DNA of 62,482 nt, taken from the NCBI GenBank assembly GCA_017541975.1, contig JAFXYB010000023.1, positions 1-62,482 of the forward strand, in the 5' to 3' direction. The notes beneath the pieces were generated by a model, which was given only the letters and a program-made list of their open reading frames with translations, was not told the DNA's origin and ran no database searches. Both the position numbers and the translations under genes were made by a program. Position 1 is the stretch's first letter. Every line of letters begins with the position of its first letter. Positions 1 through 62,482 of the stretch are shown piece by piece. The DNA is from a bacterium (GTDB taxonomy: Bacteria > Bacillota_I > Bacilli_A > Izemoplasmatales > UBA1188).

Positions 1-2
1 AA

Positions 3-989
3 AATAAACTTACAACCACTAGGTATACTACAATTTATAATTTCATTGTTTTTAGCACGAACTAAAATTAGATATGGATTGCCATTGTTACCTAAGTAAT
101 ATATGTTATTTAATTCATTATATTCTAATGATGAACAGCCAAAAAATGCATATTCTCCTATTGATGTAACACTATCTGGGATAATGATTGATGTTAAGGA
201 TGAACAATCTTGGAATGCATTATTTGGAATTGATGTACAACCATCAAGGATGACTACTTCTTTAAGAGATGATGGCACAAAATATCTATTATTTCTATAA
301 TTTAAAGACCCAAATAAATACCCTAAAAATGTATAAGATGTTTGACTACTGCCTATATAAGGTAATGTCATAGACTCTAATGATGAGCAACCATAAAACG
401 CATTATTTCCTATTGATGTAACACTATTTGGGATAGTGATTGATGTTAGAGATGAACAATCTTGGAATGCATTATCGCCAATTGATTTAACAGGCATTCC
501 GTCAATCTCATCTGGAATTATAACTTCATATAAAGATTCTAAATTAAGGCCAGTAATGGTTACTTCATTATTTGTAATTGCTGTTTTAAAAATAGATGAC
601 CATACAGCTATTAATTCTATATCGCTATTAATAATATTAGAAAAATCATATTCTTCATCATTATATTCCCAATAATTAAAAATATAACCTTTTTTAGTTG
701 GTTCATCTGGTTCATTTATTGTGCTTCCTTCAATAACATCGATGCTATTAATATTTGTTCCACCATTAGTGTTAAAACTAACAGTGTATTTACCATCAGA
801 TATTATATTGTCCTCTTTACTAGTAGTAGTGTCACTTTGAGTTTTTGTATCACTACTTGTGATATCTACATCATTTGAGGATGTGATATCTACATCATTT
901 GAGGATGTTAAAGTGCATGACAAAAGTGTCATGAGCACGATGATTGATAATACTAAAGAAAATATTTTTGAAGCAATTGTTTTAGGCAT
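3..989 (-). CDS. BspA-type leucine-rich-repeat surface lipoprotein (3' part outside window)
   Basis: The reading frame is open from an ATG at 989 to the left edge, 329 codons with no stop. The ribosome binding site is excellent (AAAGGAGG). The N-terminus has a lipoprotein signal with lipobox LLSC, then a Ser/Thr/Asp-rich linker with an eight-residue tandem duplication (SSNDVDIT twice). An InlB/Listeria-Bacteroides-type repeat follows (FNTNGGTN ... GYIFNYW ... IELIAVW), then BspA-type LRR_5 repeats (SIGDNAFQDCSSLTSI, SIGNNAFYGCSSL, SIPNNAFQDCSSL, SIGEYAFFGCSSL). Such proteins are lipid-anchored outside the cell and commonly bind host or neighbour-cell ligands; the ligand here is unknown. The gene is cut by the window, so total length and C-terminus are unseen. 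Confidence 0.9.
   Translation of the reverse strand, partial: MPKTIASKIFSLVLSIIVLMTLLSCTLTSSNDVDITSSNDVDITSSDTKTQSDTTTSKEDNIISDGKYTVSFNTNGGTNINSIDVIEGSTINEPDEPTKKGYIFNYWEYNDEEYDFSNIINSDIELIAVWSSIFKTAITNNEVTITGLNLESLYEVIIPDEIDGMPVKSIGDNAFQDCSSLTSITIPNSVTSIGNNAFYGCSSLESMTLPYIGSSQTSYTFLGYLFGSLNYRNNRYFVPSSLKEVVILDGCTSIPNNAFQDCSSLTSIIIPDSVTSIGEYAFFGCSSLEYNELNNIYYLGNNGNPYLILVRAKNNEIINCSIPSGCKFI
861..908. repeat. 24-bp direct tandem duplication inside the lipoprotein gene
   Basis: Two exact adjacent copies of a 24-bp unit (gatatctacatcatttgagg plus atgt) lie in frame in the low-complexity linker after the signal peptide. They add eight residues without disturbing the frame. Slippage here could change linker length. 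Confidence 0.9.
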
Positions 990-1019
990 ATCAGTACCTC
1001 CTTTAAGTATATTCACTAT

Positions 1020-2237
1020 TTATATTTCTATACCATTTTTTGTTAATAATTCTCTTGCGCTATCTACTGAATCTATACCATGAAGATTCTTTACTGGTGC
1101 AAATTCTTTATTTCTATCTACTTCAAATGATACGCAATCATTCATCATTCTAATCATATCTAGTACATAGGTTTCATATTTATTGGCATTATTCTCTGTA
1201 GGTACTATAAAGTTTCCATTATCGTCCATATATGGAAACTTTTTATTTGCCCTATAGATAGGAAATTCATTAGATATAGTTCTATCTAAGGCATCAATTC
1301 TAAATAGATAATTTAGTATTACTCCAAAGTTATAAAGGTATTCTCCATTCTCATCTTTAGAGTATCTAAGTTCATCGGTAAGTTCAATATATTCGGTGAT
1401 AGATGGATGGCCGTTGGCCATACATATAACGCCAACTTTTTCGTTGACATCTACTTTTCTTACGACTTTAGCACCACATTCAGATTCTCTATTTACTACT
1501 GCGCCAAGGAATACTGGATCAGCCATTTTTTGTAGCACATTATCTACGGCATAGACATTGAAATATTCTATGCCAATACTCTTTGCGTATTTATCAAGAT
1601 TAGCATTTACCATCGATATATACCAGCCACCATTGCCGTTTGGGGCAGTGGCTGGAGTATATTTATTGGTGAGTAATATCTTTCCATTCATGTCGGTTAC
1701 AGGGTATTCAGTTTGAATAAAGAATTTGATATATTTCTTATCGTAACCATAATAGTTGTTTGCTTCAAAATGTTTGATGGTTTCTTCATTGTTTTCTGGA
1801 GAAGTCATGATAAAAAGTGGAATCATTCTTCCGCATTCTTTTACACGTGATTTAAGTGTCTCCATCTGGCATTTAAAGATAGTTTTATCTTTATTAATAC
1901 CAATATTATACATCCCCTTAGGATGGCTATATCCTAGTCTTGAGCCCATTCCACCAGCGAGAAGTACACAGCCAAGTTTACCTTTACTTAATAGTTCTAG
2001 TCCCTTTTTTCTATCTATTTCTTCTTCCGTTTTTATTTCATCAAGGGTTAGTGTTTTAAGAGGTGAAATGGTTTCTTTATCTTTATTAGAACCATTAGAT
2101 GATAATACCTTTTCATCAATCATGCTGATTCTATCTAATAGTATTTTCTTTTCTTCATCTTTTAGAGTGTCATACCACTTTAAAAGATGAGTTTGACCTA
2201 TTTTATCTAACTTTTTAAATGCTTCACTATAATTCAT
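1020..2237 (-). CDS. UDP-N-acetylhexosamine pyrophosphorylase-like uridylyltransferase (UAP1/UDPGP family)
   Basis: The 405-aa protein belongs to the eukaryote-type UDPGP/UAP1 family rather than the bacterial GalU or GlmU families. It should transfer UMP from UTP to a hexose- or N-acetylhexosamine-1-phosphate in the cytoplasm. Visible motifs are the nucleotide-binding signature LAGGMGSRLG followed by HPKGMYNIG (about residues 93-115), the segment PNGNGGWY, and VDNVLQKMADP with CGAKVV downstream, as in UAP1 enzymes. Length suits the bacterial members. The start is an ATG preceded by AAGGGG. It sits alone between two surface-protein genes, so the acceptor sugar cannot be read from context; UDP-GlcNAc/GalNAc or UDP-Glc are all possible. 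Confidence 0.85.
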   Translation of the reverse strand: MNYSEAFKKLDKIGQTHLLKWYDTLKDEEKKILLDRISMIDEKVLSSNGSNKDKETISPLKTLTLDEIKTEEEIDRKKGLELLSKGKLGCVLLAGGMGSRLGYSHPKGMYNIGINKDKTIFKCQMETLKSRVKECGRMIPLFIMTSPENNEETIKHFEANNYYGYDKKYIKFFIQTEYPVTDMNGKILLTNKYTPATAPNGNGGWYISMVNANLDKYAKSIGIEYFNVYAVDNVLQKMADPVFLGAVVNRESECGAKVVRKVDVNEKVGVICMANGHPSITEYIELTDELRYSKDENGEYLYNFGVILNYLFRIDALDRTISNEFPIYRANKKFPYMDDNGNFIVPTENNANKYETYVLDMIRMMNDCVSFEVDRNKEFAPVKNLHGIDSVDSARELLTKNGIEI

Positions 2238-2263
2238 ATTAACCCCTTAAAAGATACATTTTT

Positions 2264-3469
2264 TTATTTGAATACTATTTCTAGTATTACTCTAACACCG
2301 CTATAAGCACTAATGCCATAGTAAGTGGTTCTTGTGCCATTAACATCCATATGGCCATCATATCCAATCTTATAGATATTCTTTTCTGTACCTTCTACTA
2401 TATCTCTCAAGAGATATGTAGTATAAGATGAATCATAATAAGCACCAGAAGCTAGGGAATAATCAGTTGGAGTAGCTTTAGTTAGATTATAGCTATTATA
2501 GTCTTCTATTGATGGGATTGCGATATTATCAAGTTCAGTACCGATAGAGGTTTTTATTATAGAGTTTATTTCTTCGGTATCAAAAGCGTTATTTAATAAT
2601 CCATCATTTAGATATTCTCTGATATCTGAATCTAAATATTCGTTTGTATCATAGTCAAAATAATATGTATCTATAACATCATTAGAAATGATGGTATATT
2701 TTTTATTATCTACTTTTAATACTTTAAAGAGAATTGGTTCTATTTTGAAATAATATGATTTGCCATTTTCAATTGATACATTTGGATTTGATACGTATTT
2801 AATTGGGATTTTGATTTCTTTAGTTTTGCTTATTGCATCAAAATCAAATTCAGTTAAATCTATATCAAAATCAAAATCATTTATTTCAGTATTATCAGCG
2901 CTTACTTTAACATGCAAGGTAAATCCACTATTCTCTTTTATTGTATTTAATTCTTCTTCTGTGAGTGTAGATAAATCAAGGTTATATGTAGATAGAGCTT
3001 TTGATTTAGGATCACTTGGTCTGTCTTTAATGTATGATTCGATATAGTTATAGGTGAATTCTTCAAGTGTATCTATAGTCTTACTAAAATATTCTTCATC
3101 AGTTAGTGTTTCTTGACTAGATTCATAGACGAATGATCCAGCAGTAATCTTTTTATATTCATAACCATTATAGTAATAGTTGCCTCTTGCGTTTATTGTG
3201 TTAAGTTTATTTAGGTTACTTATCAATGATTCATCTAGGACTACAGTTTTTGGATACATACCAAAGTATAGGTATGTATCACTACCTAGATGAATTATTT
3301 CATGATTCTTATAGACATTGAATTTGTTTTCACTATTATCTAATTCTAATAGTTCAGATTCGCTTGAAAAATGAATCTCTTCATATCTTTTACTCGTTAA
3401 ACCAAAATATAGGGCAAGAGAAATCATTAAGACTAAGATAATAGCGATTATTGGGATAAATTTTTTCAT
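2264..3469 (-). CDS. membrane-anchored extracytoplasmic protein, DUF6273-like
   Basis: The 401-aa protein has one N-terminal membrane segment (about residues 4-24, IPIIAIILVLMISLALYFGL) and no lipobox cysteine, so the rest is probably extracellular. The body is Asp/Ser/Tyr-rich and contains YLYFGMYPKTVV, YYYNGYEYKKI and YYFKIEPILFKVLK, the pattern of DUF6273-type domains seen in Bacillota surface proteins. No catalytic motif is recognisable. The ATG is preceded by GGAG. It lies 26 bp upstream of the pyrophosphorylase gene and may be cotranscribed with it. Function unknown. Confidence 0.65.
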   Translation of the reverse strand: MKKFIPIIAIILVLMISLALYFGLTSKRYEEIHFSSESELLELDNSENKFNVYKNHEIIHLGSDTYLYFGMYPKTVVLDESLISNLNKLNTINARGNYYYNGYEYKKITAGSFVYESSQETLTDEEYFSKTIDTLEEFTYNYIESYIKDRPSDPKSKALSTYNLDLSTLTEEELNTIKENSGFTLHVKVSADNTEINDFDFDIDLTEFDFDAISKTKEIKIPIKYVSNPNVSIENGKSYYFKIEPILFKVLKVDNKKYTIISNDVIDTYYFDYDTNEYLDSDIREYLNDGLLNNAFDTEEINSIIKTSIGTELDNIAIPSIEDYNSYNLTKATPTDYSLASGAYYDSSYTTYLLRDIVEGTEKNIYKIGYDGHMDVNGTRTTYYGISAYSGVRVILEIVFK

Positions 3470-3648
3470 ATTTTACTCCAAGTGAAAAAATTATATTTAG
3501 ATATTTTCTATATTTATCTTAATTCTTTTAAGATAAAATAGCAACCTTTAAATTATCCTATATTATTTTGTTTTAAGCAATCTATTAGTTTTTTTATATC
3601 TATTGTGATATTATTTAAGTATAAAGATATAAAGGAAGTTTTTTGAGT

Positions 3649-5847
3649 ATGAAAAAAATCTTAAATTTCTTTTCAAATATTCTCGGTTTTAATAAACTAA
3701 CAAAATATGAAAATGACTACCTACATGATGCGAATATCCGTAGTAGTAGTTATATGGGATTTATCGTAGTACTTCTTGAAGCATGGATGCTGATAAGGCA
3801 GGGTTATTCTAAGATATTCCCTAAAGCACAAGCCGGTGGAGATTTATTTGAATTAATAATTAAATATACATCTAAATACTGGTTATTCTTACTTATTGGC
3901 CTTGGGCTCATGCTTTTCTGTTTATTCTATAATAGAGAAAAGAAATTAACTAAAGGTAAATTTATTAGTTTACTTGTAGTAGGAATATTATCAATGGCTT
4001 ATACTTCAGTATTATCACTTGAAACATTTACTAAAACAAGTGGGACAATTACTCCTATTATGGCAGGAATAATGAATACAATGCTTGTATCCATATATGT
4101 TCTACTATTTGTAATAGGTGCTTCTATTACTGCTTATGCTTTAGTAAACTATCTAAAGAATAAGCGTATAGTAATCTTAGAGCATTTAGCAATAATCGCC
4201 TTTACACTTATTTGTCTAGCATTTGGTATTTATGTATCATATAGTGATTTCTGGGGCGGAAAAGAGATTATTTGTTTCCTCACAATGGTAATATATGTTG
4301 GATGTCTTTTAATTTATAGACCATATATTACAATAATCATTCTTGCGGTAAGTTTCACTGGATTCTATTATATTCTTTTAACTTATGAAGGTGGACTTAC
4401 TTTTGCCGATCAAGAGATAATGATTAATGGGGTTTTAAGAAACATTATATCTGGTGATTCAGTAAACTATGTGACATTCTTTATATCACTTACTACTATC
4501 TGTTTTGCGATATATCATGGTAGACTAAATGAAGCTAGAAAATCTAAAGCGCTAGAAAAGAGTGCTCAAGAAGATGAACTTACTGGACTTTATAATTATA
4601 GTTACTTTGTAGAATTAGTTCAAAACAAGATAAAAAATCTTGAAGGTGATAATCTATATGATAATGTATTTATATTTATAGATATTCATAACTTCAAAGC
4701 CTTCAATGACCAAAGAGGCTTTGAAGAAGGAAATAAATTCCTTATCGGAGTTGGTAGTAAAGTAGCTGAACTCTTTAGTGATTCATTATATGCAAGACAA
4801 GCCGATGACCATTTTGTAGTATTTACTAATCAAAATGGTCTAATAGATAAACTTAAAGTATTAAATGAATATGTAAAAACATATGATCATGAAATACTTC
4901 TATCTATTAACGCTGGTGCATATCATTTAATTAGTGGAAGTGAAGACGTTAGAAGATCATTTGATAGAGCGAGATATGCAACACATCTAATTAAGAATAG
5001 ATTTGAAACAATCTTTATCGAATATGATAAATCAATGAGTGATGCATATCATAAGAGATTGTATATTATAAATAATATTGATAATGCGGTAGAGAATGGT
5101 TGGATTGTACCATTCTATCAACCAGTTGTCTGGTCAGATACCAAAGAACTTTGTGGATGTGAAGCACTCGCAAGATGGATTGATCCAATATATGGACAAC
5201 TTGCACCATATGAATTTATTCCAGTATTAGAAGAATATAGATTAATCCATAAACTAGATAGATCTATTATTGAATCCGTATGTAGAGATATTAGAGATTC
5301 AATAGATAATAATAGAAAGACAGTGCCTGTATCAATCAACTTTTCTAGACTTGATTTTGAACTTATGGATGCAGTAGGTACACTTGAATCACTCGTGAAG
5401 AAATATAATATACCAAAAGAATTAATCCATGTAGAAGTCACTGAAAGTGCACTTATCGATAACTTCTCTGAACTAAATAAGATGATGAATAAGATAAAGG
5501 AACTTGGATATTCACTTTGGCTTGATGATTTTGGTTCTGGTTATTCTTCTCTTAATGTACTCAAGGACTATGAATTTGATGTCATAAAGATTGATATGAG
5601 ATTCTTATCTAATCTTGAAGAAAGTGAAAAATCAAAGACTTTAATTGATTGTATCATTAAGATGGCAGATAGAATCCATATGCTTACACTTACTGAAGGT
5701 GTTGAGACAAGCGTTCAAGCTGAATTCTTAAATAGTGTTGGATGTAGTAGACTACAAGGATACTTATTCGGTAAACCTATAAGTAAGGATGCACTATACA
5801 AGAGAATTGACAATAAAGAATTAATAGTATCTAATAAGATACTATAA
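3649..5847 (+). CDS. membrane cyclic-di-GMP phosphodiesterase with degenerate GGDEF and intact EAL domain
   Basis: The frame opens at a TTG (3643); the ATG at 3649 is preferred because AAAGGAAG lies 10 bases upstream. About 730 aa. The first ~290 residues hold several hydrophobic segments (e.g. WLFLLIGLGLMLFCLFY, IYVLLFVIGASITAYALV), a multi-pass sensor-like region. A GGDEF domain follows (DELTGLYN, FIDIHNFKAFND), but its signature loop reads QADDH, so cyclase activity is unlikely. The EAL domain keeps its key residues: CEALARW, SINFS, EVTESA, LDDFGSGYSSL, IKIDM, TEGVET, QGYLFGKP. It should hydrolyse c-di-GMP at the membrane, with the GGDEF part perhaps sensing GTP. It is monocistronic and one of very few plus-strand genes. 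Confidence 0.9.
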   Translation: MKKILNFFSNILGFNKLTKYENDYLHDANIRSSSYMGFIVVLLEAWMLIRQGYSKIFPKAQAGGDLFELIIKYTSKYWLFLLIGLGLMLFCLFYNREKKLTKGKFISLLVVGILSMAYTSVLSLETFTKTSGTITPIMAGIMNTMLVSIYVLLFVIGASITAYALVNYLKNKRIVILEHLAIIAFTLICLAFGIYVSYSDFWGGKEIICFLTMVIYVGCLLIYRPYITIIILAVSFTGFYYILLTYEGGLTFADQEIMINGVLRNIISGDSVNYVTFFISLTTICFAIYHGRLNEARKSKALEKSAQEDELTGLYNYSYFVELVQNKIKNLEGDNLYDNVFIFIDIHNFKAFNDQRGFEEGNKFLIGVGSKVAELFSDSLYARQADDHFVVFTNQNGLIDKLKVLNEYVKTYDHEILLSINAGAYHLISGSEDVRRSFDRARYATHLIKNRFETIFIEYDKSMSDAYHKRLYIINNIDNAVENGWIVPFYQPVVWSDTKELCGCEALARWIDPIYGQLAPYEFIPVLEEYRLIHKLDRSIIESVCRDIRDSIDNNRKTVPVSINFSRLDFELMDAVGTLESLVKKYNIPKELIHVEVTESALIDNFSELNKMMNKIKELGYSLWLDDFGSGYSSLNVLKDYEFDVIKIDMRFLSNLEESEKSKTLIDCIIKMADRIHMLTLTEGVETSVQAEFLNSVGCSRLQGYLFGKPISKDALYKRIDNKELIVSNKIL

Positions 5848-5855
5848 GAATGAAT

Positions 5856-5885
5856 AAAGGAGAACATTGAAGTTCTCCTTTTTTA
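5856..5885. terminator. bidirectional intrinsic terminator after the EAL gene
   Basis: A perfect 10-bp stem AAAGGAGAAC / GTTCTCCTTT with a six-base loop is followed by TTTT on the plus strand and by an A/T-rich run on the other strand. It separates the convergent EAL and TOPRIM genes. Confidence 0.9.
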
Positions 5886-5903
5886 TGTCTTGAGATATAT
5901 GTA

Positions 5904-6419
5904 TTATTTTTTTCTAATAAGATTTATAGCTTCTATTTTAAAATATTTTTTAAACGGTTTGTTAGTATTTGATCTAGACCAAATCTTATCTTTATCAAAG
6001 CCTACTCTTTCTAATTTTTTGTCTATGTCGCTTTGATTAATAAATCTATGTTTAAACTCATCGTAACTTTCGGTATTAAACATTTTATTTATATTTTTAA
6101 GATTTGTAGAATATACTATTTCATCCTCAAATCTTTTTATTGATTGTATATGATATACTTTAAAACCTGCCTGATCTAACTTTTTGATATTTCCTTCAAA
6201 AGTTTTCATATTTTCAATATCAATATCATAAACCAAAATAACGATGGTATTTTTATTTAGAGCTATAATTCTTTGTTTAGAAATCTCTTTATTAATAAAA
6301 TTAAAAACTTCTACTTTCCCTGATTGAAAATAATAATAAGGACTTGTTTTATATGTGTTTATAAGCTTTTCTTCGCATTCACCTTCTACAAAGTAATGAT
6401 AAATTTTGTTTGATGCCAT
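5904..6419 (-). CDS. TOPRIM-like nuclease partner of the adjacent AAA ATPase
   Basis: The 171-aa protein starts with a hydrophobic strand ending in VEGECE (Glu12/Glu14) and has a second strand with YDID (Asp65, Asp67). This spacing of an acidic strand and a D-x-D resembles the TOPRIM fold of OLD-type and DUF4435-like nucleases. Start ATG has GGGAG upstream. It follows the ATPase gene by 19 bp, the gene order of two-gene defence systems such as PARIS (AriA ATPase then AriB) and of OLD class 2/Gabija-like pairs. I infer it is the effector or nuclease subunit; the exact family was not established. Confidence 0.6.
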   Translation of the reverse strand: MASNKIYHYFVEGECEEKLINTYKTSPYYYFQSGKVEVFNFINKEISKQRIIALNKNTIVILVYDIDIENMKTFEGNIKKLDQAGFKVYHIQSIKRFEDEIVYSTNLKNINKMFNTESYDEFKHRFINQSDIDKKLERVGFDKDKIWSRSNTNKPFKKYFKIEAINLIRKK

Positions 6420-6438
6420 AATTAAAAGCTCCCATTAT

Positions 6439-7560
6439 TTATTCTGCAATTTCAAATATTTTATTTACATTAGGAGATGTACCAAGCATATCATTATCAA
6501 GTATCGATCTTACAGGAACGTTGTTTCTGTTTTCGACTTCGGTTGCACAAGAAGCAACTATTTTTTGTTTTCCATTTTCTTTCTCTTTCTTTAAAAAATA
6601 AAATGAATGAAATGGAAATCCTAAATCGAGTATGTTGGAGTTATGTGTTGTGAAAAAAAGTTGTTCATCAGGCCCAAGTAAGGATACCATAGTTGATAAT
6701 ATCGATGCTTCTATATCTGAATTCACATATGAAAACTGTTCATCTATTAAATATATTCCGTTTCTATGATATTTAATAGAAAAGATGGTATTTGCTAAGT
6801 TAATTCCATACTTAGTACCGCTAGATAAATATTTAATGGCTGATATCTTTATGCCAGATTGAACTATTATAGGCTCAGTATTCTCATGCTTTATTACTAT
6901 AGCGTTTTGAGCATCATTACTCTTTCTAATATTTATGATTGAAGAATCTAATGTTTTTAATACTCTATTTAAAATATCAAAATAATCTTCTTCTTGTATC
7001 TTGTTTTCAGGTTGTAGAATATAAACTTCTTCAAATCCTTCTTCTGTGGCTGGAAGAGCAATGTTCCAACCAGAATTAAACACAAATGATTTCATACAAT
7101 CGTTATAATTTTGAAGTTCGTATTGCATTCTATCTAGATCGTTAATTCTATTTTCATATGAATCGCCTTCTTTTAGCGATAGTTCTTTAAAAGCCATCTT
7201 TAGTTCATCATTAAAATAAGAAATAGCTATTCTTTGAAGTTTTGGAATATCTCCCTTTTCAGTTGCATAATCCATTATTATTTTAGATTCTTTATCGTTC
7301 TTATTAATGATTCTTTCTATGATTGTTCTATCTTTGGTTCTTAAGAATTGTAGAATCGCCCAAATGCATCTAACAAGAGATGTTTTTCCAGTTGCATTAG
7401 AACCGACAAATATATTGATTTTTTTATATCTGAAGGTAGAAATGATTTTTAAATTCTCATCTTGAATTAATGTTCTTCTTAATTTAATTGGGTATGAGAA
7501 ATTAATCTCAAAATCATTAAAAGCTAAAATGTTATCCATTTTTAAATTGATTATTGGCAT
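6439..7560 (-). CDS. AAA/ABC-type ATPase of a two-gene defence module
   Basis: The start is set at 7560 (373 aa), where ATG follows GGGAGGAAAAAT; the longer frame to 7581 lacks a site. The protein has an early ABC-ATPase fold: Walker A GSNATGKT (residues 53-60), a central helical region, Walker B with catalytic Glu in YLIDEQ, and an H-loop TTHN. This is the AAA_15/OLD-like SMC-type ATPase architecture. It forms an operon with the TOPRIM-like gene downstream. In known systems of this layout the ATPase senses phage and controls the nuclease; here that role is inferred from order and motifs. Confidence 0.75.
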   Translation of the reverse strand: MPIINLKMDNILAFNDFEINFSYPIKLRRTLIQDENLKIISTFRYKKINIFVGSNATGKTSLVRCIWAILQFLRTKDRTIIERIINKNDKESKIIMDYATEKGDIPKLQRIAISYFNDELKMAFKELSLKEGDSYENRINDLDRMQYELQNYNDCMKSFVFNSGWNIALPATEEGFEEVYILQPENKIQEEDYFDILNRVLKTLDSSIINIRKSNDAQNAIVIKHENTEPIIVQSGIKISAIKYLSSGTKYGINLANTIFSIKYHRNGIYLIDEQFSYVNSDIEASILSTMVSLLGPDEQLFFTTHNSNILDLGFPFHSFYFLKKEKENGKQKIVASCATEVENRNNVPVRSILDNDMLGTSPNVNKIFEIAE

Positions 7561-7572
7561 ATTTTTCCTCCC

Positions 7573-7595
7573 AATATTCAAGATTTTTGAATATT
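7573..7595. promoter_or_regulatory. inverted repeat (possible operator) in the ATPase-TOPRIM leader
   Basis: AATATTCAA and TTGAATATT form perfect 9-bp arms around a five-base centre, placed between the predicted transcription start and the ribosome binding site. It could be a repressor site or a 5' hairpin. Confidence 0.45.
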
Positions 7596-7602
7596 CAGAT
7601 AT

Positions 7603-7631
7603 ATTGTATCATATACTCATACTTTTATCAA
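7603..7631 (-). promoter_or_regulatory. promoter of the ATPase-TOPRIM operon
   Basis: On the minus strand TTGATA (7631-7626), a 17-bp spacer and TACAAT (7608-7603) lie about 45 bp upstream of the ATPase start. Confidence 0.65.
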
Positions 7632-7767
7632 TACGTTCAATTATTAAAAACTTAATATTTTTTAATTCAAATAATCAAATTAATCTTTTAGATAACAATC
7701 TTACTTTTTCTCATATAATATATACTCACTAAATTCTATTTTGTTTAAATATATTTATCACAAATAT

Positions 7768-7795
7768 AAAAAAGGAGAACTTCATAAAGTTCACC
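7768..7795 (-). terminator. intrinsic terminator after the DUF2971/4-fold beta flower pair
   Basis: On the minus strand GGTGAACTT...AAGTTCTCC (one mismatch) is followed by TTTTTT. Confidence 0.75.
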
Positions 7796-7834
7796 AAATT
7801 CTATATTATCTTATATATAAATAAAACTAATCAA

Positions 7835-8191
7835 TTAATCCCAAAAACTAATATTTGATTTATTAGACCAGTTTAGTTTTTTTACTGGTCTAATTCTTGG
7901 GATTTCTCTTGTGAGTTTTATAGGATATGGCATTCTAGCTGAACGAGATGGTACACATCTTTTAGCTGGTTTTACTATACCTCCTACTGAGTTATCTGTG
8001 AAGAATACATAATTACCATCTATATCTATTATATAACCATTATCAAAGAAACCTAGGTGTTTTCCTTTTATAGAATAAATATATGATTGATTATAAATAT
8101 AAGCAACAGGTTTACCATTAAATAGATAAATATCATCATTTAATGTGTAAGCTGTAGGTGTTCCATCTTTATCGTAAAATATTAGTTCCAT
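7835..8191 (-). CDS. 4-fold beta flower protein
   Basis: The 118-aa protein matches the small family named for a 4-fold beta flower domain: repeated strands FYDKDGTPTAYT, IYLFNGKPVAYI, IYSIKGKHLGFF, YIIDIDGNYVFFT, then a Gly/Pro/Lys/Arg tail and a terminal NWSNKSNISFWD. The role of the family is not known to me. Its ribosome binding site (TTAAGGAAAT) overlaps the stop codon of the upstream DUF2971 gene, so the two are translationally coupled and probably work together. Both lie within the defence island. Confidence 0.75.
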   Translation of the reverse strand: MELIFYDKDGTPTAYTLNDDIYLFNGKPVAYIYNQSYIYSIKGKHLGFFDNGYIIDIDGNYVFFTDNSVGGIVKPAKRCVPSRSARMPYPIKLTREIPRIRPVKKLNWSNKSNISFWD

Positions 8192-8205
8192 TTTGATTTA
8201 TTTCC

Positions 8206-9327
8206 TTAATTCTGATTATTTTCGTAAATATGTTCCGTACCAATATAGTTGAGTTTTCGAATGTAAACGTTCCAGTTATGTTGTTTAGCTAATGCCAGTA
8301 GCTTTCTTCCATTATCTGTATCAATCATTGAATTATCAATATAGATTGCAGTTACCAAATCTGCAAATAGTTTGTTCTCTATATTGCAAACAAACAATCT
8401 CCATTCTCGCTCTTCTTTCCATTTTTCTTGTTTTGTTAAAAGCTGAGTAATCATTTCATTGTTTGCTTTTGCAAGCAATGCTTTATCTTTATTTCCCCCA
8501 AGAAAATATTTTATATCCAATATAAATGAACATCTTCCTTTGTTGTCGTTGTATATAACTTTATAGAAACTTATGAAAAGACGTTTCTTTTCTATTGGCA
8601 AATTCTTCACATTGTTAAAATCATATTCGATACAAAAGCCTTTGTTATCCGTATAATATGCCCACATAGTATCTAAATCATAGCGTTCACAAACACAGAA
8701 CAATTGCGCCATTTCTCTTATTTTCTGATTAAAAGATAAAAAGCTTTCAGTGATTTGCTTTAATATATCTTTGTTCGATAGAATTTTGTTTTTTACCAAA
8801 TCATCTATTTCATCTAAGTACTTGTTTATTTCAAGAATAGAATATCCATATTTTGAAAGCGTTTTTACGGCTTTATTCTTATTGAGCTTCCCTGTTTCCA
8901 AATTATAACAAGAAATAGCCTTATCAAACAATTCGTTGTCGAGAGGTGTAGCTCCAAACAAATTTTTGCCTGATTCTTGACTTTTTTTAAATAACCATTG
9001 TATTACCTCAATTGGATGAGAAATAAGATATTGTTTAACGTCTTCTATATCCTGCTCCGGATCAAACAATATTGTTGTATCAAAATCATCATTCATCGAA
9101 GATGCTGGTGCCAGCCAAAGATAACCATTTTTTAATGAATCATAAGCAAAATCAAAACCTACGCCTTCAGCTTTGCGATATTTATAGAACCTCCCATTGT
9201 TTGGCAAACACATAAAAAGCCGGTTCAAAACACGGTCAACATCCTTTTCTGAATAATCTTCCAGGTTGCTTGCACCGCTTAATTCGTCAAAATGTTCATT
9301 GTATAGCAATTCTTGTTCTTTTGTCAT
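8206..9327 (-). CDS. DUF2971 family protein
   Basis: The 373-aa protein shows the DUF2971 pattern: FYKYRKAEG near residue 46, LWLAPASSMNDDFD (about residue 75), a central helical region, LDTMWAYYTDNKGFCIEYDF, and EKWKEEREWRLF towards the end. DUF2971 proteins recur in phage-defence neighbourhoods, but their biochemistry is not settled. The start ATG follows AAAGGAATAAAAACTG. It is the first gene of a two-gene unit with the 4-fold beta flower gene. Codon use appears slightly more GC-rich than in neighbours, consistent with separate acquisition. Confidence 0.75.
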   Translation of the reverse strand: MTKEQELLYNEHFDELSGASNLEDYSEKDVDRVLNRLFMCLPNNGRFYKYRKAEGVGFDFAYDSLKNGYLWLAPASSMNDDFDTTILFDPEQDIEDVKQYLISHPIEVIQWLFKKSQESGKNLFGATPLDNELFDKAISCYNLETGKLNKNKAVKTLSKYGYSILEINKYLDEIDDLVKNKILSNKDILKQITESFLSFNQKIREMAQLFCVCERYDLDTMWAYYTDNKGFCIEYDFNNVKNLPIEKKRLFISFYKVIYNDNKGRCSFILDIKYFLGGNKDKALLAKANNEMITQLLTKQEKWKEEREWRLFVCNIENKLFADLVTAIYIDNSMIDTDNGRKLLALAKQHNWNVYIRKLNYIGTEHIYENNQN

Positions 9328-9367
9328 CAGTTTTTATTCCTTTGTTAACAACAATTTAAGGCTTATT

Positions 9368-9450
9368 CTAATTCATATCTAGATATTTTAAAATATTAAA
9401 TTTGGAAGTTGTAGATATTAAAGAACAAGATGATGTTCTTTTTTGTTAAA
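9368..9450 (+). pseudogene. ISL3-family transposase N-terminal remnant (third, most decayed copy)
   Basis: About 80 bp resemble the ISL3 remnants at 17.2 and 20.1 kb: 'agatattttaaaatat', 'ttggaagttgtagatatta' and 'aagaacaagatgatgttctt' align with their NPYPDVLK..NLEVIDTKE..ILF coding segment. Frameshifts and stops make it non-functional. Confidence 0.6.
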
Positions 9451-9488
9451 ATCTTTGTTTAAAATGCTTTTACTCTTTTTCTATTTTT

Positions 9489-10234
9489 TTAAAAAATGGA
9501 TATTATAGAGTTTGAATCTATTTCTATCTTATAGTTGAAAAGGATGAAAACATAAAGATATTTTTTTAATAATATTTCTATTAATTCCTCCCTAGAAATG
9601 AATATGCTACTATTTTCATTACCATTATTCGTATATTTGTACAATCCATCAACTTGAGAATAGTCTCTGTCAATTATCTTATTAGCCTCATCTCTAGTAA
9701 GCGGCCTTACTTCTGACTTTTCATTATTGCATAATAGATTTATTCTAATAACATTATTTTTCCAAAAACAATAATTTGGTAACCATTGGTTTTTACGTTC
9801 TATTTTTTCAAAAGATTAATACGATTATCATCGATATCAAAATCATAAAATATATAAGCACCTTTATTGCAAAAATCGTAGTTACCATGAAGCACTTCAT
9901 TTATTATCTCAATTGCGTTATTATTATTTATAGGACGCGTTATAGATTTGTTATTTTTAACTTCATCAAAAATTATTTTGTCAAACATTTTTTTATAATT
10001 TTTAACTATTTCATCAATGAATATTTCTGCATTTTCGGTTGATAAAAGTACCTTATAAAAATAATTATTATTATAATCTATCGTTAAATTAGCATCGTAA
10101 AAATCTAATTCTTTTGCGTTTTTATCAAACTCTGATATCAGTTTTTTCCTATATTGTTGCTGACCATTTTTTGTTTTTATATTTTTATCTATATACTGAA
10201 GCGTTTCTTCTTTTTTGAAATGAACAAAATTCAT
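9489..10234 (-). pseudogene. unknown protein downstream of DUF4062, interrupted by a frameshift at an A6 run
   Basis: The first frame runs from ATG 10234 (overlapping the DUF4062 stop as ATGA) for 144 aa and stops at 9800 just after LLKK. A second frame continues without a stop from that point to 9489 (ERKNQWLPNYCFW ... TRDEANKII ... SREELIEILLKKYL). One extra A in the AAAAAA run, or a -1 ribosomal shift there, would join them into about 248 aa. The N-terminal half is Lys/Asn/Asp-rich and helical. I recognise no domain. It is the last gene of the HNH-DGQHR-DUF4062 operon. It may be a broken gene, a sequencing indel, a phase-variable gene or a programmed shift. Confidence 0.55.
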
Positions 10235-11133
10235 TCTGATAACTCACCCATTAATGATAATCCTTTTTCAGTTAAGCCAACTATTTCTGTGAATGCATTT
10301 TTATTTTTTACATTTTCAGACTTAATTAGACCTTTCCCTACAAAAAAGGCTTTAATTTTATTGTGCGTTGCACTATCAGTATAATATCCTTTGCATAAAC
10401 TGTTGACTAAATCTTTAAATTTTGCAATTTCAACCATAGCAGTAAGACCACCAGAAATATGCTTATAGATATCCCTGTAAGTAAAAGTCAATTGTTTCTC
10501 ATCAACAACCTTTCCTGGCGTAAAAGAATACATTATTTCTGTAAAATTAATTGTTATTTCTTTATTTAAATAATCGTAATTTTCGTTGGTACTTACACTA
10601 AAAACATCATTTTCTTTGTCAAGTGAAATAGAGTCGCCTCTTATCCAACCCGGTCTTTCTATATCTCTAATTGCATTAACAATCGACATAGCAACTTTGA
10701 ACTTTAAATCATTGATATCATCCCACAAATTAGCTAACCTATTTTTCATAGCTTTATTTTTAAATATTATCAATTTTTCCTTCTTTTGAGAATCTGTATC
10801 TACATAATCACTGGATAATTTCTCTGTATTACTTCGTGCGAATACCAAAACAGGTATTCCCTTAGAAATTGCATAATCATATTCCATTTCTGTGTAGCTT
10901 ATTCCGGTTTTTTCATTGATTGAGCCATATCTACCACCAATAATCAAAACATAGTAATCACACAAGTCAATTACTTTTTTAATAACCGAAAATTGTTCAT
11001 CATCTGTTGCAACAAATGATTCCATACCCGCTGGAAAACAACCTGCTGTTAAAATTGCATTATATATTTCTCTTCGTTCGTTAATTAAATCAGTAAAAGT
11101 TGAACTGATAAAAACTTGATACTTCTTTTCCAC
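10231..11133 (-). CDS. DUF4062 domain protein (TIR-like fold)
   Basis: The 300-aa protein begins with the DUF4062 signature VFISSTFTDLINERREI, followed by PAGMESFVATDDEQFSVIKK, YYVLIIGGRYGS and GISYTEMEYDYAISKGIPVLVF (residues about 7-100). DUF4062 is related to TIR/SIR2-adjacent Rossmann-type signalling domains and is common in defence loci. The C-terminal 170 residues look like an all-helical/winged region with no known motif. The start is GTG at 11133, with AAAGGAG seven bases upstream. It lies 20 bp after the DGQHR gene and overlaps the next gene by four bases. A role as sensor or NAD-type effector is inference. Confidence 0.8.
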   Translation of the reverse strand: MEKKYQVFISSTFTDLINERREIYNAILTAGCFPAGMESFVATDDEQFSVIKKVIDLCDYYVLIIGGRYGSINEKTGISYTEMEYDYAISKGIPVLVFARSNTEKLSSDYVDTDSQKKEKLIIFKNKAMKNRLANLWDDINDLKFKVAMSIVNAIRDIERPGWIRGDSISLDKENDVFSVSTNENYDYLNKEITINFTEIMYSFTPGKVVDEKQLTFTYRDIYKHISGGLTAMVEIAKFKDLVNSLCKGYYTDSATHNKIKAFFVGKGLIKSENVKNKNAFTEIVGLTEKGLSLMGELSE

Positions 11134-11153
11134 TAGGCACTCCTTTAATACTC

Positions 11154-12236
11154 TTAGAATCCAAGTGGATTAAAATTATCTGTACCTAATGCACGAATTT
11201 TATTTGATGCTATATTAGCAGCATAAATAATCGCGGTTCTATCTCTAAACCACATTTTATGCTCATCATTTGTGAAAAACAATTCTCTTTCAACACCATA
11301 GGTAGATATCATTTGTTTTAAAGTATCTTCAACAAACTCAGTATCAAATGTTCTTCTCAAGTTAATTGCTCTTTCCCATGTTGGTTGTAGAAGCAATAAC
11401 ATAAATCTTAATCCAGCCATTTTAATTGCTGCACCAGCTGTTTTAGCTGTAGAACTCGCGAACTTAAAATCACATACATTTTCCCACGCACTTAAATAAG
11501 TACATATTACTTTCACTTTTTGTTCTTCAGTCAGTAATTTATCTCCAATTGCTAGATCTTGTATATGTGCAGACTTCAAAGCGTCCATTACTTGATCGGC
11601 TTTGAATCCTCTTGATATTTTTTCTGCGCTCATAATAATACGACCTTGCAGTGGATAATTAGAATTTAAGTTTGAAATCAAATTATAGTAGTTTTTTTCG
11701 TTTTCAGAAAGCATATGTAATTTTTCTCTAAACCACATTAGTAAATTTCCACTTACTTTTTCTTGTTTTTCATTACAGCTAACAAATATTTGGCGTTTTT
11801 CGTTTAATGTCGGCTTTATATAAATAGTAAAACCTATTTCATATTGGCTATTATCAGAAATTGTTCTAATATTAGGCAAAAATGAATAGAGTCTGTGTTG
11901 CCCATCCATAACATCAGCTGCATCTTTAAACTCTTCAAATTCTGAATCTGTTTCAGGAAAATCCATATAATATAATCCCATTATATTTGAATAAGGTTTA
12001 ACAACAAGACGATTATCTTTTGTTGCAATTGTTAACGTGTTTGGCAAAATTCCTTTTTCTGAGTCAACATAATGAGCGATGTCTTTTACTCTTTTTTCAC
12101 TTAAAGGTCTTTGAGCATCTTGTACTGCTCCCATTTCAACTTCAGTTGCTGTTTTTACTAGTTTTCTCGGGTCAATTGTTCCAATATAGCTAGTTGTACC
12201 ATATTGGGTATTTTTTAATAATAGTATTCTTTTCAT
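11154..12236 (-). CDS. DGQHR domain protein (DndB/DpdB-like)
   Basis: The 360-aa protein carries the diagnostic DGQHR motif at residues 111-115 (VMDGQHRLYSF), preceded by an N-terminal RPLSEKRVKDIAHYV segment and followed by the FVSCNEKQEKVSGNLL segment typical of the family. DGQHR proteins include DndB and DpdB, which act with DNA phosphorothioation and 7-deazaguanine modification systems, and many uncharacterised homologues. No dnd or dpd modification genes are present here. The ATG follows AAGGAGAAAAATA. It sits 22 bp after the HNH gene. Confidence 0.85.
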   Translation of the reverse strand: MKRILLLKNTQYGTTSYIGTIDPRKLVKTATEVEMGAVQDAQRPLSEKRVKDIAHYVDSEKGILPNTLTIATKDNRLVVKPYSNIMGLYYMDFPETDSEFEEFKDAADVMDGQHRLYSFLPNIRTISDNSQYEIGFTIYIKPTLNEKRQIFVSCNEKQEKVSGNLLMWFREKLHMLSENEKNYYNLISNLNSNYPLQGRIIMSAEKISRGFKADQVMDALKSAHIQDLAIGDKLLTEEQKVKVICTYLSAWENVCDFKFASSTAKTAGAAIKMAGLRFMLLLLQPTWERAINLRRTFDTEFVEDTLKQMISTYGVERELFFTNDEHKMWFRDRTAIIYAANIASNKIRALGTDNFNPLGF

Positions 12237-12258
12237 TATTTTTCTCCTTAATTTTTAT

Positions 12259-12771
12259 TTAAATATTAATCATCTTTTTGAAAATAAAATCAATTTTTGC
12301 ACTTTTACATTCGTTGCATATATTACACAAATCCTGATAATTATCTTTTAATTCATCGCCAACTAGTATAAAAGGAATGATATGATCAACATGAATTTTA
12401 GACATTTCATTTCCAAGTTCTTCTCCGCATAAAGCACACATTCCATTTTGTAATGTGAATAGTCTCTTTTTAACCTCTATTGACGTAAACTTAGGATTTC
12501 TTTTGTTTTGTTTTTTAAAATTTGCTTCAAACCATGTGGACAACAGTTTAGATTCCTCTTCTGATAAACTAATATCAAAACTTCGTTCAATAATTATTTT
12601 TGTGGTTAAAACCTTATCATAAGATTCCCTAAATAAGTTTCTAATACTTTTCTCGAATGATTCATCATTTTTCATTTTAATACATACTTTCTTAAACATT
12701 GAAAGCAATACAGTTTTTTTGTATTCGTTTTTAATATCTGGATTCTCAGCAAGTTCTTCCAACGATAACAT
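12259..12771 (-). CDS. HNH endonuclease domain protein
   Basis: The start is set at 12771 (170 aa), where ATG follows AAGGAGGAAATACTA; a longer frame to 12825 would run through the promoter. The N-terminal ~100 residues are helical and charged. The C-terminal ~60 residues form an HNH module: C-A-L-C-G-E (Zn Cys pair), VDHIIPF (catalytic His) and CNICNECKSAK (second Cys pair and Asn). It should be a metal-dependent DNA nuclease. It is the first gene of a four-gene operon with DGQHR and DUF4062 genes, driven by a consensus promoter with repeated palindromes. Confidence 0.85.
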   Translation of the reverse strand: MLSLEELAENPDIKNEYKKTVLLSMFKKVCIKMKNDESFEKSIRNLFRESYDKVLTTKIIIERSFDISLSEEESKLLSTWFEANFKKQNKRNPKFTSIEVKKRLFTLQNGMCALCGEELGNEMSKIHVDHIIPFILVGDELKDNYQDLCNICNECKSAKIDFIFKKMINI

Positions 12772-12796
12772 TAGTATTTCCTCCTTGATTAATTTT

Positions 12797-12825
12797 ATTT
12801 TACATGATAAATTCATTTTTGTCAA
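12797..12825 (-). promoter_or_regulatory. promoter of the HNH-DGQHR-DUF4062 operon
   Basis: On the minus strand a perfect TTGACA (12825-12820), a 17-bp spacer and TAAAAT (12802-12797) lie about 25 bp upstream of the HNH start. Confidence 0.8.
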
Positions 12826-12876
12826 TTTTACATGTAAATTTTAATTATTTTTATTTTTAATTTTTTTACATGTAAC
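12799..12876. promoter_or_regulatory. three TTTACATGTAAA-type palindromes at the HNH operon promoter
   Basis: The sites are TTTACATGATAA (12799-12810, overlapping the -10), TTTACATGTAAA (12827-12838, next to the -35) and TTTACATGTAAC (12865-12876). The middle one is a perfect dyad. Their position suggests repressor operators. No obvious DNA-binding regulator is encoded in this operon, so the regulator may be the DGQHR protein or lie elsewhere. Confidence 0.55.
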
Positions 12877-13039
12877 CAATTTAATATGAATAAAATGGCT
12901 CAATAATCAAATTGATCTTGATAGGTTCTTTAAAAAAAGCGGAGGTAGATAAATAAAAATGGTCCATACTTTAGAATAATATTATCAAATAGTTTTAGAA
13001 TGGAACTAATATTCATTTTTTCATGCTCTAATGCTTTAA

Positions 13040-13322
13040 AAAGAGATTATTAATTCATTTATTAAAGTAGATGGTTGGAGACTATCTACTGGTAAGATGG
13101 AAAACTGTAATAAAAGGATTAATCTTATGTTTTCTAATGCCTTCGGATACTCTAATTTTCCAAGAACTAGGAATAGAATAATGTTTACTAGAAATCTTTC
13201 TGAACCATTAAATAATAGGATAAAACCATTCACAAATAAGAGGGTGATGAAGCCAAGGGGTGAGTATAAACACCACCATATAATGACAGCTTACACCACT
13301 AAAAAAAGCGGAGGTGCACTCT
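13040..13322 (+). pseudogene. ISL3-family transposase C-terminal remnant
   Basis: The plus-strand translation includes STGKMENCNKRINLMF and SNAFGYSNFPRTRNRIMF. This matches the end of ISL3 transposases, where a (S/N)GK-E-x-x-N-x-x-IK motif with the catalytic Glu is followed by a FGYxNFxxFRxRI segment. Upstream sequence is broken by stops, so only the C-terminal part survives. The 12.88-13.04 kb stretch on its left shows nothing else clear. Confidence 0.65.
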
Positions 13323-13339
13323 AAAGTACACCACCGCTT
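13301..13339 (-). terminator. hairpin with T-run
   Basis: AAGCGGTGGTG and CACCTCCGCTT (one mismatch) around an 11-base loop are followed on the minus strand by TTTTTTT. It may belong to the ISL3 remnant or act as a back-up terminator for the TIR/caspase operon. Confidence 0.65.
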
Positions 13340-13370
13340 ATTTACTTAACCGTCATTTTTCTATAAATAT

Positions 13371-13404
13371 AAAAACTTATCAACATTAATCGTGATAAGT
13401 TTTT
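13371..13404. terminator. terminator of the TIR/caspase operon
   Basis: AAAAACTTATCA and TGATAAGTTTTT are perfect 12-bp arms around 10 bases, beginning 10 bp after the last stop codon of the operon. Confidence 0.85.
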
Positions 13405-13413
13405 ATTTATCTA

Positions 13414-13764
13414 TTAGTCTATATTATAATCACCAAAAGTAATTGGAGTTACATTAATAAGTTTATCAACAACAAAATATGAACAAGACGCTACGCTAAA
13501 TATTTTTTCATCTTTGTACTCTTCCTTAATCAAATTACTAATGTCATCTGTCATTTCATGAAGATAATTATTAACAAATCTATCATCTGCCTTTTCACAA
13601 TAGAATTGCAAATTGATTATTCGTCTCTTTTGAACCTCATTCAATGGTACACCAACATATGCATGTACTTGCACATTTATTCCTTTTATATTTCCTTTAT
13701 AAATAAGATAACTATTATGACTTTGGCTATCTTTTTTAAAGATGTTTTTATAATTATAATTCAT
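13414..13764 (-). CDS. unknown 116-aa protein, last gene of the TIR/caspase operon
   Basis: The protein has no signal peptide or membrane segment and no motif I recognise; it looks like a mixed alpha/beta domain (strands IKGINVQVHAYVGV and FSVASCSYFVVDKLI, a helix NEVQKRRIINLQFYC). The ribosome binding site AAAGGAG is strong. It lies two bases after the TIR gene, so it belongs to the operon. Possible roles are caspase substrate, inhibitor or ligand sensor; nothing in the sequence decides between them. Confidence 0.7.
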   Translation of the reverse strand: MNYNYKNIFKKDSQSHNSYLIYKGNIKGINVQVHAYVGVPLNEVQKRRIINLQFYCEKADDRFVNNYLHEMTDDISNLIKEEYKDEKIFSVASCSYFVVDKLINVTPITFGDYNID

Positions 13765-13766
13765 TT

Positions 13767-14342
13767 CTATCTCCTTTGTTTATGTTCATATGGATTTGTA
13801 CCGTTTATATACGCTCTAAAATTAACATATCTATTGCTATCTAAATCTCTGGCCCATATTTGATAATGATTGGTTGTATCCATACCATAATTCAAATACG
13901 GATAGATATCTAAATACTCTTGTCTTGGAAATTCTTCTTTGTCTTCTGTTAGAAGAATTGTTGCACATCTAAAGTTTTTCTTCCCAGACATATAACCTAA
14001 TTCCCATGGACACCATTTAGACATTGTAGATGATTTGGTATGAACATATACAAGTGACTTACAACGATTCATTACAGAAGATAATCTAACAACTGTATCC
14101 CTATCCACCTTTTTTCTATTTAATTTAGGATCTTTTAAATCAATGTATACTTTATACCCATTTTTTTCAAATAAATTCATAATTTTAATTGCGTAATCTT
14201 TATCAGTATAGCAATACGAAAGAAAAACATCATATTGTTTATCATCTGAGTCAATCCTATTACTTTCATTTAAAGAGAATGAATCACGAATTCTATTTTG
14301 CTGAAATAACTCGTTTAAATATCGTTTAGAAAAGTTTTCCAT
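13767..14342 (-). CDS. TIR domain protein of a caspase-containing Thoeris-like operon
   Basis: The 191-aa protein has a ~35-residue leader followed by a TIR domain: YDVFLSYCYTDKDYA (37-51), GYKVYIDL (62-69), LVYVHTKSSTMSKW and WCPWELGYMSG with the putative catalytic Glu at residue 114. The motif S-x-x-x-S-x-W-C-x-x-E-L matches NAD-cleaving TIR enzymes. No clear ribosome binding site precedes the ATG, which lies 10 bp after the caspase stop, so translation is probably coupled. In type IV Thoeris, as I know it, a TIR enzyme makes a cyclic ADP-ribose-type signal that switches on a caspase-like protease; the neighbourhood fits that model. Confidence 0.85.
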   Translation of the reverse strand: MENFSKRYLNELFQQNRIRDSFSLNESNRIDSDDKQYDVFLSYCYTDKDYAIKIMNLFEKNGYKVYIDLKDPKLNRKKVDRDTVVRLSSVMNRCKSLVYVHTKSSTMSKWCPWELGYMSGKKNFRCATILLTEDKEEFPRQEYLDIYPYLNYGMDTTNHYQIWARDLDSNRYVNFRAYINGTNPYEHKQRR

Positions 14343-14352
14343 AGTTGACTGC

Positions 14353-15351
14353 TTAAATTATTTCATTCATAACCAACCACCAGTAATGTTTCCCAACAGC
14401 AGTCAATTCACAAGTATCAGAATGTAATGCCGCATAAAACATATACTTTTCATTTGTTGGTTTAATCAATGCATTTGCTACAGCTTTCTGTAAAAGGGCA
14501 AACTTTTCTCCATTTATTTTATTAAAATATGGTTCTCTCAAATCATTCTCTCCAATTTCTTTACTTCCAGGATAGTTTGTTGGCTCATATGAAGGGTTCA
14601 ATTGATATTTGCTATTAGAATCCTCAAACATTTTCATCAGTTTTCTCATTTCAGTTTGAGACATTTTTTCTTTGGTATTTCTTAATGTCACAAATGTTTC
14701 AACATGAGATTTAAACAATGGCCTTTGGTCGAAACTACCTAAAGAAGAATCAATATAAGAATAGATAGATCCTGGTGTAACTCTTCCAAAGATATCACTT
14801 GCTCCACCTTCTAAAGCCTCTATCAGCAATTTAGTAAATAATCCATGACCAGAATACTCAATAGCTGATTCAGAGGTATTACAAGCAGTCAAAATGGTCG
14901 TTCCACAACTTAAAGCTGTACTATCACCTATCATAGTAAAATTTCCCATTTTACCCGAATGACAACAATCTAAAATTATAATCTTATTATTGCATTTAGA
15001 CATTTCAATCTTTTCAATAATATCTCTAAATCTTATACCCATATGATTGGACCTATAGTCAAAAGAGCATATTTTTCCATCATTTTTATCATCAAAGCCA
15101 TGACCTGCAAAATACAATATAGATGTATCAGCATCATCACTAAATACTTTTTCTAAGTTTTCCATGATATTATCATAAGTAGCTTTTTCATCTAGCAATT
15201 TAATAATAGAAAAATTACGTGTCCCATCAGAATTAAATTCCAACAAATCCGAAACTTTATTTGCATCATTAAGACAGCAATTTAAATTGTTTCCTGGTTC
15301 ACCATAATTATTGATACCAATTACTAGAGCTTTCTTTTTATTAACAGCCAT
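14353..15351 (-). CDS. caspase-like (C14) protease
   Basis: The start is set at 15351 (332 aa), ATG after AAGGAGGTGTGTTAAA; an upstream in-frame ATG overlaps the preceding gene and lacks a site. The first ~230 residues form a caspase p20/p10-like domain: ALVIGINNYGEPGNNLNCCLNDANKV, the catalytic His84 in YFAGHG and catalytic Cys130 in ILDCCHSG, followed by LTACNTSESA and GLFTKLLIEALEGGA. The C-terminal ~100 residues are a separate region that could bind the activating signal. It is flanked by TIR-fold genes in one operon. It should cleave proteins after activation during infection. Confidence 0.88.
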   Translation of the reverse strand: MAVNKKKALVIGINNYGEPGNNLNCCLNDANKVSDLLEFNSDGTRNFSIIKLLDEKATYDNIMENLEKVFSDDADTSILYFAGHGFDDKNDGKICSFDYRSNHMGIRFRDIIEKIEMSKCNNKIIILDCCHSGKMGNFTMIGDSTALSCGTTILTACNTSESAIEYSGHGLFTKLLIEALEGGASDIFGRVTPGSIYSYIDSSLGSFDQRPLFKSHVETFVTLRNTKEKMSQTEMRKLMKMFEDSNSKYQLNPSYEPTNYPGSKEIGENDLREPYFNKINGEKFALLQKAVANALIKPTNEKYMFYAALHSDTCELTAVGKHYWWLVMNEII

Positions 15352-15352
15352 T

Positions 15353-15763
15353 TTAACACACCTCCTTAATCGCATCAATAATAGAGTTAGTGTTCCATTT
15401 TACTATTTTTCTAGCAGCGCTTTTTACTATAGCCGATGTCTTTTCTGATGCCCATGGTTCAATTGCAATTATAGGTTTTCTTAATTCATTAGCTATTTCT
15501 ATTTCTAATTGAATAGATTCACTATAAGAGGCATATACTCCTGCAAGAATTAGGACAACGCTACAATATTTCATTTTTTCTCTTATTTTATTTCTAAGTT
15601 CGCTTAGATAATATTCCTTATTATATATTGATAATGGATTATCTTTTGGAACAGAATAATCTTTATAAGAAAAATATGGTGCATTTTTTAATAACTCAAC
15701 CAAACAATTGTACGAGTTAGAATAGTTCCATGAATGACTTATAAATAAATTAAATTCTCTCAT
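15353..15763 (-). CDS. ThsB-type TIR-like protein (second TIR-fold gene of operon)
   Basis: The 136-aa single-domain protein matches the MTH538/ThsB TIR-like group: NLFISHSWNYSNSY (5-18), YSVPKDNP, LRNKIREKMKYCSVVLILAGVYASYSESIQLEIEIA and PIIAIEPWASEKTS. In Thoeris systems ThsB proteins sense phage and synthesise the NAD-derived signal. TAGGAGGATTT precedes the ATG. It ends one base before the caspase start. Confidence 0.85.
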   Translation of the reverse strand: MREFNLFISHSWNYSNSYNCLVELLKNAPYFSYKDYSVPKDNPLSIYNKEYYLSELRNKIREKMKYCSVVLILAGVYASYSESIQLEIEIANELRKPIIAIEPWASEKTSAIVKSAARKIVKWNTNSIIDAIKEVC

Positions 15764-15771
15764 AAATCCTC

Positions 15772-16161
15772 CTAACGTATACCTTCTAAAAGTAATTTCA
15801 AGTTATCCCATGTCCATTTATATACTTTATCTTCTTTTTTTGCAGAAGAAGGTTTTTGTACAATGTCATTAGACCTTCCACATAAAAGGAAATAAGGTAT
15901 CCCTTCTTCTTGAGTAATTGTCAATTCTGCAGCAACGCCTTTTGCATTGTTCGTATATTTTCCACACAAAACAATTACACAGTCACATGATTTAATTCTT
16001 TTTCTAGCATTTTCTTTCCAGTTGCTAGCAATTGCCTCTTTAATTGACATATCAACAATTTCAAAAGGCGAATCTGGATTTTTTGCTTGTCCAACTAATG
16101 ATCCTTTAATATCGCTATCGTTGTCATAGTCGAACGAAATAAACACTCTCTTTTTTTTCAT
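15772..16161 (-). CDS. ThsB-type TIR-like protein (first gene of operon)
   Basis: The 129-aa protein begins with RVFISFDYDND and continues with PFEIVDMSIKEA, WKENARKRIKSCDCVIVLCGKYTNNAKGVAAELTIT and IPYFLLCGRS, again the MTH538/TIR-like pattern but clearly distinct from its neighbour. It is the first gene of the five-gene operon, with AGGAGGAAGAAAAA before the ATG. Two ThsB-like genes beside a third TIR gene suggest several phage-recognition specificities feeding one protease. Confidence 0.82.
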   Translation of the reverse strand: MKKKRVFISFDYDNDSDIKGSLVGQAKNPDSPFEIVDMSIKEAIASNWKENARKRIKSCDCVIVLCGKYTNNAKGVAAELTITQEEGIPYFLLCGRSNDIVQKPSSAKKEDKVYKWTWDNLKLLLEGIR

Positions 16162-16212
16162 TTTTTCTTCCTCCTGTATTTAATATAATTTAGAGAGAGT
16201 AGCGAATATCTA

Positions 16213-16241
16213 TTGATAAAAATCCAATTTAAGTGTATAAT
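16213..16241 (+). promoter_or_regulatory. promoter of the candidate small RNA
   Basis: TTGATA (16213-16218), a 17-bp spacer and a perfect TATAAT (16236-16241) point to the right, away from the TIR/caspase operon. Confidence 0.65.
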
Positions 16242-16247
16242 TAGTTA

Positions 16248-16318
16248 CATAAAATTGAGTGGTATCAGTTTTATCTATAGACATTCGTCTACATGACCAG
16301 CAAAAATGCTGGTTTTTT
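16248..16318 (+). ncRNA. candidate ~70-nt small RNA between the HTH gene and the TIR/caspase operon
   Basis: A plus-strand promoter at 16213-16241 is followed by about 70 bp that end in an intrinsic terminator (CCAGCA, loop AAAA, TGCTGG, then six T at 16297-16318). A second hairpin, TAGAC-attc-GTCTA, lies at 16278-16291. There is no open reading frame of note. The unit is divergent from the first TIR-like gene and convergent with the HTH gene. Existence of the RNA and any role in the locus are inferred. Confidence 0.5.
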
Positions 16319-16329
16319 CTTGTTTTTTT

Positions 16330-16932
16330 TTATTTAGATAAGTTTTTAAGTTGATTAATCTCATTAATACGAGATAGGAACAATTTCTCAACAACTGGAT
16401 CTAACTTTAAAAGGTTTTGTTTTTGCATCGTAAATATTTTGAAATAATTAGTATATATTGTTTTTTCCTCCTCACTTAATGTTTTATAATCATCTGTTTT
16501 CGAATTATTAAAGAAATAAAAATAATCGCATAAAGATTTGAAAATGTCATCTTTAGAATAATTACTAATTATTGTATCTATTAAAAACAGAGCGCTTGTA
16601 TCAATGGTATCATTTTTAGTAGCATTGCTCAGTTTTCTAAATGATCGCATAATTAAATCTGTTTTTTCCATCGAAAGTTCGAGTGTGCCATTCAATCTAT
16701 CTCTATTAACTAAATTTTTAAAGCAGTAATAGTCTGCTTCAAAAAGATTGGAATCATAGTTAGTAAATAATCTATCAAATATATAATTGTACTTTTCTTT
16801 TGGTATTTTTTCTCCCCTTTCAAATAATTCTATATATTGCATAGTCGTGTTTCTAGATAGTGAAAAATCAAGAGCAAACTTTGATATTGTAATATTTTCT
16901 TTTTCAAATATTTCTTTGATTGTCATTTCCAT
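16330..16932 (-). CDS. helix-turn-helix protein upstream of the TIR/caspase operon
   Basis: The 200-aa protein has an N-terminal XRE/Cro-like helix-turn-helix (about residues 3-45: IKEIFEKENITISKFALDFSLSRNTT then MQYIELFERGEKIP). The remainder is helical and acidic without a known domain. AGGAG precedes the ATG. It has its own strong promoter and ends 168 bp before the first TIR-like gene on the same strand. I infer a regulator of the locus. A C-terminal ligand or phage-protein sensing part is possible. Confidence 0.7.
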   Translation of the reverse strand: MEMTIKEIFEKENITISKFALDFSLSRNTTMQYIELFERGEKIPKEKYNYIFDRLFTNYDSNLFEADYYCFKNLVNRDRLNGTLELSMEKTDLIMRSFRKLSNATKNDTIDTSALFLIDTIISNYSKDDIFKSLCDYFYFFNNSKTDDYKTLSEEEKTIYTNYFKIFTMQKQNLLKLDPVVEKLFLSRINEINQLKNLSK

Positions 16933-16957
16933 AATTATAAAACTCCTATCGGCAATT

Positions 16958-16985
16958 ATTATATCATAAATTTGTTTAATGTCAA
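16958..16985 (-). promoter_or_regulatory. promoter of the HTH gene
   Basis: On the minus strand TTGACA (16985-16980), a 16-bp spacer and TATAAT (16963-16958), with an extended-10 TG before the hexamer. Confidence 0.8.
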
Positions 16986-17058
16986 GTTTTTATAGCATTT
17001 TATTACCATTTTATCATTAATATTAGCAATTTTTGTTCAATAATTTGCTTTAATAAAA

Positions 17059-17096
17059 TAATTATCTTTTATATTTTAAAATATAAAAGATAATTA
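17059..17096. repeat. perfect 38-bp palindrome
   Basis: Two 19-base arms meet without a loop at 17077/17078 (TTATCTTTTATATTTT against its complement in the right arm). It lies in the 590-bp gene-free stretch between the HTH gene and the next gene, left of the ISL3 remnant. It may be a cruciform or hairpin terminator, or a recombination or binding site. Confidence 0.85.
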
Positions 17097-17174
17097 CTTC
17101 ATTATTTTTGATTTTATTCTTTTAAAATAGACAGCTCTTTTAACCTACAAAATGTTTTGGTTTTTTGTTTTCTA

Positions 17175-17370
17175 AGGTAGGTAGGTAGTTTTACTTAAAA
17201 TTAGTGGTTGATAAATATATACAAAAAAACGAGCCTTCTTTTATAATAATTTTGTCAAATAATCTACGAAAGGAGGCCCATATTTATTATAATCCATATC
17301 CAGATGTTTTAAAAGATGAAAATCTGGAAGTTATAGGTACTAAAGAATTCGATGGAATTCTTTTTGTTTA
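17175..17370 (+). pseudogene. ISL3-family transposase 5' remnant, copy 1
   Basis: From aggtaggtaggtagttttac onward this ~195-bp segment is nearly identical to 20081-20277. It holds the transposase ribosome binding site (AAAGGAGG) and the start of the protein (NPYPDVLKDENLEVIGTKEFDGILFV). It then breaks off, so the rest of the element is deleted. Confidence 0.8.
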
Positions 17371-17402
17371 ATTACTTTTTATATTCATTACTTTAATAAA
17401 AA

Positions 17403-17507
17403 CTAGTCTCTTCTAAATAAATCTCTTGTATATACTTTATTATCTACATCATCTAATGAACTATCATATCTATTAGCTATAATTGCATTTGATAGTTTTA
17501 AAAAACT
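17403..17507 (-). pseudogene. C-terminal remnant of UDP-glucose 6-dehydrogenase, copy 1
   Basis: The minus-strand translation [18 protein letters not shown] followed by [14 protein letters not shown] and a stop matches the conserved end of UDP-glucose 6-dehydrogenases (FK-x-x-S-D-x-I-x-A-N-R ... KVYTRDLF-x-x-D). Only about 34 residues remain. A diverged second copy lies at 20432-20575. Confidence 0.65.
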
Positions 17508-17560
17508 TTAACATTAATCCTTATTTTTATGAATAAGTAATTGAAAAAGCGAGATAAAAA

Positions 17561-18474
17561 TTATTTATTTTTCAAGGCCTCGTTATTAATTTTGTTCTTA
17601 ATTTCTTCAATCTTTTTTTGTCTCAATATTTTTTCTTTTTCAGACTCAAGTTGAATATTTATTATTTCTGAAATGTAACTATAGAACTCTTTTATTTGTT
17701 CATCATTGAGTTCATGAATTCCTTTACTTAATAAACCATATGAATTGCTAAGTGTGTCTTGCACGTCTTCGTCGAATAAATGCCTCACTAATTTTATTTT
17801 TTCATCAAAGTGTACTGCTTTTACTTTTTCTTTTTCGTTTACAGAAGGATCTTGAAGTTTATAAAAAACCATCTTTTCTAGTACTCTTCTTAAGTAAGTA
17901 CAAGCTCCTGCCAAAAGATCTCTTGATTCGCTTTGCTCATATTTCCTGTAATCATCATAAGAATTATTTTTTTTAATATGTTTTTATATTCATTTGAATA
18001 TGTTTTTATTAAATCAGTATTAATTGGTTTTTGACCTATTTTTCTTACTGTAACAATATTATCTTTTAAAGTATACAATAATTCCATCGTTTGATAGTGC
18101 AGCGAATCTTTTGTGCATCTAAATATATAGGATATAATGCATTCATCTTCTTCTGGTGATACAATGTCTCTATCGCAAAAACCTTCTGAATCTATATCAC
18201 AACAACCTAAATAAAACGAGTGATCATAAACAGTATATTCATTTTTCTTTTTAGAATTTCTAAAAATTGAATATGTAACATCAAAAGCGTGTTCTTTATT
18301 ACAGTCAATACATTTTATATCAATTTTTTTGCAACTAAAAAGCGATTGTAATTGATTCTTTGCAAAATCTGATAATGGAACCTCTTCCTCATCTATTTTA
18401 GATAAAAATTGAAATTCAAATGAGCCATAAATAGGTATGCCCTTAATAATGTCTTCTAATTTATATATATCCAT
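17561..18474 (-). pseudogene. DUF4145-like protein of unknown function, split by a frameshift at an A8 run
   Basis: Frame 1 starts at ATG 18474 after GGAAGGAG and stops at 17890. Frame 2 is open downstream to 17561. At the A8 run near 17970 a -1 shift (or one extra A) joins them: YKNILKK then NNSYDDYRKYEQSESRDLLAGACTYLRRVLEKM. The heptamer A-AAA-AAA in frame is a classical -1 slippery sequence. The N-terminal half has CIDCNKEH and LGCCDID, possibly a zinc site. The C-terminal half (RDLLAGACTYLRRVLEKM ... LLSKGIHELND) resembles DUF4145-type helical proteins. The joined product would be about 304 aa. Confidence 0.6.
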
Positions 18475-18666
18475 AATTTCTCCTTCCATATCTTCCAATT
18501 TTGTTAATTATGTAATTATTTTGCAATGCTTTTATTCTGTTGTTATAACACTTTAAATCTATCATTCGTTGTGTGCTGTCCCATTGATATTTTTTTCAGT
18601 ATTAAATCTAAGAACGAATCTACTCTCAAATAGTAAATACAGTCAATTATTTCTATAATCAAATAA

Positions 18667-19947
18667 CTATATAATGGCTCTACTACTCATAAAATCCTTA
18701 AATAATGCTATACATGCTGCGGCTGATGGCATCATTGTATATCTTGTATTTGTGCTTTTATCTAATATAGAATTATATGTAATACTAATATTATTCATTA
18801 AATCGTCAATACTTAAGAATAATGCTTTTTCACCATCTTTTAATACTTTCTTAAGTTTCTTATCTTCTATTTTTGAATTATTAGCTAATGATTTTTCTAG
18901 TTGTGCTTTTGTTTGTTTTATCTTTGTATAGAATAAGAATTGTGGTTTACCTACTTCTACTAAGTCTCTATAGAAACATATTATTTGTTTTTCTAATTGT
19001 CTTGGATTAATACCAAGGTCATTTAATCCAAGGTTAATAGATTCTAGGTTTAATTCATCATATATTTCATTTATTATTGATTCTCCTAAAGGATACTCTT
19101 TTAATGTATGATTATCACTATTATCAATAGCATATTTTGTTTTAAGTGATGCTGCTACACTATTACCTAGTGTTTTCTTTCCTATACTTAAATCTTTACT
19201 TCTTATTATTAGTGGTATATATCCATCACTTGTGATTATGAAGCCATTAAATCCTAGATGATTAGACATCTTAGAATCTTTTAGTTCTCTAACATATGGA
19301 CCTGGTTCATACATTTCTCTAATGGTTTCACCATTATCTAATATATAATCAGGTGCTCTATTAGTTTTTAATGAACTATAATAGTATGTTCTAGAAGTAT
19401 AGAGATTAATTATGTTATTATCTTCTTTAACATCATCTAATCTTACATTAATCGCATTATATGTTACATTTCCTTTATATGCGCTTAATATATCTTTGCT
19501 ATTTTTATTAATCTCTTGTGGTAGTTCATAAAATTTATTATAGTCATCAATATACTTGAATTCTTTATTATATGCATCAGCAATTACTATTATTGGAAAT
19601 AATACAGATTCATTTCCATTCTTATATTCATATAGATTAGACAATGAATACTTCTTAACGATTCCAATATTCTCATAATTAATCCTAACATCTTCTGAAT
19701 GTTTCTTGGTGTACCACCAAACAAAAAGAGATGCTAGCGCACCAGAAAGAAGGGTTATTAAAATAGCAGATATTACACCAATATCAACTATATCATTAGC
19801 AAGATCCGAATCAATAACATTTGTTTTCCTTAATATTAGTAAAACTAAATATACTACAATGATAATCGAAACATGCATTATAGTATGGAATAATGGACTT
19901 TTAATTGTTTTAAATCTTCTTCTTGCCTTTTCTTTTGATTTATTCAT
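18667..19947 (-). CDS. two-transmembrane protein with a Nudix-like C-terminal region
   Basis: The 426-aa protein has two membrane helices (about residues 25-42 and 55-78) and a large cytoplasmic part. Within it, GFIITSDGYIPLIIRS, LGNSVAASLKTKYA and ESIINEIYDELNLE resemble the strand-loop-helix and R/E-x-x-EE pattern of Nudix domains, although the Nudix box is degenerate. A C-terminal helical tail follows. Membrane-anchored nucleotide-binding domains of this type occur as effectors in nucleotide-signal defence. The ribosome binding site is weak (AGGTAATTAT). It lies between the two ISL3-ugd scars. Function unknown. Confidence 0.55.
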   Translation of the reverse strand: MNKSKEKARRRFKTIKSPLFHTIMHVSIIIVVYLVLLILRKTNVIDSDLANDIVDIGVISAILITLLSGALASLFVWWYTKKHSEDVRINYENIGIVKKYSLSNLYEYKNGNESVLFPIIVIADAYNKEFKYIDDYNKFYELPQEINKNSKDILSAYKGNVTYNAINVRLDDVKEDNNIINLYTSRTYYYSSLKTNRAPDYILDNGETIREMYEPGPYVRELKDSKMSNHLGFNGFIITSDGYIPLIIRSKDLSIGKKTLGNSVAASLKTKYAIDNSDNHTLKEYPLGESIINEIYDELNLESINLGLNDLGINPRQLEKQIICFYRDLVEVGKPQFLFYTKIKQTKAQLEKSLANNSKIEDKKLKKVLKDGEKALFLSIDDLMNNISITYNSILDKSTNTRYTMMPSAAACIALFKDFMSSRAII

Positions 19948-20080
19948 ATAATTACCTAATATTTAACGGAATAATAACACTTAAATTATAAACACAATTT
20001 GTAATTGTGTAAAGGGAATGCGAGAAAATAACACGAGAGTTGTTGGAATATATAAGGTTTTTTTGGTTCCTTCAAATCCG

Positions 20081-20352
20081 AGGTAGGTAGGTAGTTTTAC
20101 TTAAAATTAGTGGTTGATAAATATATACAAAAAAATGAGCCTTCTTTTATAATAATATTGTCAAATAATCTACGAAAGGAGGCCCATATTTATTATAATC
20201 CATATCCAGATGTTTTAAAAGATGAAAATCTGGAAGTTATAGATACTAAAGAACTAAACGGAATTCTTTTTGTTTCACTACTTCTTCATCCAAAAAATTC
20301 GTATATTTGTCCATTATGTGGTTCTAATTATATTATTAAAACGGTATTATAA
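20081..20352 (+). pseudogene. ISL3-family transposase 5' remnant, copy 2
   Basis: This copy repeats 17175-17370 and extends further. After the AAAGGAGG site the frame reads PYPDVLKDENLEVIDTKELNG, then ILFVSLLLHPKNSYICPLCGSNYI with the N-terminal CPxC zinc-finger of ISL3 transposases, and stops at 20352. The initiation codon after the ribosome binding site appears lost. The body of the transposase is missing. Confidence 0.8.
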
Positions 20353-20382
20353 ATAATATTAATAGAATCATCAATAATAAAA

Positions 20383-20408
20383 TAGGAGAACTTACACGTT
20401 CTCCATAT
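20383..20408. terminator. hairpin GGAGAAC / GTTCTCC
   Basis: A 7-bp stem with a six-base loop follows the truncated transposase frame. The tail is A/T-rich on both sides without a clean T-run, so termination strength is uncertain. Confidence 0.5.
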
Positions 20409-20431
20409 TTTGTATTATCTGTTTTATGTTT

Positions 20432-20575
20432 CTAATCTCTTCTAAATAAATCTCTAGTATATACTTTTGTTTCTATATCATCTAAAGAACTATCATATCT
20501 GTTAGCTATAACATCATTTGATAGTTTTTTAAATGTACCAATGTACTCACACCAGCAATAATTATTGATATTATT
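20432..20575 (-). pseudogene. C-terminal remnant of UDP-glucose 6-dehydrogenase, copy 2
   Basis: The minus-strand frame ends [18 protein letters not shown], then [20 protein letters not shown] and a stop, the conserved C-terminus of UDP-glucose 6-dehydrogenase. The upstream catalytic parts are absent. It lies downstream of the polysaccharide operon, where an intact ugd would be expected, and shares its arrangement with the scar at 17.4 kb. Confidence 0.7.
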
Positions 20576-20589
20576 TCATAAACCGTCAT

Positions 20590-20800
20590 TCTTCTCTCCT
20601 CATTCAATAGATTTCAAAACCATATCACTTCCCAGCTATCTGCTTGCTATGGCCAAAGTGCTTTCTGATTATTCTTGCTTGCTTGCAGTTGATACCCAAC
20701 CACTCACAAGGTTCCGATGAGGCTGTTGGTTGTTTCTCGCATTCCAGCTTCAAAACCAGGGTTCGCTGATGCTCTTTCTTCGGTTGGGTGCGGGGGGTAG
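20590..20800. other. gene-free, GC-rich, structured spacer downstream of the polysaccharide operon
   Basis: This ~210-bp stretch is much richer in G and C than its surroundings and contains no convincing gene. It can fold (CAACCAacagcCTCA with TGAGtGGTTG near 20690-20725). A 27-residue frame (20589-20506, minus strand, starting [14 protein letters not shown]) begins at its left edge after AGGAGAGAAG, but it overlaps the ugd scrap in another frame. Its nature (RNA, decayed gene, operon 3' leader) is unresolved. Confidence 0.4.
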
Positions 20801-22141
20801 TTATTTCGTATCAAAATTGATTATTTTTACTTCTCTCTTGCCGCAAAACGCTTCCATGACAGCAACTATGGCCTTGGAAATATTCTGATCCATAGTAATC
20901 ATTTCATCCTTGGATTGATTTATCAGTTTGTTGAAGTAAGCAATCTCGTATCTGAGCCCCTGTCCTTCAAACTGGTAAAAATACTTTTTATTATCCGAAA
21001 AGTTTTCATATCTCACTTCAAAATAGCTAGTTTTCCACCAAGGAGACGGAACATAAATATATCCTTTCGTTCCAGAAATAACTAAATCACCTTCCGATTT
21101 TACAAACTTGGCGACTTTAATAGAAGCGACTGCTGATTCGTAAATGAAGTTGATTTTAGTAAATAAATCTATATCGGTTTGATTTTGTAAAGAAGTCACG
21201 ATTTCAGCGCTTTTATAATTCGTACCAAGAATATCAAATACTGGAAGCAACGCAACAGGACCCCATGAGTAGATACTATTCCATCCTGGTGCATCAGCAT
21301 TTTTGCTTAAACTAGTGCAAGTTGCATCAACAGAAACAACATTTCCTATAATGCCACTTTTTGCCAAAACAACCATTCTTGAAAAAGCCGTACAATAAGC
21401 GGTGCGAATTCCATCCAAAAGGATAACGCCATTATCTTTTGCCAATTCAATTAACTCTTGAGTTTGAGAGGTAGATAGCGTGATAGGTGATTCACAAAGG
21501 ACATGCTTATGATTAATTAGCGCCGTTTTTATCTGTTCGTAATGTTTGACTGGTTCTGAATGAATGTGTACCGCGTCAACATTCTCCAACAATTCATTAT
21601 AATCCTTTGTGATAATTGGTAATTGCTTTATTTGCTCGTCAAATATAGCCACATCGTTAGTACATATTCCAACAACTTCAACACCATTTACGAACTTGCT
21701 TTCTTCATAAAACTTATTAAGGAATCTGGATTCACCAACCAAGCCAAGTCGAATATTGTTTGATTCTTTTCTAATATCGCTGCTCGAAACGCCTTCTGTG
21801 CGATCCAAATAAACAACTTCACAGAATTCTTTTAGATAATCAAATTTTCCGACCCAGTCTGAACCAACTGTAAAAATATCAATGCCGTATTTCTTTATAT
21901 CATCAATTTTTTGCCCTTCATATTCCTCAACAATAATCTCATCTGCAATATTTAAGGATCTAATCGCTTCGATTCTTTCAATTAATGATTGCTGAACATT
22001 AATTTTTCCTCTAGCCTTATCAAAATCATCGCTGGTCACGCCTACAATTAAATAGTCGCCAAGTTTTTTTGCTCTTTCAAGCAAGCGAATATGACCATAA
22101 TGTAAAAGATCATATGTTCCGTATGTAATTACTTTTTTCAT
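20801..22141 (-). CDS. fusion of TagD-like cytidylyltransferase and Gfo/Idh/MocA-like oxidoreductase
   Basis: Residues 1-~130 form a nucleotidyltransferase of the glycerol-3-phosphate cytidylyltransferase type: GTYDLLHYGHIRLL with the HxGH motif, VGVTSDDF, LIERIEAIRSL, and TEGVSSSDIR in place of the usual ISTTxI motif. Residues ~131-446 resemble Gfo/Idh/MocA dehydrogenases, but the glycine loop (LGLVGESRFL) is degenerate. The EKP motif reads CESP, losing the usual catalytic Lys. It should activate an alcohol phosphate with CTP. The start overlaps the preceding stop (ATGA). It is the last gene of the operon and pairs logically with the CDP-glycerol-type transferase and the TPP/aldolase genes. 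Confidence 0.8.
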   Translation of the reverse strand: MKKVITYGTYDLLHYGHIRLLERAKKLGDYLIVGVTSDDFDKARGKINVQQSLIERIEAIRSLNIADEIIVEEYEGQKIDDIKKYGIDIFTVGSDWVGKFDYLKEFCEVVYLDRTEGVSSSDIRKESNNIRLGLVGESRFLNKFYEESKFVNGVEVVGICTNDVAIFDEQIKQLPIITKDYNELLENVDAVHIHSEPVKHYEQIKTALINHKHVLCESPITLSTSQTQELIELAKDNGVILLDGIRTAYCTAFSRMVVLAKSGIIGNVVSVDATCTSLSKNADAPGWNSIYSWGPVALLPVFDILGTNYKSAEIVTSLQNQTDIDLFTKINFIYESAVASIKVAKFVKSEGDLVISGTKGYIYVPSPWWKTSYFEVRYENFSDNKKYFYQFEGQGLRYEIAYFNKLINQSKDEMITMDQNISKAIVAVMEAFCGKREVKIINFDTK

Positions 22142-23748
22142 TCTTCTTCACCAATGTTGCTAGGAACCATAACTTCAATAAGTTGAGGTTCGTCGCTTAA
22201 TACATTTATTTTCGACAAATCTTCGTTGTTGGTTATTTTTACATAATTTAACGAAAATGCCTTAGCAATTAATTCGAAATTAGCGACTTTATAACCAGAC
22301 TTTTCCGTGGTGGCAAAATAGCTATGGAATATCTTTTTTTGAAATTCCATAATATCCCCCAGACACTGATTATTGAATACAATTATAGAGATTGGAATTC
22401 TGTCTCTATTTATCATCTCCAGTTCTTGAAGGTTCATCATTAAGCCACCATCGCCTTCAAAACAAATGACTTTATTTCTTGTAGCATAATATGCGCCTAT
22501 TGAGGCCGGAATAGCATATCCCATAGACGCAAGCCCAGCTGACTGAAAGAACTTTTGCCCGTTTTTAAATTTAAAAGAGGACATTACCCATCTTCGATGG
22601 CTACCGGTATCTGTAACTATGTTATAATCATTAGAAATCGATTCACTAATGCGCGAGACCACATTGCCTGCAACTATGTTCAAGGGTTCGTTTTTACTGG
22701 AACTCTTCTTCGTTAGCACACACTCATTGCACCAATCAAGATAATTGTTTTTTAACGAACATTTAATAATCTCTGGAACAAAGGTTCTCAAATCCTTATT
22801 GATTTTGATTTCATCTCTAAGTTCATATTCTAATTCATTTATATCACAATCAATTCTGATGACTTTTGCATTTGGGGCAAACTTCTGCCTATTGTTGCAT
22901 ACTTGCTTAAAGTTCAACCTAGCGCCAAAAGAAACGAGCAAATCACAATTAGAAACAGCAAGATTAGCAGATTTGTCGCCATCCATTCCAATATATCCAA
23001 GATTAATGTCCTCATTAGGTACTAAATCGCAACAAATCAGCGTAGTAGTAAAAGGAATAGAATGTGTTTTCGCAAAACTTATAATTGCCTCATCTAAACC
23101 AGCTTGTTTTGCACCATTGCCAATCAAAAACAAAGGCTTTTTGGAACTATTAAGCAAATCAATAACAAGTTCTGCATCTTTTATACAAGATGGTTTTTTA
23201 GGCATCTTGAAGTGCCTTAGGTTTTTTTCGTCAATTTCGCTTCTTTGAATATCACTTGGAAAGTCAATAACAATTGGACCCGGCCTTCCGTTTTGAGCTA
23301 GATAAAAAGCTTTTTCAAAGATATATGCAATATCTTCTTTTTTTGTTATTTGCGCACTCCATTTTGAAATGGGTTTACAGACACGCACAATATCAACCTC
23401 TTGCGAAATGCATTGCCTTAATTTCCTATTCCCCTTGAGGGAAGCCAAATCTTTTTCACCAACAATAAAAATAGTAGGTATTGAGTCACAATAGGCATTC
23501 GCGATACCAGTCACTAAATTCGTTCCACCTGGACCAGCGGTGGAATATGCTATGCCAACCCTATGAGAGGCTTGAGCATAAGAACAAACGGCAAAAGCAG
23601 CGCCCTGCTCGTTATAAACCAAATGATTTGTAATAGATGTTCCTTTTAAAGAATTCATTAAGTGTCCACACCCAACTCCAGGATAACCAAAGACATCTTG
23701 AACACCATAATCTTCAAATAACTTTACAATATAATTAGATACTTTCAT
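22138..23748 (-). CDS. thiamine-pyrophosphate-dependent enzyme, acetolactate synthase-like (paralogue 2)
   Basis: The 536-aa protein has the three-domain TPP enzyme layout. The N-terminal PYR domain has VFGYPGVGCGH, the cofactor-activating Glu in VYNEQGAAFA and SIPTIFIVGEKD. A central domain has LIGNGAKQAG. The C-terminal PP domain contains the GDGGLMMNLQELEMI Mg/TPP motif and FNNQ. It is close to acetolactate synthase large subunits, but no ilvN or ilvC lies nearby. In polysaccharide clusters such enzymes (e.g. YerE) add two-carbon units from pyruvate to keto-sugars. AAGGAGAGCCAA precedes the ATG. It resembles the gene at 24778-26463 throughout, so the two arose by duplication. Confidence 0.85.
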   Translation of the reverse strand: MKVSNYIVKLFEDYGVQDVFGYPGVGCGHLMNSLKGTSITNHLVYNEQGAAFAVCSYAQASHRVGIAYSTAGPGGTNLVTGIANAYCDSIPTIFIVGEKDLASLKGNRKLRQCISQEVDIVRVCKPISKWSAQITKKEDIAYIFEKAFYLAQNGRPGPIVIDFPSDIQRSEIDEKNLRHFKMPKKPSCIKDAELVIDLLNSSKKPLFLIGNGAKQAGLDEAIISFAKTHSIPFTTTLICCDLVPNEDINLGYIGMDGDKSANLAVSNCDLLVSFGARLNFKQVCNNRQKFAPNAKVIRIDCDINELEYELRDEIKINKDLRTFVPEIIKCSLKNNYLDWCNECVLTKKSSSKNEPLNIVAGNVVSRISESISNDYNIVTDTGSHRRWVMSSFKFKNGQKFFQSAGLASMGYAIPASIGAYYATRNKVICFEGDGGLMMNLQELEMINRDRIPISIIVFNNQCLGDIMEFQKKIFHSYFATTEKSGYKVANFELIAKAFSLNYVKITNNEDLSKINVLSDEPQLIEVMVPSNIGEEE

Positions 23749-23763
23749 TTGGCTCTCCTTGTT

Positions 23764-24765
23764 TCACTTGATTGTTTTTATTCTTTCCTCGACTAGATTT
23801 GCGGAAAACACTATTTTCTCGTTTTCAGTTAACGTCTTCAAAAAATCCTCAAAGATATTTATTTGATATCCTTTGTCGATAAAATAATTGGCATAATTCG
23901 GATTGCAGTTATTCACCGAACAAAGATATGAGTACATAGAATATCCCCATCTCTTCTTGTTGTATGTATCTAAAAGAAAGCAATTGAATGCATCCACTAC
24001 TTTCTCTGTTTTATATCTTTGGGAGTAATGCTCATTAATAAATTCCATTATAACTTCCGTATTCAAATTACCAGCCCCACGGCCCATTCCCATTATGCTT
24101 GAATCAATGCATAAATCACGATTCAAATTAAGTGACAAACACATCTCTGCACAACTGAGAGCTTGAAGTTTATTATTGTGTCCATGGTATCCAATTTTTA
24201 TGTTCGGTATTAAATACTTATCAGCCAATTCCATATAGTGTTTTATTTGTGACGATGATTGAGTTCCCCATGTATCAACAACATAAAGCGCGTAAGGTTC
24301 TAATTCGTTTGAGGCTTCAATCATCTCAATAAACTCTTCATCGCTATATTGTTCAACTCTCGATGGCTGAATTGTTATCTTATATCCTTTTTCCTTAACC
24401 TTTTTGCAATACTCAATATGTTCTTTAAGACACCTCTTCCATATGCAAATTCTAATTAAGTCAACCCCTCCCTCAACATAAGGAGATAGATTATTCAGAT
24501 CAAATGGATTGAAAGCCTCAATCATCGCCGAATAAATAACATCTTTTTTTCTCTCGGCTATTAAAGCGTTGATGTTCTCTATACATGAAAAAGCGGTTCT
24601 GCCATTGTCTTGTGTTTCGTTTCTCAAAAACCCAAGTTCTAAAATGTTTACACCAGAATTTTCTAAGTTTGAGATAATGTTTTTTATGTTTGAAAATCCA
24701 AAGTTCCAATCGTTAACGTAACCACCATCTCTCAAAGTGCAATCTAATAAGTAAACATTATTCAC
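23764..24765 (-). CDS. HMGL-type aldolase/Claisen enzyme (DRE-TIM barrel)
   Basis: The 333-aa protein is a DRE-TIM metallolyase-like barrel: LLDCTLRDGGYVNDW (5-19), LELGFLRNET, RICIWKRC, GYKITIQPSR, YVVDTWGT and KIGYHGHNNKLQALS with the His-x-His metal pair. The nearest named groups are 4-hydroxy-2-oxovalerate aldolase and homocitrate/HMG-CoA lyase. The start is GTG at 24765 after TAGGAGGACATATTT. It lies between two TPP enzyme genes with 13-15 bp gaps, so it likely acts in the same pathway, making or cleaving a hydroxy-keto acid. The substrate is not predictable. Confidence 0.82.
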   Translation of the reverse strand: MNNVYLLDCTLRDGGYVNDWNFGFSNIKNIISNLENSGVNILELGFLRNETQDNGRTAFSCIENINALIAERKKDVIYSAMIEAFNPFDLNNLSPYVEGGVDLIRICIWKRCLKEHIEYCKKVKEKGYKITIQPSRVEQYSDEEFIEMIEASNELEPYALYVVDTWGTQSSSQIKHYMELADKYLIPNIKIGYHGHNNKLQALSCAEMCLSLNLNRDLCIDSSIMGMGRGAGNLNTEVIMEFINEHYSQRYKTEKVVDAFNCFLLDTYNKKRWGYSMYSYLCSVNNCNPNYANYFIDKGYQINIFEDFLKTLTENEKIVFSANLVEERIKTIK

Positions 24766-24777
24766 AAATATGTCCTC

Positions 24778-26463
24778 CTAGAGTTTCATCAACTCATCAA
24801 ACAATTCTTTATCCATTTCAGGAAGTTGGTTTTGAATTAGTTCAGTTCTCCCAAAATTTGGAATAAGGTTAGTATCGCCTTTATAACGGATTTCAATAAA
24901 AGCAGGACCCTCTGGCAAATTTGAAACTATATCTACATCGTCAAGAGACTCGATTCTGAAATATGGTAGTTCAAACGCATTGGCGATTTTTTCAAAATCA
25001 GGAGACTCCCATCCGCTTGATTCGGTCGTGAGACTATAATTCCTGTTAAAATTTCTCTCCTGAAATCCTCTAATCATTCCAAGAGCAAAATTATTAAAAC
25101 AAAAAACCTTAATAGGCAGCTTCTCGCGCTTGATTAGCTGGAGTTCTTGGATATTCATCATTAGTCCACCGTCGCCATTAAAGCAATAAACTTCTTTGCC
25201 GGTAGCACAATGAACGCCAATGGAGGCAGGAAGAGAATAGCCCATGGATCCGTGCCCAGCAGACATATATACGCTTTGTCCGTCTAGGTGAGCAGATTGA
25301 GCAAACCAAATTTGGTTCTGACCAACATCTAACGTAATTAAACATTCTTTAGGCAGCAACTCGCTAATTGCTGAATAATATCTGTTGTACTCTTGGTCAT
25401 CATATCCCAAGAGCTTAGACTTAATACGAATACACACTGCATTCCAATCTTCAAAATTATAGTTTAAGTGGCTGATTGCAGAAAGGAATGTTTTGGCGTT
25501 GAGAAAAACACCAAGCTCATCATCAACAACCTTGTTGACTAATTGATATTTATCAACATCTATTCTAATCAAAGTTTTATCTTTGAAATATCTGTCTCTT
25601 TGCAACCCAATCTGTCGAATATCAAGTCTGCTTCCAATCGAAATTACCAGATCAGCTTTACCAAAAACAAAGTTGGCATATCGTTGTCCATTTGTTCCTA
25701 TAAAACCGAAATAGTGTTTACTGTCGAAAGGAAACACATCAAACGCAGGAAGGCTTGACACAACCGGTATATTCCATCTTTGCGCAAGTTGTATTATTTG
25801 TTTTTTTGCATCAGCGATTTTAATGCCGTTCCCAATCAACATGATTGGCCTTTTAGATTTCTTTAATATTGAATCCAGATGGGCAACATCAAATTCGTCA
25901 TCATCCTTCAATTCTACTTCATAACCCTTTAACATAGAAACATCTATTTCTGCTCTTTGTATGTCAGCAGGCAAATCAAGCAAAACGGGGCCAGGATTTC
26001 CATTGAAGGCCTCAAAAACAGCTTTTTCTAAGCACCACCTAATGTCAAAAGGATTATCAACGCGAACAGAATATTTGGTTATGCTTTTGACCATACTGAC
26101 AACATCTGTTTCTTGAAAACCCCGTTGCCTTATTCCTTCTCGATCGTTCAGCGCATAAGTATCTACTTGTCCAGTAATAAACAAAACTGGTATAGAATCA
26201 AAATATGCATTTGCAATACCAGTAACCAAATTCGTCGCGCCTGGGCCTGAAGTGGAGAAAGCGACGCCTAATTTGTTTGAAGCCTGTGCATATCCGCACG
26301 CGGCAAAAGCAGCCCCTTGCTCATTGTAAGTCACATGTGATTTGATGCTTTTAGTTTTCGACAAAGAATCAATCAAATGGCAAATAACTCCACCTGGGTA
26401 TCCAAAAACACGATCAATCTTATGAGCATTTATGAATTGAACTATATAATCTGTTACTTTCAT
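24778..26463 (-). CDS. thiamine-pyrophosphate-dependent enzyme, acetolactate synthase-like (paralogue 1)
   Basis: The 561-aa protein has RVFGYPGGVICHLIDSL, TYNEQGAAFAACGYAQA with the catalytic Glu, FITGQVDTYALNDREGIRQRGFQETD (closest to true acetolactate synthase), a central domain with LIGNGIKIADAK, and a C-terminal TPP motif GDGGLMMNIQELQLI ... FNNFALGM. GAGGTAAATC precedes the ATG. It begins the TPP-aldolase-TPP-cytidylyltransferase block. It probably condenses pyruvate-derived acetaldehyde with a keto compound for the polysaccharide rather than making branched-chain amino acids. Confidence 0.85.
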   Translation of the reverse strand: MKVTDYIVQFINAHKIDRVFGYPGGVICHLIDSLSKTKSIKSHVTYNEQGAAFAACGYAQASNKLGVAFSTSGPGATNLVTGIANAYFDSIPVLFITGQVDTYALNDREGIRQRGFQETDVVSMVKSITKYSVRVDNPFDIRWCLEKAVFEAFNGNPGPVLLDLPADIQRAEIDVSMLKGYEVELKDDDEFDVAHLDSILKKSKRPIMLIGNGIKIADAKKQIIQLAQRWNIPVVSSLPAFDVFPFDSKHYFGFIGTNGQRYANFVFGKADLVISIGSRLDIRQIGLQRDRYFKDKTLIRIDVDKYQLVNKVVDDELGVFLNAKTFLSAISHLNYNFEDWNAVCIRIKSKLLGYDDQEYNRYYSAISELLPKECLITLDVGQNQIWFAQSAHLDGQSVYMSAGHGSMGYSLPASIGVHCATGKEVYCFNGDGGLMMNIQELQLIKREKLPIKVFCFNNFALGMIRGFQERNFNRNYSLTTESSGWESPDFEKIANAFELPYFRIESLDDVDIVSNLPEGPAFIEIRYKGDTNLIPNFGRTELIQNQLPEMDKELFDELMKL

Positions 26464-26496
26464 GATTTACCTCAAATAACCGTTCAGCGCTGAAAA

Positions 26497-27630
26497 CTAA
26501 TGATCATTGACAAGTTCTAATACTTTTTCAACCACTCTTTTCGTGCTTTTTCCATCAGAAAAAGAATGAATATACGGCAAAACTTTTTTTCTTTCAGATG
26601 CATAAAGATCGACGCCATTGCCTATTCTGTCCAGAAAAGCACATAGGTCATTCGAATTAAAAAGTTTTTCGCCGCCTGAGCAAATAAAATCATATTCTTT
26701 TACTAGCCCCGGATTCTTTGAATACTCTTCAATATCTTCCCAAATTAAGCCAATAGGCTTATTGCAAAGAAGATAATCGGAGTAAATTGATGAATAATCA
26801 GTCAATAACGCATCACTAGATCCTATTAATTCATAGGAAGTAAATTGATGATTGGAAAAGAATTCATCATCAATAAATAATATGTTTGAAAAAGAATAAT
26901 GTTTGATATCATCAGTCAGCTGGGCAAAATGTGGCTTAACAATGATTAAAATGGAATTCTCCTTTGCAGCAGCATTAATTTTATTTGATTCCTCTTCATT
27001 CCATAAAAATTGAATAGGCTTAACGGATCCTGTTTTCTGACCACCTTTAAATTTTTTTACTGTCGGGTACCATACCACAAACCGTCTATACTCACCAAAA
27101 ATCAAGGATAGTTTTTTTGGCCTATCGAACAAAATATCCGTCCTAGGAAAACCCAAAGTCAAAATTATAGAAGGATTTACCTTAAGTTGGTCTGCTAATA
27201 TTGGTTTTAAAAACTCACTTGTACCTATTACATAATTAACATAATTTGGTGCATTATAATATGAGCTTGCGTCTTTAAGAGGCGAACCATGGCACAAATA
27301 AATTGTAGTTTGTCCTTTTCGATTGCTTCCAACAAATCTATTGCAACAAATAGTAAGAGAAGCTCTATGATTTAGAAGAAAGTTTTTAAATCTGTGTTGT
27401 TTCACATTAAAATAAATAACGTTTTTGATTTTTGGATATGACAGAGTTGAACACTCAAAACACATCCATATCAATTTGTATTTTTGATTTAAGCCTCTCC
27501 TTATTAATTCGTCAAAAACAGGCTTGGCATTGTCAGATAAATCTGGACAACTTTCAAATAGAATTATTTTTTGGAGTGGCAAAAAAACATCTACCAACCA
27601 AACAAAGATTCTTTTTAATAGTTTAATCAT
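26497..27630 (-). CDS. CDP-glycerol glycerophosphotransferase family protein (TagB/TagF-like)
   Basis: The 377-aa protein has a basic amphipathic N-terminus for membrane association, then the Glyphos_transf family features: LTICCNRFVGSNRKGQTTIYLCHGSPLKD (catalytic His in CHG), LGFPRTDIL, and LLTDYSSIYSDYLLCNKPIGLIWED near the C-terminus. The family transfers glycerol- or ribitol-phosphate from its CDP derivative to a glycan. No tagD or tarI is found except the cytidylyltransferase fusion at the operon end, suggesting that product is the donor. It overlaps the flippase gene by eight bases. Confidence 0.85.
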   Translation of the reverse strand: MIKLLKRIFVWLVDVFLPLQKIILFESCPDLSDNAKPVFDELIRRGLNQKYKLIWMCFECSTLSYPKIKNVIYFNVKQHRFKNFLLNHRASLTICCNRFVGSNRKGQTTIYLCHGSPLKDASSYYNAPNYVNYVIGTSEFLKPILADQLKVNPSIILTLGFPRTDILFDRPKKLSLIFGEYRRFVVWYPTVKKFKGGQKTGSVKPIQFLWNEEESNKINAAAKENSILIIVKPHFAQLTDDIKHYSFSNILFIDDEFFSNHQFTSYELIGSSDALLTDYSSIYSDYLLCNKPIGLIWEDIEEYSKNPGLVKEYDFICSGGEKLFNSNDLCAFLDRIGNGVDLYASERKKVLPYIHSFSDGKSTKRVVEKVLELVNDH

Positions 27631-29212
27631 TGCCTTTCTCTCTATTGAAAAATCTATATAAATACTTCTTTACGATATTGATATTAATAACGGCGCACAC
27701 CAACAAATAAAGAATTACAAAAATAGACCCCTGTATAATAAAAATAAACAAATGAGATTCTATAGTCTCAAATAGTAAACTGGTCATTACAAATACAACA
27801 GCAAAACATAATAACCCAATTAACATATATATTAATAGAGTGGTTATATATTTCCTGACTGGAAGATATATTTTTACTTTATTATAAATATTCATCGCAA
27901 TCCAATGGGAACAAATTGTCGTGACCACTGTGCCACATAAGCAGGCATATATCGCATACTTTGGATCAAAAATGTTTAGACACAAAATTGAAAGCCCAAC
28001 ATTCGCGAGTGCAAGAGTAAAGTATGTCACTGCCCTGAATTTATGTTTGTTTTCAGCTCTTTGAATCTCAATCGAACTATTAAGAGTTAATGGCCCTAAA
28101 CTTAAAATCATAAGGACAGAGCAAACATAGTATGTTTCTATTCTATTATCCCCGATCCACCAGACAACAAAGTCTTTTCCACAAGTTAAAAAACCGAAAG
28201 CCACACAACATAATATAATAGATTGGAGTTTTGATATCTTTAAAAAAACTCTATTTAATGATTCCTGATCATTAGAAGCAACCATCTCGTGAATTGATGG
28301 AGCAAAAACACCAGATACCGCGACGGACATCGTAACCAAATAACCTGCTAATTGCTGAGCCATTTGATATTTTGTAACGTTCTCTGGTGAAGAAAAAAAG
28401 CCAAGAAGAGTCTTGTCAACATTCGTATTAATTTGATCAACAATAGAGTTAAATAAAAGAATGCTTGAAAATATAATGATTGATTTCAATAATGACTTAT
28501 TTTCATTTAACAAAGTTCGAGAAAATGAAATGCCAATTTTTCTATAACAATAAAACGCATTAATTGCAAAAGTAATCAATGTGATTATAATTGTAAAACC
28601 AGCAATAATAACTACGTTTTTAGTAAAATAAGCAATCAAAAAATGTCCAGCAAAATTTAAAACGGTCGTAAAGATTACAAGTATTTTTCCAAATACAAAT
28701 TTTTTCTTGTAATTAATAAAAAGAGTAAAAATGGATGTAGGCATTGTTAACCCAATATTGAATATTGATAGTCCAAACAATAAATACATCATTCGGCTAT
28801 CTTCCCAACTATAAGTGCCAATTCTTATCCTACACATATAAAGAGCCAGCACTATACCCAACCCAACAAAAAGGACAAAAATACCTAAGATCGAAAGAAG
28901 CTTTAGATAAATAGTGTTGATCCTTCCAACTGTTTCATCACCTTCTTGACTGTCTAATGTTGCATATCTTAAAAACGAGGCAGCTAGTGCAGAAGAAACA
29001 ATAGTTAGCCATGATGTTATGGAATTAACAAAGGAATATAGCCCGTAATTATAATCACCAATAAGATTTAAAACCCTATTTGTTATGAAGAGTGAACCAA
29101 TGATGGAAACACCCATTCCGACATATGACAAAACAACACCTAGTTTAATATTCTTTGAGTCACTTAATCCTTTCACTTTTGTACCGCCTAATTTAATTGA
29201 ATGACTAATCAA
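27623..29212 (-). CDS. polysaccharide flippase (Wzx-like, MOP superfamily)
   Basis: The ~529-aa protein is hydrophobic throughout with about 12-14 membrane segments. It shows the Wzx/MATE-like pattern (VVLSYVGMGVSIIGSLFITNRVLNLIGDYNYGLYSF at the N-terminus). It should flip the undecaprenyl-linked repeat unit. Two starts are possible: TTG at 29212 overlapping the gmhA stop, or GTG at 29176, which has AGGCGG at a good distance and may be the real one. Confidence 0.85.
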   Translation of the reverse strand: MISHSIKLGGTKVKGLSDSKNIKLGVVLSYVGMGVSIIGSLFITNRVLNLIGDYNYGLYSFVNSITSWLTIVSSALAASFLRYATLDSQEGDETVGRINTIYLKLLSILGIFVLFVGLGIVLALYMCRIRIGTYSWEDSRMMYLLFGLSIFNIGLTMPTSIFTLFINYKKKFVFGKILVIFTTVLNFAGHFLIAYFTKNVVIIAGFTIIITLITFAINAFYCYRKIGISFSRTLLNENKSLLKSIIIFSSILLFNSIVDQINTNVDKTLLGFFSSPENVTKYQMAQQLAGYLVTMSVAVSGVFAPSIHEMVASNDQESLNRVFLKISKLQSIILCCVAFGFLTCGKDFVVWWIGDNRIETYYVCSVLMILSLGPLTLNSSIEIQRAENKHKFRAVTYFTLALANVGLSILCLNIFDPKYAIYACLCGTVVTTICSHWIAMNIYNKVKIYLPVRKYITTLLIYMLIGLLCFAVVFVMTSLLFETIESHLFIFIIQGSIFVILYLLVCAVININIVKKYLYRFFNREKGND

Positions 29213-29862
29213 TTTTGATAAAAGTTTTCTTCAAGCATCAAACATAAGCAGTGATATATGGGAAGATGCAATTCTTGAATCATAAAAGTTTCAAAAGAAG
29301 GTGCTTTGATGGCAACGTCCGCAGCAACAGCCAGTTCACCGCCTTTTTGCCCAGTAAGCCCAATTACTTTTAAGCCTAATGCACGAGCAACGACTGTGGC
29401 ATTCATAATGTTTTTAGAATTGCCCGATGTTGATATCCCTAATAAAACATCCCCTTCTTTTCCGTAACCATAAACTTGTTGAGCGAAGGTCAAGAGACCG
29501 CCATCTTTAACATCATTTACATATGCGGTGTTCAAACTTTGGTGCTCACATAAAGCAATAGCAGGCAAGCCACCTTGCAATTTTTCGGCGAGCTCTATTC
29601 CACGGACAGAATCAATACTCTTTAGTTTATTTGCAAACTCATCAGAGCACTTCCTTGGAAATTTGAAACCCTTCATCAATTCTCCAACAATGTGTTCTGC
29701 ATCTGCACAGCTTCCACCATTTCCTGCAATTAGGAGTTTGTGGCCTGTTGAGAAGCACTCCTCTAAGATATCATACGCAGCAATAATGGAGTCTTTACAT
29801 TCCGCTAATACAGAATACCTTTCAATTAACAAGTTTATGTGTTTTTGTAGCTTTTCGTTCAT
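29209..29862 (-). CDS. gmhA: phosphoheptose isomerase
   Basis: The 217-aa SIS-domain protein contains AGNGGSCADAEHIVGELMKGF and LGISTSGNSKN, as in GmhA, which converts sedoheptulose 7-phosphate to D-glycero-D-manno-heptose 7-phosphate. It is the first step of a complete GDP-heptose pathway encoded by three adjacent genes. The ribosome binding site is weak and the gene starts four bases after the previous stop. Confidence 0.9.
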   Translation of the reverse strand: MNEKLQKHINLLIERYSVLAECKDSIIAAYDILEECFSTGHKLLIAGNGGSCADAEHIVGELMKGFKFPRKCSDEFANKLKSIDSVRGIELAEKLQGGLPAIALCEHQSLNTAYVNDVKDGGLLTFAQQVYGYGKEGDVLLGISTSGNSKNIMNATVVARALGLKVIGLTGQKGGELAVAADVAIKAPSFETFMIQELHLPIYHCLCLMLEENFYQN

Positions 29863-29865
29863 ATT

Positions 29866-31113
29866 CTAGTTTCTGCTCAATATGCTATTTACGGCATCTA
29901 GCAAATTGACTCCTTCCTGTAATTTTATCGATTTGCATCCGGCATTTTTCCCTGCCAAAACATCGTTATCATCATCGCCTATCATCCATGATAGTGGTAA
30001 GTCGATGTTAAAATCTTTTGCCGCCTTAAGCAACATCCCGGGTTTTGGCTTTCGACATCCGCATTCGATTTTCAATTCTGGCCTTTCTCCTTCATATCCT
30101 TTGTGTGGATGATGAGGGCAATAATAAATTCCATCAATGAATGCGCCTTCTTTGCCAAGAAGCGTCTCCAACTTATTGTGGATTTCATCTAGTTCAGAGA
30201 AAGATACTTCTCCACGAGCAATCACTGGTTGATTTGTCACTATTATCGTGAGATAGCCGGAAGAATTGATTCGCTTAATCGCTTCTGTAACTCCATCTAT
30301 CAATTCAAGCTGTTTTATATCTCTCAGAAAACCAACATATTTATTAATAGTGCCATCCCTATCAAGGAAAATGGCTTTTTGCTTGTTTATCAAATTCTTT
30401 CTTTGAATGATTCCATTTTCACAGTCGCTGCATACGGCATAATATCTATTCGGAGTTCCCATATCTTTTACATACTCAGGCGAATCATAAGCGAACATTT
30501 TTCCCGATCCAGATAGAGGCTTTAGAACTTGCCTATCCAGATCAATCTTTGGTGTATTGATAGAAACATCTAGTACTTTCTTGTTGATGACATGTAATCC
30601 GGCGTTCACCCTGTTTTTATACCATTCGGGTCTTTCATCTTCTTTCAAAAGCCACTTTGTAACAGATTTGTTCTCATCGCAAATTAAAAGACCACTATCA
30701 TAAGGATGCGAATTGGGATGTGTGAACAATGTTACTAGCCCTCCTTTTTCCGTGTGATAGTTAACAAATCTATTAAAGTCAATATTAAACAAAGAGTCGG
30801 CATTCAAAAGAAGGAAATCGTCCGTAAGCTTGTCTTTGATTCTAAATAAAGCGCCTGCGTTGCCAAGTGGTTCCTTTTCAACAAAATAATCAATTTTGAC
30901 GCCAAATTCGCTACCATCCTTGAAATAATCAATGATGGCATTGGCCATGTAACCGACCGTTATGAGAATGTCTGTGAACCCTTGATCTCTCAAACATTCA
31001 ATTTCATGCTGCAAAACTGGTTTGCCACAAATCGGAATCATTGGCTTAGGAATGTCGCTAGCAATCGAAGCAATTCTAGTTCCTATCCCACCAGCCATTA
31101 TTACTGTTTTCAT
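29866..31113 (-). CDS. hddC-gmhB: bifunctional heptose-1-phosphate guanylyltransferase / heptose-bisphosphate phosphatase
   Basis: Residues 1-~230 are a sugar nucleotidyltransferase (VIMAGGIGTRIASIASDIPKP, YFVEKEPLGNAGAL, LLNADSLFNIDF) of the HddC type. Residues ~240-415 are a HAD phosphatase of the GmhB type (IFLDRDGTINKYVGF, IIVTNQP, YYCPHHPHKG, CGCRKPKPGM, MIGDDDNDVLAGKNAG) with the zinc-binding Cys/His loop. HddC and GmhB are usually separate genes, so this is a fusion of two steps. It follows hddA by five bases. Confidence 0.9.
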   Translation of the reverse strand: MKTVIMAGGIGTRIASIASDIPKPMIPICGKPVLQHEIECLRDQGFTDILITVGYMANAIIDYFKDGSEFGVKIDYFVEKEPLGNAGALFRIKDKLTDDFLLLNADSLFNIDFNRFVNYHTEKGGLVTLFTHPNSHPYDSGLLICDENKSVTKWLLKEDERPEWYKNRVNAGLHVINKKVLDVSINTPKIDLDRQVLKPLSGSGKMFAYDSPEYVKDMGTPNRYYAVCSDCENGIIQRKNLINKQKAIFLDRDGTINKYVGFLRDIKQLELIDGVTEAIKRINSSGYLTIIVTNQPVIARGEVSFSELDEIHNKLETLLGKEGAFIDGIYYCPHHPHKGYEGERPELKIECGCRKPKPGMLLKAAKDFNIDLPLSWMIGDDDNDVLAGKNAGCKSIKLQEGVNLLDAVNSILSRN

Positions 31114-31118
31114 TTAAT

Positions 31119-32132
31119 TCACCCTTCTTTACTTGAGACTAAGTCAAATGCTTCCGGCGCGTAATAAATGACTCTTGTCCCGCCGTTTTCAAAGAGAAAA
31201 GGTACCTCCATGAGCTCCGAAAGTTCCATTCTCACAAACTCTTGTTTGTCTTCATTCACATAAAACAGCAAAAAGCCACCACCACCGGCCCCCAAGAGTT
31301 TTCCACCCAAAGCACCAGCTTTTATTCCTCTGTCATATAATCTGTCTATTGAAGTCTTAGATATGTCATTGCCAGTTTGTTTTTTAAGTTGCCACGTCTT
31401 GTCGAGCAATCTGCCAAAATCATCCAAATCTCTAGTTTTGTTTTCAAGTATCTCCTGAGCCTCATCAACCAACGATAGCATACTTGTTAATTGTTGTTGC
31501 TTTTCTTCAATACTTGATTTTGTGCTTTTTTGAATATCGGCTGAAAATCTAGTAAACCCCGTAAAAAAGAGCATTAATCTCTTATTCAAAGCTTTTTTTC
31601 TGTCCGGAGAAATGATAATTGGCGTCACACGATATCCGTTTTTATCAAAATCAATTCTGTTTAGGCCTCCAAAAGATGCTGCTATCTGATCTTGCCAGCC
31701 ACCAGCCTCATCACAAAGAGTTCTTTCTAGATAAATTGCATCGTCGGCAAGTTGTTTTTTAGAAGCATACTTACCTTTTAAACAATAAAAAGCATTTAAA
31801 AGGCCAACAGCGAATGTTGATGAAGTTCCTAATCCTGTTCTTCCTGGTAAGTCCGCATCATACGAAATATATAACTCATGCATATCAAGCATCTTCATCG
31901 CGTTGCGAATCATAGGATGAACAATATCGTCAAGTTTATTTACTCTCTCTGTTTTAGAATACTTAATTTCGGTCGTATAATCAAAAAACCTCGGCAAGTG
32001 ACGCGCGGTGACATATACATACTTATCGAATGTAGTTGATATTACAGCGCCTCTTCTTTCGTTGAAAAACTCCGGCATGTCAGTGCCGCCACCAAAAAAG
32101 GACATTCTAAAAGGGGTTTTTGTGATAATCAT
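31119..32132 (-). CDS. hddA: D-glycero-alpha-D-manno-heptose 7-phosphate kinase
   Basis: The 337-aa GHMP kinase has TPFRMSFFGGGTDMPEFF, GRTGLGTSSTFAVGLLNA (the PxxxGLGSS-type ATP loop) and GKLLGAGGGGFLLFY near the C-terminus. It phosphorylates heptose 7-phosphate at C1 to the alpha-1,7-bisphosphate, feeding the GmhB and HddC domains of the next gene. GGGAGGCC precedes the ATG, which overlaps the polymerase stop. Confidence 0.9.
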   Translation of the reverse strand: MIITKTPFRMSFFGGGTDMPEFFNERRGAVISTTFDKYVYVTARHLPRFFDYTTEIKYSKTERVNKLDDIVHPMIRNAMKMLDMHELYISYDADLPGRTGLGTSSTFAVGLLNAFYCLKGKYASKKQLADDAIYLERTLCDEAGGWQDQIAASFGGLNRIDFDKNGYRVTPIIISPDRKKALNKRLMLFFTGFTRFSADIQKSTKSSIEEKQQQLTSMLSLVDEAQEILENKTRDLDDFGRLLDKTWQLKKQTGNDISKTSIDRLYDRGIKAGALGGKLLGAGGGGFLLFYVNEDKQEFVRMELSELMEVPFLFENGGTRVIYYAPEAFDLVSSKEG

Positions 32133-33430
32133 AAGGCCTCCCTACTATTTACCATCGCTTTGGAATAAGAAAAAGAATGGTATCCATATCTTAAAGCGTT
32201 TTGTTTGCGCAGTCTTGAAATTGATTCATTGGCCGTCGAATAATGCTTCATACATAATACTAAGCCCCAGAATGTAGTTGTCATTCTTATATCTGTAGTA
32301 ATAAATGTTTCGAAAAAGAAACCCAATAAAAGCATTAATAAAACTGCAGCCACCGCTAATTTTGAATACTTATTCCATTCAGTTTTCCTTAAAAAAGTAA
32401 AAACAATCAATAAAAACAATACCACACCAATTATTCCATGTTCTGCCAAAAGAGCTACCCATTGGTTATGACTATTGCCTATATAATATGGAGCATATGT
32501 TATTCGTGATATTCTATACAGAATGAGTCCGCCACCTCCGCCAAACAGGGGGTTATCAAAAAAGACATTTAAGCCCACAGTAGCCAACCGCTTACGTTCT
32601 ATACCACTATAAAAAGTGTCAGAATTTGAAACAAAAACTCTGGATATAAAATTAGATAAAAAACTAGGATACAAGACAGCTATGCCAATCAAAATCACAG
32701 CCCCAAGAATAATCAATTTCAATTTTGTAGATAATTTTTCTTTTAGAATTGCGTAAATCAAAAATAAGGCGGTCAACAAAATTGCACTTCTCGTCTGCAT
32801 AACTATCATGCTTAACAAGAACAAAGCAAGAAACAGGAACAATATCTTTCTTTTTGTTTTCATGGCAGTGATGTAGCAAACTACAAATGACATAAAAACA
32901 AAATCGGCTGATGCGGTAGCGGCTCCAATTGTAGTAAAGCCTCGAGATTCAACTATGCTATTCTGCCAACCAAGCCATTTACCAAAAAGAGAGAGCATAA
33001 AAACCTGCATAGCAACAACGGCTCCAACAACAATCATTGCATACATAAATAGTTGTTTGTATCGCTCGTTTTGAATTGAGAGTACAGATTTAACAAACAA
33101 GATAGGTAAAACAAACACAAGCAGTTCATCGATTGTTTCCCACAATGACAAATCGCTATTGCCCTTTAATTTAGCCAGCGAAGTTAAAAAAGAAAAAAAA
33201 CAAAATAAAACAAGTAAAATAGATAATCTTCTGTCTTTAAAAAGCCGCCTATTGACAAGAGGGATAATAACAAGAAGGATAATCGCGCCAACTATAATAC
33301 TTAATTGAAATCTAGCATTTCCAAGCTCAATTGAATACCGAACATTAATTGAGTTAGGAATACACGTCCAGCATATATAGACAAAGCATAACAAAAGGAA
33401 TTTTATTCTGTCTTTAGCCAATGTCGTCAT
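32129..33430 (-). CDS. O-antigen-ligase-type polysaccharide polymerase (Wzy/WaaL family)
   Basis: The start is set at 33430 (433 aa), ATG after AGGAGAAGATTA; a longer frame to 33481 overlaps the upstream glycosyltransferase more. It has 10-12 membrane segments and a large external loop carrying LFGGGGGLILYRI and YIGNSHNQWVALLAEHG, the Wzy_C/O-antigen ligase signature with its conserved His. It should join repeat units outside the membrane. Confidence 0.85.
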   Translation of the reverse strand: MTTLAKDRIKFLLLCFVYICWTCIPNSINVRYSIELGNARFQLSIIVGAIILLVIIPLVNRRLFKDRRLSILLVLFCFFSFLTSLAKLKGNSDLSLWETIDELLVFVLPILFVKSVLSIQNERYKQLFMYAMIVVGAVVAMQVFMLSLFGKWLGWQNSIVESRGFTTIGAATASADFVFMSFVVCYITAMKTKRKILFLFLALFLLSMIVMQTRSAILLTALFLIYAILKEKLSTKLKLIILGAVILIGIAVLYPSFLSNFISRVFVSNSDTFYSGIERKRLATVGLNVFFDNPLFGGGGGLILYRISRITYAPYYIGNSHNQWVALLAEHGIIGVVLFLLIVFTFLRKTEWNKYSKLAVAAVLLMLLLGFFFETFITTDIRMTTTFWGLVLCMKHYSTANESISRLRKQNALRYGYHSFSYSKAMVNSREAL

Positions 33431-34577
33431 TAATCTTCTCCTTCGTAAAAATCTTTTGATACATCCTAGAACTAGAATCAATCGAATAATTATCTAAATA
33501 TACTTTCCTACTAGCAATACAAATTCTCTCATAATCATCAGGGGTATTACTAATAGTACTCCTCATTGAATTGATGAATTGTTCCTTCGTGTTGCATCTA
33601 TATATTGAGTCCGAATCAACATATCCAACCATAGCGTGATCGGTTGACAAAATCGGCAACCCATACATCAACGCTTCTGCAATTTTAACTTTCATTCCTG
33701 CACCAGAAAAAATGGGCGCAACATATGCAAACGCATTCAAAAAAAGATCGCTCATCTCTGCCGGATTAGAAAGTAGAACAACATTTTTAAGAGCGCTAGA
33801 TGCGGAAATAATATCATTATTAGGCCTTGAACCAGCAATAACGAGTTTGAAATTACAATATTGATCCATGGCTGAAAAAGAACTCCATACTTCCCTCAAA
33901 AACCAAAGAATTCCATCAGCGTTTGGTCCGAACCATAGACTTCCCGTAATTAAAAAATAGTTCGCTTTCTTTTGATTCAGATCGCCAACATTTTTATCAG
34001 TAATGCATACTGGATTACAATAAATTGATTTGGTTATGTTTTCATATAAAGAATGAACACGATCAATATCAGTCTGGGTCAAGCAAATTAATGAATCCGC
34101 CATTTTAACCGAACGTCTTTCCATTCTAGAAAAAAATCGACTTTGTAAGAAATTAGCGATTGTCTTTTTGTTTTTATATTGGTTTAAGTAATAGTCTTTT
34201 TCGACGTTATGCATGCGTACCAATGTTTTTACGCCATTTTTTTTAGACAGTTTAATTAAATAAGGGTATTTGGAGAATTCAATATGAACAAAATCGTACT
34301 GTTTAAAATCAATTCCATTTAATGTGTCAAGCAACGAGTAACAATAGCCACTAACTATTCCTTTTTTAAGGCCTAGTAGCCTCTTTGGCCATCTTTTGTC
34401 ATAATTCAAATAGAAAGACTTATTTATTTTAATTTGATTTTCAATTGCTTCATCAATCTTAGGCCCAATATAGTCAACGATGCCGCATTTCGATAGAGAA
34501 AAAAGTGATTGAATAATCCCTATTCCTCCTCCAGAGTTATATGATGGCGCCTCCAACGAAATCTCCAATATTCTCAT
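33414..34577 (-). CDS. glycosyltransferase, GT4 type
   Basis: The 387-aa GT-B protein has an N-terminal LEISLEAPSYNSGGGIGI, a central HNVEKDYYLNQYKNK and LITGSLWFGPNADG, and a C-terminal FSGAGMKVKIAEALMYGLPILSTDHA donor-binding segment with the E-x7-E-like pattern. It transfers a sugar from a nucleotide donor on the cytoplasmic face. AAAGGTGATTT precedes the ATG, which overlaps the upstream stop. Confidence 0.85.
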   Translation of the reverse strand: MRILEISLEAPSYNSGGGIGIIQSLFSLSKCGIVDYIGPKIDEAIENQIKINKSFYLNYDKRWPKRLLGLKKGIVSGYCYSLLDTLNGIDFKQYDFVHIEFSKYPYLIKLSKKNGVKTLVRMHNVEKDYYLNQYKNKKTIANFLQSRFFSRMERRSVKMADSLICLTQTDIDRVHSLYENITKSIYCNPVCITDKNVGDLNQKKANYFLITGSLWFGPNADGILWFLREVWSSFSAMDQYCNFKLVIAGSRPNNDIISASSALKNVVLLSNPAEMSDLFLNAFAYVAPIFSGAGMKVKIAEALMYGLPILSTDHAMVGYVDSDSIYRCNTKEQFINSMRSTISNTPDDYERICIASRKVYLDNYSIDSSSRMYQKIFTKEKINDDIG

Positions 34578-35479
34578 AAATCACCTTTCTTGAATGTTCT
34601 AGAAATTCTCCTTTTGAAGCCTCTAAATAACTCTTTGAAAACAAACAACATAAATCTAAACTCGTACGATTTTCTAGTGCCTTTTAATTGATATTGACGC
34701 TTTAAAAAACTAAAATGTCTTTTCAAAAACAAATTGTTATTTTTTATTTTGTAGTACTCGTATTTAAATCTATTTTTGCTATGTTGACCACCGTTTTTAT
34801 TTATTGATGGAAAATGAAAGCAACTAGTATGAGAAGTATACTGAATCATGTAGCCTTCTTTGATTAGTTGAACTTGGGCGTCTGTTTCTTCTCTATAGCC
34901 ATTTACCTTATAGCCCTCAAAATACGTAACGTTTTCATAGCCCTCTCTGGGCACCATAATCAGTGCATGTCCCCAAGGAACAAAGCTGTCATCGATATTC
35001 TTAAAACGATAATAGCCTTCCAATGTTCGATAATCGAATACAGGCTTATTTATCTTAGATTGGATTTGTATAGCACTATCGACTTCGTTTTTATCCATAG
35101 CAGGAAGAATTCCATAAAAAATTGAACCAAAACAAGCTTTCTTTTCTCCCTGTATTTTGTTAAAGAGGACAAAAGAATAATCATCGGATAAGAACGCATC
35201 GTCCTCGCCCCATAAAATATAGTTACCTTTTGCAATTGATAGACCTATATTCCTACTTGCTCCTGCACCCATATTTTTGGTGTTTTTATGATAAACAATA
35301 GATAGAGCGGGATACTTTTGCTTAAATCCTTCTAACGTCTTTTCATAAGACAAAGTACTAGCGTCATCAACAATAATGATTTCTTTTAAGCCGTACTGAA
35401 TAGCATAAGAATCTAGAACTAAAGCTAAGGTGTCTGGTCTATTGAATGTTGGAATAATTATTGATAATTCAAGCCCCAC
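34574..35479 (-). CDS. glycosyltransferase, GT2 type
   Basis: The 301-aa GT-A protein shows SIIIPTFNRPDTLALVLDS, IIVDDAST, GASRNIGLSIAKGNYILWGEDDAFL (the DxD-type metal site) and WGHALIMVPREGYENV. It adds a sugar during repeat-unit assembly. The start is GTG at 35479 with AAGGAG seven bases upstream. Confidence 0.85.
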   Translation of the reverse strand: MGLELSIIIPTFNRPDTLALVLDSYAIQYGLKEIIIVDDASTLSYEKTLEGFKQKYPALSIVYHKNTKNMGAGASRNIGLSIAKGNYILWGEDDAFLSDDYSFVLFNKIQGEKKACFGSIFYGILPAMDKNEVDSAIQIQSKINKPVFDYRTLEGYYRFKNIDDSFVPWGHALIMVPREGYENVTYFEGYKVNGYREETDAQVQLIKEGYMIQYTSHTSCFHFPSINKNGGQHSKNRFKYEYYKIKNNNLFLKRHFSFLKRQYQLKGTRKSYEFRFMLFVFKELFRGFKRRISRTFKKGDL

Positions 35480-35528
35480 TATATTTCTCCTTTTTAAACA
35501 ATACTGCTTTACAAATATTGTCTCCCTT

Positions 35529-36599
35529 TTAATGTAGTTCTTTCATGAAATTGGACAACGTTTCTTCAAAAGCTTCAAAAGAATAATTTTCCATAAATAA
35601 GTTATACGAACTCGAATTAAATTTTGAATCTTCTGTCGAATCAAACAATTTTTCCAAACCTATAATGAATTCGTTTGCCTGGTTGCAAAGAAACAAACCA
35701 TCTGCTGTTTCATATATGCCAGCAAAAGCTTCATTTGTCCCAAATACTATTTTTCCATATCTAAGTGCTTCGATTGTTTTTGTTTTCATTCCAGAACCTG
35801 AAAAAATGGGACATACAACAGCACTTGCATTAACCATGGTTTTTGCAAAATCTTCTACATATCCGAGAAGTATTACTTTGCTTTCATCATAATTAAATTG
35901 TCGAATATAATTGCAGCAATCTCCAACAACATATACTTTGAATCTAATATAAGGTGAAACGTTATCTAAAAACCATTTTATTCCTTGCTGATTTGCATAA
36001 AAATTTGAACCTAGAAACAAAACATACTTTTCGTCGTTATTTGTTATAAGCGATTTAAGGTAAGTTTGATCAATTTTTGAAAAAGAAATAGGTAAAACCA
36101 AATCGGCCTTCTTGCCATAAAGTTTTAATAGTTCACCATTGTCTCTTTCATTTAAAACGATTATTTTGCTATTTAATTCTGTAATGTTACTTTCAATCCT
36201 TGTGATATAAGAATAAAGTTTTTTGTTTCCTAATGTCCTGGTAATTTCGAACTTATCTCGATAATATTTCTGCTCAATATTTTGAAAATAAACAATTGTT
36301 TTTTGTGAGCGGAAAAATTTATGTATATATTCCAAAAAGAGAGAAGACATACAAAAAACAAAATCATATTTTTCACATGCTATTCGTTTCATTTCTCTCC
36401 GAACTTGCCACGTTTCACAAAAAGGCGTTCTAAATATCAAAGATTTAACGAATGTGTAAGCAGAAGGCTTTGGAAACTGAAATACATCAATGTTATTTGA
36501 ACCAAAACAATTACTCAAACACTTAAATACATTATTATAAGTTCCAACTGTTGCATCGTTTTTGTGATTGTCATATTTAGTCAAAATGAGAATTTTCAT
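35529..36599 (-). CDS. glycosyltransferase, GT4 type
   Basis: The start is set at ATG 36599 (356 aa), which has GAGG at a good distance; a TTG two codons earlier is an alternative. GT-B features are KILILTKYDNHKNDATVGTYNN, FLGSNFYANQQGIKWF and SGSGMKTKTIEALRYGKIVFGTNEAFAGI. It is similar in layout to the gene at 33414-34577. Confidence 0.85.
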   Translation of the reverse strand: MKILILTKYDNHKNDATVGTYNNVFKCLSNCFGSNNIDVFQFPKPSAYTFVKSLIFRTPFCETWQVRREMKRIACEKYDFVFCMSSLFLEYIHKFFRSQKTIVYFQNIEQKYYRDKFEITRTLGNKKLYSYITRIESNITELNSKIIVLNERDNGELLKLYGKKADLVLPISFSKIDQTYLKSLITNNDEKYVLFLGSNFYANQQGIKWFLDNVSPYIRFKVYVVGDCCNYIRQFNYDESKVILLGYVEDFAKTMVNASAVVCPIFSGSGMKTKTIEALRYGKIVFGTNEAFAGIYETADGLFLCNQANEFIIGLEKLFDSTEDSKFNSSSYNLFMENYSFEAFEETLSNFMKELH

Positions 36600-36614
36600 A
36601 TCCAACGCCTCATA

Positions 36615-37499
36615 TCAATCTCTCTTCAAAGATACAATCATCTTGCAACACTGAACTGGAGCAGATAAAAAAGAAAGAAAGCCACATAAAAAGAATGAAG
36701 AAAGTCTACTTATGCGTTTATATGCGAAGGAAAGAACGGCAAAATGCCTCATCCTTACATACCTTCTGTTTTTCAAAGTAAGTTTACCAAAATATTGCTT
36801 TTTGAAATTGTAAAGTCTATTTTCGCCGTCAATCTTCTGTTGACCGCTTGATAAACCGCCTTCACCAGTGTGAACATATGCTTTAACTTCACAAGCATTA
36901 CAATATACAAATTTCCCGTTGTGCTCGATTGCTTTCATCATAAGATAAAACTCGTCGCCAACATCAATTGCTACAAAACCACCAAACGACACTAAATAGT
37001 CTTTTTTAAACATCATAGTGTCCGTGCCAGTCATATGATGCTTCAAGTGACACAACAATAAATCATTTGCCTCAGGCGTCAAAAGATAGTCTCTTTTTCG
37101 AATTTCTGACAAAGTCTCATTTTCGTTATATAATGATAAATTCATCAAGGAATAATCTGCACCACAATCTATCATTTGTTTGACCTGAACTTCTATTTTG
37201 CTTGGCAAATATAAATCATCATCATCTAAAAATGTGATATATTCACCCTTTGCACTATTGATTCCTATATTACGGGTTTTAGCAGATCCTTGGTTGTTTG
37301 CGTTTTGTATATAGTTGATTTGAAGACTTGTTCTAAATTTATTAACTATAATCTCAACCTTTTTATTCCATTCCACATCAGCATTATCATCAACAATAAC
37401 AACTTCAAAGTCCTTATATGTTTGGTTAGTGAGAGACTCTAAAGCATTAGCAAGCGATTGTTCTCTTTTATATGTAGCAATTACAACGCTAACCATCAT
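36615..37499 (-). CDS. glycosyltransferase, GT2 type
   Basis: The 294-aa GT-A protein has VSVVIATYKREQSLANALES, VVIVDDNAD, GSAKTRNIGINSAKGEYITFLDDDD (DxD site) and a basic C-terminus with a hydrophobic patch for membrane binding. GAAGAGGAAAAAG precedes two adjacent ATG codons. It overlaps the sugar transferase stop. Confidence 0.85.
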   Translation of the reverse strand: MMVSVVIATYKREQSLANALESLTNQTYKDFEVVIVDDNADVEWNKKVEIIVNKFRTSLQINYIQNANNQGSAKTRNIGINSAKGEYITFLDDDDLYLPSKIEVQVKQMIDCGADYSLMNLSLYNENETLSEIRKRDYLLTPEANDLLLCHLKHHMTGTDTMMFKKDYLVSFGGFVAIDVGDEFYLMMKAIEHNGKFVYCNACEVKAYVHTGEGGLSSGQQKIDGENRLYNFKKQYFGKLTLKNRRYVRMRHFAVLSFAYKRISRLSSFFLCGFLSFLSAPVQCCKMIVSLKRD

Positions 37500-38128
37500 T
37501 CTTTTTCCTCTTCTTGTTTATGCATTTCTCCGGTTCCGCCTTCCACCACGCCTTCGTGTTTGAAAACGATGAAAACGGTTTTGGAAAGGAGACCGATGTC
37601 ATAAAAGAATCCCCGCTTCTGAACATACTCTCCATCGAATTTGGCTTTGACAGGGATTTCCAATTCGTCGCGCCCAGAAATCTGTGCCAACCCAGTCAAT
37701 CCAGGCTTTACTTCATTCGCGTGGTACTTATCCCTCTCGGCAATTAAGTCATCCTGGTTCCATAAAGCCGGCCTAGGGCCAACAAAGCTCATCTGGCCAG
37801 CAAATATATTAAAGAGCTGTGGAAGTTCATCTATAGAGGTCTTTCTAATAAATTTCCCTACCTTTGTGATGTGGGCATTAGCATTTCCAAGTTGGTGAGT
37901 TGGAGCATTTGGATCTGTATCAGTGTACATTGATCTAAATTTTAAAATCTTGAATATCTTTTTGTTCTTTCCTATTCTATCTTGTTTGAAGAATACTGGG
38001 CCTTTACTATCGCATTTAATGGCAATTGCCACAATAAACATAGGAAAAGCGAGTAATACAATAGCTATAAAAGAACAAAATATATCAAAACACCTTTTAA
38101 AAAAGGCATATAGTGGTTTCTTTTTCAT
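37496..38128 (-). CDS. initiating undecaprenyl-phosphate sugar-1-phosphate transferase
   Basis: The 210-aa protein is a short-form bacterial sugar transferase: basic N-terminus KRCFDIFCSF and one membrane segment, then FFKQDRIGKNKKIFKILKFRSM, FIRKTSIDELPQLFNIFAGQMSFVGPRP and KPGLTGLAQISGRDE. It attaches the first sugar phosphate to the lipid carrier. It marks the start of the GC-richer part of the operon. Confidence 0.9.
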   Translation of the reverse strand: MKKKPLYAFFKRCFDIFCSFIAIVLLAFPMFIVAIAIKCDSKGPVFFKQDRIGKNKKIFKILKFRSMYTDTDPNAPTHQLGNANAHITKVGKFIRKTSIDELPQLFNIFAGQMSFVGPRPALWNQDDLIAERDKYHANEVKPGLTGLAQISGRDELEIPVKAKFDGEYVQKRGFFYDIGLLSKTVFIVFKHEGVVEGGTGEMHKQEEEKE

Positions 38129-38541
38129 TATTCAGAGAACTCCCATGAATTTGGAGATTTTGGCTTAATCTCTCTTATTTCTATTGGCTGATTATCAGGA
38201 TCATTAATGAAAATAAATCTTCCCTTGTTATCGGTTTTTATTTCTGAACCATATTTTTGAGCTAAGTCCTCAATTGATTCAACTTGAAAACAAAGATGTC
38301 TAAGTCCATATGCCTCAGGATTAGACAATCTTTTTGGATGTGTTGAATCAACATATATTTCTAGTGTTATAAGTCCATTTGAAAGATAGATAAGTTCATC
38401 ATGACATTCAGGTCTTATTGTTCTTGCTTTTTCAATGAATCCAAGTTCCTTGTAAAAATCAACTGTTTTATTTGATGATGCAATAATTGCTATGTGGTTA
38501 AGTAGTAACATGTTTTTTAAAAAAATCATAATAAAAACCAA
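38128..38541 (-). CDS. VOC family protein (glyoxalase/bleomycin-resistance fold)
   Basis: The protein (up to 137 aa) has the VOC pattern LNHIAIIASSNKTVDFYKELGF, LRHLCFQVESIEDL and FINDPDNQPIEIRE. The start is unclear: the frame opens at 38541 within the terminator hairpin, and an internal ATG (MLLLNHIAI) fits the family N-terminus better. It lies between loaP and the sugar transferase, an unusual place. A metal-dependent lyase or binding role is likely; the substrate is unknown. Confidence 0.75.
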   Translation of the reverse strand: MVFIMIFLKNMLLLNHIAIIASSNKTVDFYKELGFIEKARTIRPECHDELIYLSNGLITLEIYVDSTHPKRLSNPEAYGLRHLCFQVESIEDLAQKYGSEIKTDNKGRFIFINDPDNQPIEIREIKPKSPNSWEFSE

Positions 38542-38555
38542 CTAAATGTTGGTTT
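38531..38555 (-). terminator. intrinsic terminator overlapping the loaP stop codon
   Basis: On the minus strand AAACCAAC and GTTGGTTT form a perfect 8-bp stem with loop ATTTA, followed by TTATTATT. The loaP stop TAG lies inside the hairpin. All polysaccharide genes are downstream, so full expression needs read-through. Confidence 0.8.
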
Positions 38556-39096
38556 CATCATCTACTACTTTTTCTCGTATGAAATCTATCCCAAGATCTG
38601 CGGTTATTATTTGACCTAGAAGAGGTAGTTCTACTCTAACTGTTCGTTTATGGAAATCAGGTTTTATGATTTTTCCTTCAAAACCTTTTAGTGGACCATC
38701 AACTACTACTATTTCATTTCCTTCTTTTAGATAGATATGAGAAATATCAATGGTTCTTTTAGAACCAGCTTTGCCCATTAGGATATCTATTATTTCTGCT
38801 TCATCATCTGATAGAGATTCTATGTAGTCTTTATGTTTTGTATCTATTCCAAGAAGCTTTGTGAGAGTTTTTATTTTATATAATTCTTTTTTGAGTTCTA
38901 CTGGTGTATTTGTCTCTATAAAGAGATATCCAGGGAAACAAGTTTCTGTAATTTCGAAAGAAACGCCTTCTTTTTTTCTGATGCGTTTCTTTTTAGGAAT
39001 AAAGATGTCAATAAAAAGAGAAGGATTTAAATCTCTTATCATTCTCTTTCTTGTTTCTTCTTCTTTTTTACTGAATACTTGAATTACATAATACAT
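38542..39096 (-). CDS. loaP: LoaP/RfaH-type NusG paralogue (antiterminator)
   Basis: The 184-aa protein has an N-terminal NGN domain (YYVIQVFSKKEEETRKRMIRDL, FIPKKKRIRKK, ETCFPGYLFIET) and a C-terminal KOW domain (about 122-157: LKEGNEIVVVDGPLKGFEGKI). Together with its place as first gene of a long polysaccharide operon, this identifies LoaP. It should bind elongating RNA polymerase and allow read-through of terminators in the operon. A terminator covers its own stop codon and another hairpin with a T-run lies in the 5' leader. No Shine-Dalgarno sequence is visible before the ATG. Confidence 0.88.
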   Translation of the reverse strand: MYYVIQVFSKKEEETRKRMIRDLNPSLFIDIFIPKKKRIRKKEGVSFEITETCFPGYLFIETNTPVELKKELYKIKTLTKLLGIDTKHKDYIESLSDDEAEIIDILMGKAGSKRTIDISHIYLKEGNEIVVVDGPLKGFEGKIIKPDFHKRTVRVELPLLGQIITADLGIDFIREKVVDDETNI

Positions 39097-39465
39097 AAAA
39101 AGAGTTGCCTACGGCGTGCGCATATGTTTTTTATATATGTGCAGGATGTGATTTCATATGACACAGTGGAATATATATAAGTGTGCTTAGCTTCGCTTAT
39201 ATTCTTCCAAAGGTATTTTAATAATAGATGAGTGATAAAAATAATGATATTTTTATATGTGAGTGTTTTTGAATTCACTTACATATCAATATATTTTAAC
39301 ACATCCAAATAAAAAAATATATGTAATATATTTATAAAATCAATTTGTTGTATATTGGAATAAAAAATAAAAATGCATATTTTATGTGCTTTATGCACAC
39401 GTATATGCATTTTTATTGTCATGAAAATTAATTCATAAATGTTTTTATAAATATATTGGATTTTT
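39097..39465 (-). promoter_or_regulatory. long structured 5' leader of the loaP/polysaccharide operon
   Basis: About 365 bp separate the likely -10 from the loaP start. On the minus strand the leader holds a strong hairpin with a T-run (39366-39412) and weaker stems: ATATGTAAGTG/CACTCACATAT (39257-39288), GAATATAAG with a CTTATAT-type partner (near 39165-39205), and GCACATAT/ATATGCGC just before the gene. No open reading frame of note is seen. Such leaders fit control by processive antitermination or RNA folding. Confidence 0.55.
39366..39412. terminator. strong hairpin with T-run in the loaP leader
   Basis: AAAAATGCATAT and ATATGCATTTTT are perfect 12-bp arms enclosing an inner TGTGC-ataaa-GCACA stem. 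On the minus strand TTTTTATTTTTTA follows. It could end the Fic transcript or attenuate transcription into loaP. Confidence 0.75.
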
Positions 39466-39466
39466 T

Positions 39467-39487
39467 ATTATACGACATTAAATGTCG
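39467..39487 (-). promoter_or_regulatory. possible loaP promoter (-10) with an adjoining palindrome
   Basis: A perfect TATAAT (39472-39467, minus strand) is immediately preceded by the dyad CGACATTTAATGTCG (39473-39487). No good -35 is seen, which suggests an activator- or repressor-controlled promoter. Confidence 0.5.
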
Positions 39488-39601
39488 CTCATAATTGTTT
39501 ATGAATAAGGTGCTATTTTTTCTTAAACCACAAACAGCTTTTTTCATCAATAATTATCTTAGTTCTAAAAACAATGAATACATATCTTACTTTATCTCTT
39601 A

Positions 39602-39892
39602 TTAGATTTTTAATTCTTCGCGCGAAACAAGAAAGCTTCTTGTAGTATCATTTGAATACTCGCTATAACGATAAAAGCTATTAACCATTTGATATTCTTT
39701 TTCAATTATAAAATCTATTTCTTCTTCTTTTGGTGGTCGTATTTCAGTGTTTTCTTCATCGAGTTGGAGTTTTATTGTTATTGCTTGATTATTGTAAATG
39801 AAATTCATAGGCAAAAACGTATTTTCTCTGCCAATTCTAATATGTAAAAAAGCAAAAGAATCAATAATATGATTGCATCTATAATGTAGCAT
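39602..39892 (-). CDS. small unknown protein, in frame after the Fic stop codon
   Basis: The 96-aa frame has no recognisable domain (acidic middle RPPKEEEIDFIIEKEY, end RSFLVSREELKI). Its ribosome binding site is weak. It is in the same frame as the Fic gene, which ends 27 bp earlier at a TAA, with open codons between. It could be a separate partner of the Fic protein or a remnant of a longer gene. Confidence 0.4.
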   Translation of the reverse strand: MLHYRCNHIIDSFAFLHIRIGRENTFLPMNFIYNNQAITIKLQLDEENTEIRPPKEEEIDFIIEKEYQMVNSFYRYSEYSNDTTRSFLVSREELKI

Positions 39893-39919
39893 AGATTCTT
39901 TTTTATTATATTCATAAAG

Positions 39920-41110
39920 TTATTCATGCCTATCAATATTTAAAGAATAAATAAATGCATTGTTCTCTTTTGCCTTTTTTACATATTCTTTTTCTTCTAA
40001 TGTCTTTAACAACTTACTTAAAGTTGGAATAGAAAGCCTTACTTCTTTCGATAAATCTCTTCTATTTATTCCCTTTTCTCCAAAGATATCCACTTGATAT
40101 AATATAAATAATATTTCTTTCAATTCTGTGTCTTGTTTCTTATCATTATCTAGTACAAGTTTTTTTAATATTTCATTTTTTTCATAAAGAATCGTGTTTT
40201 TATTATTAAGATATTCTTTTGTTTTTATAAATGCTTCCTTTATAATATCGATAAATGTGTATACAAAAGTAGTAATATCGCCCTTATTATGTTTATCATT
40301 TGTTTTCTTGAAAGCCTCATAATAATCTGATAATTTTTCTTTAATTGTTAGGGAAAGACGAAAAGAAATAATTGGATTATAATATTTCTTTAAATATAAC
40401 GATGTTATATATCTATCCAGTCTGCCATTGCCATCATAGAATGGATGAACAAACGAAAAAATATAATGAAATATTGCACATCTAATAAATGGATCAATAC
40501 TATCATCATTGAGATAACTTAAGCCCTCAAGCAAAATAACATCGATTTTTTCAGGCAAAACACCTGTATGAATAATTTTTCCACTATTGTTTTTTACATA
40601 AACAAGGTTTTTTCTAAATAATTCACCATCTGGATAATCACCCTTATCAATTTCGCTTAACACTAATTCATCATAGGCTTTTCTAATATCTTCTAAATCC
40701 AAAATATAGTCATTATTGTCGCTAAGCATCAAATATTTATTTACCAAACTGTATATTCTGTTATTATTTTTATTGTTTTGTTTTATATCATCAATTATTT
40801 CGCTTATTTCTTTTCTAGTAGAAATAACACCTTCAATATCATTTGTGTATAGAATTTCATCAATTAAAGAGCGTTTTTTGTATTCTTTTTGAGCAATTGT
40901 AGGAAGTTTTTCTAAAATACTGGTAACTTCATTGTTTAGCCTATTAATAGTATAGATAATATTCATTATTTCTTGATGAAAAAAGAAGAATGCATAATTA
41001 TCCCCTATTTTAAAATTAAACTTTATTGCGTTTTCTGAATTAAACCTACTCTGGTACAATTCATTGTATTTTTCCTTATTATTGTAATAAACATTATATA
41101 ATGACTCCAT
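39920..41110 (-). CDS. Fic family AMP-transferase with winged-helix C-terminus
   Basis: The 396-aa protein has the Fic active-site motif HPFYDGNGRL (residues 222-231) and an N-terminal inhibitory helix motif TNDIEG (residues 89-94), as in class II Fic proteins that auto-inhibit. The C-terminal ~90 residues form a winged helix (INRRDLSKEVRLSIPTLSKLLKTLEEKEYV). It probably AMPylates a cellular target or acts as a toxin-like regulator. TTGGAGG precedes the ATG. Confidence 0.88.
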   Translation of the reverse strand: MESLYNVYYNNKEKYNELYQSRFNSENAIKFNFKIGDNYAFFFFHQEIMNIIYTINRLNNEVTSILEKLPTIAQKEYKKRSLIDEILYTNDIEGVISTRKEISEIIDDIKQNNKNNNRIYSLVNKYLMLSDNNDYILDLEDIRKAYDELVLSEIDKGDYPDGELFRKNLVYVKNNSGKIIHTGVLPEKIDVILLEGLSYLNDDSIDPFIRCAIFHYIFSFVHPFYDGNGRLDRYITSLYLKKYYNPIISFRLSLTIKEKLSDYYEAFKKTNDKHNKGDITTFVYTFIDIIKEAFIKTKEYLNNKNTILYEKNEILKKLVLDNDKKQDTELKEILFILYQVDIFGEKGINRRDLSKEVRLSIPTLSKLLKTLEEKEYVKKAKENNAFIYSLNIDRHE

Positions 41111-41442
41111 AAAACCTCCAATTATTTTTTTTGATTACATATAAAAAATATCATAGTCAATAAAAAAATGCAATATTTTTATAGCATTTTATAATTTTTT
41201 ATATTAATAAAGAAAAATATTTATTGTTTTTTATTTATTTTAGTAAAAAAATGATAACAAATCAACATTTTCTTATCACTTTTTATAATATTTCACTAAA
41301 AAATACGATATTATTTAATAATTTAACATGGCATCTTTACAATTTGATGATTTTTAAGTGCATTTTTCTATATTTGTATATCAAATCATAGTATAAATCA
41401 TAAATATTATGCTTTTATAAAAAAAGACCAATTTGGTCTTGT
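41111..41442. other. AT-rich intergenic stretch
   Basis: Apart from the aminotransferase terminator at its right end I see no gene, repeat or clear promoter here. Confidence 0.6.
41418..41440 (-). terminator. terminator of the Lrp-aminotransferase operon
   Basis: On the minus strand AAGACC-AAATT-GGTCTT is followed by TTTTTATAA, just after the aminotransferase stop. Confidence 0.85.
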
Positions 41443-42603
41443 TTAACTATTAATTGAATTGATATATCTTTCTAATCTCTTCATAGCTTCTTTTAAAGAA
41501 TCTAAACTATAAGCATAAGATATTCTAATGAATGAATCAGTTGAAGAACCGAATGCTGTACCAGGAACTACTACTAAGTGTTCCCTCTTTAAAAGATCTG
41601 TCGCAAAGTCTTCTGATGATTTATTAAATTTATGGATATCTGGGAAGATATAGAATGCTCCTTCTGGCACAAAACATGGGATGTTTAGACGTTTTAATTC
41701 ATTTAGAAGATAATTACGTCTAAGATTATATTCAGCTTTCATGTTTTCTATATCATTATCACCTTTTTTTAAAGCTTCTATTCCTGCGTATTGTGATATA
41801 GTTGGTGCACACATTATGGCATATTGATGAATCTTTTTGATTTCATCAACTATTACTTTTGGACCCATGAGGTAACCTAGTCTCCAACCAGTCATTGAGA
41901 ATGATTTAGAAAAACCATTGATAGTGATGGTTCTATCTCTCATACCTTCTAGGCTTCCAATAGAGGTATGAGTCTTACCATAGGTAAGCTCTGAATAGAT
42001 TTCATCAGAAATAACTAGTAAATCATTTTTAATGATTATATCAGTTATTTTTAATAAATCATTTTCATCCATAATAGCCCCTGTGGGGTTATTTGGATAA
42101 TTAATTAGAAGAGCTTTAGTATTAGGGGTAATTGCTTCTTGTAGCTCTTCTTTGGTGAGTTTAAAACTATTTTCATTCTTTAGTTTTATAATCTTTGGTA
42201 TACCACCAGAAAGTATTACTATTGGTTCATATGAAACATATGAAGGTTCTAGTATTATTATTTCATCTCCCGGATTAATAATACTTCTTAGTGTTATATC
42301 TATAGCTTCACTACCGCCAGTTGTAACTATTATTTCATCAGGTGAATATGATAGATTATATTTTCTCTTATTCCATTTTGATATTTCTTCTCTTAGTTCT
42401 AATAAACCTTGGTTTGAGGTATAGAATATTTTTGATGATTCTATTGCATAGATACCTTCTTCTGCAATATGCCATGGTGTATCAAAATCAGGTTCACCTA
42501 CACCAAGAGATATACAATCTGGAATAGTTCTTGCGATATCAAAGAACTTTCTGATTCCAGATGGTTTTATATTTTTTATTTTATCGGATATAAAGTCTCT
42601 CAT
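41443..42603 (-). CDS. class I/II pyridoxal-phosphate aminotransferase
   Basis: The 386-aa fold-type I enzyme has ISLGVGEPDFDTP, FYTSNQGLLELREEI, NYPNNPTGA and the Schiff-base Lys in NGFSKSFSMTGWRLGY (about residue 236). It resembles AspC/PatA-type aromatic or aspartate aminotransferases. The start overlaps the Lrp/AsnC gene by four bases (ATGA), so the regulator probably controls it in response to an amino acid. Confidence 0.88.
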   Translation of the reverse strand: MRDFISDKIKNIKPSGIRKFFDIARTIPDCISLGVGEPDFDTPWHIAEEGIYAIESSKIFYTSNQGLLELREEISKWNKRKYNLSYSPDEIIVTTGGSEAIDITLRSIINPGDEIIILEPSYVSYEPIVILSGGIPKIIKLKNENSFKLTKEELQEAITPNTKALLINYPNNPTGAIMDENDLLKITDIIIKNDLLVISDEIYSELTYGKTHTSIGSLEGMRDRTITINGFSKSFSMTGWRLGYLMGPKVIVDEIKKIHQYAIMCAPTISQYAGIEALKKGDNDIENMKAEYNLRRNYLLNELKRLNIPCFVPEGAFYIFPDIHKFNKSSEDFATDLLKREHLVVVPGTAFGSSTDSFIRISYAYSLDSLKEAMKRLERYINSINS

Positions 42604-43100
42604 AATAGGAACTTTTCTCTATTATCTACTATCTCTTTTTCGAGTGTTACACCATGATCTTTATATTTCTTTAAAATAAAATGAGTAGCTGTAGATTGAA
42701 CTGAATCTAATGTCGCAAGTTTGTCAAAGACAAACTGCGATACAGCTTTCATTGATTTTCCTTTTATTTCAACCAGGAAGTCATAGCCACCAGAAATTAG
42801 ATATACACTATCTACTTCATCAAATTTAGATATTCTTTCAGCTATCTTATCAAAACCTCTACCTCTTTCTGGAATAACTCTAACTTCTATTAGGGCAGTA
42901 ACTAAATCTTCACTGATTTTATCCCAGTTAATGATAGTGTTATATGCACAGATTATTTTTTCTTTTTCTAGTTCTTCTATAGTAGAGATAATGAGTGCTT
43001 CATCAGTATTTAGGGCATAAGCAATATTTTTAGTTGAAAGAGTTGCGTTTCTTTCAATTAATTTTAGAATTTTTTCTTTTAATTCTTTGTTTTTAATCAT
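42600..43100 (-). CDS. Lrp/AsnC family transcriptional regulator
   Basis: The 166-aa protein has an N-terminal winged helix (LKLIERNATLSTKNIAYALNTDEALIISTIEELEKEKII) and a C-terminal RAM domain (ALIEVRVIPERGRGFDKIAERISKFDEV, YDFLVEIKG). It should bind an amino acid effector and regulate the adjacent aminotransferase. TAGGAGGAAAATCAA precedes the ATG. Confidence 0.88.
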   Translation of the reverse strand: MIKNKELKEKILKLIERNATLSTKNIAYALNTDEALIISTIEELEKEKIICAYNTIINWDKISEDLVTALIEVRVIPERGRGFDKIAERISKFDEVDSVYLISGGYDFLVEIKGKSMKAVSQFVFDKLATLDSVQSTATHFILKKYKDHGVTLEKEIVDNREKFLL

Positions 43101-43119
43101 TTGATTTTCCTCCTAGGAG

Positions 43120-44949
43120 TTAGATTTTATAGGTTGGGACAAGTTCTTTAACGATTTGTTTGGTTGAATCAGATTCTTCATATGCAGCTTTATATAATTC
43201 ATCGAGTTCATTAAAGAATGTTTCTTCATTGAAATCAAGAGGTTTAGCGATATTGATAAGGCCATTAGCGGTAGTCTTTAGGCCTTCTTCATCCATGAGA
43301 CGCTCTTCATAGAGCTTCTCACCAGGACGGAGTCCTGTGATCTTGATTTGAATATCTTCATGAGGTTTAAAACCAGATAGTCTAATTAGAGATTCTGCAA
43401 GATCATAAATTCTAACTGGTTCACCCATATCAAGAACATATATCTCACCACCCTTAGCATAGGCACCAGCTTGGAGGACTAACATTACAGCTTCTGGGAT
43501 AGTCATGAAGTATCTTGTGATATTCATATCAGTTACAGTTACTGGGCCACCTTCTTTAATTTGTTGTTTAAAGAGTGGGATAACTGATCCATTTGAACCA
43601 AGGACATTACCAAATCTTACAGCTACGAATTCTGTGTTTTTAGATTTTCTACCGATGGTTTGAATGATCATCTCACAGATACGTTTAGATGCACCCATGA
43701 TATTTGTTGGGTTAACAGCTTTATCTGTAGATATTTGTATAAAGCGTTTAACCTTATATTTATCTGATAGTGTTGCGAGATTTAAGGTACCAAAGACATT
43801 GTTTTTAATGGCTTCATTTGGCGATGTTTCCATTAGTGGAACATGCTTATGAGCTGCCGCATTAAAAACAATATCTATTTTATATTTCTTGAAGATATCT
43901 TCGAGTTTACCTTTATCTCTTATTGAGGCAATTAATACTAAGAGATTTGTATTAGGTTTATTGCGTTTTAATTCTTGTTGGATATCATAAGCATTATTTT
44001 CGTAGATATCGAGGATTATTAGTTGTTTTGGATGATGATCAGCAATCTGACGACATAGTTCTGATCCAATTGATCCACCACCACCAGTAACAAGTACTAC
44101 TCTATTTTCAATGTAACCCATGATTTCATCAAGGTTTACCTTGATTTCACCACGACCCAGAAGGTCGGTGATTTCTACGTGTCTAATTGATCTTACTGAT
44201 ACTGTACCATCTACTAGTTGATAGATACCTGGAATGAATGATATCTTACAGTTTGTCTTACTTGCGATTTTTAAGAGAACTTGCTGTTCTTTACGTGGAA
44301 GAGATGGAACTGCAACTATGATTTCTTTAATATTATATTTGATGGCATTTTCTGGAATAGATTCTTTTAGTCCTACTACAGGAACACCCATAACTGTAGT
44401 ATTTAGTTTCTTTGGATCATCATCGATGAAACATACTACGTTTCTTTCTATTTTACTGGTGTTTTGCAGTTCTCTTAAGATTGTAGTGCCGGCATCGCCT
44501 GCACCTACAATCATAACGTTATTTTGAGATTCTTTTGTAGGGAAGAGTTCATTATTTCTAATTTGAATAAAGATACGAGAGGCAAATCTAATGAATGATA
44601 ATCCAATAAATATGAGCATTGATAGAATTGCCACATATCTCATTGATATAAATTCTTGATTTGAGACAATTACGAAGATTCCTACAAAGACGAAATTGAT
44701 AAGTGATGAGATAGCGATTTTAATTAGATCGATAATTGATGTATATTTTAAAATCGCTTTATAAAGACCGAACATATAAAATAATACAATCATTATTAAT
44801 GATTCAGAAAGTGAAAATAAGATATAGAAAACGAGAAGTTCTTTCTTTAAAGATATACCAAATAGATAGAATGATAAAAATATCGCTACTACAATTGCGA
44901 TAACATCTGAGAATGCTAATAGTAGTTTTCTAGATAAATTCTTGTTCAT
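43120..44949 (-). CDS. CapD/PglF-type nucleoside-diphosphate-sugar dehydratase/epimerase
   Basis: The 609-aa long-form protein has four N-terminal membrane helices (residues ~8-130), a CoA-binding-like Rossmann region (NVMIVGAGDAGTTILREL), and a C-terminal SDR domain with VVLVTGGGGSIGSELCRQI and STDKAVNPTNIMGASKR, where Met replaces the usual catalytic Tyr as in PglF/CapD 4,6-dehydratases. It converts UDP-GlcNAc-type sugars to 4-keto-6-deoxy forms for surface glycans. It may serve the polysaccharide operon across the Fic/aminotransferase genes. Confidence 0.88.
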   Translation of the reverse strand: MNKNLSRKLLLAFSDVIAIVVAIFLSFYLFGISLKKELLVFYILFSLSESLIMIVLFYMFGLYKAILKYTSIIDLIKIAISSLINFVFVGIFVIVSNQEFISMRYVAILSMLIFIGLSFIRFASRIFIQIRNNELFPTKESQNNVMIVGAGDAGTTILRELQNTSKIERNVVCFIDDDPKKLNTTVMGVPVVGLKESIPENAIKYNIKEIIVAVPSLPRKEQQVLLKIASKTNCKISFIPGIYQLVDGTVSVRSIRHVEITDLLGRGEIKVNLDEIMGYIENRVVLVTGGGGSIGSELCRQIADHHPKQLIILDIYENNAYDIQQELKRNKPNTNLLVLIASIRDKGKLEDIFKKYKIDIVFNAAAHKHVPLMETSPNEAIKNNVFGTLNLATLSDKYKVKRFIQISTDKAVNPTNIMGASKRICEMIIQTIGRKSKNTEFVAVRFGNVLGSNGSVIPLFKQQIKEGGPVTVTDMNITRYFMTIPEAVMLVLQAGAYAKGGEIYVLDMGEPVRIYDLAESLIRLSGFKPHEDIQIKITGLRPGEKLYEERLMDEEGLKTTANGLINIAKPLDFNEETFFNELDELYKAAYEESDSTKQIVKELVPTYKI

Positions 44950-45120
44950 AATGCCTCTTATCTTGGATAAATATTATAAATACTAGGATATTTATGTGTC
45001 CGCTCATAGTTTATACTATTTGATATGTTTTGTAAAGATGACTTGGCATCTTTACGAAAAGAATAAAGATATAATAAATATATATTAGACACAAATTGTC
45101 ATTAAAATAATTTGAATTAA

Positions 45121-45150
45121 AAAAGTCAGATTTTTAAATCAATCTGACTT
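45121..45150 (-). terminator. terminator of the liv operon
   Basis: On the minus strand AAGTCAGATT and AATCTGACTT (10-bp perfect arms) precede TTTTAATT, nine bases after the livF stop. Confidence 0.88.
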
Positions 45151-45158
45151 TAATAATA

Positions 45159-45869
45159 TTATCCACCAAGATAAGCTTTCTTTACATCATCGTTATCTCT
45201 TAGTTCTTTTCCTGTGCCTTTAAGGATGATGTTTCCTGTTTCAAGGACATATGCTTTATCAGCTATTTGAAGAGCTTTTTCAGCATTTTGTTCAACGATT
45301 AAGATGGTTGTACCTTCTTGATGGATGTGTTTTACTATATCGAACACTTCATTCACAAGAAGTGGGGAAAGTCCCATTGAAGGCTCATCTAGGAGGAGGA
45401 GCTTTGGATGACTCATAAGAGCTCTTGAGATTGCAAGCATTTGTTGCTCACCTCCAGATAAGGTTCCGGCAATCTGATTGCGCCTTTCTTCGAGTCTTGG
45501 GAAGAGTTTAAATATTTCTTGAACATCTTCTTTTATCTTTTCTTTATTCTTTACTGTATATGCACCCATCATTAGATTTTCATATACTGTAAGTTCCTGG
45601 AATACATGACGACCTTCAGGTACCTCACTCATTCCCATCTTTACGATTTTATGAGTTGGGATATTATCGATTCTTTCACCATTATAGTAGATTGAACCAG
45701 TTTTAGGGTGAATTAGTCCCATGATAGCTTGCATGGTGGTGGTTTTGCCAGCACCATTAGCGCCGATAAGGGCTACTATTTCACCTTCCTCAACTTCAAA
45801 ACTTATACCTTTTAAAGCTTGGATGACGCCATAATAAACACTGATATCTTTTACTTCAAGTAATGCCAT
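45159..45869 (-). CDS. livF: branched-chain amino acid ABC transporter ATP-binding protein
   Basis: The 236-aa ABC ATPase has Walker A GANGAGKTT, signature LSGGEQQMLAISRAL, Walker B LLLLDEPSMGLSP and the LivF-type VYYGVIQALKGISFEV opening. It energises uptake with LivG. It overlaps livG by one base. Confidence 0.93.
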   Translation of the reverse strand: MALLEVKDISVYYGVIQALKGISFEVEEGEIVALIGANGAGKTTTMQAIMGLIHPKTGSIYYNGERIDNIPTHKIVKMGMSEVPEGRHVFQELTVYENLMMGAYTVKNKEKIKEDVQEIFKLFPRLEERRNQIAGTLSGGEQQMLAISRALMSHPKLLLLDEPSMGLSPLLVNEVFDIVKHIHQEGTTILIVEQNAEKALQIADKAYVLETGNIILKGTGKELRDNDDVKKAYLGG

Positions 45870-46651
45870 TATTCATCTTCCTCCTTTTTACCAATATAAG
45901 CTTCGATTACATCTTTATTGTTTAATACTTCGCTGATGTTTCCATCTGCGAGTACTGTACCGAAGTTGAGGACAGTAACTCTATCACAGAGGCCTGACAC
46001 AAACTTTAAATCGTGATCAATTAAAAGGATGGTCATATCAAACTTATCGCGAATAAGTTTGATAGTTTCTGCGAGTTCCATTGTTTCATTTGGATTCATA
46101 CCTGCGGCTGGTTCATCGAGTAATAAGAGTTTAGGGTTTGTGGCTAGTGCTCTTGCGATTTCAAGCTTTCTTTGTTTACCATATGGGAGATTACAAGCGA
46201 GATTATTTCTCTCTTCTAAGAGGCCAAATATATCTAATAATTCTTTGGCTTTTTCTCTCATCTCTTTTTCTACTTTAAAGTGTTTTGGAAGACGTAAGAC
46301 TGATGTGAAGAATCCACATTTATATTCTTTTCTATTGTGGAGACCTACCATTACGTTTCTTACAACTGTCATGTTGTTGAATAAGCGAATGTTTTGGAAG
46401 GTTCTTGCGATTCCTTTTTGATTGATTTTTTCTTGAGGTAGATTCTTGATTACTTCTCCATCAAGTTTAAAAGAACCCCAAGTTGGTTGATATACACCAG
46501 TAATAATGTTAAAGATAGTGGTTTTACCGGCACCATTAGGTCCGATTAAACCATAGATTTCATTTTTCTTAATACTGATATTTACGTGTTCTGCGGCTTT
46601 AAGTCCACCAAAGGCAATACCGAGGTCAGTGGTTTCTAGAATATAATCCAT
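45869..46651 (-). CDS. livG: branched-chain amino acid ABC transporter ATP-binding protein
   Basis: The 260-aa ABC ATPase has Walker A GPNGAGKTT, the LivG-specific insertion and arginine-rich RTFQNIRLF, the atypical signature LPYGKQRKLEIARAL, Walker B LLLLDEPAAGMNP and a C-terminal VIEAYIGKK. It overlaps livM by one base. Confidence 0.93.
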   Translation of the reverse strand: MDYILETTDLGIAFGGLKAAEHVNISIKKNEIYGLIGPNGAGKTTIFNIITGVYQPTWGSFKLDGEVIKNLPQEKINQKGIARTFQNIRLFNNMTVVRNVMVGLHNRKEYKCGFFTSVLRLPKHFKVEKEMREKAKELLDIFGLLEERNNLACNLPYGKQRKLEIARALATNPKLLLLDEPAAGMNPNETMELAETIKLIRDKFDMTILLIDHDLKFVSGLCDRVTVLNFGTVLADGNISEVLNNKDVIEAYIGKKEEDE

Positions 46652-47787
46652 TATTCCTTACCTCCCTTATCTGGTTTCATGGTTGACTCTGTCACTTTGA
46701 TATCCATAGATAAAAGTTCATCCATGTTGATCTTTGTTGGAACACGGTCCCATTTAGCTTCATCATCTCTAACCTCAGATGGATCTTCCTTCTTTTTCTT
46801 AAATAGTTTAGAGATGAAACTCTTAAGGTTATGTTTCTCTCTAAAGCCTTTAAGGGCTGGTGCATTATTATAGATTACTATTAGGATTAATACTAATGCA
46901 TAGAAGATATTTTGAAGAACCGCAAGGTCACCAGTAAGAATTGATGCGAGTTGGATTTGAAGGAAGGTAATAAGTGATGCTGCAATGATAGAACCATTGA
47001 CACTACCCATACCACCAAGAACGACCATAACTAAGATTTCTATTGAATAGTTATAATCAAATTTAGTGCATTGAACACGATAATTAGAATAACTAAATAG
47101 AACTCCGGCAATACCTGCGAAGAAGGCAGATAGTGCAAACACTAAGAGTTTATATTTAGTGACATTGATACCTGTAGCACGGGCCGCAATTTCACTATCT
47201 CTAATTGAAGTGATAGCACGACCATGTTTACTTCTAATTAGGTTTTGGATTACCGCAAGCATGATTAGTACTACAACGAAGCCAATGATAAAGAGGCTAT
47301 TTCTATCGTATCTTGGCGTTTCAAGTCCAATTGGACCACCGAATGTTTCTTCACTAGAATTTAAGAATAATGTCTTAACGATTTCACCGAAGGCGAGTGT
47401 AACTATCGCAAGATAGTCTCCTTTAAGCCTTAGGGCAGGAAGGCCTATTATTGCACCGGCTACTGCCGCTGATAGGCCGCCTACAGCGAGTGCGATAATT
47501 AAGGTTAAGAAACCATTACCCATAGATTCTGAAAGGAGTGATGCGACTTTACCACCGATATATGCGCCTATACACATAAATCCTGCATGACCAAGGGATA
47601 ATTCTCCAAGGAAACCTACGACAAGACCTAGTGATACTGCGAGGATGATACTTATCGCTATTTTTTCAAGTAGGAATTGTTCAGAAAGACCTAATACTCC
47701 TACTGAATTTAGAATAGTAAATATGATAGTTGCTGCACCAACAACTATATAGTTTATGAAATGTTTTATTTTAAACTTCTTCTTCAT
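46651..47787 (-). CDS. livM: branched-chain amino acid ABC transporter permease
   Basis: The 378-aa permease has about 8-10 membrane segments and the LivM signatures GELSLGHAGFMCIGAYIG, GLPALRLKGDYLAIVTLAFGEI and AARATGINVTKYKLLVFALSAFFAGIAG. The C-terminus carries an extra ~60-residue charged cytoplasmic tail. Confidence 0.92.
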   Translation of the reverse strand: MKKKFKIKHFINYIVVGAATIIFTILNSVGVLGLSEQFLLEKIAISIILAVSLGLVVGFLGELSLGHAGFMCIGAYIGGKVASLLSESMGNGFLTLIIALAVGGLSAAVAGAIIGLPALRLKGDYLAIVTLAFGEIVKTLFLNSSEETFGGPIGLETPRYDRNSLFIIGFVVVLIMLAVIQNLIRSKHGRAITSIRDSEIAARATGINVTKYKLLVFALSAFFAGIAGVLFSYSNYRVQCTKFDYNYSIEILVMVVLGGMGSVNGSIIAASLITFLQIQLASILTGDLAVLQNIFYALVLILIVIYNNAPALKGFREKHNLKSFISKLFKKKKEDPSEVRDDEAKWDRVPTKINMDELLSMDIKVTESTMKPDKGGKE

Positions 47788-47790
47788 AAA

Positions 47791-48663
47791 CTATACCTTT
47801 TCCCTTCTCTTCTTACCTAGTATTCCAGTTGGGCGTACTAAGAGAATAATGATGAGAATCAAGAATTCAATAGCGTCTGTATATGGTGCAATTTGTGGGA
47901 CGCTATTGGAGAATACTTCAACGATTCCAAGAAGGAATCCACCAAGCATAGCTCCAGGAATAGAACCAATACCACCTATAACTGCGGCAGTAAAGGCTTT
48001 AATACCAGGTTTTGAACCGAATGTTGGTGAGATGTTTGGAGCTTTAAGAAGGTAGAATACTGAGGCGATGGCAGCTAGGAATGAGCCAATTAAGAATGTA
48101 ACAGTTATGATATTGTTTACATTGATACCCATTATCTGTGCTGCGGCTTTATCTTCTGATACGGCAATCATTGCCCGACCAGTTTTAGTGAATTTTATGA
48201 ATAGGCTTAAGCCTATCATAATAAGAATTGATACTACAAGAGTTACGATACTATATACTGGTATTACAAGACTTCCAAGTGTTATAGTACCAAGATCAGC
48301 GATTACTACGAACTTAGGAGCGGCTCCAAATATTATTTGAGCTAGACTTTGTAAAAAATAGCTTACACCGATTGCGGTAATGAGTACTGCAAGTGGTGAA
48401 GCTCCTCTTAATGGTTTATATGCCGCTTTTTCCATTGATATACCGATAAGCATACATAAAAAAGCAGCTAGAATTATAGCTAGAATTGGTTCTCCTGTAA
48501 GGCCAACAAATACGAATAAAACATATCCACCAACCATAATAATATCACCATGGGCAAAATTAAGCATTTTTGCAATACCATAAACCATGGTGTATCCAAG
48601 AGCTATAAGGGCGTAAACGCCACCAAGACTAAGTCCATTTAAGAATGTAATTATAAAATCCAT
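47791..48663 (-). CDS. livH: branched-chain amino acid ABC transporter permease
   Basis: The 290-aa permease has FLNGLSLGGVYALIALGYTMVYG, LNFAHGDIIMVGGY and AAVIGGIGSIPGAMLGG, typical of LivH. It lies 128 bp after livJ, with a large hairpin between. Confidence 0.93.
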   Translation of the reverse strand: MDFIITFLNGLSLGGVYALIALGYTMVYGIAKMLNFAHGDIIMVGGYVLFVFVGLTGEPILAIILAAFLCMLIGISMEKAAYKPLRGASPLAVLITAIGVSYFLQSLAQIIFGAAPKFVVIADLGTITLGSLVIPVYSIVTLVVSILIMIGLSLFIKFTKTGRAMIAVSEDKAAAQIMGINVNNIITVTFLIGSFLAAIASVFYLLKAPNISPTFGSKPGIKAFTAAVIGGIGSIPGAMLGGFLLGIVEVFSNSVPQIAPYTDAIEFLILIIILLVRPTGILGKKRREKV

Positions 48664-48690
48664 AATACTTCTACTCTTTTCTTTATTAAG

Positions 48691-48732
48691 CCGACAATAG
48701 CCGGTAACCCATGTACCGGCTTTGTCGTCTTA
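48691..48732. promoter_or_regulatory. large hairpin between livJ and livH
   Basis: GCCGACAA and TTGTCGTC, then AGCCGGTA and TACCGGCT, form a long near-perfect stem (GCCGGTAACCCATGTACCGGC at its core) without a T-run. This looks like an mRNA-stabilising or attenuating structure that would favour livJ expression over livHMGF. Confidence 0.65.
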
Positions 48733-48791
48733 AATAATAATAATGTTTCAGTTGGGTTATTATATATCCCACCCAAAGGGGATTTAATTAA

Positions 48792-49964
48792 TTATTCGCT
48801 TTTTGCCTTTACTACGTATTTAACTGCAGCTTTATTTACATAACCACTTGCGTCCCAAGTAACATTAGTACCAGTAACACCACTGAATGTATAGCCACCC
48901 TTGATTTCAGCTTTTAAGAGTTCGCACATATCAGATGCAGATGTATTTGGAGTAACTTTAGAGTTATCCTTATCATATGCTTTCTTCATTGCACCATAGA
49001 TAGCGTATACGCAGTCATATGCAGATGCACCAAATTGGTTTAGAGTATCTTTTCCATATTTAGTAGTATATTTTGAGATATATTCAGCAGCTGCACCAGT
49101 TGGTGATTGAGAATTGAAGTGAGAAAGATATGATACTTCTTGTGGGATTGTGTTGATATCGAAACCTTGGATTGCAGTATCGATACCATCAAGACCATCA
49201 CAACCAAAGTATACTGTATTAGCACTTACTTTACCTTTAGCAGCTGTCATAAATACAGATGCTGGAGTGTAATAGATTGGGAGGAAGATGAATTCACAGT
49301 CTTTTAAGAGTTCTACTTGAGATGAAAGATCTGTAGGATTATCTTCTGTGAATGAAGCTTCAACTAGAGTGAATTTAGATGCGAGTTGAGCTTTGAAGTT
49401 TTGATAGATACCTTTAGAATAGTCATCTTGGCTATTATATAGTACACCAATCTTATTATTAGATACTGTAACATTATCATTTACATAGTTTGCTGAATAA
49501 GTACCTTGTTTAGTATCAGCAAAACACATTTGATAACCATTATCATATTCTGGGATTGCATCAGCAGTAGCTGATGGAGTCATGAAGAATACGTTATCTT
49601 CTTTAGAAAGTTTCTTGAATTCAAGACCAGGTTTAGTAGTAACACAACCGAGTGATGCTTGCATACCTTCTTTCATTAGAGTTGCATAGTTAGTTGATAC
49701 TTTAGATGCATCATGTTGATCGTCAACAGCAACTAATTTGAATTTGTAGCCACCAAGGCCACCAGCTTCATTGATTTCATCTACTGCCATTTGTGCAGAG
49801 TTTTTAACTGCAAGACCATAAACTGCTGCAGGTCCTGTGAGAGGTCCACTTAGACCAATAACGAATTCTGTGTTCTTTTTACCGCATCCACTCATAGATA
49901 CTGTGAATACAGCTAACATTGTGACGGCTACAACCATAGCCACTTTCTTAAATAAATTTTTCAT
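48792..49964 (-). CDS. livJ: branched-chain amino acid substrate-binding lipoprotein
   Basis: The start is set at 49964 (390 aa), ATG after AAAAAGGAGAAAATTT. The signal peptide ends in the lipobox VSMSGC. The mature part is a type I periplasmic-binding-like protein: FVIGLSGPLTGPAAVYG, AVDEINEAGGLGGYKFKLVAVDDQHDASK. It is lipid-anchored outside and delivers substrate to LivHM. Confidence 0.93.
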   Translation of the reverse strand: MKNLFKKVAMVVAVTMLAVFTVSMSGCGKKNTEFVIGLSGPLTGPAAVYGLAVKNSAQMAVDEINEAGGLGGYKFKLVAVDDQHDASKVSTNYATLMKEGMQASLGCVTTKPGLEFKKLSKEDNVFFMTPSATADAIPEYDNGYQMCFADTKQGTYSANYVNDNVTVSNNKIGVLYNSQDDYSKGIYQNFKAQLASKFTLVEASFTEDNPTDLSSQVELLKDCEFIFLPIYYTPASVFMTAAKGKVSANTVYFGCDGLDGIDTAIQGFDINTIPQEVSYLSHFNSQSPTGAAAEYISKYTTKYGKDTLNQFGASAYDCVYAIYGAMKKAYDKDNSKVTPNTSASDMCELLKAEIKGGYTFSGVTGTNVTWDASGYVNKAAVKYVVKAKSE

Positions 49965-50004
49965 AAATTTTCTCCTTTTTATTTTATTTAGCAATTTTTT
50001 GCCT

Positions 50005-50010
50005 ATTATA
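50005..50010 (-). promoter_or_regulatory. -10 element of the livJ promoter
   Basis: TATAAT on the minus strand lies about 40 bp before the livJ start. A convincing -35 was not found in the preceding terminator. Confidence 0.4.
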
Positions 50011-50019
50011 CTTTTAATA

Positions 50020-50056
50020 ATATAAAAAGCGGTTTTGCATTACTCCAAAACCGCTT
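50020..50056 (-). terminator. terminator between the small membrane protein and livJ
   Basis: AAGCGGTTTT and AAAACCGCTT are perfect 10-bp arms around 10 bases, followed on the minus strand by TTTATATT. Confidence 0.85.
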
Positions 50057-50091
50057 AATAATCAAACTTTACAGGGTCTTAAGTAAGGCAT

Positions 50092-50280
50092 CTAAACTAT
50101 TACTACTTGGCTAATAATTATAATAATAAGGGCTAAGACTAGCACACGTAATAAAAATGACACAGAAATCACTGTGTCATTAGATGCGATAATTAAGTTA
50201 GAGTTATTTTCGAATGAGAAAGAACTAGCAGTGCTAGCATAATGTTTATTAGACATATAATGGCTTAAAGATCTAGACAT
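50092..50280 (-). CDS. small tail-anchored membrane protein
   Basis: The start is set at 50280 (62 aa), ATG after GGAGAGGAGGAAGACCC; a longer frame to 50343 has no site. The N-terminal half is Ser/Asn/His-rich and soluble. The last ~20 residues (VLVLALIIIIISQVVIV) form one membrane helix ending at the C-terminus. It is flanked by terminators and stands alone. Function unknown. Confidence 0.6.
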   Translation of the reverse strand: MSRSLSHYMSNKHYASTASSFSFENNSNLIIASNDTVISVSFLLRVLVLALIIIIISQVVIV

Positions 50281-50424
50281 GGGTCTTCCTCCTCTCCCGA
50301 AAATTATTGATATAGATTTACTACATTTTTTATATTTAGTCAACAGGTTTTTTAAAAATAATTTTATGTAAACGTTTTCAAGTATTAGAAATTTTAATAT
50401 ATGGCTAAATTTAGATATATAATA

Positions 50425-50458
50425 GAAGAGAAAAGCGATGATGTATACACCATCGCTT
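50425..50458 (-). terminator. terminator of the feo operon
   Basis: AAGCGATG and CATCGCTT around a nearly self-complementary ten-base centre (TGTATACA) are followed on the minus strand by TTCTC. It lies just after the last feo gene. Confidence 0.7.
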
Positions 50459-50468
50459 CACTATTTTA

Positions 50469-50660
50469 TTATTTATTATTAGTTGCTTCTTTAATGTAAG
50501 CTTTGAAATTAGTCATGCAGCATTCGCATTTAGGATCTTCTCCGCAATCGCAGCCGCATGAGGATTTATGAGGTTTTTTTCTATTTGCGATTTTTAGGAT
50601 TAATGGTAGTAAAACTAGGAGAATAGCGACTGCCATTATTATATATTCAAACCATTCCAT
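50469..50660 (-). CDS. FeoB-associated Cys-rich membrane protein
   Basis: The 63-aa protein has one N-terminal membrane helix (IIMAVAILLVLLPLILKI) and a Cys-rich tail CGCDCGEDPKCECC. Such proteins follow feoB in many Bacillota and may take over the role of FeoC or of a Cys-rich FeoB tail. It starts one base after the feoB stop. Confidence 0.88.
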   Translation of the reverse strand: MEWFEYIIMAVAILLVLLPLILKIANRKKPHKSSCGCDCGEDPKCECCMTNFKAYIKEATNNK

Positions 50661-50661
50661 A

Positions 50662-52863
50662 TTATGCGATTTGGGCTCTCTTCTTCTTGCTTACATAAAA
50701 ACCTAGGAGAATAACTAATAAAACAATAACAACTATAACTATTGAACCCAGCCAAAGCACAGCCTCAAGAAGGGTACCAAGCCAGTAAATAATAAGAGCT
50801 ACTATGTAACTTAAGGCAAGCCACCAAGCTAGTGTTACTAAGAAACCCTTCTTTGAACTTTCTGATTTTGCAGTTGATACAGCTGCGAAACAAGGGAGAG
50901 TGAAGAGGTTATATGCAGCGAATGAATAGATAGCTGCATTAGAAAGGTTGATTGTACCTTCTACGAGGCCTAATTGTGCCATTGTGCCAACTACATCTTC
51001 TTTAGCGATTAAGCCAGTGAATGTTGCGGCTGTGTATTTCCAACCATCTGCGCCAGATCCAAAGCCAAGAGGATAGAATATATATCTTACAACTCTACCA
51101 ACACTTGCGAGGATACTTGATTCAATATCATCTACCATTCCGTTCCAGAAGTCCCAAGAGAAATTAGATAAGAACCAAATTACGATAATCGCAGCCATGA
51201 TGATAGTTGAAGCTTTATAAATGAAGTGTTTGAATTTTTCCCAGAGGTGAACCATAAGGTTCTTAAATTGTGGGGCATGGTATTGTGGGAGTTCCATGAT
51301 AAATGGTGGAACATCATAGTTTTTACTGAAGACTTTCATGATGATTGCGGCAATTATCGCAATCGCAATACCAAGGATATAGATTGAAAATACGAAGACA
51401 TCACCTAGGAATCTTCCGGCAACCACAGCCGCAAGAAGAGTCCAGATTGGTGCTTTTGCACCACAACTGAAGAATGGAGTGATTCTGATTGTGACATCTC
51501 TTTCTTTTTCATCTTCTAGTGTTTTTGTCGCAAGCATCGCAGGAACACTACATCCAAATCCCATAAGAAGTGGTATGAATGCTTTACCTGATAAGCCAAA
51601 TTTTCTGAATGCTCTATCCATAATGAAGGCAACACGAGCCATATAACCACTATCTTCTAGGATAGATACAAATAAATAGAGTAGTAATACTTGAGGGATG
51701 AAACTGAAGATTGAATCAATACCAGTTAGGATACCATCACAGATAAGTGATGTATACCAAGCACCTTCTGGAAGGAAGGAATTAAATAGATCAATAATTG
51801 ATCCAGTTAAGAATCCCATCCAGCTTTGGAGGAATACACCAAGTGATGGGATACCTGAAAGGATTGCTTCACCTTCTTCTTCAATGGCACCATCATAGCC
51901 CATTCCTGTGAAGAAGTTAAACCATCCTTTTGATGTTATCTCAAGACCGAAGATTTTGTTTAATCCTAAGAAATCTTCTGAGAATGTGAAGTGGAATACC
52001 ACAAACATAATAAGAAGGAAAATAGGAATAGACCAAATCTTATGTGTTAATACCTTATCAATTTTATCTGATTTTGTTAAACCTTCGTTGAATTTTACAA
52101 AGGTATGTTTGAAGTTTTTACCGATATATTCATATCTTTCATTAGCGATAATAGCTTCATAATCACCTTCAAAATCATCTTCTGGTAATTTTGATTTCAT
52201 ATCGCTAATTCTTTTAGCGAGTTCAGGATGATCTTTACATTCAAGTTCATCATTTTCTACTAGTTTTACAGCGTGGAATAGTGGACTTGATACAGATGTT
52301 TTAAGTTCATTATAAGCTTCCCTTACGAGGCTACCTACTGTGGTTTTTTCTAGGATTGTAGTTCCTTTTCTAACCTTTTTAGCTTCGCCATAGGCAACTT
52401 TCATTAAATCATCTAGACCTTCATCTTTTAAGGCACTTATTTCTACTACTGGAACTTTAAATGCTTCACTTAATGCTTTAATGTCGATTGTCTCATTGTT
52501 TTTCTTGAGAATATCCATCATATTTAATGCTACAACAACTGGAACATCGATTTCTAATAGTTGTGTGGTTAAATAGAGGTTTCTTTCAAGGTTAGTGGCA
52601 TCAACGATGTTGATGACACAATTTGGTTTTTCATCAAGAATATAATTTCTTGATACAACTTCTTCTGGTGTGTATGGACTCATTGAATAGATACCAGGTA
52701 AGTCTACGATGTCTATCTTTTCATCGAATTTTCTATAACTACCTTCTCTTTTTTCTACTGTGACACCAGGCCAGTTACCAACGTGGGCTGTACTACCAGT
52801 TAGTGAATTAAATAGAGTTGTTTTACCACAGTTAGGGTTACCAGCTAAACAAATCTTAATCAT
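50662..52863 (-). CDS. feoB: ferrous iron transporter
   Basis: The 733-aa protein has an N-terminal GTPase domain (G1 GNPNCGKTTLFN, G3 DLPGIYSM, G4 NMMD), a helical GDI-like region, and a membrane domain with two Gate motifs (e.g. GCSVPAMLATKTLEDEKER, FFSCGAKAPIWTLL). It imports Fe2+. It overlaps feoA by four bases. Confidence 0.95.
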   Translation of the reverse strand: MIKICLAGNPNCGKTTLFNSLTGSTAHVGNWPGVTVEKREGSYRKFDEKIDIVDLPGIYSMSPYTPEEVVSRNYILDEKPNCVINIVDATNLERNLYLTTQLLEIDVPVVVALNMMDILKKNNETIDIKALSEAFKVPVVEISALKDEGLDDLMKVAYGEAKKVRKGTTILEKTTVGSLVREAYNELKTSVSSPLFHAVKLVENDELECKDHPELAKRISDMKSKLPEDDFEGDYEAIIANERYEYIGKNFKHTFVKFNEGLTKSDKIDKVLTHKIWSIPIFLLIMFVVFHFTFSEDFLGLNKIFGLEITSKGWFNFFTGMGYDGAIEEEGEAILSGIPSLGVFLQSWMGFLTGSIIDLFNSFLPEGAWYTSLICDGILTGIDSIFSFIPQVLLLYLFVSILEDSGYMARVAFIMDRAFRKFGLSGKAFIPLLMGFGCSVPAMLATKTLEDEKERDVTIRITPFFSCGAKAPIWTLLAAVVAGRFLGDVFVFSIYILGIAIAIIAAIIMKVFSKNYDVPPFIMELPQYHAPQFKNLMVHLWEKFKHFIYKASTIIMAAIIVIWFLSNFSWDFWNGMVDDIESSILASVGRVVRYIFYPLGFGSGADGWKYTAATFTGLIAKEDVVGTMAQLGLVEGTINLSNAAIYSFAAYNLFTLPCFAAVSTAKSESSKKGFLVTLAWWLALSYIVALIIYWLGTLLEAVLWLGSIVIVVIVLLVILLGFYVSKKKRAQIA

Positions 52864-53093
52864 TCTTGTACCTCCATTAAGACTTTTTCAGCCTCATCCT
52901 TCCTAAGTGACAATTCATATCCTCTTAGGGATACTTCGATTGGATCACCAAGAGGTGATACTTTTCTGAATAAGATTTCGGTATTAGGTGTTACACCCAT
53001 ATCAAATAATCTTCTTTTCATTCTTCCATCGGCTGATATCTTTTTTACGATACCTTTTTCACCGATTTTGAATTCACTTAATAATTTTTCCAT
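52860..53093 (-). CDS. feoA: FeoA family protein (second)
   Basis: The 77-aa SH3-like protein has IGEKGIVKKISADGRMKRRLFDMGVTPNTEI and PLGDPIEVSLRGYELSLRKDEA, typical of FeoA. It supports FeoB on the cytoplasmic side. Confidence 0.92.
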   Translation of the reverse strand: MEKLLSEFKIGEKGIVKKISADGRMKRRLFDMGVTPNTEILFRKVSPLGDPIEVSLRGYELSLRKDEAEKVLMEVQE

Positions 53094-53110
53094 CTATATT
53101 TATTTCTCCT

Positions 53111-53326
53111 TTATGCCGCAACAAATATTTTCATAGCTGTCGATTTGTTGATCGCAAGTCTAACGTTCTTGATTTTTATAATAACGTTTCCTTCTGATAC
53201 TTGCATGACAGTTACGAGTGCGTTCACGAGAACGCCTAAGTTTTCTAGATGTCTTTTTGTCTTTTCATCTACTAAGATTTTTATTATTTTTAATTCTACG
53301 TTTAGTGGTGCATTTAAAAGTGGCAT
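53111..53326 (-). CDS. feoA: FeoA family protein (first)
   Basis: The start is set at 53326 (71 aa), ATG after AAAGGAGAGAAT. The SH3-like fold is visible in KRHLENLGVLVNALVTVMQVSEGNVIIKIKNVRLAINKSTAMKI. It is more diverged than the second FeoA and heads the operon. Confidence 0.88.
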   Translation of the reverse strand: MPLLNAPLNVELKIIKILVDEKTKRHLENLGVLVNALVTVMQVSEGNVIIKIKNVRLAINKSTAMKIFVAA

Positions 53327-53338
53327 ATTCTCTCCTTT

Positions 53339-53391
53339 AGTTAGCATTTGCTAACTCATAGTTTGAAATTATTAGTTAGCATCTGCTAACT
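53339..53391. promoter_or_regulatory. two perfect DtxR-type operators of the feo operon
   Basis: AGTTAGCATTTGCTAACT (53339-53356) and AGTTAGCATCTGCTAACT (53374-53391) each have perfect 8-bp arms with a two-base centre, 35 bp apart. One overlaps the expected transcription start and the other sits just before the ribosome binding site. The adjacent DtxR-family gene is the likely regulator. Confidence 0.85.
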
Positions 53392-53397
53392 GTGAAT

Positions 53398-53426
53398 ATT
53401 ATATTTCAATATAATTCTTATGTCAA
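53398..53426 (-). promoter_or_regulatory. consensus promoter of the feo operon
   Basis: On the minus strand a perfect TTGACA (53426-53421), a 17-bp spacer and a perfect TATAAT (53403-53398). Confidence 0.92.
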
Positions 53427-53488
53427 GTAAAAAAATAAAACTATGTTTAATTAATATAGCTATGTTATAATAAGCGTGAGGTGAAACT

Positions 53489-53860
53489 ATGGTTATACAT
53501 GAATCAGCTGAAGATTATTTAGAGAATATACTTATACTTACTAATAAAAATGGTAAAGTTAAGAGTATTGATATAGCTAATTATATGAATTATTCTAAAC
53601 CTAGTATATCTAGGGCTATGAAGAATTTAAAAAATGATGGTTATATTATTGTCGATGAGAATGGTTATATAACTTTAACAGATAAAGGAAAGAAAATTGC
53701 CATAAATATATATGAGAGGCATGTAACACTTTCTAATTGGTTTAAATCAATAGGTGTTAGTGAAGAAAATGCCTTAAATGATGCCTGTAGGATTGAACAT
53801 TATTTAAGCCATGAAACATATAACGCTATCAAGAAATATATCGATAATCTAGATAAATAA
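53489..53860 (+). CDS. DtxR/MntR family metal-dependent repressor
   Basis: The 123-aa protein has an N-terminal winged helix (SAEDYLENILILTNKNGKVKSIDIANYMNYSKPSISRAMKNLKNDGYI) and a dimerisation part with CRIEHYLSHET, matching the C-x-x-E-H metal site of DtxR. It lacks a C-terminal SH3 domain, as in MntR. It is divergent from feo and should repress it when iron (or manganese) is plentiful. GAGGTGAAACT precedes the ATG; TATAAT at about 53465 may be its -10. Confidence 0.88.
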   Translation: MVIHESAEDYLENILILTNKNGKVKSIDIANYMNYSKPSISRAMKNLKNDGYIIVDENGYITLTDKGKKIAINIYERHVTLSNWFKSIGVSEENALNDACRIEHYLSHETYNAIKKYIDNLDK

Positions 53861-53861
53861 T

Positions 53862-53894
53862 AAACGAAGGAGCACATCAAGCGCTCCTTCGTTT
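53862..53894. terminator. bidirectional terminator between convergent genes
   Basis: AAACGAAGGAGC and GCTCCTTCGTTT are perfect 12-bp arms, flanked by T-rich sequence on the plus side. Confidence 0.9.
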
Positions 53895-53897
53895 ATT

Positions 53898-55772
53898 TTA
53901 TTTAGTTTCTTCTTTTATTTTTTCAAGTACTGTCTTCTTAAGTCCTACTACATCGATTTTACCATTAGCAAGGAATGGAAGAGATTCAAATGCATATATA
54001 TAATCAGGAAGTTTAGTTTTCGAAAGTTTTCCTTTTAAGTGTTCTAACATTTCTTCCTTATTAAATGTATATCCATTCTTTAATGTAATTACAACAGCGA
54101 TTTCTTCGCCCCAGAAATCACTTGGTACACCGAATACTTGAACATTAGAAACGCATTCTTCTTCTGTGACTTTAGCTGCGATTTCAACTGGAAGGATGTT
54201 TTCACCACCTTTGATGATGATTTCTTTCTTTCTACCAGCATAGTGGAGATAACCATTATCATCCATATATCCAAGATCTCCAGTATGGAACCAACCATTT
54301 GTATCAAAATCTTGTTTCTCGATTGGGGTTTTATAATAACCACTCATAAGAGAATCACCTTGAACGATGATTTCACCTGTTTCAAGGTTTTTTGCATCTT
54401 CTAAAGTAACTGGATTTTGAATTTTAACCTTTACAAATGAACTTGGCTTACCAATTGTAGATGTGATTGTTTCTAATGAATCATTATTTCTTGTGTATGA
54501 TACAGGTGCCATTTCAGATAGTCCATATACATTATAGAACTGAGTGTTAGGGAATTTGCTTTGAAGAAGTAACATTTGTTTAGCGGAAATTGGTGCACCA
54601 CCTACTACACTTGTCTTGATAGATGCAACTTTATCGGTTGAGAAATTTGGATTATTAGTAAGAGCTATTAGAAGGGTTGGTACTGAGTTCATTACAGTAC
54701 ATTTTCTTATAGATAAAATATCTAGGATATCATTTGTCCTTACAGTAGTTGGGAAAACTACTTTTGTATCAAACATCGCTGATGCGAAGAATGTTGCCGC
54801 AAGACCAAAGATATGGAAGAGTGGGAGAAGAATACATGAACTATCCTCTTCAGTTGTACCAAGTTCCTTTCCGCATTTTGATGCGGTAAGGATATTGAAT
54901 GATGAGAGAAGGACGCCTTTAGGTGTTCCTGTAGAACCCGATGTGTAAATCATTACACATGGATCATCATTTTCAACATTGATAAGTGACAACATGTTTT
55001 CACTAACCACACTTATTTCTCTATCCTTTATTGGGCTTATGATGTCATAAGCATATTTTATAGGAGAATTATCTTCGTTTAAGATTTCTTTGAAGAATGC
55101 ATCTTTATCGGAAAGCATTTGTGGGATTAAACCGAAACAAAAATGAGTGATATCACCGATTTTTGCAAGAGCTAAGATTTCACTTGCGGTAAGTGTTGGA
55201 TTTACTAAAATTGCGATAGCGCCTAGTTTTTGGATGGCAAAGAATGTCATAATCCAGTTAACTGAGTTTAGTGAGCATATTGCAACGTGTGTTCCTTTTT
55301 TAACACCGAGTTTAATTAAATCTTCAGCAACTATATTTGAATATTTATCAACATCAAGGTAAGTGTATTCTCTCATTGCATCGGATAATATTACTTTATC
55401 TCTTGATACTTTAACTTTATATTCCAAGAATTTTTTGAAAGAGAACCTTGAAAAATCTACTGTTTCTTCTTGTTTAACTATGATATCAAGGACATTATCA
55501 AAACCAGTTAATTCTAAAATATTTTTAACGTCTTCGTTGACATTTATAGCTTCTAATGTACCATTTGATATTTTCTTTTTGATGATTAAAAGTTCTCTTA
55601 ATCCGGCAGATGAAATATAATCTAATTTTTTGAAATCAAATACTACTTTATTATAGGAATTAAAATCTACATCAGATAAATCTTCTCTTAATTGTTGAGA
55701 GGTGATTGAATCGATTCTACCTTCAACCTTGATTGTGAGTGTGATCTTATCCTTTATTTTTTCTACTATCAT
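53898..55772 (-). CDS. STAS domain-AMP-dependent acyl-CoA ligase fusion
   Basis: Residues 1-~100 form a STAS/anti-sigma-antagonist domain (KVEGRIDSITSQQL, VVFDFKKLDYISSAGLRELLII, with candidate phospho-Ser54/55). Residues ~120-624 form an ANL ligase: IYTSGSTGTPKGVLLSS, NVYGLSEMAP, WFHTGDLGYMDDNGYLHYAGRKKEII and the C-terminal Lys in LANGKIDVVGLKK. It should activate a fatty or other acid, perhaps under partner control through STAS. The gene follows an acyltransferase 3 gene by two bases. Confidence 0.85.
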   Translation of the reverse strand: MIVEKIKDKITLTIKVEGRIDSITSQQLREDLSDVDFNSYNKVVFDFKKLDYISSAGLRELLIIKKKISNGTLEAINVNEDVKNILELTGFDNVLDIIVKQEETVDFSRFSFKKFLEYKVKVSRDKVILSDAMREYTYLDVDKYSNIVAEDLIKLGVKKGTHVAICSLNSVNWIMTFFAIQKLGAIAILVNPTLTASEILALAKIGDITHFCFGLIPQMLSDKDAFFKEILNEDNSPIKYAYDIISPIKDREISVVSENMLSLINVENDDPCVMIYTSGSTGTPKGVLLSSFNILTASKCGKELGTTEEDSSCILLPLFHIFGLAATFFASAMFDTKVVFPTTVRTNDILDILSIRKCTVMNSVPTLLIALTNNPNFSTDKVASIKTSVVGGAPISAKQMLLLQSKFPNTQFYNVYGLSEMAPVSYTRNNDSLETITSTIGKPSSFVKVKIQNPVTLEDAKNLETGEIIVQGDSLMSGYYKTPIEKQDFDTNGWFHTGDLGYMDDNGYLHYAGRKKEIIIKGGENILPVEIAAKVTEEECVSNVQVFGVPSDFWGEEIAVVITLKNGYTFNKEEMLEHLKGKLSKTKLPDYIYAFESLPFLANGKIDVVGLKKTVLEKIKEETK

Positions 55773-55774
55773 TT

Positions 55775-56938
55775 TTATTGAGCTTCTCCTTCTATTTCTT
55801 GTGGTTTCTTTTTATCTTTCGCTTCTTTAATTTTATCTTTTATAAACTTTCTTAGGATAATGAAGATTGTAACACCAACGATTGTAAGAGCTAATACCAA
55901 TATAGACATCGGCTCGATCATATGAGTAAGTTCTTCTTTTGAAGGGGCTTTATAGCCGACAATTAATACAACATATTGTCTTACAACCATATGAAGAAGT
56001 AAATAATATAGCGAGTTTTGTCCTACCCAAGATAAAATGAATGATACTGGTTTAATCTTGGCAAGAAGCTTGCAGAAATTGATGAATGCATAAGATGAGA
56101 TGATGCACATAAGGATTGTAAGAGGTGCTTCCCATGCACCATATTTAGATGTAAGACCTCCGCCCATAATGAGGCCAGCACCTTGGAACATTGCTGCAAG
56201 AATTAAATATAGTCCATATCCTATTACGCTATTTATTATTATCCATAATAGCTTAGATTTATAGAATAAATCATATTTTTTAAACAATGCACCAAATAAG
56301 AAGATTACACAGATTGTTGGAGCTTCAACAATATAGAATGGTAATTTAACTTCAAAATGAGTTAAAGTCATTGTGAAGACAATGCATCCTATTGATATTG
56401 ACAAGAAGCTTGCAACATTATTTAGACATAAATCAACCACTGCATAGAATAATATGCTTGCGACAAGCATCATTTGGATAAACCATCCAACAAGAATTGT
56501 TGTGTAAACACTTCTTGCAGCATATGTTAAGCCAAAGAGCGATCCAAGATTCCTTGTTAATAAAAAGTTAGCATATGTCTCTAATACCTCAAGAATAGTA
56601 TATTCACCAGTTATTACATAATAAATTCCTGAGATAATTGTAATAGAGAATGTATAAATCAAAAATGGTATTAAGATTTGTTTAACTCTCTTTGTAACAT
56701 TTTCTTTAAATGTTTTCCCACTTTTATAGTTATAACCAGTGAGAAAAAAGAATAATGACATGATAAAGCCAACTATACCGCCCATTATATTGAATAGTTC
56801 GGTTTTAGTTGTAAGAATGTGTAGCATCATAACTAAGATAATCGCTAAACCTTTAGCGATATCTTGTTCAACCATACGAGGTTTTGGTTTTGATACTACT
56901 TCTTGAACTTCTACTTTTTGTGTTTGAACTTCTTCCAT
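55775..56938 (-). CDS. acyltransferase 3 family membrane protein (OafA-like)
   Basis: The 387-aa protein has a charged N-terminal tail, then about 10 membrane segments beginning QDIAKGLAIILVMMLHI, with SLFFFLTGYNYK and RVKQILIPFLIYTF, the AT3 pattern. It should O-acylate a surface glycan or lipid. Its partner ligase, two bases downstream, may supply the activated acyl group. It follows the permease gene by four bases. Confidence 0.85.
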   Translation of the reverse strand: MEEVQTQKVEVQEVVSKPKPRMVEQDIAKGLAIILVMMLHILTTKTELFNIMGGIVGFIMSLFFFLTGYNYKSGKTFKENVTKRVKQILIPFLIYTFSITIISGIYYVITGEYTILEVLETYANFLLTRNLGSLFGLTYAARSVYTTILVGWFIQMMLVASILFYAVVDLCLNNVASFLSISIGCIVFTMTLTHFEVKLPFYIVEAPTICVIFLFGALFKKYDLFYKSKLLWIIINSVIGYGLYLILAAMFQGAGLIMGGGLTSKYGAWEAPLTILMCIISSYAFINFCKLLAKIKPVSFILSWVGQNSLYYLLLHMVVRQYVVLIVGYKAPSKEELTHMIEPMSILVLALTIVGVTIFIILRKFIKDKIKEAKDKKKPQEIEGEAQ

Positions 56939-56942
56939 ATTT

Positions 56943-59405
56943 TTACTCCCTACTTCTAGTATTATTTGCTAGATTCCACTTGCTTATTGATATCATCGCA
57001 AATAAGTGGCTAATTAAAACGATTAATAAAACGAATAAGAATGAGAACAATATTGAATACCAACTGAATATAAATGGGAATGTTTGAATATTAGATGATA
57101 CCATATTGAATAATATTATTGCCGCAACTATTCCTGATGGTATTGCGAACATGCATGATAATAATAATTCAAGAGAACTTTCGAACGTCCAAAGATTCGA
57201 TACATCAATTATCTTAAATCCTATAAGTCTTAAAACAGATAGTTGTCTCTTTTGATCCATAAGTGCGTTTTGAGTCATAATTGAGAGGATAAAAAGACCC
57301 ATTAAAAGTGAAAAGAAAATGATTAGATAGATAAATATATCAATTGAATCAATGTTTTCATGTAAATCTTTTCTAAGATTTTTTGTGAATACTGTGATTG
57401 AATATAAATATTTTTCACTTATATATTCTAAGAAATCTTTATCGTTATTTAAATCTACAATTAGTGATGTGACATATTCATTTGTAACACTGCTAAGTTG
57501 ATCTTTAGATAAGAATGCCATTGGATGAAAATATTCAAAAGATAAATCGGTAATTCTAACTGCCATATCATTAATATAGATATTATCCCCTACGTCCACA
57601 CCAAGTTCTTTGGCAGCTGTCTTAGGAATTACGATACCAGTTGATTCTATATTTGTATAACCATCTCCTCTTCTTGATGGAATGGAGATTAAATCATTTG
57701 TCGTATTAGGATCGAATGCCAAACATTCAAGATATGTTGATTTAGATTTATCAGCTGTTTCAGCAATTATATATGTGTAATAACAAGCTTCTAGTGCTTT
57801 TACAGATTCTTCATTTCTAATAGCATCTATATCTGACTTATATAAAACTTCGTTTAAATATACTTGAGCATCAAACGTAAGTCTTCTATCGATTGTTTGA
57901 TCTACCATATCTGATTTAGAAACATAGAATAGACAGGCAAGAAGAATCATCACGAGCGATGCAAATATTGAGAATGTTGAGACAATAAACTTCTTAGTAT
58001 TTTGATGAATTGAGTTGGCCGCAAGTTTGATATTCATTGGGGCTTTTTCTAAGAAATTTTCTAACCATTTAGGAGTTTTCTTTCTCTTAGCGTCATTTGA
58101 AATAGTGGCATCTTTTGGAGTGATTCTAAAGATTGCTTGGCAAGATATAATAGTTGCGAGTTCTGTGAAGAGCAATAATGCAAAAGAACCGGCGACTGCA
58201 ATAATTGGAGATATCTTATTTTTAAGAGTTGGTAGGGCATAAACGAAAGACATCTTCTCAATAAGTATCGAATTTGCACCATACCCTATTCCAAGACCTA
58301 AAATAGATGCGGATGTAGACATTAAGAATGTAAAGAGGAGGAATAATGATATTATCTCCATCTTCTGTACACCGATAGACATCATAATACCCATTTGTGA
58401 TGTCATCGCTTTTATCATTTGGTTTATAAAGAGTCCTACTACTATCATTGTGACTGAATAGAAAAATATTGGTAGGAAGTATGTAACTACGCTAAACATT
58501 GAAATAGCTCTTTCAAGAAAATTGATATAAACTAAATCATGCGCTTTTTTAGCATCTATTACATCTACTCTATTCGTTTCTAGGAAATTCTTTACATTAT
58601 TAAGTGCCTCTTCTTCTGTATAACCATCTTTAGCTTTGATCATTATTTGATTAGTGTAATGTTTTGTGAATTCAGATACACTACTAAATATGTATACTAA
58701 ATCAGGAAATGTTATGCCAGATACACTCACAGCTCTATCATAATATTCCTTAAATTCTGGATCATTATTGATTTTTTCTTCTAGTAATGCGGCAAGACGA
58801 TATAAGATTTTATTGATTTCATCTTCACTTATATAAATAAAACCGAAATCTGTATTATCTGAAAGAATGTATTCATTCGCTCTTGGTTGAATTGCCTCAG
58901 GAACTTCTATTATTTCGGAAACGTTTAAATCGATAAAGGTATTGAAGTAGCCAAGTTTGATGGTGCTTCCACATTTAAGATTATTGTTGTTTGCAAATCT
59001 TCTTACGATTGAGATATTTGGCATATCATTTCTATTTTCAGAACTTTCTATAATGAAACGATTGAAAATTGAACCATCATTTTCATCGTATGAGAAGACT
59101 CTCATAGCGATGTTCTTGCCATCATCTTTGTGCATAAAAGCATCAAGAGTTAATCTATATTCAACCTTTTCTACACCTTCAACGTTAGAAATATTTGATA
59201 ATTTATCTTTATCTGTGATTTCAATTTTGGTTATTGCGCTTAAATCTTGGTTTTCAGCAAGGTATTCTTTACATGTTTTTTTCATATTAGAGATTGTCGA
59301 TGCAAAGGAAACTAAAAGAGAGATCGACAAACTTGAAACAAAAACCATTGAAAGAAATAAACCTAAGAATCTTTTGAAAAATGGTTTAAATAAATAGGAA
59401 ATCAT
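56943..59405 (-). CDS. FtsX-like ABC transporter permease
   Basis: The 820-aa protein has an N-terminal membrane helix, a large extracytoplasmic domain, a first FtsX block of three helices (about 300-430), a central helix (~475-500), a second extracytoplasmic domain, and a final three-helix FtsX block (about 690-810). This is the MacB-like mechanotransmission layout. It pairs with the ATPase one base upstream. Substrate unknown. Confidence 0.88.
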   Translation of the reverse strand: MISYLFKPFFKRFLGLFLSMVFVSSLSISLLVSFASTISNMKKTCKEYLAENQDLSAITKIEITDKDKLSNISNVEGVEKVEYRLTLDAFMHKDDGKNIAMRVFSYDENDGSIFNRFIIESSENRNDMPNISIVRRFANNNNLKCGSTIKLGYFNTFIDLNVSEIIEVPEAIQPRANEYILSDNTDFGFIYISEDEINKILYRLAALLEEKINNDPEFKEYYDRAVSVSGITFPDLVYIFSSVSEFTKHYTNQIMIKAKDGYTEEEALNNVKNFLETNRVDVIDAKKAHDLVYINFLERAISMFSVVTYFLPIFFYSVTMIVVGLFINQMIKAMTSQMGIMMSIGVQKMEIISLFLLFTFLMSTSASILGLGIGYGANSILIEKMSFVYALPTLKNKISPIIAVAGSFALLLFTELATIISCQAIFRITPKDATISNDAKRKKTPKWLENFLEKAPMNIKLAANSIHQNTKKFIVSTFSIFASLVMILLACLFYVSKSDMVDQTIDRRLTFDAQVYLNEVLYKSDIDAIRNEESVKALEACYYTYIIAETADKSKSTYLECLAFDPNTTNDLISIPSRRGDGYTNIESTGIVIPKTAAKELGVDVGDNIYINDMAVRITDLSFEYFHPMAFLSKDQLSSVTNEYVTSLIVDLNNDKDFLEYISEKYLYSITVFTKNLRKDLHENIDSIDIFIYLIIFFSLLMGLFILSIMTQNALMDQKRQLSVLRLIGFKIIDVSNLWTFESSLELLLSCMFAIPSGIVAAIILFNMVSSNIQTFPFIFSWYSILFSFLFVLLIVLISHLFAMISISKWNLANNTRSRE

Positions 59406-59406
59406 T

Positions 59407-60111
59407 TTACCAAACTACCTCTTCAGCTTTGATAATATGATCGTTGATTTCTTCTTTTTCTACCTTACCATTTTTCATGGTGATAACTCTATTAGCCATA
59501 CCAGCTATTTCTCTTGTGTGAGTAACAAGTACGATTGTTTTACCTTCGTTATGAATTTCTTCTAAAAGTTTAAGGACTGCTTTACCTGATACATCATCAA
59601 GAGCACCAGTTGGTTCATCACAAAGGAGAATATCACTTTTCTTATTTAAGGCTCTTGCGATGGCAACTCTTTGTTGCTGACCGCCTGATAATTGTCTTGG
59701 GAATTTATTTTCTTTTCCAGCAAGGCCTACTCTATCTAGTAAAAATAGTGCTCTATCTTTATCTCTTGAGCCTGGTGCAAGCATAACATTTTGGAGTACT
59801 GTAATATCATTAATGAGATTAAAAAATTGGTAAACAAATCCTATTGTATTTCTTCGATAGAGAGTGATTTCTTTATCGTTAAACTTAACGATATCACGTC
59901 CATTCACAAAAATCTCTCCAGAATCTACTTTGTCAATACCACCAATCATATTTAAAAAGGTCGATTTACCAGAGCCAGATCCACCAATTATTACTAAGAA
60001 TTCATGTTCATATACTTTGATAGATGCACCATCTAAAGCATGCATTAAGCCTTCACCTTCACCATAGGTCTTCACAAGATTCTTAGCTTCAATTACTATT
60101 TTCTTTTCCAT
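59407..60111 (-). CDS. MacB/LolD-type ABC transporter ATP-binding protein
   Basis: The 234-aa ATPase has Walker A GGSGSGKST, signature LSGGQQQRVAIARAL, Walker B LLCDEPTGALD and VTHTREIA. It drives the adjacent FtsX-like permease, probably acting on an envelope lipid, peptide or lipoprotein. Confidence 0.92.
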   Translation of the reverse strand: MEKKIVIEAKNLVKTYGEGEGLMHALDGASIKVYEHEFLVIIGGSGSGKSTFLNMIGGIDKVDSGEIFVNGRDIVKFNDKEITLYRRNTIGFVYQFFNLINDITVLQNVMLAPGSRDKDRALFLLDRVGLAGKENKFPRQLSGGQQQRVAIARALNKKSDILLCDEPTGALDDVSGKAVLKLLEEIHNEGKTIVLVTHTREIAGMANRVITMKNGKVEKEEINDHIIKAEEVVW

Positions 60112-60182
60112 AAAAACTCCTAATGAAAAAATATATCTATTTATATTGTAAATTATTTTTTAAATTTTTAATTAAAAAATAA

Positions 60183-60208
60183 AGAAAAAAGTCATCTCGG
60201 GATGACTT
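60183..60208 (-). terminator. terminator of the PadR-DUF1700-DUF4097 operon
   Basis: AAGTCATC-CCGA-GATGACTT on the minus strand is followed by TTTTCTTTA, 10 bp after the DUF4097 stop. Confidence 0.88.
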
Positions 60209-60219
60209 CTTACTTCTAT

Positions 60220-61179
60220 CTATTCAGCGAGTTTAATGGAAATATCTCCTGTTGAGGTCTCTATTTCGCATAGATTTCCTGTAGTTTTTGGAACATCAAC
60301 TGAACCAGTTGATGTTTTTGCATAGAATGATTTTGAGGTTAGGATTGTGCCAGTAACTCTACCAGTAGATGTTTTAATTTTGATGGTATCACCATCAACT
60401 CTATCGAGTGTAACTCTTCCTGTACCATTAATGATTTCTAGATGTTCAGATGCAGTAGTGTTTTTGAGTGTTGTATGACCTGTACCACCTTTAATATTAA
60501 TATTTTTTGCCTTCACATTTTCAAACTCATTATCGCCTGTAGATGATGATGTAGTGAATGTTTCAGTAACTTCTACATTTTTAATAACTATATCACCAGT
60601 TGAGAGTTTTACATTTAGAGTTTTTGGATGAGCATTTTCTACTCTTACATCGCTTGTAGAAGTTACTATATCAATACTATTAGTTACATCAGATAATAGA
60701 TTGATTTTACCAGTTGAATTCTTAATTTTAACATCAGTGAATGTGAATTCTTTTGGTGCATCTATATCGCTTGTAGATGTTGAAATATTTAATTCATTAT
60801 ATGTTATCTTTGGAAGACTGATAGTTATTTTTAAGCTTGCGGTTACAAAATTGAACATATATTTATCTTCAAATTTACGTTCATCAACTATTGTTATATT
60901 TAGGCTATTATCTTTAACTTCTACTGTATGATATTCTTTTTCTGTTTCAAGGCACTCTACCCTACATTTATCATCTTCTGATTGTTTGAATATTATATCG
61001 GCAGTATGTGTAGTAATATTGATATTTGAAAAATCTTCAGTTACTTCGTGGCTATTTAATACTGTTTCTACTGTATTAAATGAGAAACCATTTTTTGATA
61101 CAGTAACAACAAATAATACTGCACCACCTATAACTAGTAATACTGATATCGCTAAAAAGAATTTTAAAAATTTACTCAT
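60220..61179 (-). CDS. DUF4097 family adhesin-like envelope protein
   Basis: The 319-aa protein has one N-terminal membrane helix (FLAISVLLVIGGAVLFVVTV) and a right-handed beta-repeat body with recurring TSTSD, STGD and STGR turns, the DUF4097 pattern. It is exported and thought to act in envelope sensing. It overlaps the DUF1700 gene by eight bases. Confidence 0.9.
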   Translation of the reverse strand: MSKFLKFFLAISVLLVIGGAVLFVVTVSKNGFSFNTVETVLNSHEVTEDFSNINITTHTADIIFKQSEDDKCRVECLETEKEYHTVEVKDNSLNITIVDERKFEDKYMFNFVTASLKITISLPKITYNELNISTSTSDIDAPKEFTFTDVKIKNSTGKINLLSDVTNSIDIVTSTSDVRVENAHPKTLNVKLSTGDIVIKNVEVTETFTTSSSTGDNEFENVKAKNINIKGGTGHTTLKNTTASEHLEIINGTGRVTLDRVDGDTIKIKTSTGRVTGTILTSKSFYAKTSTGSVDVPKTTGNLCEIETSTGDISIKLAE

Positions 61180-61789
61180 TTCTATTTTCTCCTCTTATAA
61201 GCATCGTCTTAAAACTTAACAACATTTTCTTATTTAACTTAATATTGAATTTCGCAAGAGCTAAAGCTCCCATAAATAGTGGTATTATGAGTCCAAATGA
61301 AACTAATGACATCGCAAGATACATTAAGAGTTGATCTCCACCAATTATACCTTTAATGTATATTCCAAGGGACATAATCGCAAAAGCTACTACACTAAGC
61401 CATACTGAGAAGGCAACTATTACGAATACCCAGGATAGAATACATGCAACAAGAATTAATACAAAGGCAGTTATTAATAATGGCAACCATAGTGGGAAAC
61501 CTAGGATTATTAATACTATGATTCCTGGAGTAAGTGTTCTTTTTGGTTTAATTCTCTCCTTTACGAGTTTTCCAAGTGGAACATCACTTGCAATAGTTCT
61601 TATAACATCATCAATGCTTCCGATTTCTCTGATGGCTTCTTCTTCAGTTTTGCCATCTTCCATCATATCGTCGATCATTTCACTATAGAAATTAACGCGT
61701 TCTTCAATATCATCTTTTGATAGACCTCTAAGTCCTCTTCTTAATTCATTTAAAAATTCATTCTTGGTCATATTAACTCTGAATGACAA
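61172..61789 (-). CDS. DUF1700/HAAS domain membrane protein
   Basis: The protein (about 200 aa; MTKNEFLNELRRGLRGL is the likely true start) has an N-terminal HAAS helical domain (LSKDDIEERVNFYSEMIDDMMEDGKTEEEAIREIGS) and four membrane helices. Such proteins relay between PadR regulators and envelope partners. It overlaps the padR gene by 17 bases. Confidence 0.9.
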   Translation of the reverse strand: MSFRVNMTKNEFLNELRRGLRGLSKDDIEERVNFYSEMIDDMMEDGKTEEEAIREIGSIDDVIRTIASDVPLGKLVKERIKPKRTLTPGIIVLIILGFPLWLPLLITAFVLILVACILSWVFVIVAFSVWLSVVAFAIMSLGIYIKGIIGGDQLLMYLAMSLVSFGLIIPLFMGALALAKFNIKLNKKMLLSFKTMLIRGENRNE

Positions 61790-62081
61790 TATATTGATAA
61801 ATTGTCATTAACTCCTTCCATTCATTTTTAAAATCTTCGATTCTTCTAATACCTTTTTCGGTGATGTGATAGTATTTTCTAAGTCTTCCTTCATGTTCTC
61901 TTGTCCATACTACCATCATCTTGGCATCTTCTAGTCTTTTAAGAATCGTATATAAGGTTGATTCTGATAAATCTAGTACCGGTTTTACGTCTTTGATTAT
62001 TTTATAGCCGTATGAGTCTTCATTTCTGATTGCGGCAAGTACACAAACGTCTAGTACTCCTCTTTTTAATTGAGCATCCAT
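61773..62081 (-). CDS. PadR family transcriptional regulator
   Basis: The 102-aa winged-helix protein has LKRGVLDVCVLAAIRNEDSYGYKII, SESTLYTILKRLEDAKM and RLRKYYHITEKG. It probably represses its own operon, which also encodes DUF1700 and DUF4097 proteins. AAAAGGAGG precedes the ATG. Confidence 0.92.
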   Translation of the reverse strand: MDAQLKRGVLDVCVLAAIRNEDSYGYKIIKDVKPVLDLSESTLYTILKRLEDAKMMVVWTREHEGRLRKYYHITEKGIRRIEDFKNEWKELMTIYQYIVIQS

Positions 62082-62105
62082 TACATACCTCCTTTTACGG
62101 TATAC

Positions 62106-62135
62106 ATCATATCACGAGGTATTATAAAAATGCAA
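62106..62135 (-). promoter_or_regulatory. promoter of the padR operon with a possible operator
   Basis: On the minus strand TTGCAT (62135-62130), an 18-bp spacer and TATGAT (62111-62106). An imperfect dyad (ATACCTCGTGATAT, 62122-62109) lies in the spacer and -10 and may be the PadR site. Confidence 0.6.
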
Positions 62136-62158
62136 TAGTTTTTTTAAAAAAATTTTGC

Positions 62159-62334
62159 TTGTTATCTATGATAACAAAAAAGAATCTATAGCGATTATAC
62201 TATGGATTCTTTTTAAATGGGTTTCTCGTAAATATTATTGCTTTCTCGTAAAATACATATATAAATGAAAGAATAGTCAAGAATTATCGGATTATTAATA
62301 CAAACAAAAAGATTGATTAAAGTATCAATCTTTT
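62159..62334. terminator. three hairpins separating the padR operon from the insertion sequence
   Basis: The hairpins are GTTATC-tat-GATAAC (62161-62175), AAAAAGAATC...GATTCTTTTT (62177-62214, extended stem with a G-T pair) and AAAAGATTGAT...ATCAATCTTTT (62309-62334). The last two have T-runs and should stop transcription in both directions. No gene is seen between 62082 and 62388. Confidence 0.75.
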
Positions 62335-62340
62335 TTACTC

Positions 62341-62482
62341 TTGTTCTTGTCCCCAAAAGTTGGACGACGGGTTCGCAACCCGTATTTATTATATATTATT
62401 AAAGTTATTTTTTCTATAATTTATCGGTGAACTCTTAAGTCTATTGACTATTCTTTCTTTATTATAATATTTAATATAATTG
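62341..62482 (-). mobile_element. end of an IS3-family (IS150-like) insertion sequence, cut by the window
   Basis: A minus-strand transposase frame enters from the right edge and stops at 62389: NYIKYYNKERIVNRLKSSPINYR is the YxxYYNxxRI...L...SPxxYR end of the IS150-type integrase (ORFB). After it come ACGGGTTGCGAACCCGT, a perfect hairpin, and GTCCAACTTTTGGGGACAAG, which looks like the terminal inverted repeat, ending near 62341. Confidence 0.8.

Follow-up and report, generated by a model that had tools for sequence, protein, structure and literature searches.

A probable small RNA gene lies at 16248-16318 on the plus strand of the 62,482-nt stretch of bacterial DNA analysed here (the window), in the spacer between a helix-turn-helix (HTH) protein gene and the first gene of a TIR-caspase operon, and the sequence there is read most economically as a discrete plus-strand transcription unit. 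We propose that the product is a structured, untranslated cis-antisense RNA of about 70 nt, specific to this locus, which would damp transcriptional read-through into the suicidal TIR-caspase operon; we put the probability of this reading at about 0.42. The evidence comprises the elements of the unit itself, the order of the surrounding genes, searches for relatives, and an estimate of how far chance or a neighbouring inverted repeat could account for the same observations.

Elements of the predicted small RNA gene

The unit consists of the following predicted features:

16213..16241, plus strand: small-RNA promoter TTGATA-17-TATAAT, matching the consensus at 11 of 12 positions
16248..16318, plus strand: predicted RNA of about 70 nt, identified by fold z-score and the lack of any open reading frame (ORF) with a Shine-Dalgarno site
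16249-16274, plus strand: hairpin 1, 10 bp (predicted fold)
16278-16291, plus strand: hairpin 2, 5 bp (predicted fold)
16295..16314, plus strand: intrinsic terminator GACCAGCA-AAAA-TGCTGGTT, then TTTTC, with an 8-bp stem

The promoter is exactly as the initial annotation gave it, with the -35 box TTGATA at 16213-16218 and the -10 box TATAAT at 16236-16241 separated by a 17-nt spacer, and it ranks second among the 24 promoter-like sites in the 3.5 kb that were scanned. The predicted start at about 16248, some 7 nt past the -10 box, falls directly at the base of hairpin 1. Two hairpins and a terminator had also been claimed, and the 10-bp, 5-bp and 8-bp stems bear this out: the stretch 16247-16320 has a predicted folding energy of -22.7 kcal/mol (z -5.7), which was matched by none of 200 shuffled sequences, and when the terminator is removed (16247-16294) a z-score of -3.25 is retained, so that structure extends beyond the terminator. 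On the minus strand the fold of 16247-16294 is slightly weaker (z -2.6 vs. -3.25 on the plus strand), because a G-U pair of hairpin 1 turns into A-C there. The 3.5 kb contain two terminators, against 0.7 expected, and one of these is that at 16295-16314; its T tract follows the hairpin in the plus direction only, with none following on the minus strand, and it fits no other plus-strand gene. The six T residues that had been counted are present (TTTTTTC), two of them as paired bases of the stem. No plus-strand ORF with a Shine-Dalgarno site was found inside the predicted RNA; the longest plus-strand ORF inside the unit has 31 codons and a GTG start and lacks such a site, in agreement with the earlier description of about 70 bp without coding potential. 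A short peptide product was ruled out, there being no ORF with a ribosome-binding site. Judged by sequence only, the unit thus has its own promoter and an intrinsic terminator on one strand and no ORF, as is asked of an intergenic small RNA gene.

Gene context, read-through and relatives

The genes on either side of the unit are all on the opposite strand:

16958..16985, minus strand: HTH gene promoter TTGACA-16-TATAAT with TG before the -10 box, 12/12
16330..16932, minus strand: HTH protein gene (200 aa), probable first gene of a read-through transcript
15772..16161, minus strand: TIR-A, ThsB-like TIR (PF08937, E 2.9e-9)
15353..15763, minus strand: TIR-B, ThsB-like TIR (PF08937, E 5.3e-12)
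14353..15378, minus strand: caspase-like protease (PF00656, E 1.3e-16)
13767..14342, minus strand: TIR-C, TIR_2 / ThsB-like (PF13676, E 5e-10; PADLOC ThsB, E 7e-42)

The HTH gene shares its strand with TIR-A, TIR-B, the caspase gene and TIR-C, and the small-RNA unit runs tail-to-tail into it. The unit had been called divergent from the defence genes, which is correct for TIR-A but incomplete, since it is also tail-to-tail with a gene on the defence strand; the placement of the HTH gene on that strand with its 12/12 promoter, and the inverted repeat described below, had both been missed. In the 168-bp HTH/TIR-A spacer no minus-strand promoter of at least 9/12 is present (the best is 8/12), and no minus-strand terminator was found. 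These two absences and the 12/12 HTH promoter argue for HTH-to-TIR read-through, which would make the RNA cis-antisense. Most expression of the defence genes probably stems from transcription that starts at the HTH promoter and reads through, and TIR-A may also have a weak promoter of its own (TATATT at 16187-16182, with a poor -35 box). The predicted RNA is complementary by position, over its full length, to the HTH-TIR intercistronic stretch of this putative message. Its 5' end at about 16248 lies about 75 nt from the Shine-Dalgarno site of TIR-A, which it does not cover, so a direct block of TIR-A translation is unlikely. In trans, TIR-C ranked second among 55 genes for pairing with ribosome-binding sites (z -2.4), and across the entire operon the RNA paired no better than shuffled RNAs did. 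Since the whole RNA is complementary to the HTH-TIR joint and no trans target in the operon beats chance, a cis role is preferred.

The operon (13414-16161) contains three TIR genes, two of PF08937 and one of PF13676, and one caspase gene; among related operons there are two TIR genes in L035 and one in each of L028 and L039. In Salmonella houtenae, an unannotated frame that lies upstream of a caspase gene shares 53% identity with TIR-B, and relatives of the caspase at 43-47% identity occur in other Bacilli MAGs. In Type IV Thoeris the TIR protein makes N7-cADPR, which activates the protease, and the gene content of the neighbouring operon, TIR and caspase-like protease together, suggests this type. 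As far as Type IV Thoeris (TIR plus caspase-like protease; Rousset et al. 2025) is set out in PMC12847820 and PMC13373217, the window's operon resembles it in that both kinds of gene share an operon behind a regulator gene, and differs in having three TIR genes. Adjoining the operon, 10231-12825 carries a DUF4062 gene, a DndB/DpdB-like gene and an HNH endonuclease gene and forms a defence island; DUF4062 is a TIR-like NADase family named Swarozyc (PMC13174449). On the other side, the start of a transposase-like frame is repeated at 17204-17371 and 20110-20352, flanking 17561-19947, and these repeats look like partial insertion-sequence copies.

The HTH protein belongs to no family in Pfam or NCBIfam. 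Its structural model is predicted to be all-helical with an N-terminal HTH, and a PDB fold search with the model gave no match below E 0.9. No HTH relative close enough for DNA comparison was found in 84,980 species, viral contigs and plasmids. The distant ones (23-31% protein identity) are followed by a TIR gene (L020), a trypsin-like protease gene (L040) and, in Izemoplasma, an unassigned gene (L004), and shorter HTH proteins that form a less closely related group (L026, L057) precede AAA ATPase genes; this suggests that the family, which has no Pfam entry, may comprise regulators or partners of defence genes. HTH and TIR-caspase relatives occur in Bacilli, Butyrivibrio, Salmonella and Thiolapillus, with spacers that are absent, short or unrelated. 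Downstream of the HTH relatives the spacers measure 74 bp (L020), 43 bp (L040), 157 bp (L004) and 1 bp (L026), and none contains an antisense promoter-terminator unit. The 157-bp Izemoplasma spacer (L004:2200-2380) is highly structured, contains nested stems and an AAGGAGG motif, and is unrelated in sequence to the spacer of the window. Upstream of the TIR-caspase operons L028, L034, L035 and L039 lie different genes, and the RNA is missing there too. When 90 genomes of the order were scanned with a covariance model of the candidate, built from one sequence of one genome, only the candidate itself and ordinary terminators were recovered; the next-best matches (L045-L049), found at the ends of genes with ordinary products (lactate dehydrogenase-like, GntR-like, dnaK), were dismissed as terminators. 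No Rfam family was reached at the gathering score, the best by E-value, the photosynthesis-regulating RNA PsrR1, scoring 29.6 bits against the 42 needed and being taken as chance. A search for tRNA and tmRNA gave none, and the genome holds no second copy of the stretch, on which ground a mobile-element end or MITE was rejected.

Conserved structure or sequence was thus not found in the relatives, all of them distant. The initial annotation had made its proposal depend on conservation of hairpins and promoter in related loci, and at the distance of these relatives the outcome goes against it: none of the HTH-family or TIR-caspase loci found has the spacer, the hairpins or the promoter, and a conserved component is not supported. 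At 23-31% (HTH) and 43-47% (caspase) identity, this absence shows only that the RNA is not an obligatory part. An antisense RNA of mazEF, the stimulatory aMEF, acts despite a poorly conserved promoter (PMC8749433), so missing conservation does not preclude function. The view of the RNA as a built-in part of the TIR-caspase system, acting as sensor, guide or scaffold, draws on its position beside the operon as the sole point in favour; the RNA is missing from all four TIR-caspase operons and at the HTH relatives, it has no Rfam relation, and we regard such a role as very improbable. Between the two functions first suggested for the RNA, repression is plausible, the RNA being fully antisense to the HTH-TIR stretch, and a conserved sensor or guide is not supported.

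Chance and the inverted repeat as alternatives

Under strict thresholds, which were chosen with the candidate already known (a promoter of at least 11/12 and, no more than 140 nt from it, a terminator stem of at least 7 bp with at least 4 G-C pairs), the candidate is the sole promoter-terminator unit across the two strands of the 62 kb, and no such unit appeared in 20 single-strand shuffles; with relaxed thresholds, 0.12-0.32 units per strand are expected by chance. Promoter-like sites of at least 9/12 are at shuffle level (24 vs. 23.4 expected in 3.5 kb), so only the 11/12 quality of the promoter counts. Nor is the fold strength unique, as 20 of 3374 sliding windows reach z <= -5.69 and about 20-30 match the candidate in folding; in this sliding-window scan the candidate itself was re-scored at z -4.8. 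Very strong folds (z about -8 to -11) are predicted at 53318-53909 and 62150-62234, and an AT-rich palindrome of about 34 bp at 17065-17098, upstream of the HTH promoter, is also among the strongest in the window. Support for the unit is therefore good, not overwhelming: it is unusual, yet one per several windows could arise without selection. The relaxed-threshold counts, the shuffle-level number of weaker sites, the other windows of equal fold strength and the lack of conservation at the relatives' distances all agree with a good promoter and terminator arising by accident in AT-rich DNA, with spurious antisense transcription of no function. We consider this accident unlikely, yet a serious contender; it sits poorly with the empty strict shuffles, with five compatible elements joined by short linkers, and with an intergenic site in a region that is otherwise one-directional.

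An inverted repeat crosses the spacer, and its two arms overlap the predicted unit:

16203..16221, plus strand: arm 1, CGAATATCTATTGATAAAA, over the small-RNA -35 box
16269..16287, minus strand: arm 2, CGAATGTCTATAGATAAAA, inside the small RNA (second hairpin)

The 19-nt arms are 89% complementary, with a GTAG/CTAC extension; at 3 mismatches the motif would otherwise be expected 0.42 times per window, and there is no exact third copy within the window. As a minus-strand RNA, 16196-16292 has a predicted energy of -25.8 kcal/mol (z -6.4, vs. -4.7 on the plus strand), and on this mRNA strand the inverted repeat folds better than the candidate RNA itself. Each arm carries a short dyad of the type bound by HTH dimers; the HTH promoter showed none resembling it. 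The repeat may be the true site of control, and according to these predicted folds a DNA operator or a hairpin of the minus-strand mRNA accounts for it better than a role within the small RNA does. The functional object could then be the other strand or the DNA, with 16203-16287 as the control site and the plus-strand promoter and terminator incidental, either as an HTH operator with the dyads TATC-N4-GATA and TATC-N4-GACA about 66 bp apart, or as an mRNA leader hairpin or RNase III site between the HTH gene and TIR-A. The complementarity of the arms, the rarity of the motif and the stronger minus-strand fold speak for such a site; a near-consensus promoter, hairpin 1 and a plus-directed terminator, in order within 105 bp, would be left unexplained, and hairpin 1 folds better on the plus strand. 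We hold this alternative to be doubtful.

Proposed antisense control and comparison with known systems

In the antisense control that we propose, the HTH promoter would drive the HTH gene and, by read-through, the TIR and caspase genes, and the strong plus-strand promoter would make a structured RNA of about 70 nt antisense to the HTH/TIR spacer. Steady antisense transcription would make polymerases collide, and pairing of the antisense RNA with the message would expose the spacer to cleavage by RNase III. The message would thereby be uncoupled, HTH protein being produced while the cell-killing TIR-caspase genes are kept low. The inverted repeat over the -35 box is a candidate operator at which the HTH protein or another regulator might bind, shutting the antisense promoter and letting the operon rise. 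In its fullest form, an HTH-gated antisense promoter would be a two-state switch that holds the TIR-caspase death operon silent and frees it on infection, and would be the first case of a Thoeris-type system controlled by RNA; this extension is speculative and we think it improbable.

Antisense control has a precedent in Rna0, an 88-nt antisense RNA in the EcoRI operon, where a weaker Rna0 promoter gives more phage restriction (PMC3874152). We count this case in favour of the antisense control reading: in each case, here by prediction, a strong reverse promoter within a defence operon of two parts drives a short RNA that counters transcription of the downstream part. Rna0, however, is a measured RNA encoded inside the endonuclease gene, whereas the candidate is in a spacer of a TIR-caspase operon and is predicted only. 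SymR, of the symE type I toxin-antitoxin system (PMC3874152), is likewise shorter than about 80 nt and cis-antisense to the mRNA leader of a toxic gene, and a regulator site lies near the promoter, that of LexA for symE (PMC3874152) and, as a candidate, the repeat over the -35 box here. SymR covers the ribosome-binding site, a feature not common to all such antisense RNAs, whereas the candidate RNA ends more than 70 nt from that of TIR-A; SymR-type targets are small toxins, unlike the TIR and caspase genes. CapK and CapS are, by their own description, different proteins from the HTH protein (PMC13373217). In a limited literature search, no published RNA component of Thoeris, or RNA control over it, was found.

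The control of suicidal TIR-caspase immunity is poorly known, and the known control is exerted by proteins, e.g., CapK/CapS. If shown, a short antisense RNA at this locus would make a single -10 box a handle on RNA control of defence and would extend the EcoRI case.

Follow-up and report, generated by a model that had tools for sequence, protein, structure and literature searches.

A LoaP-linked leader RNA and a terminator over the loaP stop codon: a candidate self-opening gate before a polysaccharide operon

An operon in an Izemoplasmatales bacterium begins with loaP, a gene for a NusG-paralogue antiterminator, and a terminator hairpin encloses the stop codon of that gene (Table 1), which raises the question of how the genes behind the hairpin come to be read. 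The operon lies in the window, by which we mean the whole stretch of DNA analysed (62,482 nucleotides). Against the curated model NF033641 antiterm_LoaP the loaP product scored 130.8 bits (cut-off 125), and in the search for an NGN-then-KOW arrangement it scored 39.2 bits for Pfam NusG (cut-off 22.2) and 20.5 bits for KOW, just below the cut-off of 22.3. The score for the UpxY model NF033644 was 68.6 bits, below its cut-off of 100. In an alignment read by eye, R40/K41 of the window's LoaP stand at the E-R of the solved chain 8f5g, the B. velezensis numbering having been deduced; we take the RNA-contact residues of B. velezensis LoaP to be E40/R41. When 90 genomes of the order were searched at the NF033641 cut-off, LoaP was found in three, all of the window's genus, namely the window's own genome (G000), G002 and G005.

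Table 1. Positions of the features of the loaP locus within the window.
Feature	Position	Strand	Description	Score or model
Conserved LoaP-linked RNA element	39105..39208	(-)	Variable stem P1 with conserved head, UGUCAUA, second hairpin, then loaP start	
Conserved head, 20 nt, AAGCGAAGCUAAGCACACUU	39179..39198	(-)	Candidate LoaP recognition hairpin	
Second hairpin of the element	39118..39142	(-)	7 pairs, 95.2% of cells paired, 2 pairs changed on both sides (3 sequences)	
Distal 15-bp hairpin	39366..39417	(-)	Not conserved; 5' half can instead form a UACG-loop hairpin	
Terminator hairpin enclosing loaP stop codon	38534..38556	(-)	T-rich tract after it, to about 38519	-9.1 kcal/mol
loaP	38542..39096	(-)	NusG-paralogue antiterminator, 184 aa, first gene of the operon	NF033641 + Pfam NusG
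Polysaccharide operon behind loaP	20801..38541	(-)	Co-directional: glyoxalase-like gene, bacterial sugar transferase, 4 glycosyltransferases, Wzy-like gene, heptose-phosphate genes, flippase, glycerophosphotransferase, others	
Polysacc_synt_2 gene	43120-44949		Followed by AsnC-type regulator and aminotransferase	

The biosynthetic genes adjoin loaP and run with it in one direction without large gaps; judged from the sequence, this is a surface-polysaccharide operon of ~18 kb with loaP as its first gene. The surroundings of loaP differ within the genus. A Polysacc_synt_2 gene ends ~110-125 bases before loaP in both G002 and G005, and the pair of AsnC-type regulator and aminotransferase genes follows loaP in G005. 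Since these gene orders differ from that of the window, loaP of the window has been parted from the Polysacc_synt_2, AsnC and aminotransferase genes, with the RNA element described below kept beside it. Between those genes and loaP the window holds a gene (39920-41110) for a Fic-domain protein with a winged-helix end; loaP of G005 adjoins the same genes.

The initial annotation placed a terminator hairpin over the loaP stop codon, and this proved to be real. The hairpin, GAAACCAACATTTAGTTGGTTTT, consists of a stem of 9 pairs, 3 of which are G-C, and a loop of 5 nt; it is followed by a T tract and holds the TAG stop in its loop and the first base of its 3' arm. Seven sites on the window's minus strand satisfy a strict rule (stem of at least 9, GC of at least 3, 6 T in 8), compared with 2 in total among 12 one-strand shuffles. 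The hairpin is the only one of the 7 with zero gap to the next gene and the only one inside the operon, from 38.5 to 20.8 kb. A looser scan for terminators came out near chance (3 found, a mean of 1.9 expected), and only the strict rule together with position sets this hairpin apart. The relative G002 is alike: an 11-bp hairpin covers its loaP stop codon, and within an 18-kb stretch no other hairpin on the operon strand passes the strict rule. In G005 the element and loaP are present, and the rule found no terminator at the end of loaP; with one of three same-genus loci lacking it, the description of the arrangement as a clean built-in switch goes too far.

To see how widely the terminator recurs, we compared 20 loaP loci, 3 from the window's genus and 17 from families f15 and f21. 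A terminator lies at the 3' end of loaP in 11 of the 20, where shuffles lead one to expect 0.56, and overlaps the stop codon in 6 of the 11; the second copy of a duplicated cassette counts once in each figure, so that distinct loci give 10/19 and 5. The remaining 9 have no such terminator by the rule, and L059 and L060, which look terminator-like by eye, were counted as misses. The distance from the T run to the next start codon is 17-56 nt in L052, L062, L056, L061, L063 and L067 (L053, L054 and L058 were left out because the start codon was unreadable). Since the next start lies only 17-56 bases from the T run in these loci and a few bases from it in the window, there is little or no room for a promoter behind the terminator. 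The duplicated cassette belongs to G158, in which the unit of element, loaP and terminator is present twice, identical at 701/705 nt between unrelated flanks.

These observations bear on a reading in which loaP forms a one-gene unit closed by an ordinary terminator, while a promoter within the loaP coding sequence serves the polysaccharide genes. In the available text of PMC12691694 the placement of terminators near stop codons is described as routine for Bacillus; in G002 the hairpin is followed by about 70 bases before the next start, which is enough for a promoter. However, the next start in the window overlaps the T tract or follows it within a few bases, such terminators occur at just 2 of the window's 38 close gene junctions, that of loaP included, and both copies of the G158 cassette stop right behind the terminator, each before a different gene. 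We regard a one-gene unit as improbable. The earlier argument that LoaP must act before its own gene ends if the operon is to be read fits the comparative data (terminators in 11/20 loci, close next starts and an element before loaP), but does not extend to G005, which lacks the terminator.

All 3 leaders of the genus (f1) have in common a stem with the head AAGCGAAGCUNNGCACAC, the sequence UGUYAUA, a second hairpin and then the loaP start. Over the whole structure 94.1% of cells are paired and 4 pairs have both sides changed, in 3 sequences only. The exact head core occurs in 3 of the 90 genomes of the order, one copy each and exactly those with LoaP, and 2 other genomes match with one mismatch. 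A covariance model (R3) built from the window's element and the two others scores the former at 91 bits, and a scan of the 90 genomes returned the same 3 elements, one each just upstream of loaP, and none in the other 87; since R3 was built from these elements, the scan speaks to copy number and absence elsewhere and is not an independent discovery. The 3 genomes have UAA, UAG or UCG as the loop of the head, with C-G as the closing pair; a canonical UNCG loop is absent from the window's element, and a UACG hairpin occurs only in a distal, unconserved repeat. A pseudoknot between the loop and the 3' motif of the element was considered and dropped as inconsistent by eye. The exact f1 head pattern was also met in 13 stretches of viral contigs; visual inspection of their flanks revealed no convincing long P1 stem. 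The search for an RNA hairpin that LoaP recognises, which the initial annotation had proposed, yielded a candidate in the conserved head of an element that the annotation had missed, and not in the 15-bp hairpin that it had pointed to.

A second element accompanies loaP in families f15 and f21. Upstream of loaP in 13 of the 17 loci (12 of them distinct) lies a stem capped by AAUCGUYGCNNNGUCRCGUU, followed by a UGUCAUA-like stretch and a hairpin, and GGCGAAGC stands ahead of the Shine-Dalgarno in 11 of the 12 distinct elements. One pair of the head covaries from C-G to U-A over 12/12 sequences (8 and 4), better than in the RNAalifold variant. A covariance model (R1) built from the 12 distinct elements matches directly after loaP, before a sugar-transferase gene, in L051 and L057, matches weakly in L065 (E 0.044) and gave no match in L067. 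Among 395 genomes of the class, R1 at E 0.001 matched 12: G284 and every one of the 11 genomes beyond the window's genus that have LoaP. Within family f15 (43 genomes), R1 at E 1e-4 matched 20 of the 22 genomes whose LoaP exceeds the NF033641 cut-off and 0 of the 21 others (Fisher p 2.6e-10, uncorrected for kinship). The 27 copies of the f15 element fall right before loaP in 21 cases, right after it in 2 and elsewhere in 4. In 26 stretches of viral contigs with exact f15-type heads, R1 supported none.

An element that directly precedes the loaP start could instead be a riboswitch or a translational control of loaP that senses another ligand or protein and is no LoaP site. In keeping with this, a small hairpin of G005 covers the GGAG ahead of the loaP start, and the ligand is unconstrained by any Rfam family: Rfam 15 gave no match in the window at gathering score and nothing near it at 39050-39700, and the 17 related loci had no match at E 0.5. 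However, control of loaP would not be expected to place the f15 element after loaP and before a sugar-transferase gene, as in G360 and G254, or before a sugar-transferase gene on a contig without a LoaP match, as in G578 (one of the 4 copies elsewhere), or between a LoaP-like gene and the prophage terL gene, as in G284. The riboswitch reading is in our estimation quite unlikely, and we prefer that the element serves LoaP, with the proviso that autocontrol is not universal, since the element is downstream of loaP in two loci.

Two further arrangements were seen among these loci. Two genomes in which the element follows loaP have a terminator of 15-16 bp just before the loaP start (L086 1213-1247, L087 12865-12897), and loaP there may itself be under another antitermination control. 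In G190 a second copy of the element (L084 10407-10516) lies ~1.1 kb upstream of the loaP-adjacent one, with no long same-strand gene between.

The second strong leader hairpin of the initial annotation is a real, perfect 15-bp inverted repeat (39366-39380/39403-39417, 22-nt loop), one of 2 perfect 15-bp repeats in the window where 12 shuffles gave 0. Its membership in the loaP leader was not borne out, as promoter scans ran at chance level (36 found, 37.1 expected), so that we claim no loaP start site, and no counterpart was found upstream of loaP in G002 or G005. That this hairpin is a regulated terminator, toggled by LoaP or its absence against the alternative AUGCAUA-UACG-UGUGCAU hairpin, might be suggested by its perfect stem, its T-rich flank and the binding of UNCG hairpins by LoaP (available text of PMC12691694), but is very unlikely, given that it is missing from two relatives, has only 2 G-C pairs, and is opposed by a weak alternative (-4.1 against -21.6 kcal/mol for the stretches folded). 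The distal hairpin may instead terminate the upstream genes, and LoaP would read the conserved element rather than this one. A perfect 15-bp palindrome, CGACATTAAATGTCG, lies at 39467-39487 directly upstream of a minus-strand TATAAT; with up to one mismatch allowed it has no other match in the genome, was not found in 3 relatives, and is a possible operator.

Whether the elements of f1 and of f15/f21 are one family was approached from both sides. R1 gave the window's element a best match of 12.8 bits (E 4.3), which provides no covariance-model link, and in the reverse test R3 did not find the f15/f21 elements. By head score, each genome's own element ranked 171st of 124924 in the window, 7th of 35962 in G002 and 1st of 35962 in G005. 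The two elements share the same layout, an equal head length and UGUYAUA, and a joint alignment is plausible. Kinship of the two is likely but unproven; as the covariance models are unlinked both ways, what we claim from these alignments is a likeness of design and not common descent.

Considering that a LoaP-linked RNA precedes loaP and a terminator lies at its end, the gate could be opened by the gene's own product, and we think it rather probable that it is: LoaP would load at the leader element and carry the polymerase through its own stop-codon terminator. The leader RNA just before loaP would fold into the element, and the capped hairpin would recruit LoaP to the polymerase. A few basal transcripts would yield some LoaP, most of them ending at the intrinsic terminator on the stop codon. 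Once present, LoaP would bind the element in new transcripts and alter the polymerase before the end of loaP, and the modified polymerase would pass the terminator, so that the operon is read through a cis-acting feed-forward gate. LoaP is probably needed to open the rest of the operon. The sequences themselves show the element, its link with loaP, a terminator that recurs and the want of space for a further promoter behind it; binding by LoaP, read-through and the direction of control are the steps that we infer.

Previous work offers partial parallels. In the available text of PMC12691694, LoaP of B. velezensis binds a small hairpin in the leader, counteracts NusA and allows the polymerase to pass intrinsic terminators. 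The dfn and mln systems described there resemble the window in the LoaP family by the curated model, a small hairpin in the leader, intrinsic terminators within a long biosynthetic operon, and loaP near biosynthetic operons. Unlike those systems, the window has the element before loaP itself and the terminator on the loaP stop codon, its operon makes polysaccharide, and its head has no canonical UNCG loop (PMC12691694, same text). Self-control of an operon by a NusG paralogue is not new, since UpxY is reported, in the portion available of the review PMC7819879, to work on the leader that precedes its own gene; the capsule operons of Bacteroides fragilis likewise carry the NusG-paralogue gene within their own polysaccharide operon. 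In contrast, the window's protein falls below the UpxY cut-off, and no stop-codon gate for upxY is mentioned in the accessible text of that review. LoaP of Eggerthella lenta is tied to capsule genes, like that of the window, though the available text of the preprint (PMC13174815) mentions neither a leader RNA nor a stop-codon terminator. No leader RNA upstream of loaP was found in the literature searched, two earlier LoaP papers lying outside it. The EAR element of Bacillus eps operons is a structured RNA within a polysaccharide operon that promotes read-through; like it, the element here is a structured RNA in a polysaccharide operon, and unlike it, neither the window's element nor the related ones matched an Rfam family. 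We know of no use of LoaP by EAR. New here are the leader RNA and the way it is tied to loaP, as well as a terminator placed over the stop codon; it is unlikely that these come from a chance match or an artefact.

A broader proposal is plausible but tentative, namely that these leader RNAs belong to a LoaP-linked family not described before, in which the heads differ by lineage. With loaP and a stop-codon terminator they would form a portable self-opening gate before polysaccharide operons, and a phage would have taken up the LoaP-plus-element pair to control its packaging and head genes. How LoaP acts has so far been established in a single species, on two antibiotic operons. A leader RNA that accompanies LoaP from genome to genome would make LoaP targets predictable from sequence, and placing a terminator over the stop codon of loaP would be a simple all-or-none design for turning on costly surface polysaccharides.

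The prophage of G284 (L085 1322-8296, G284:C104) holds in order the terminase small subunit, a LoaP-like gene, an R1 element, the terminase large subunit (terL), portal and head genes. The LoaP-like product is a NusG paralogue (NF033641 96 bits, phrog_6386), and the element scores 38.7 bits and has a UUCG-loop head. LoaP-type control of the packaging genes is likely from this arrangement, and the prophage copy would mean that phage, too, use this type of control.
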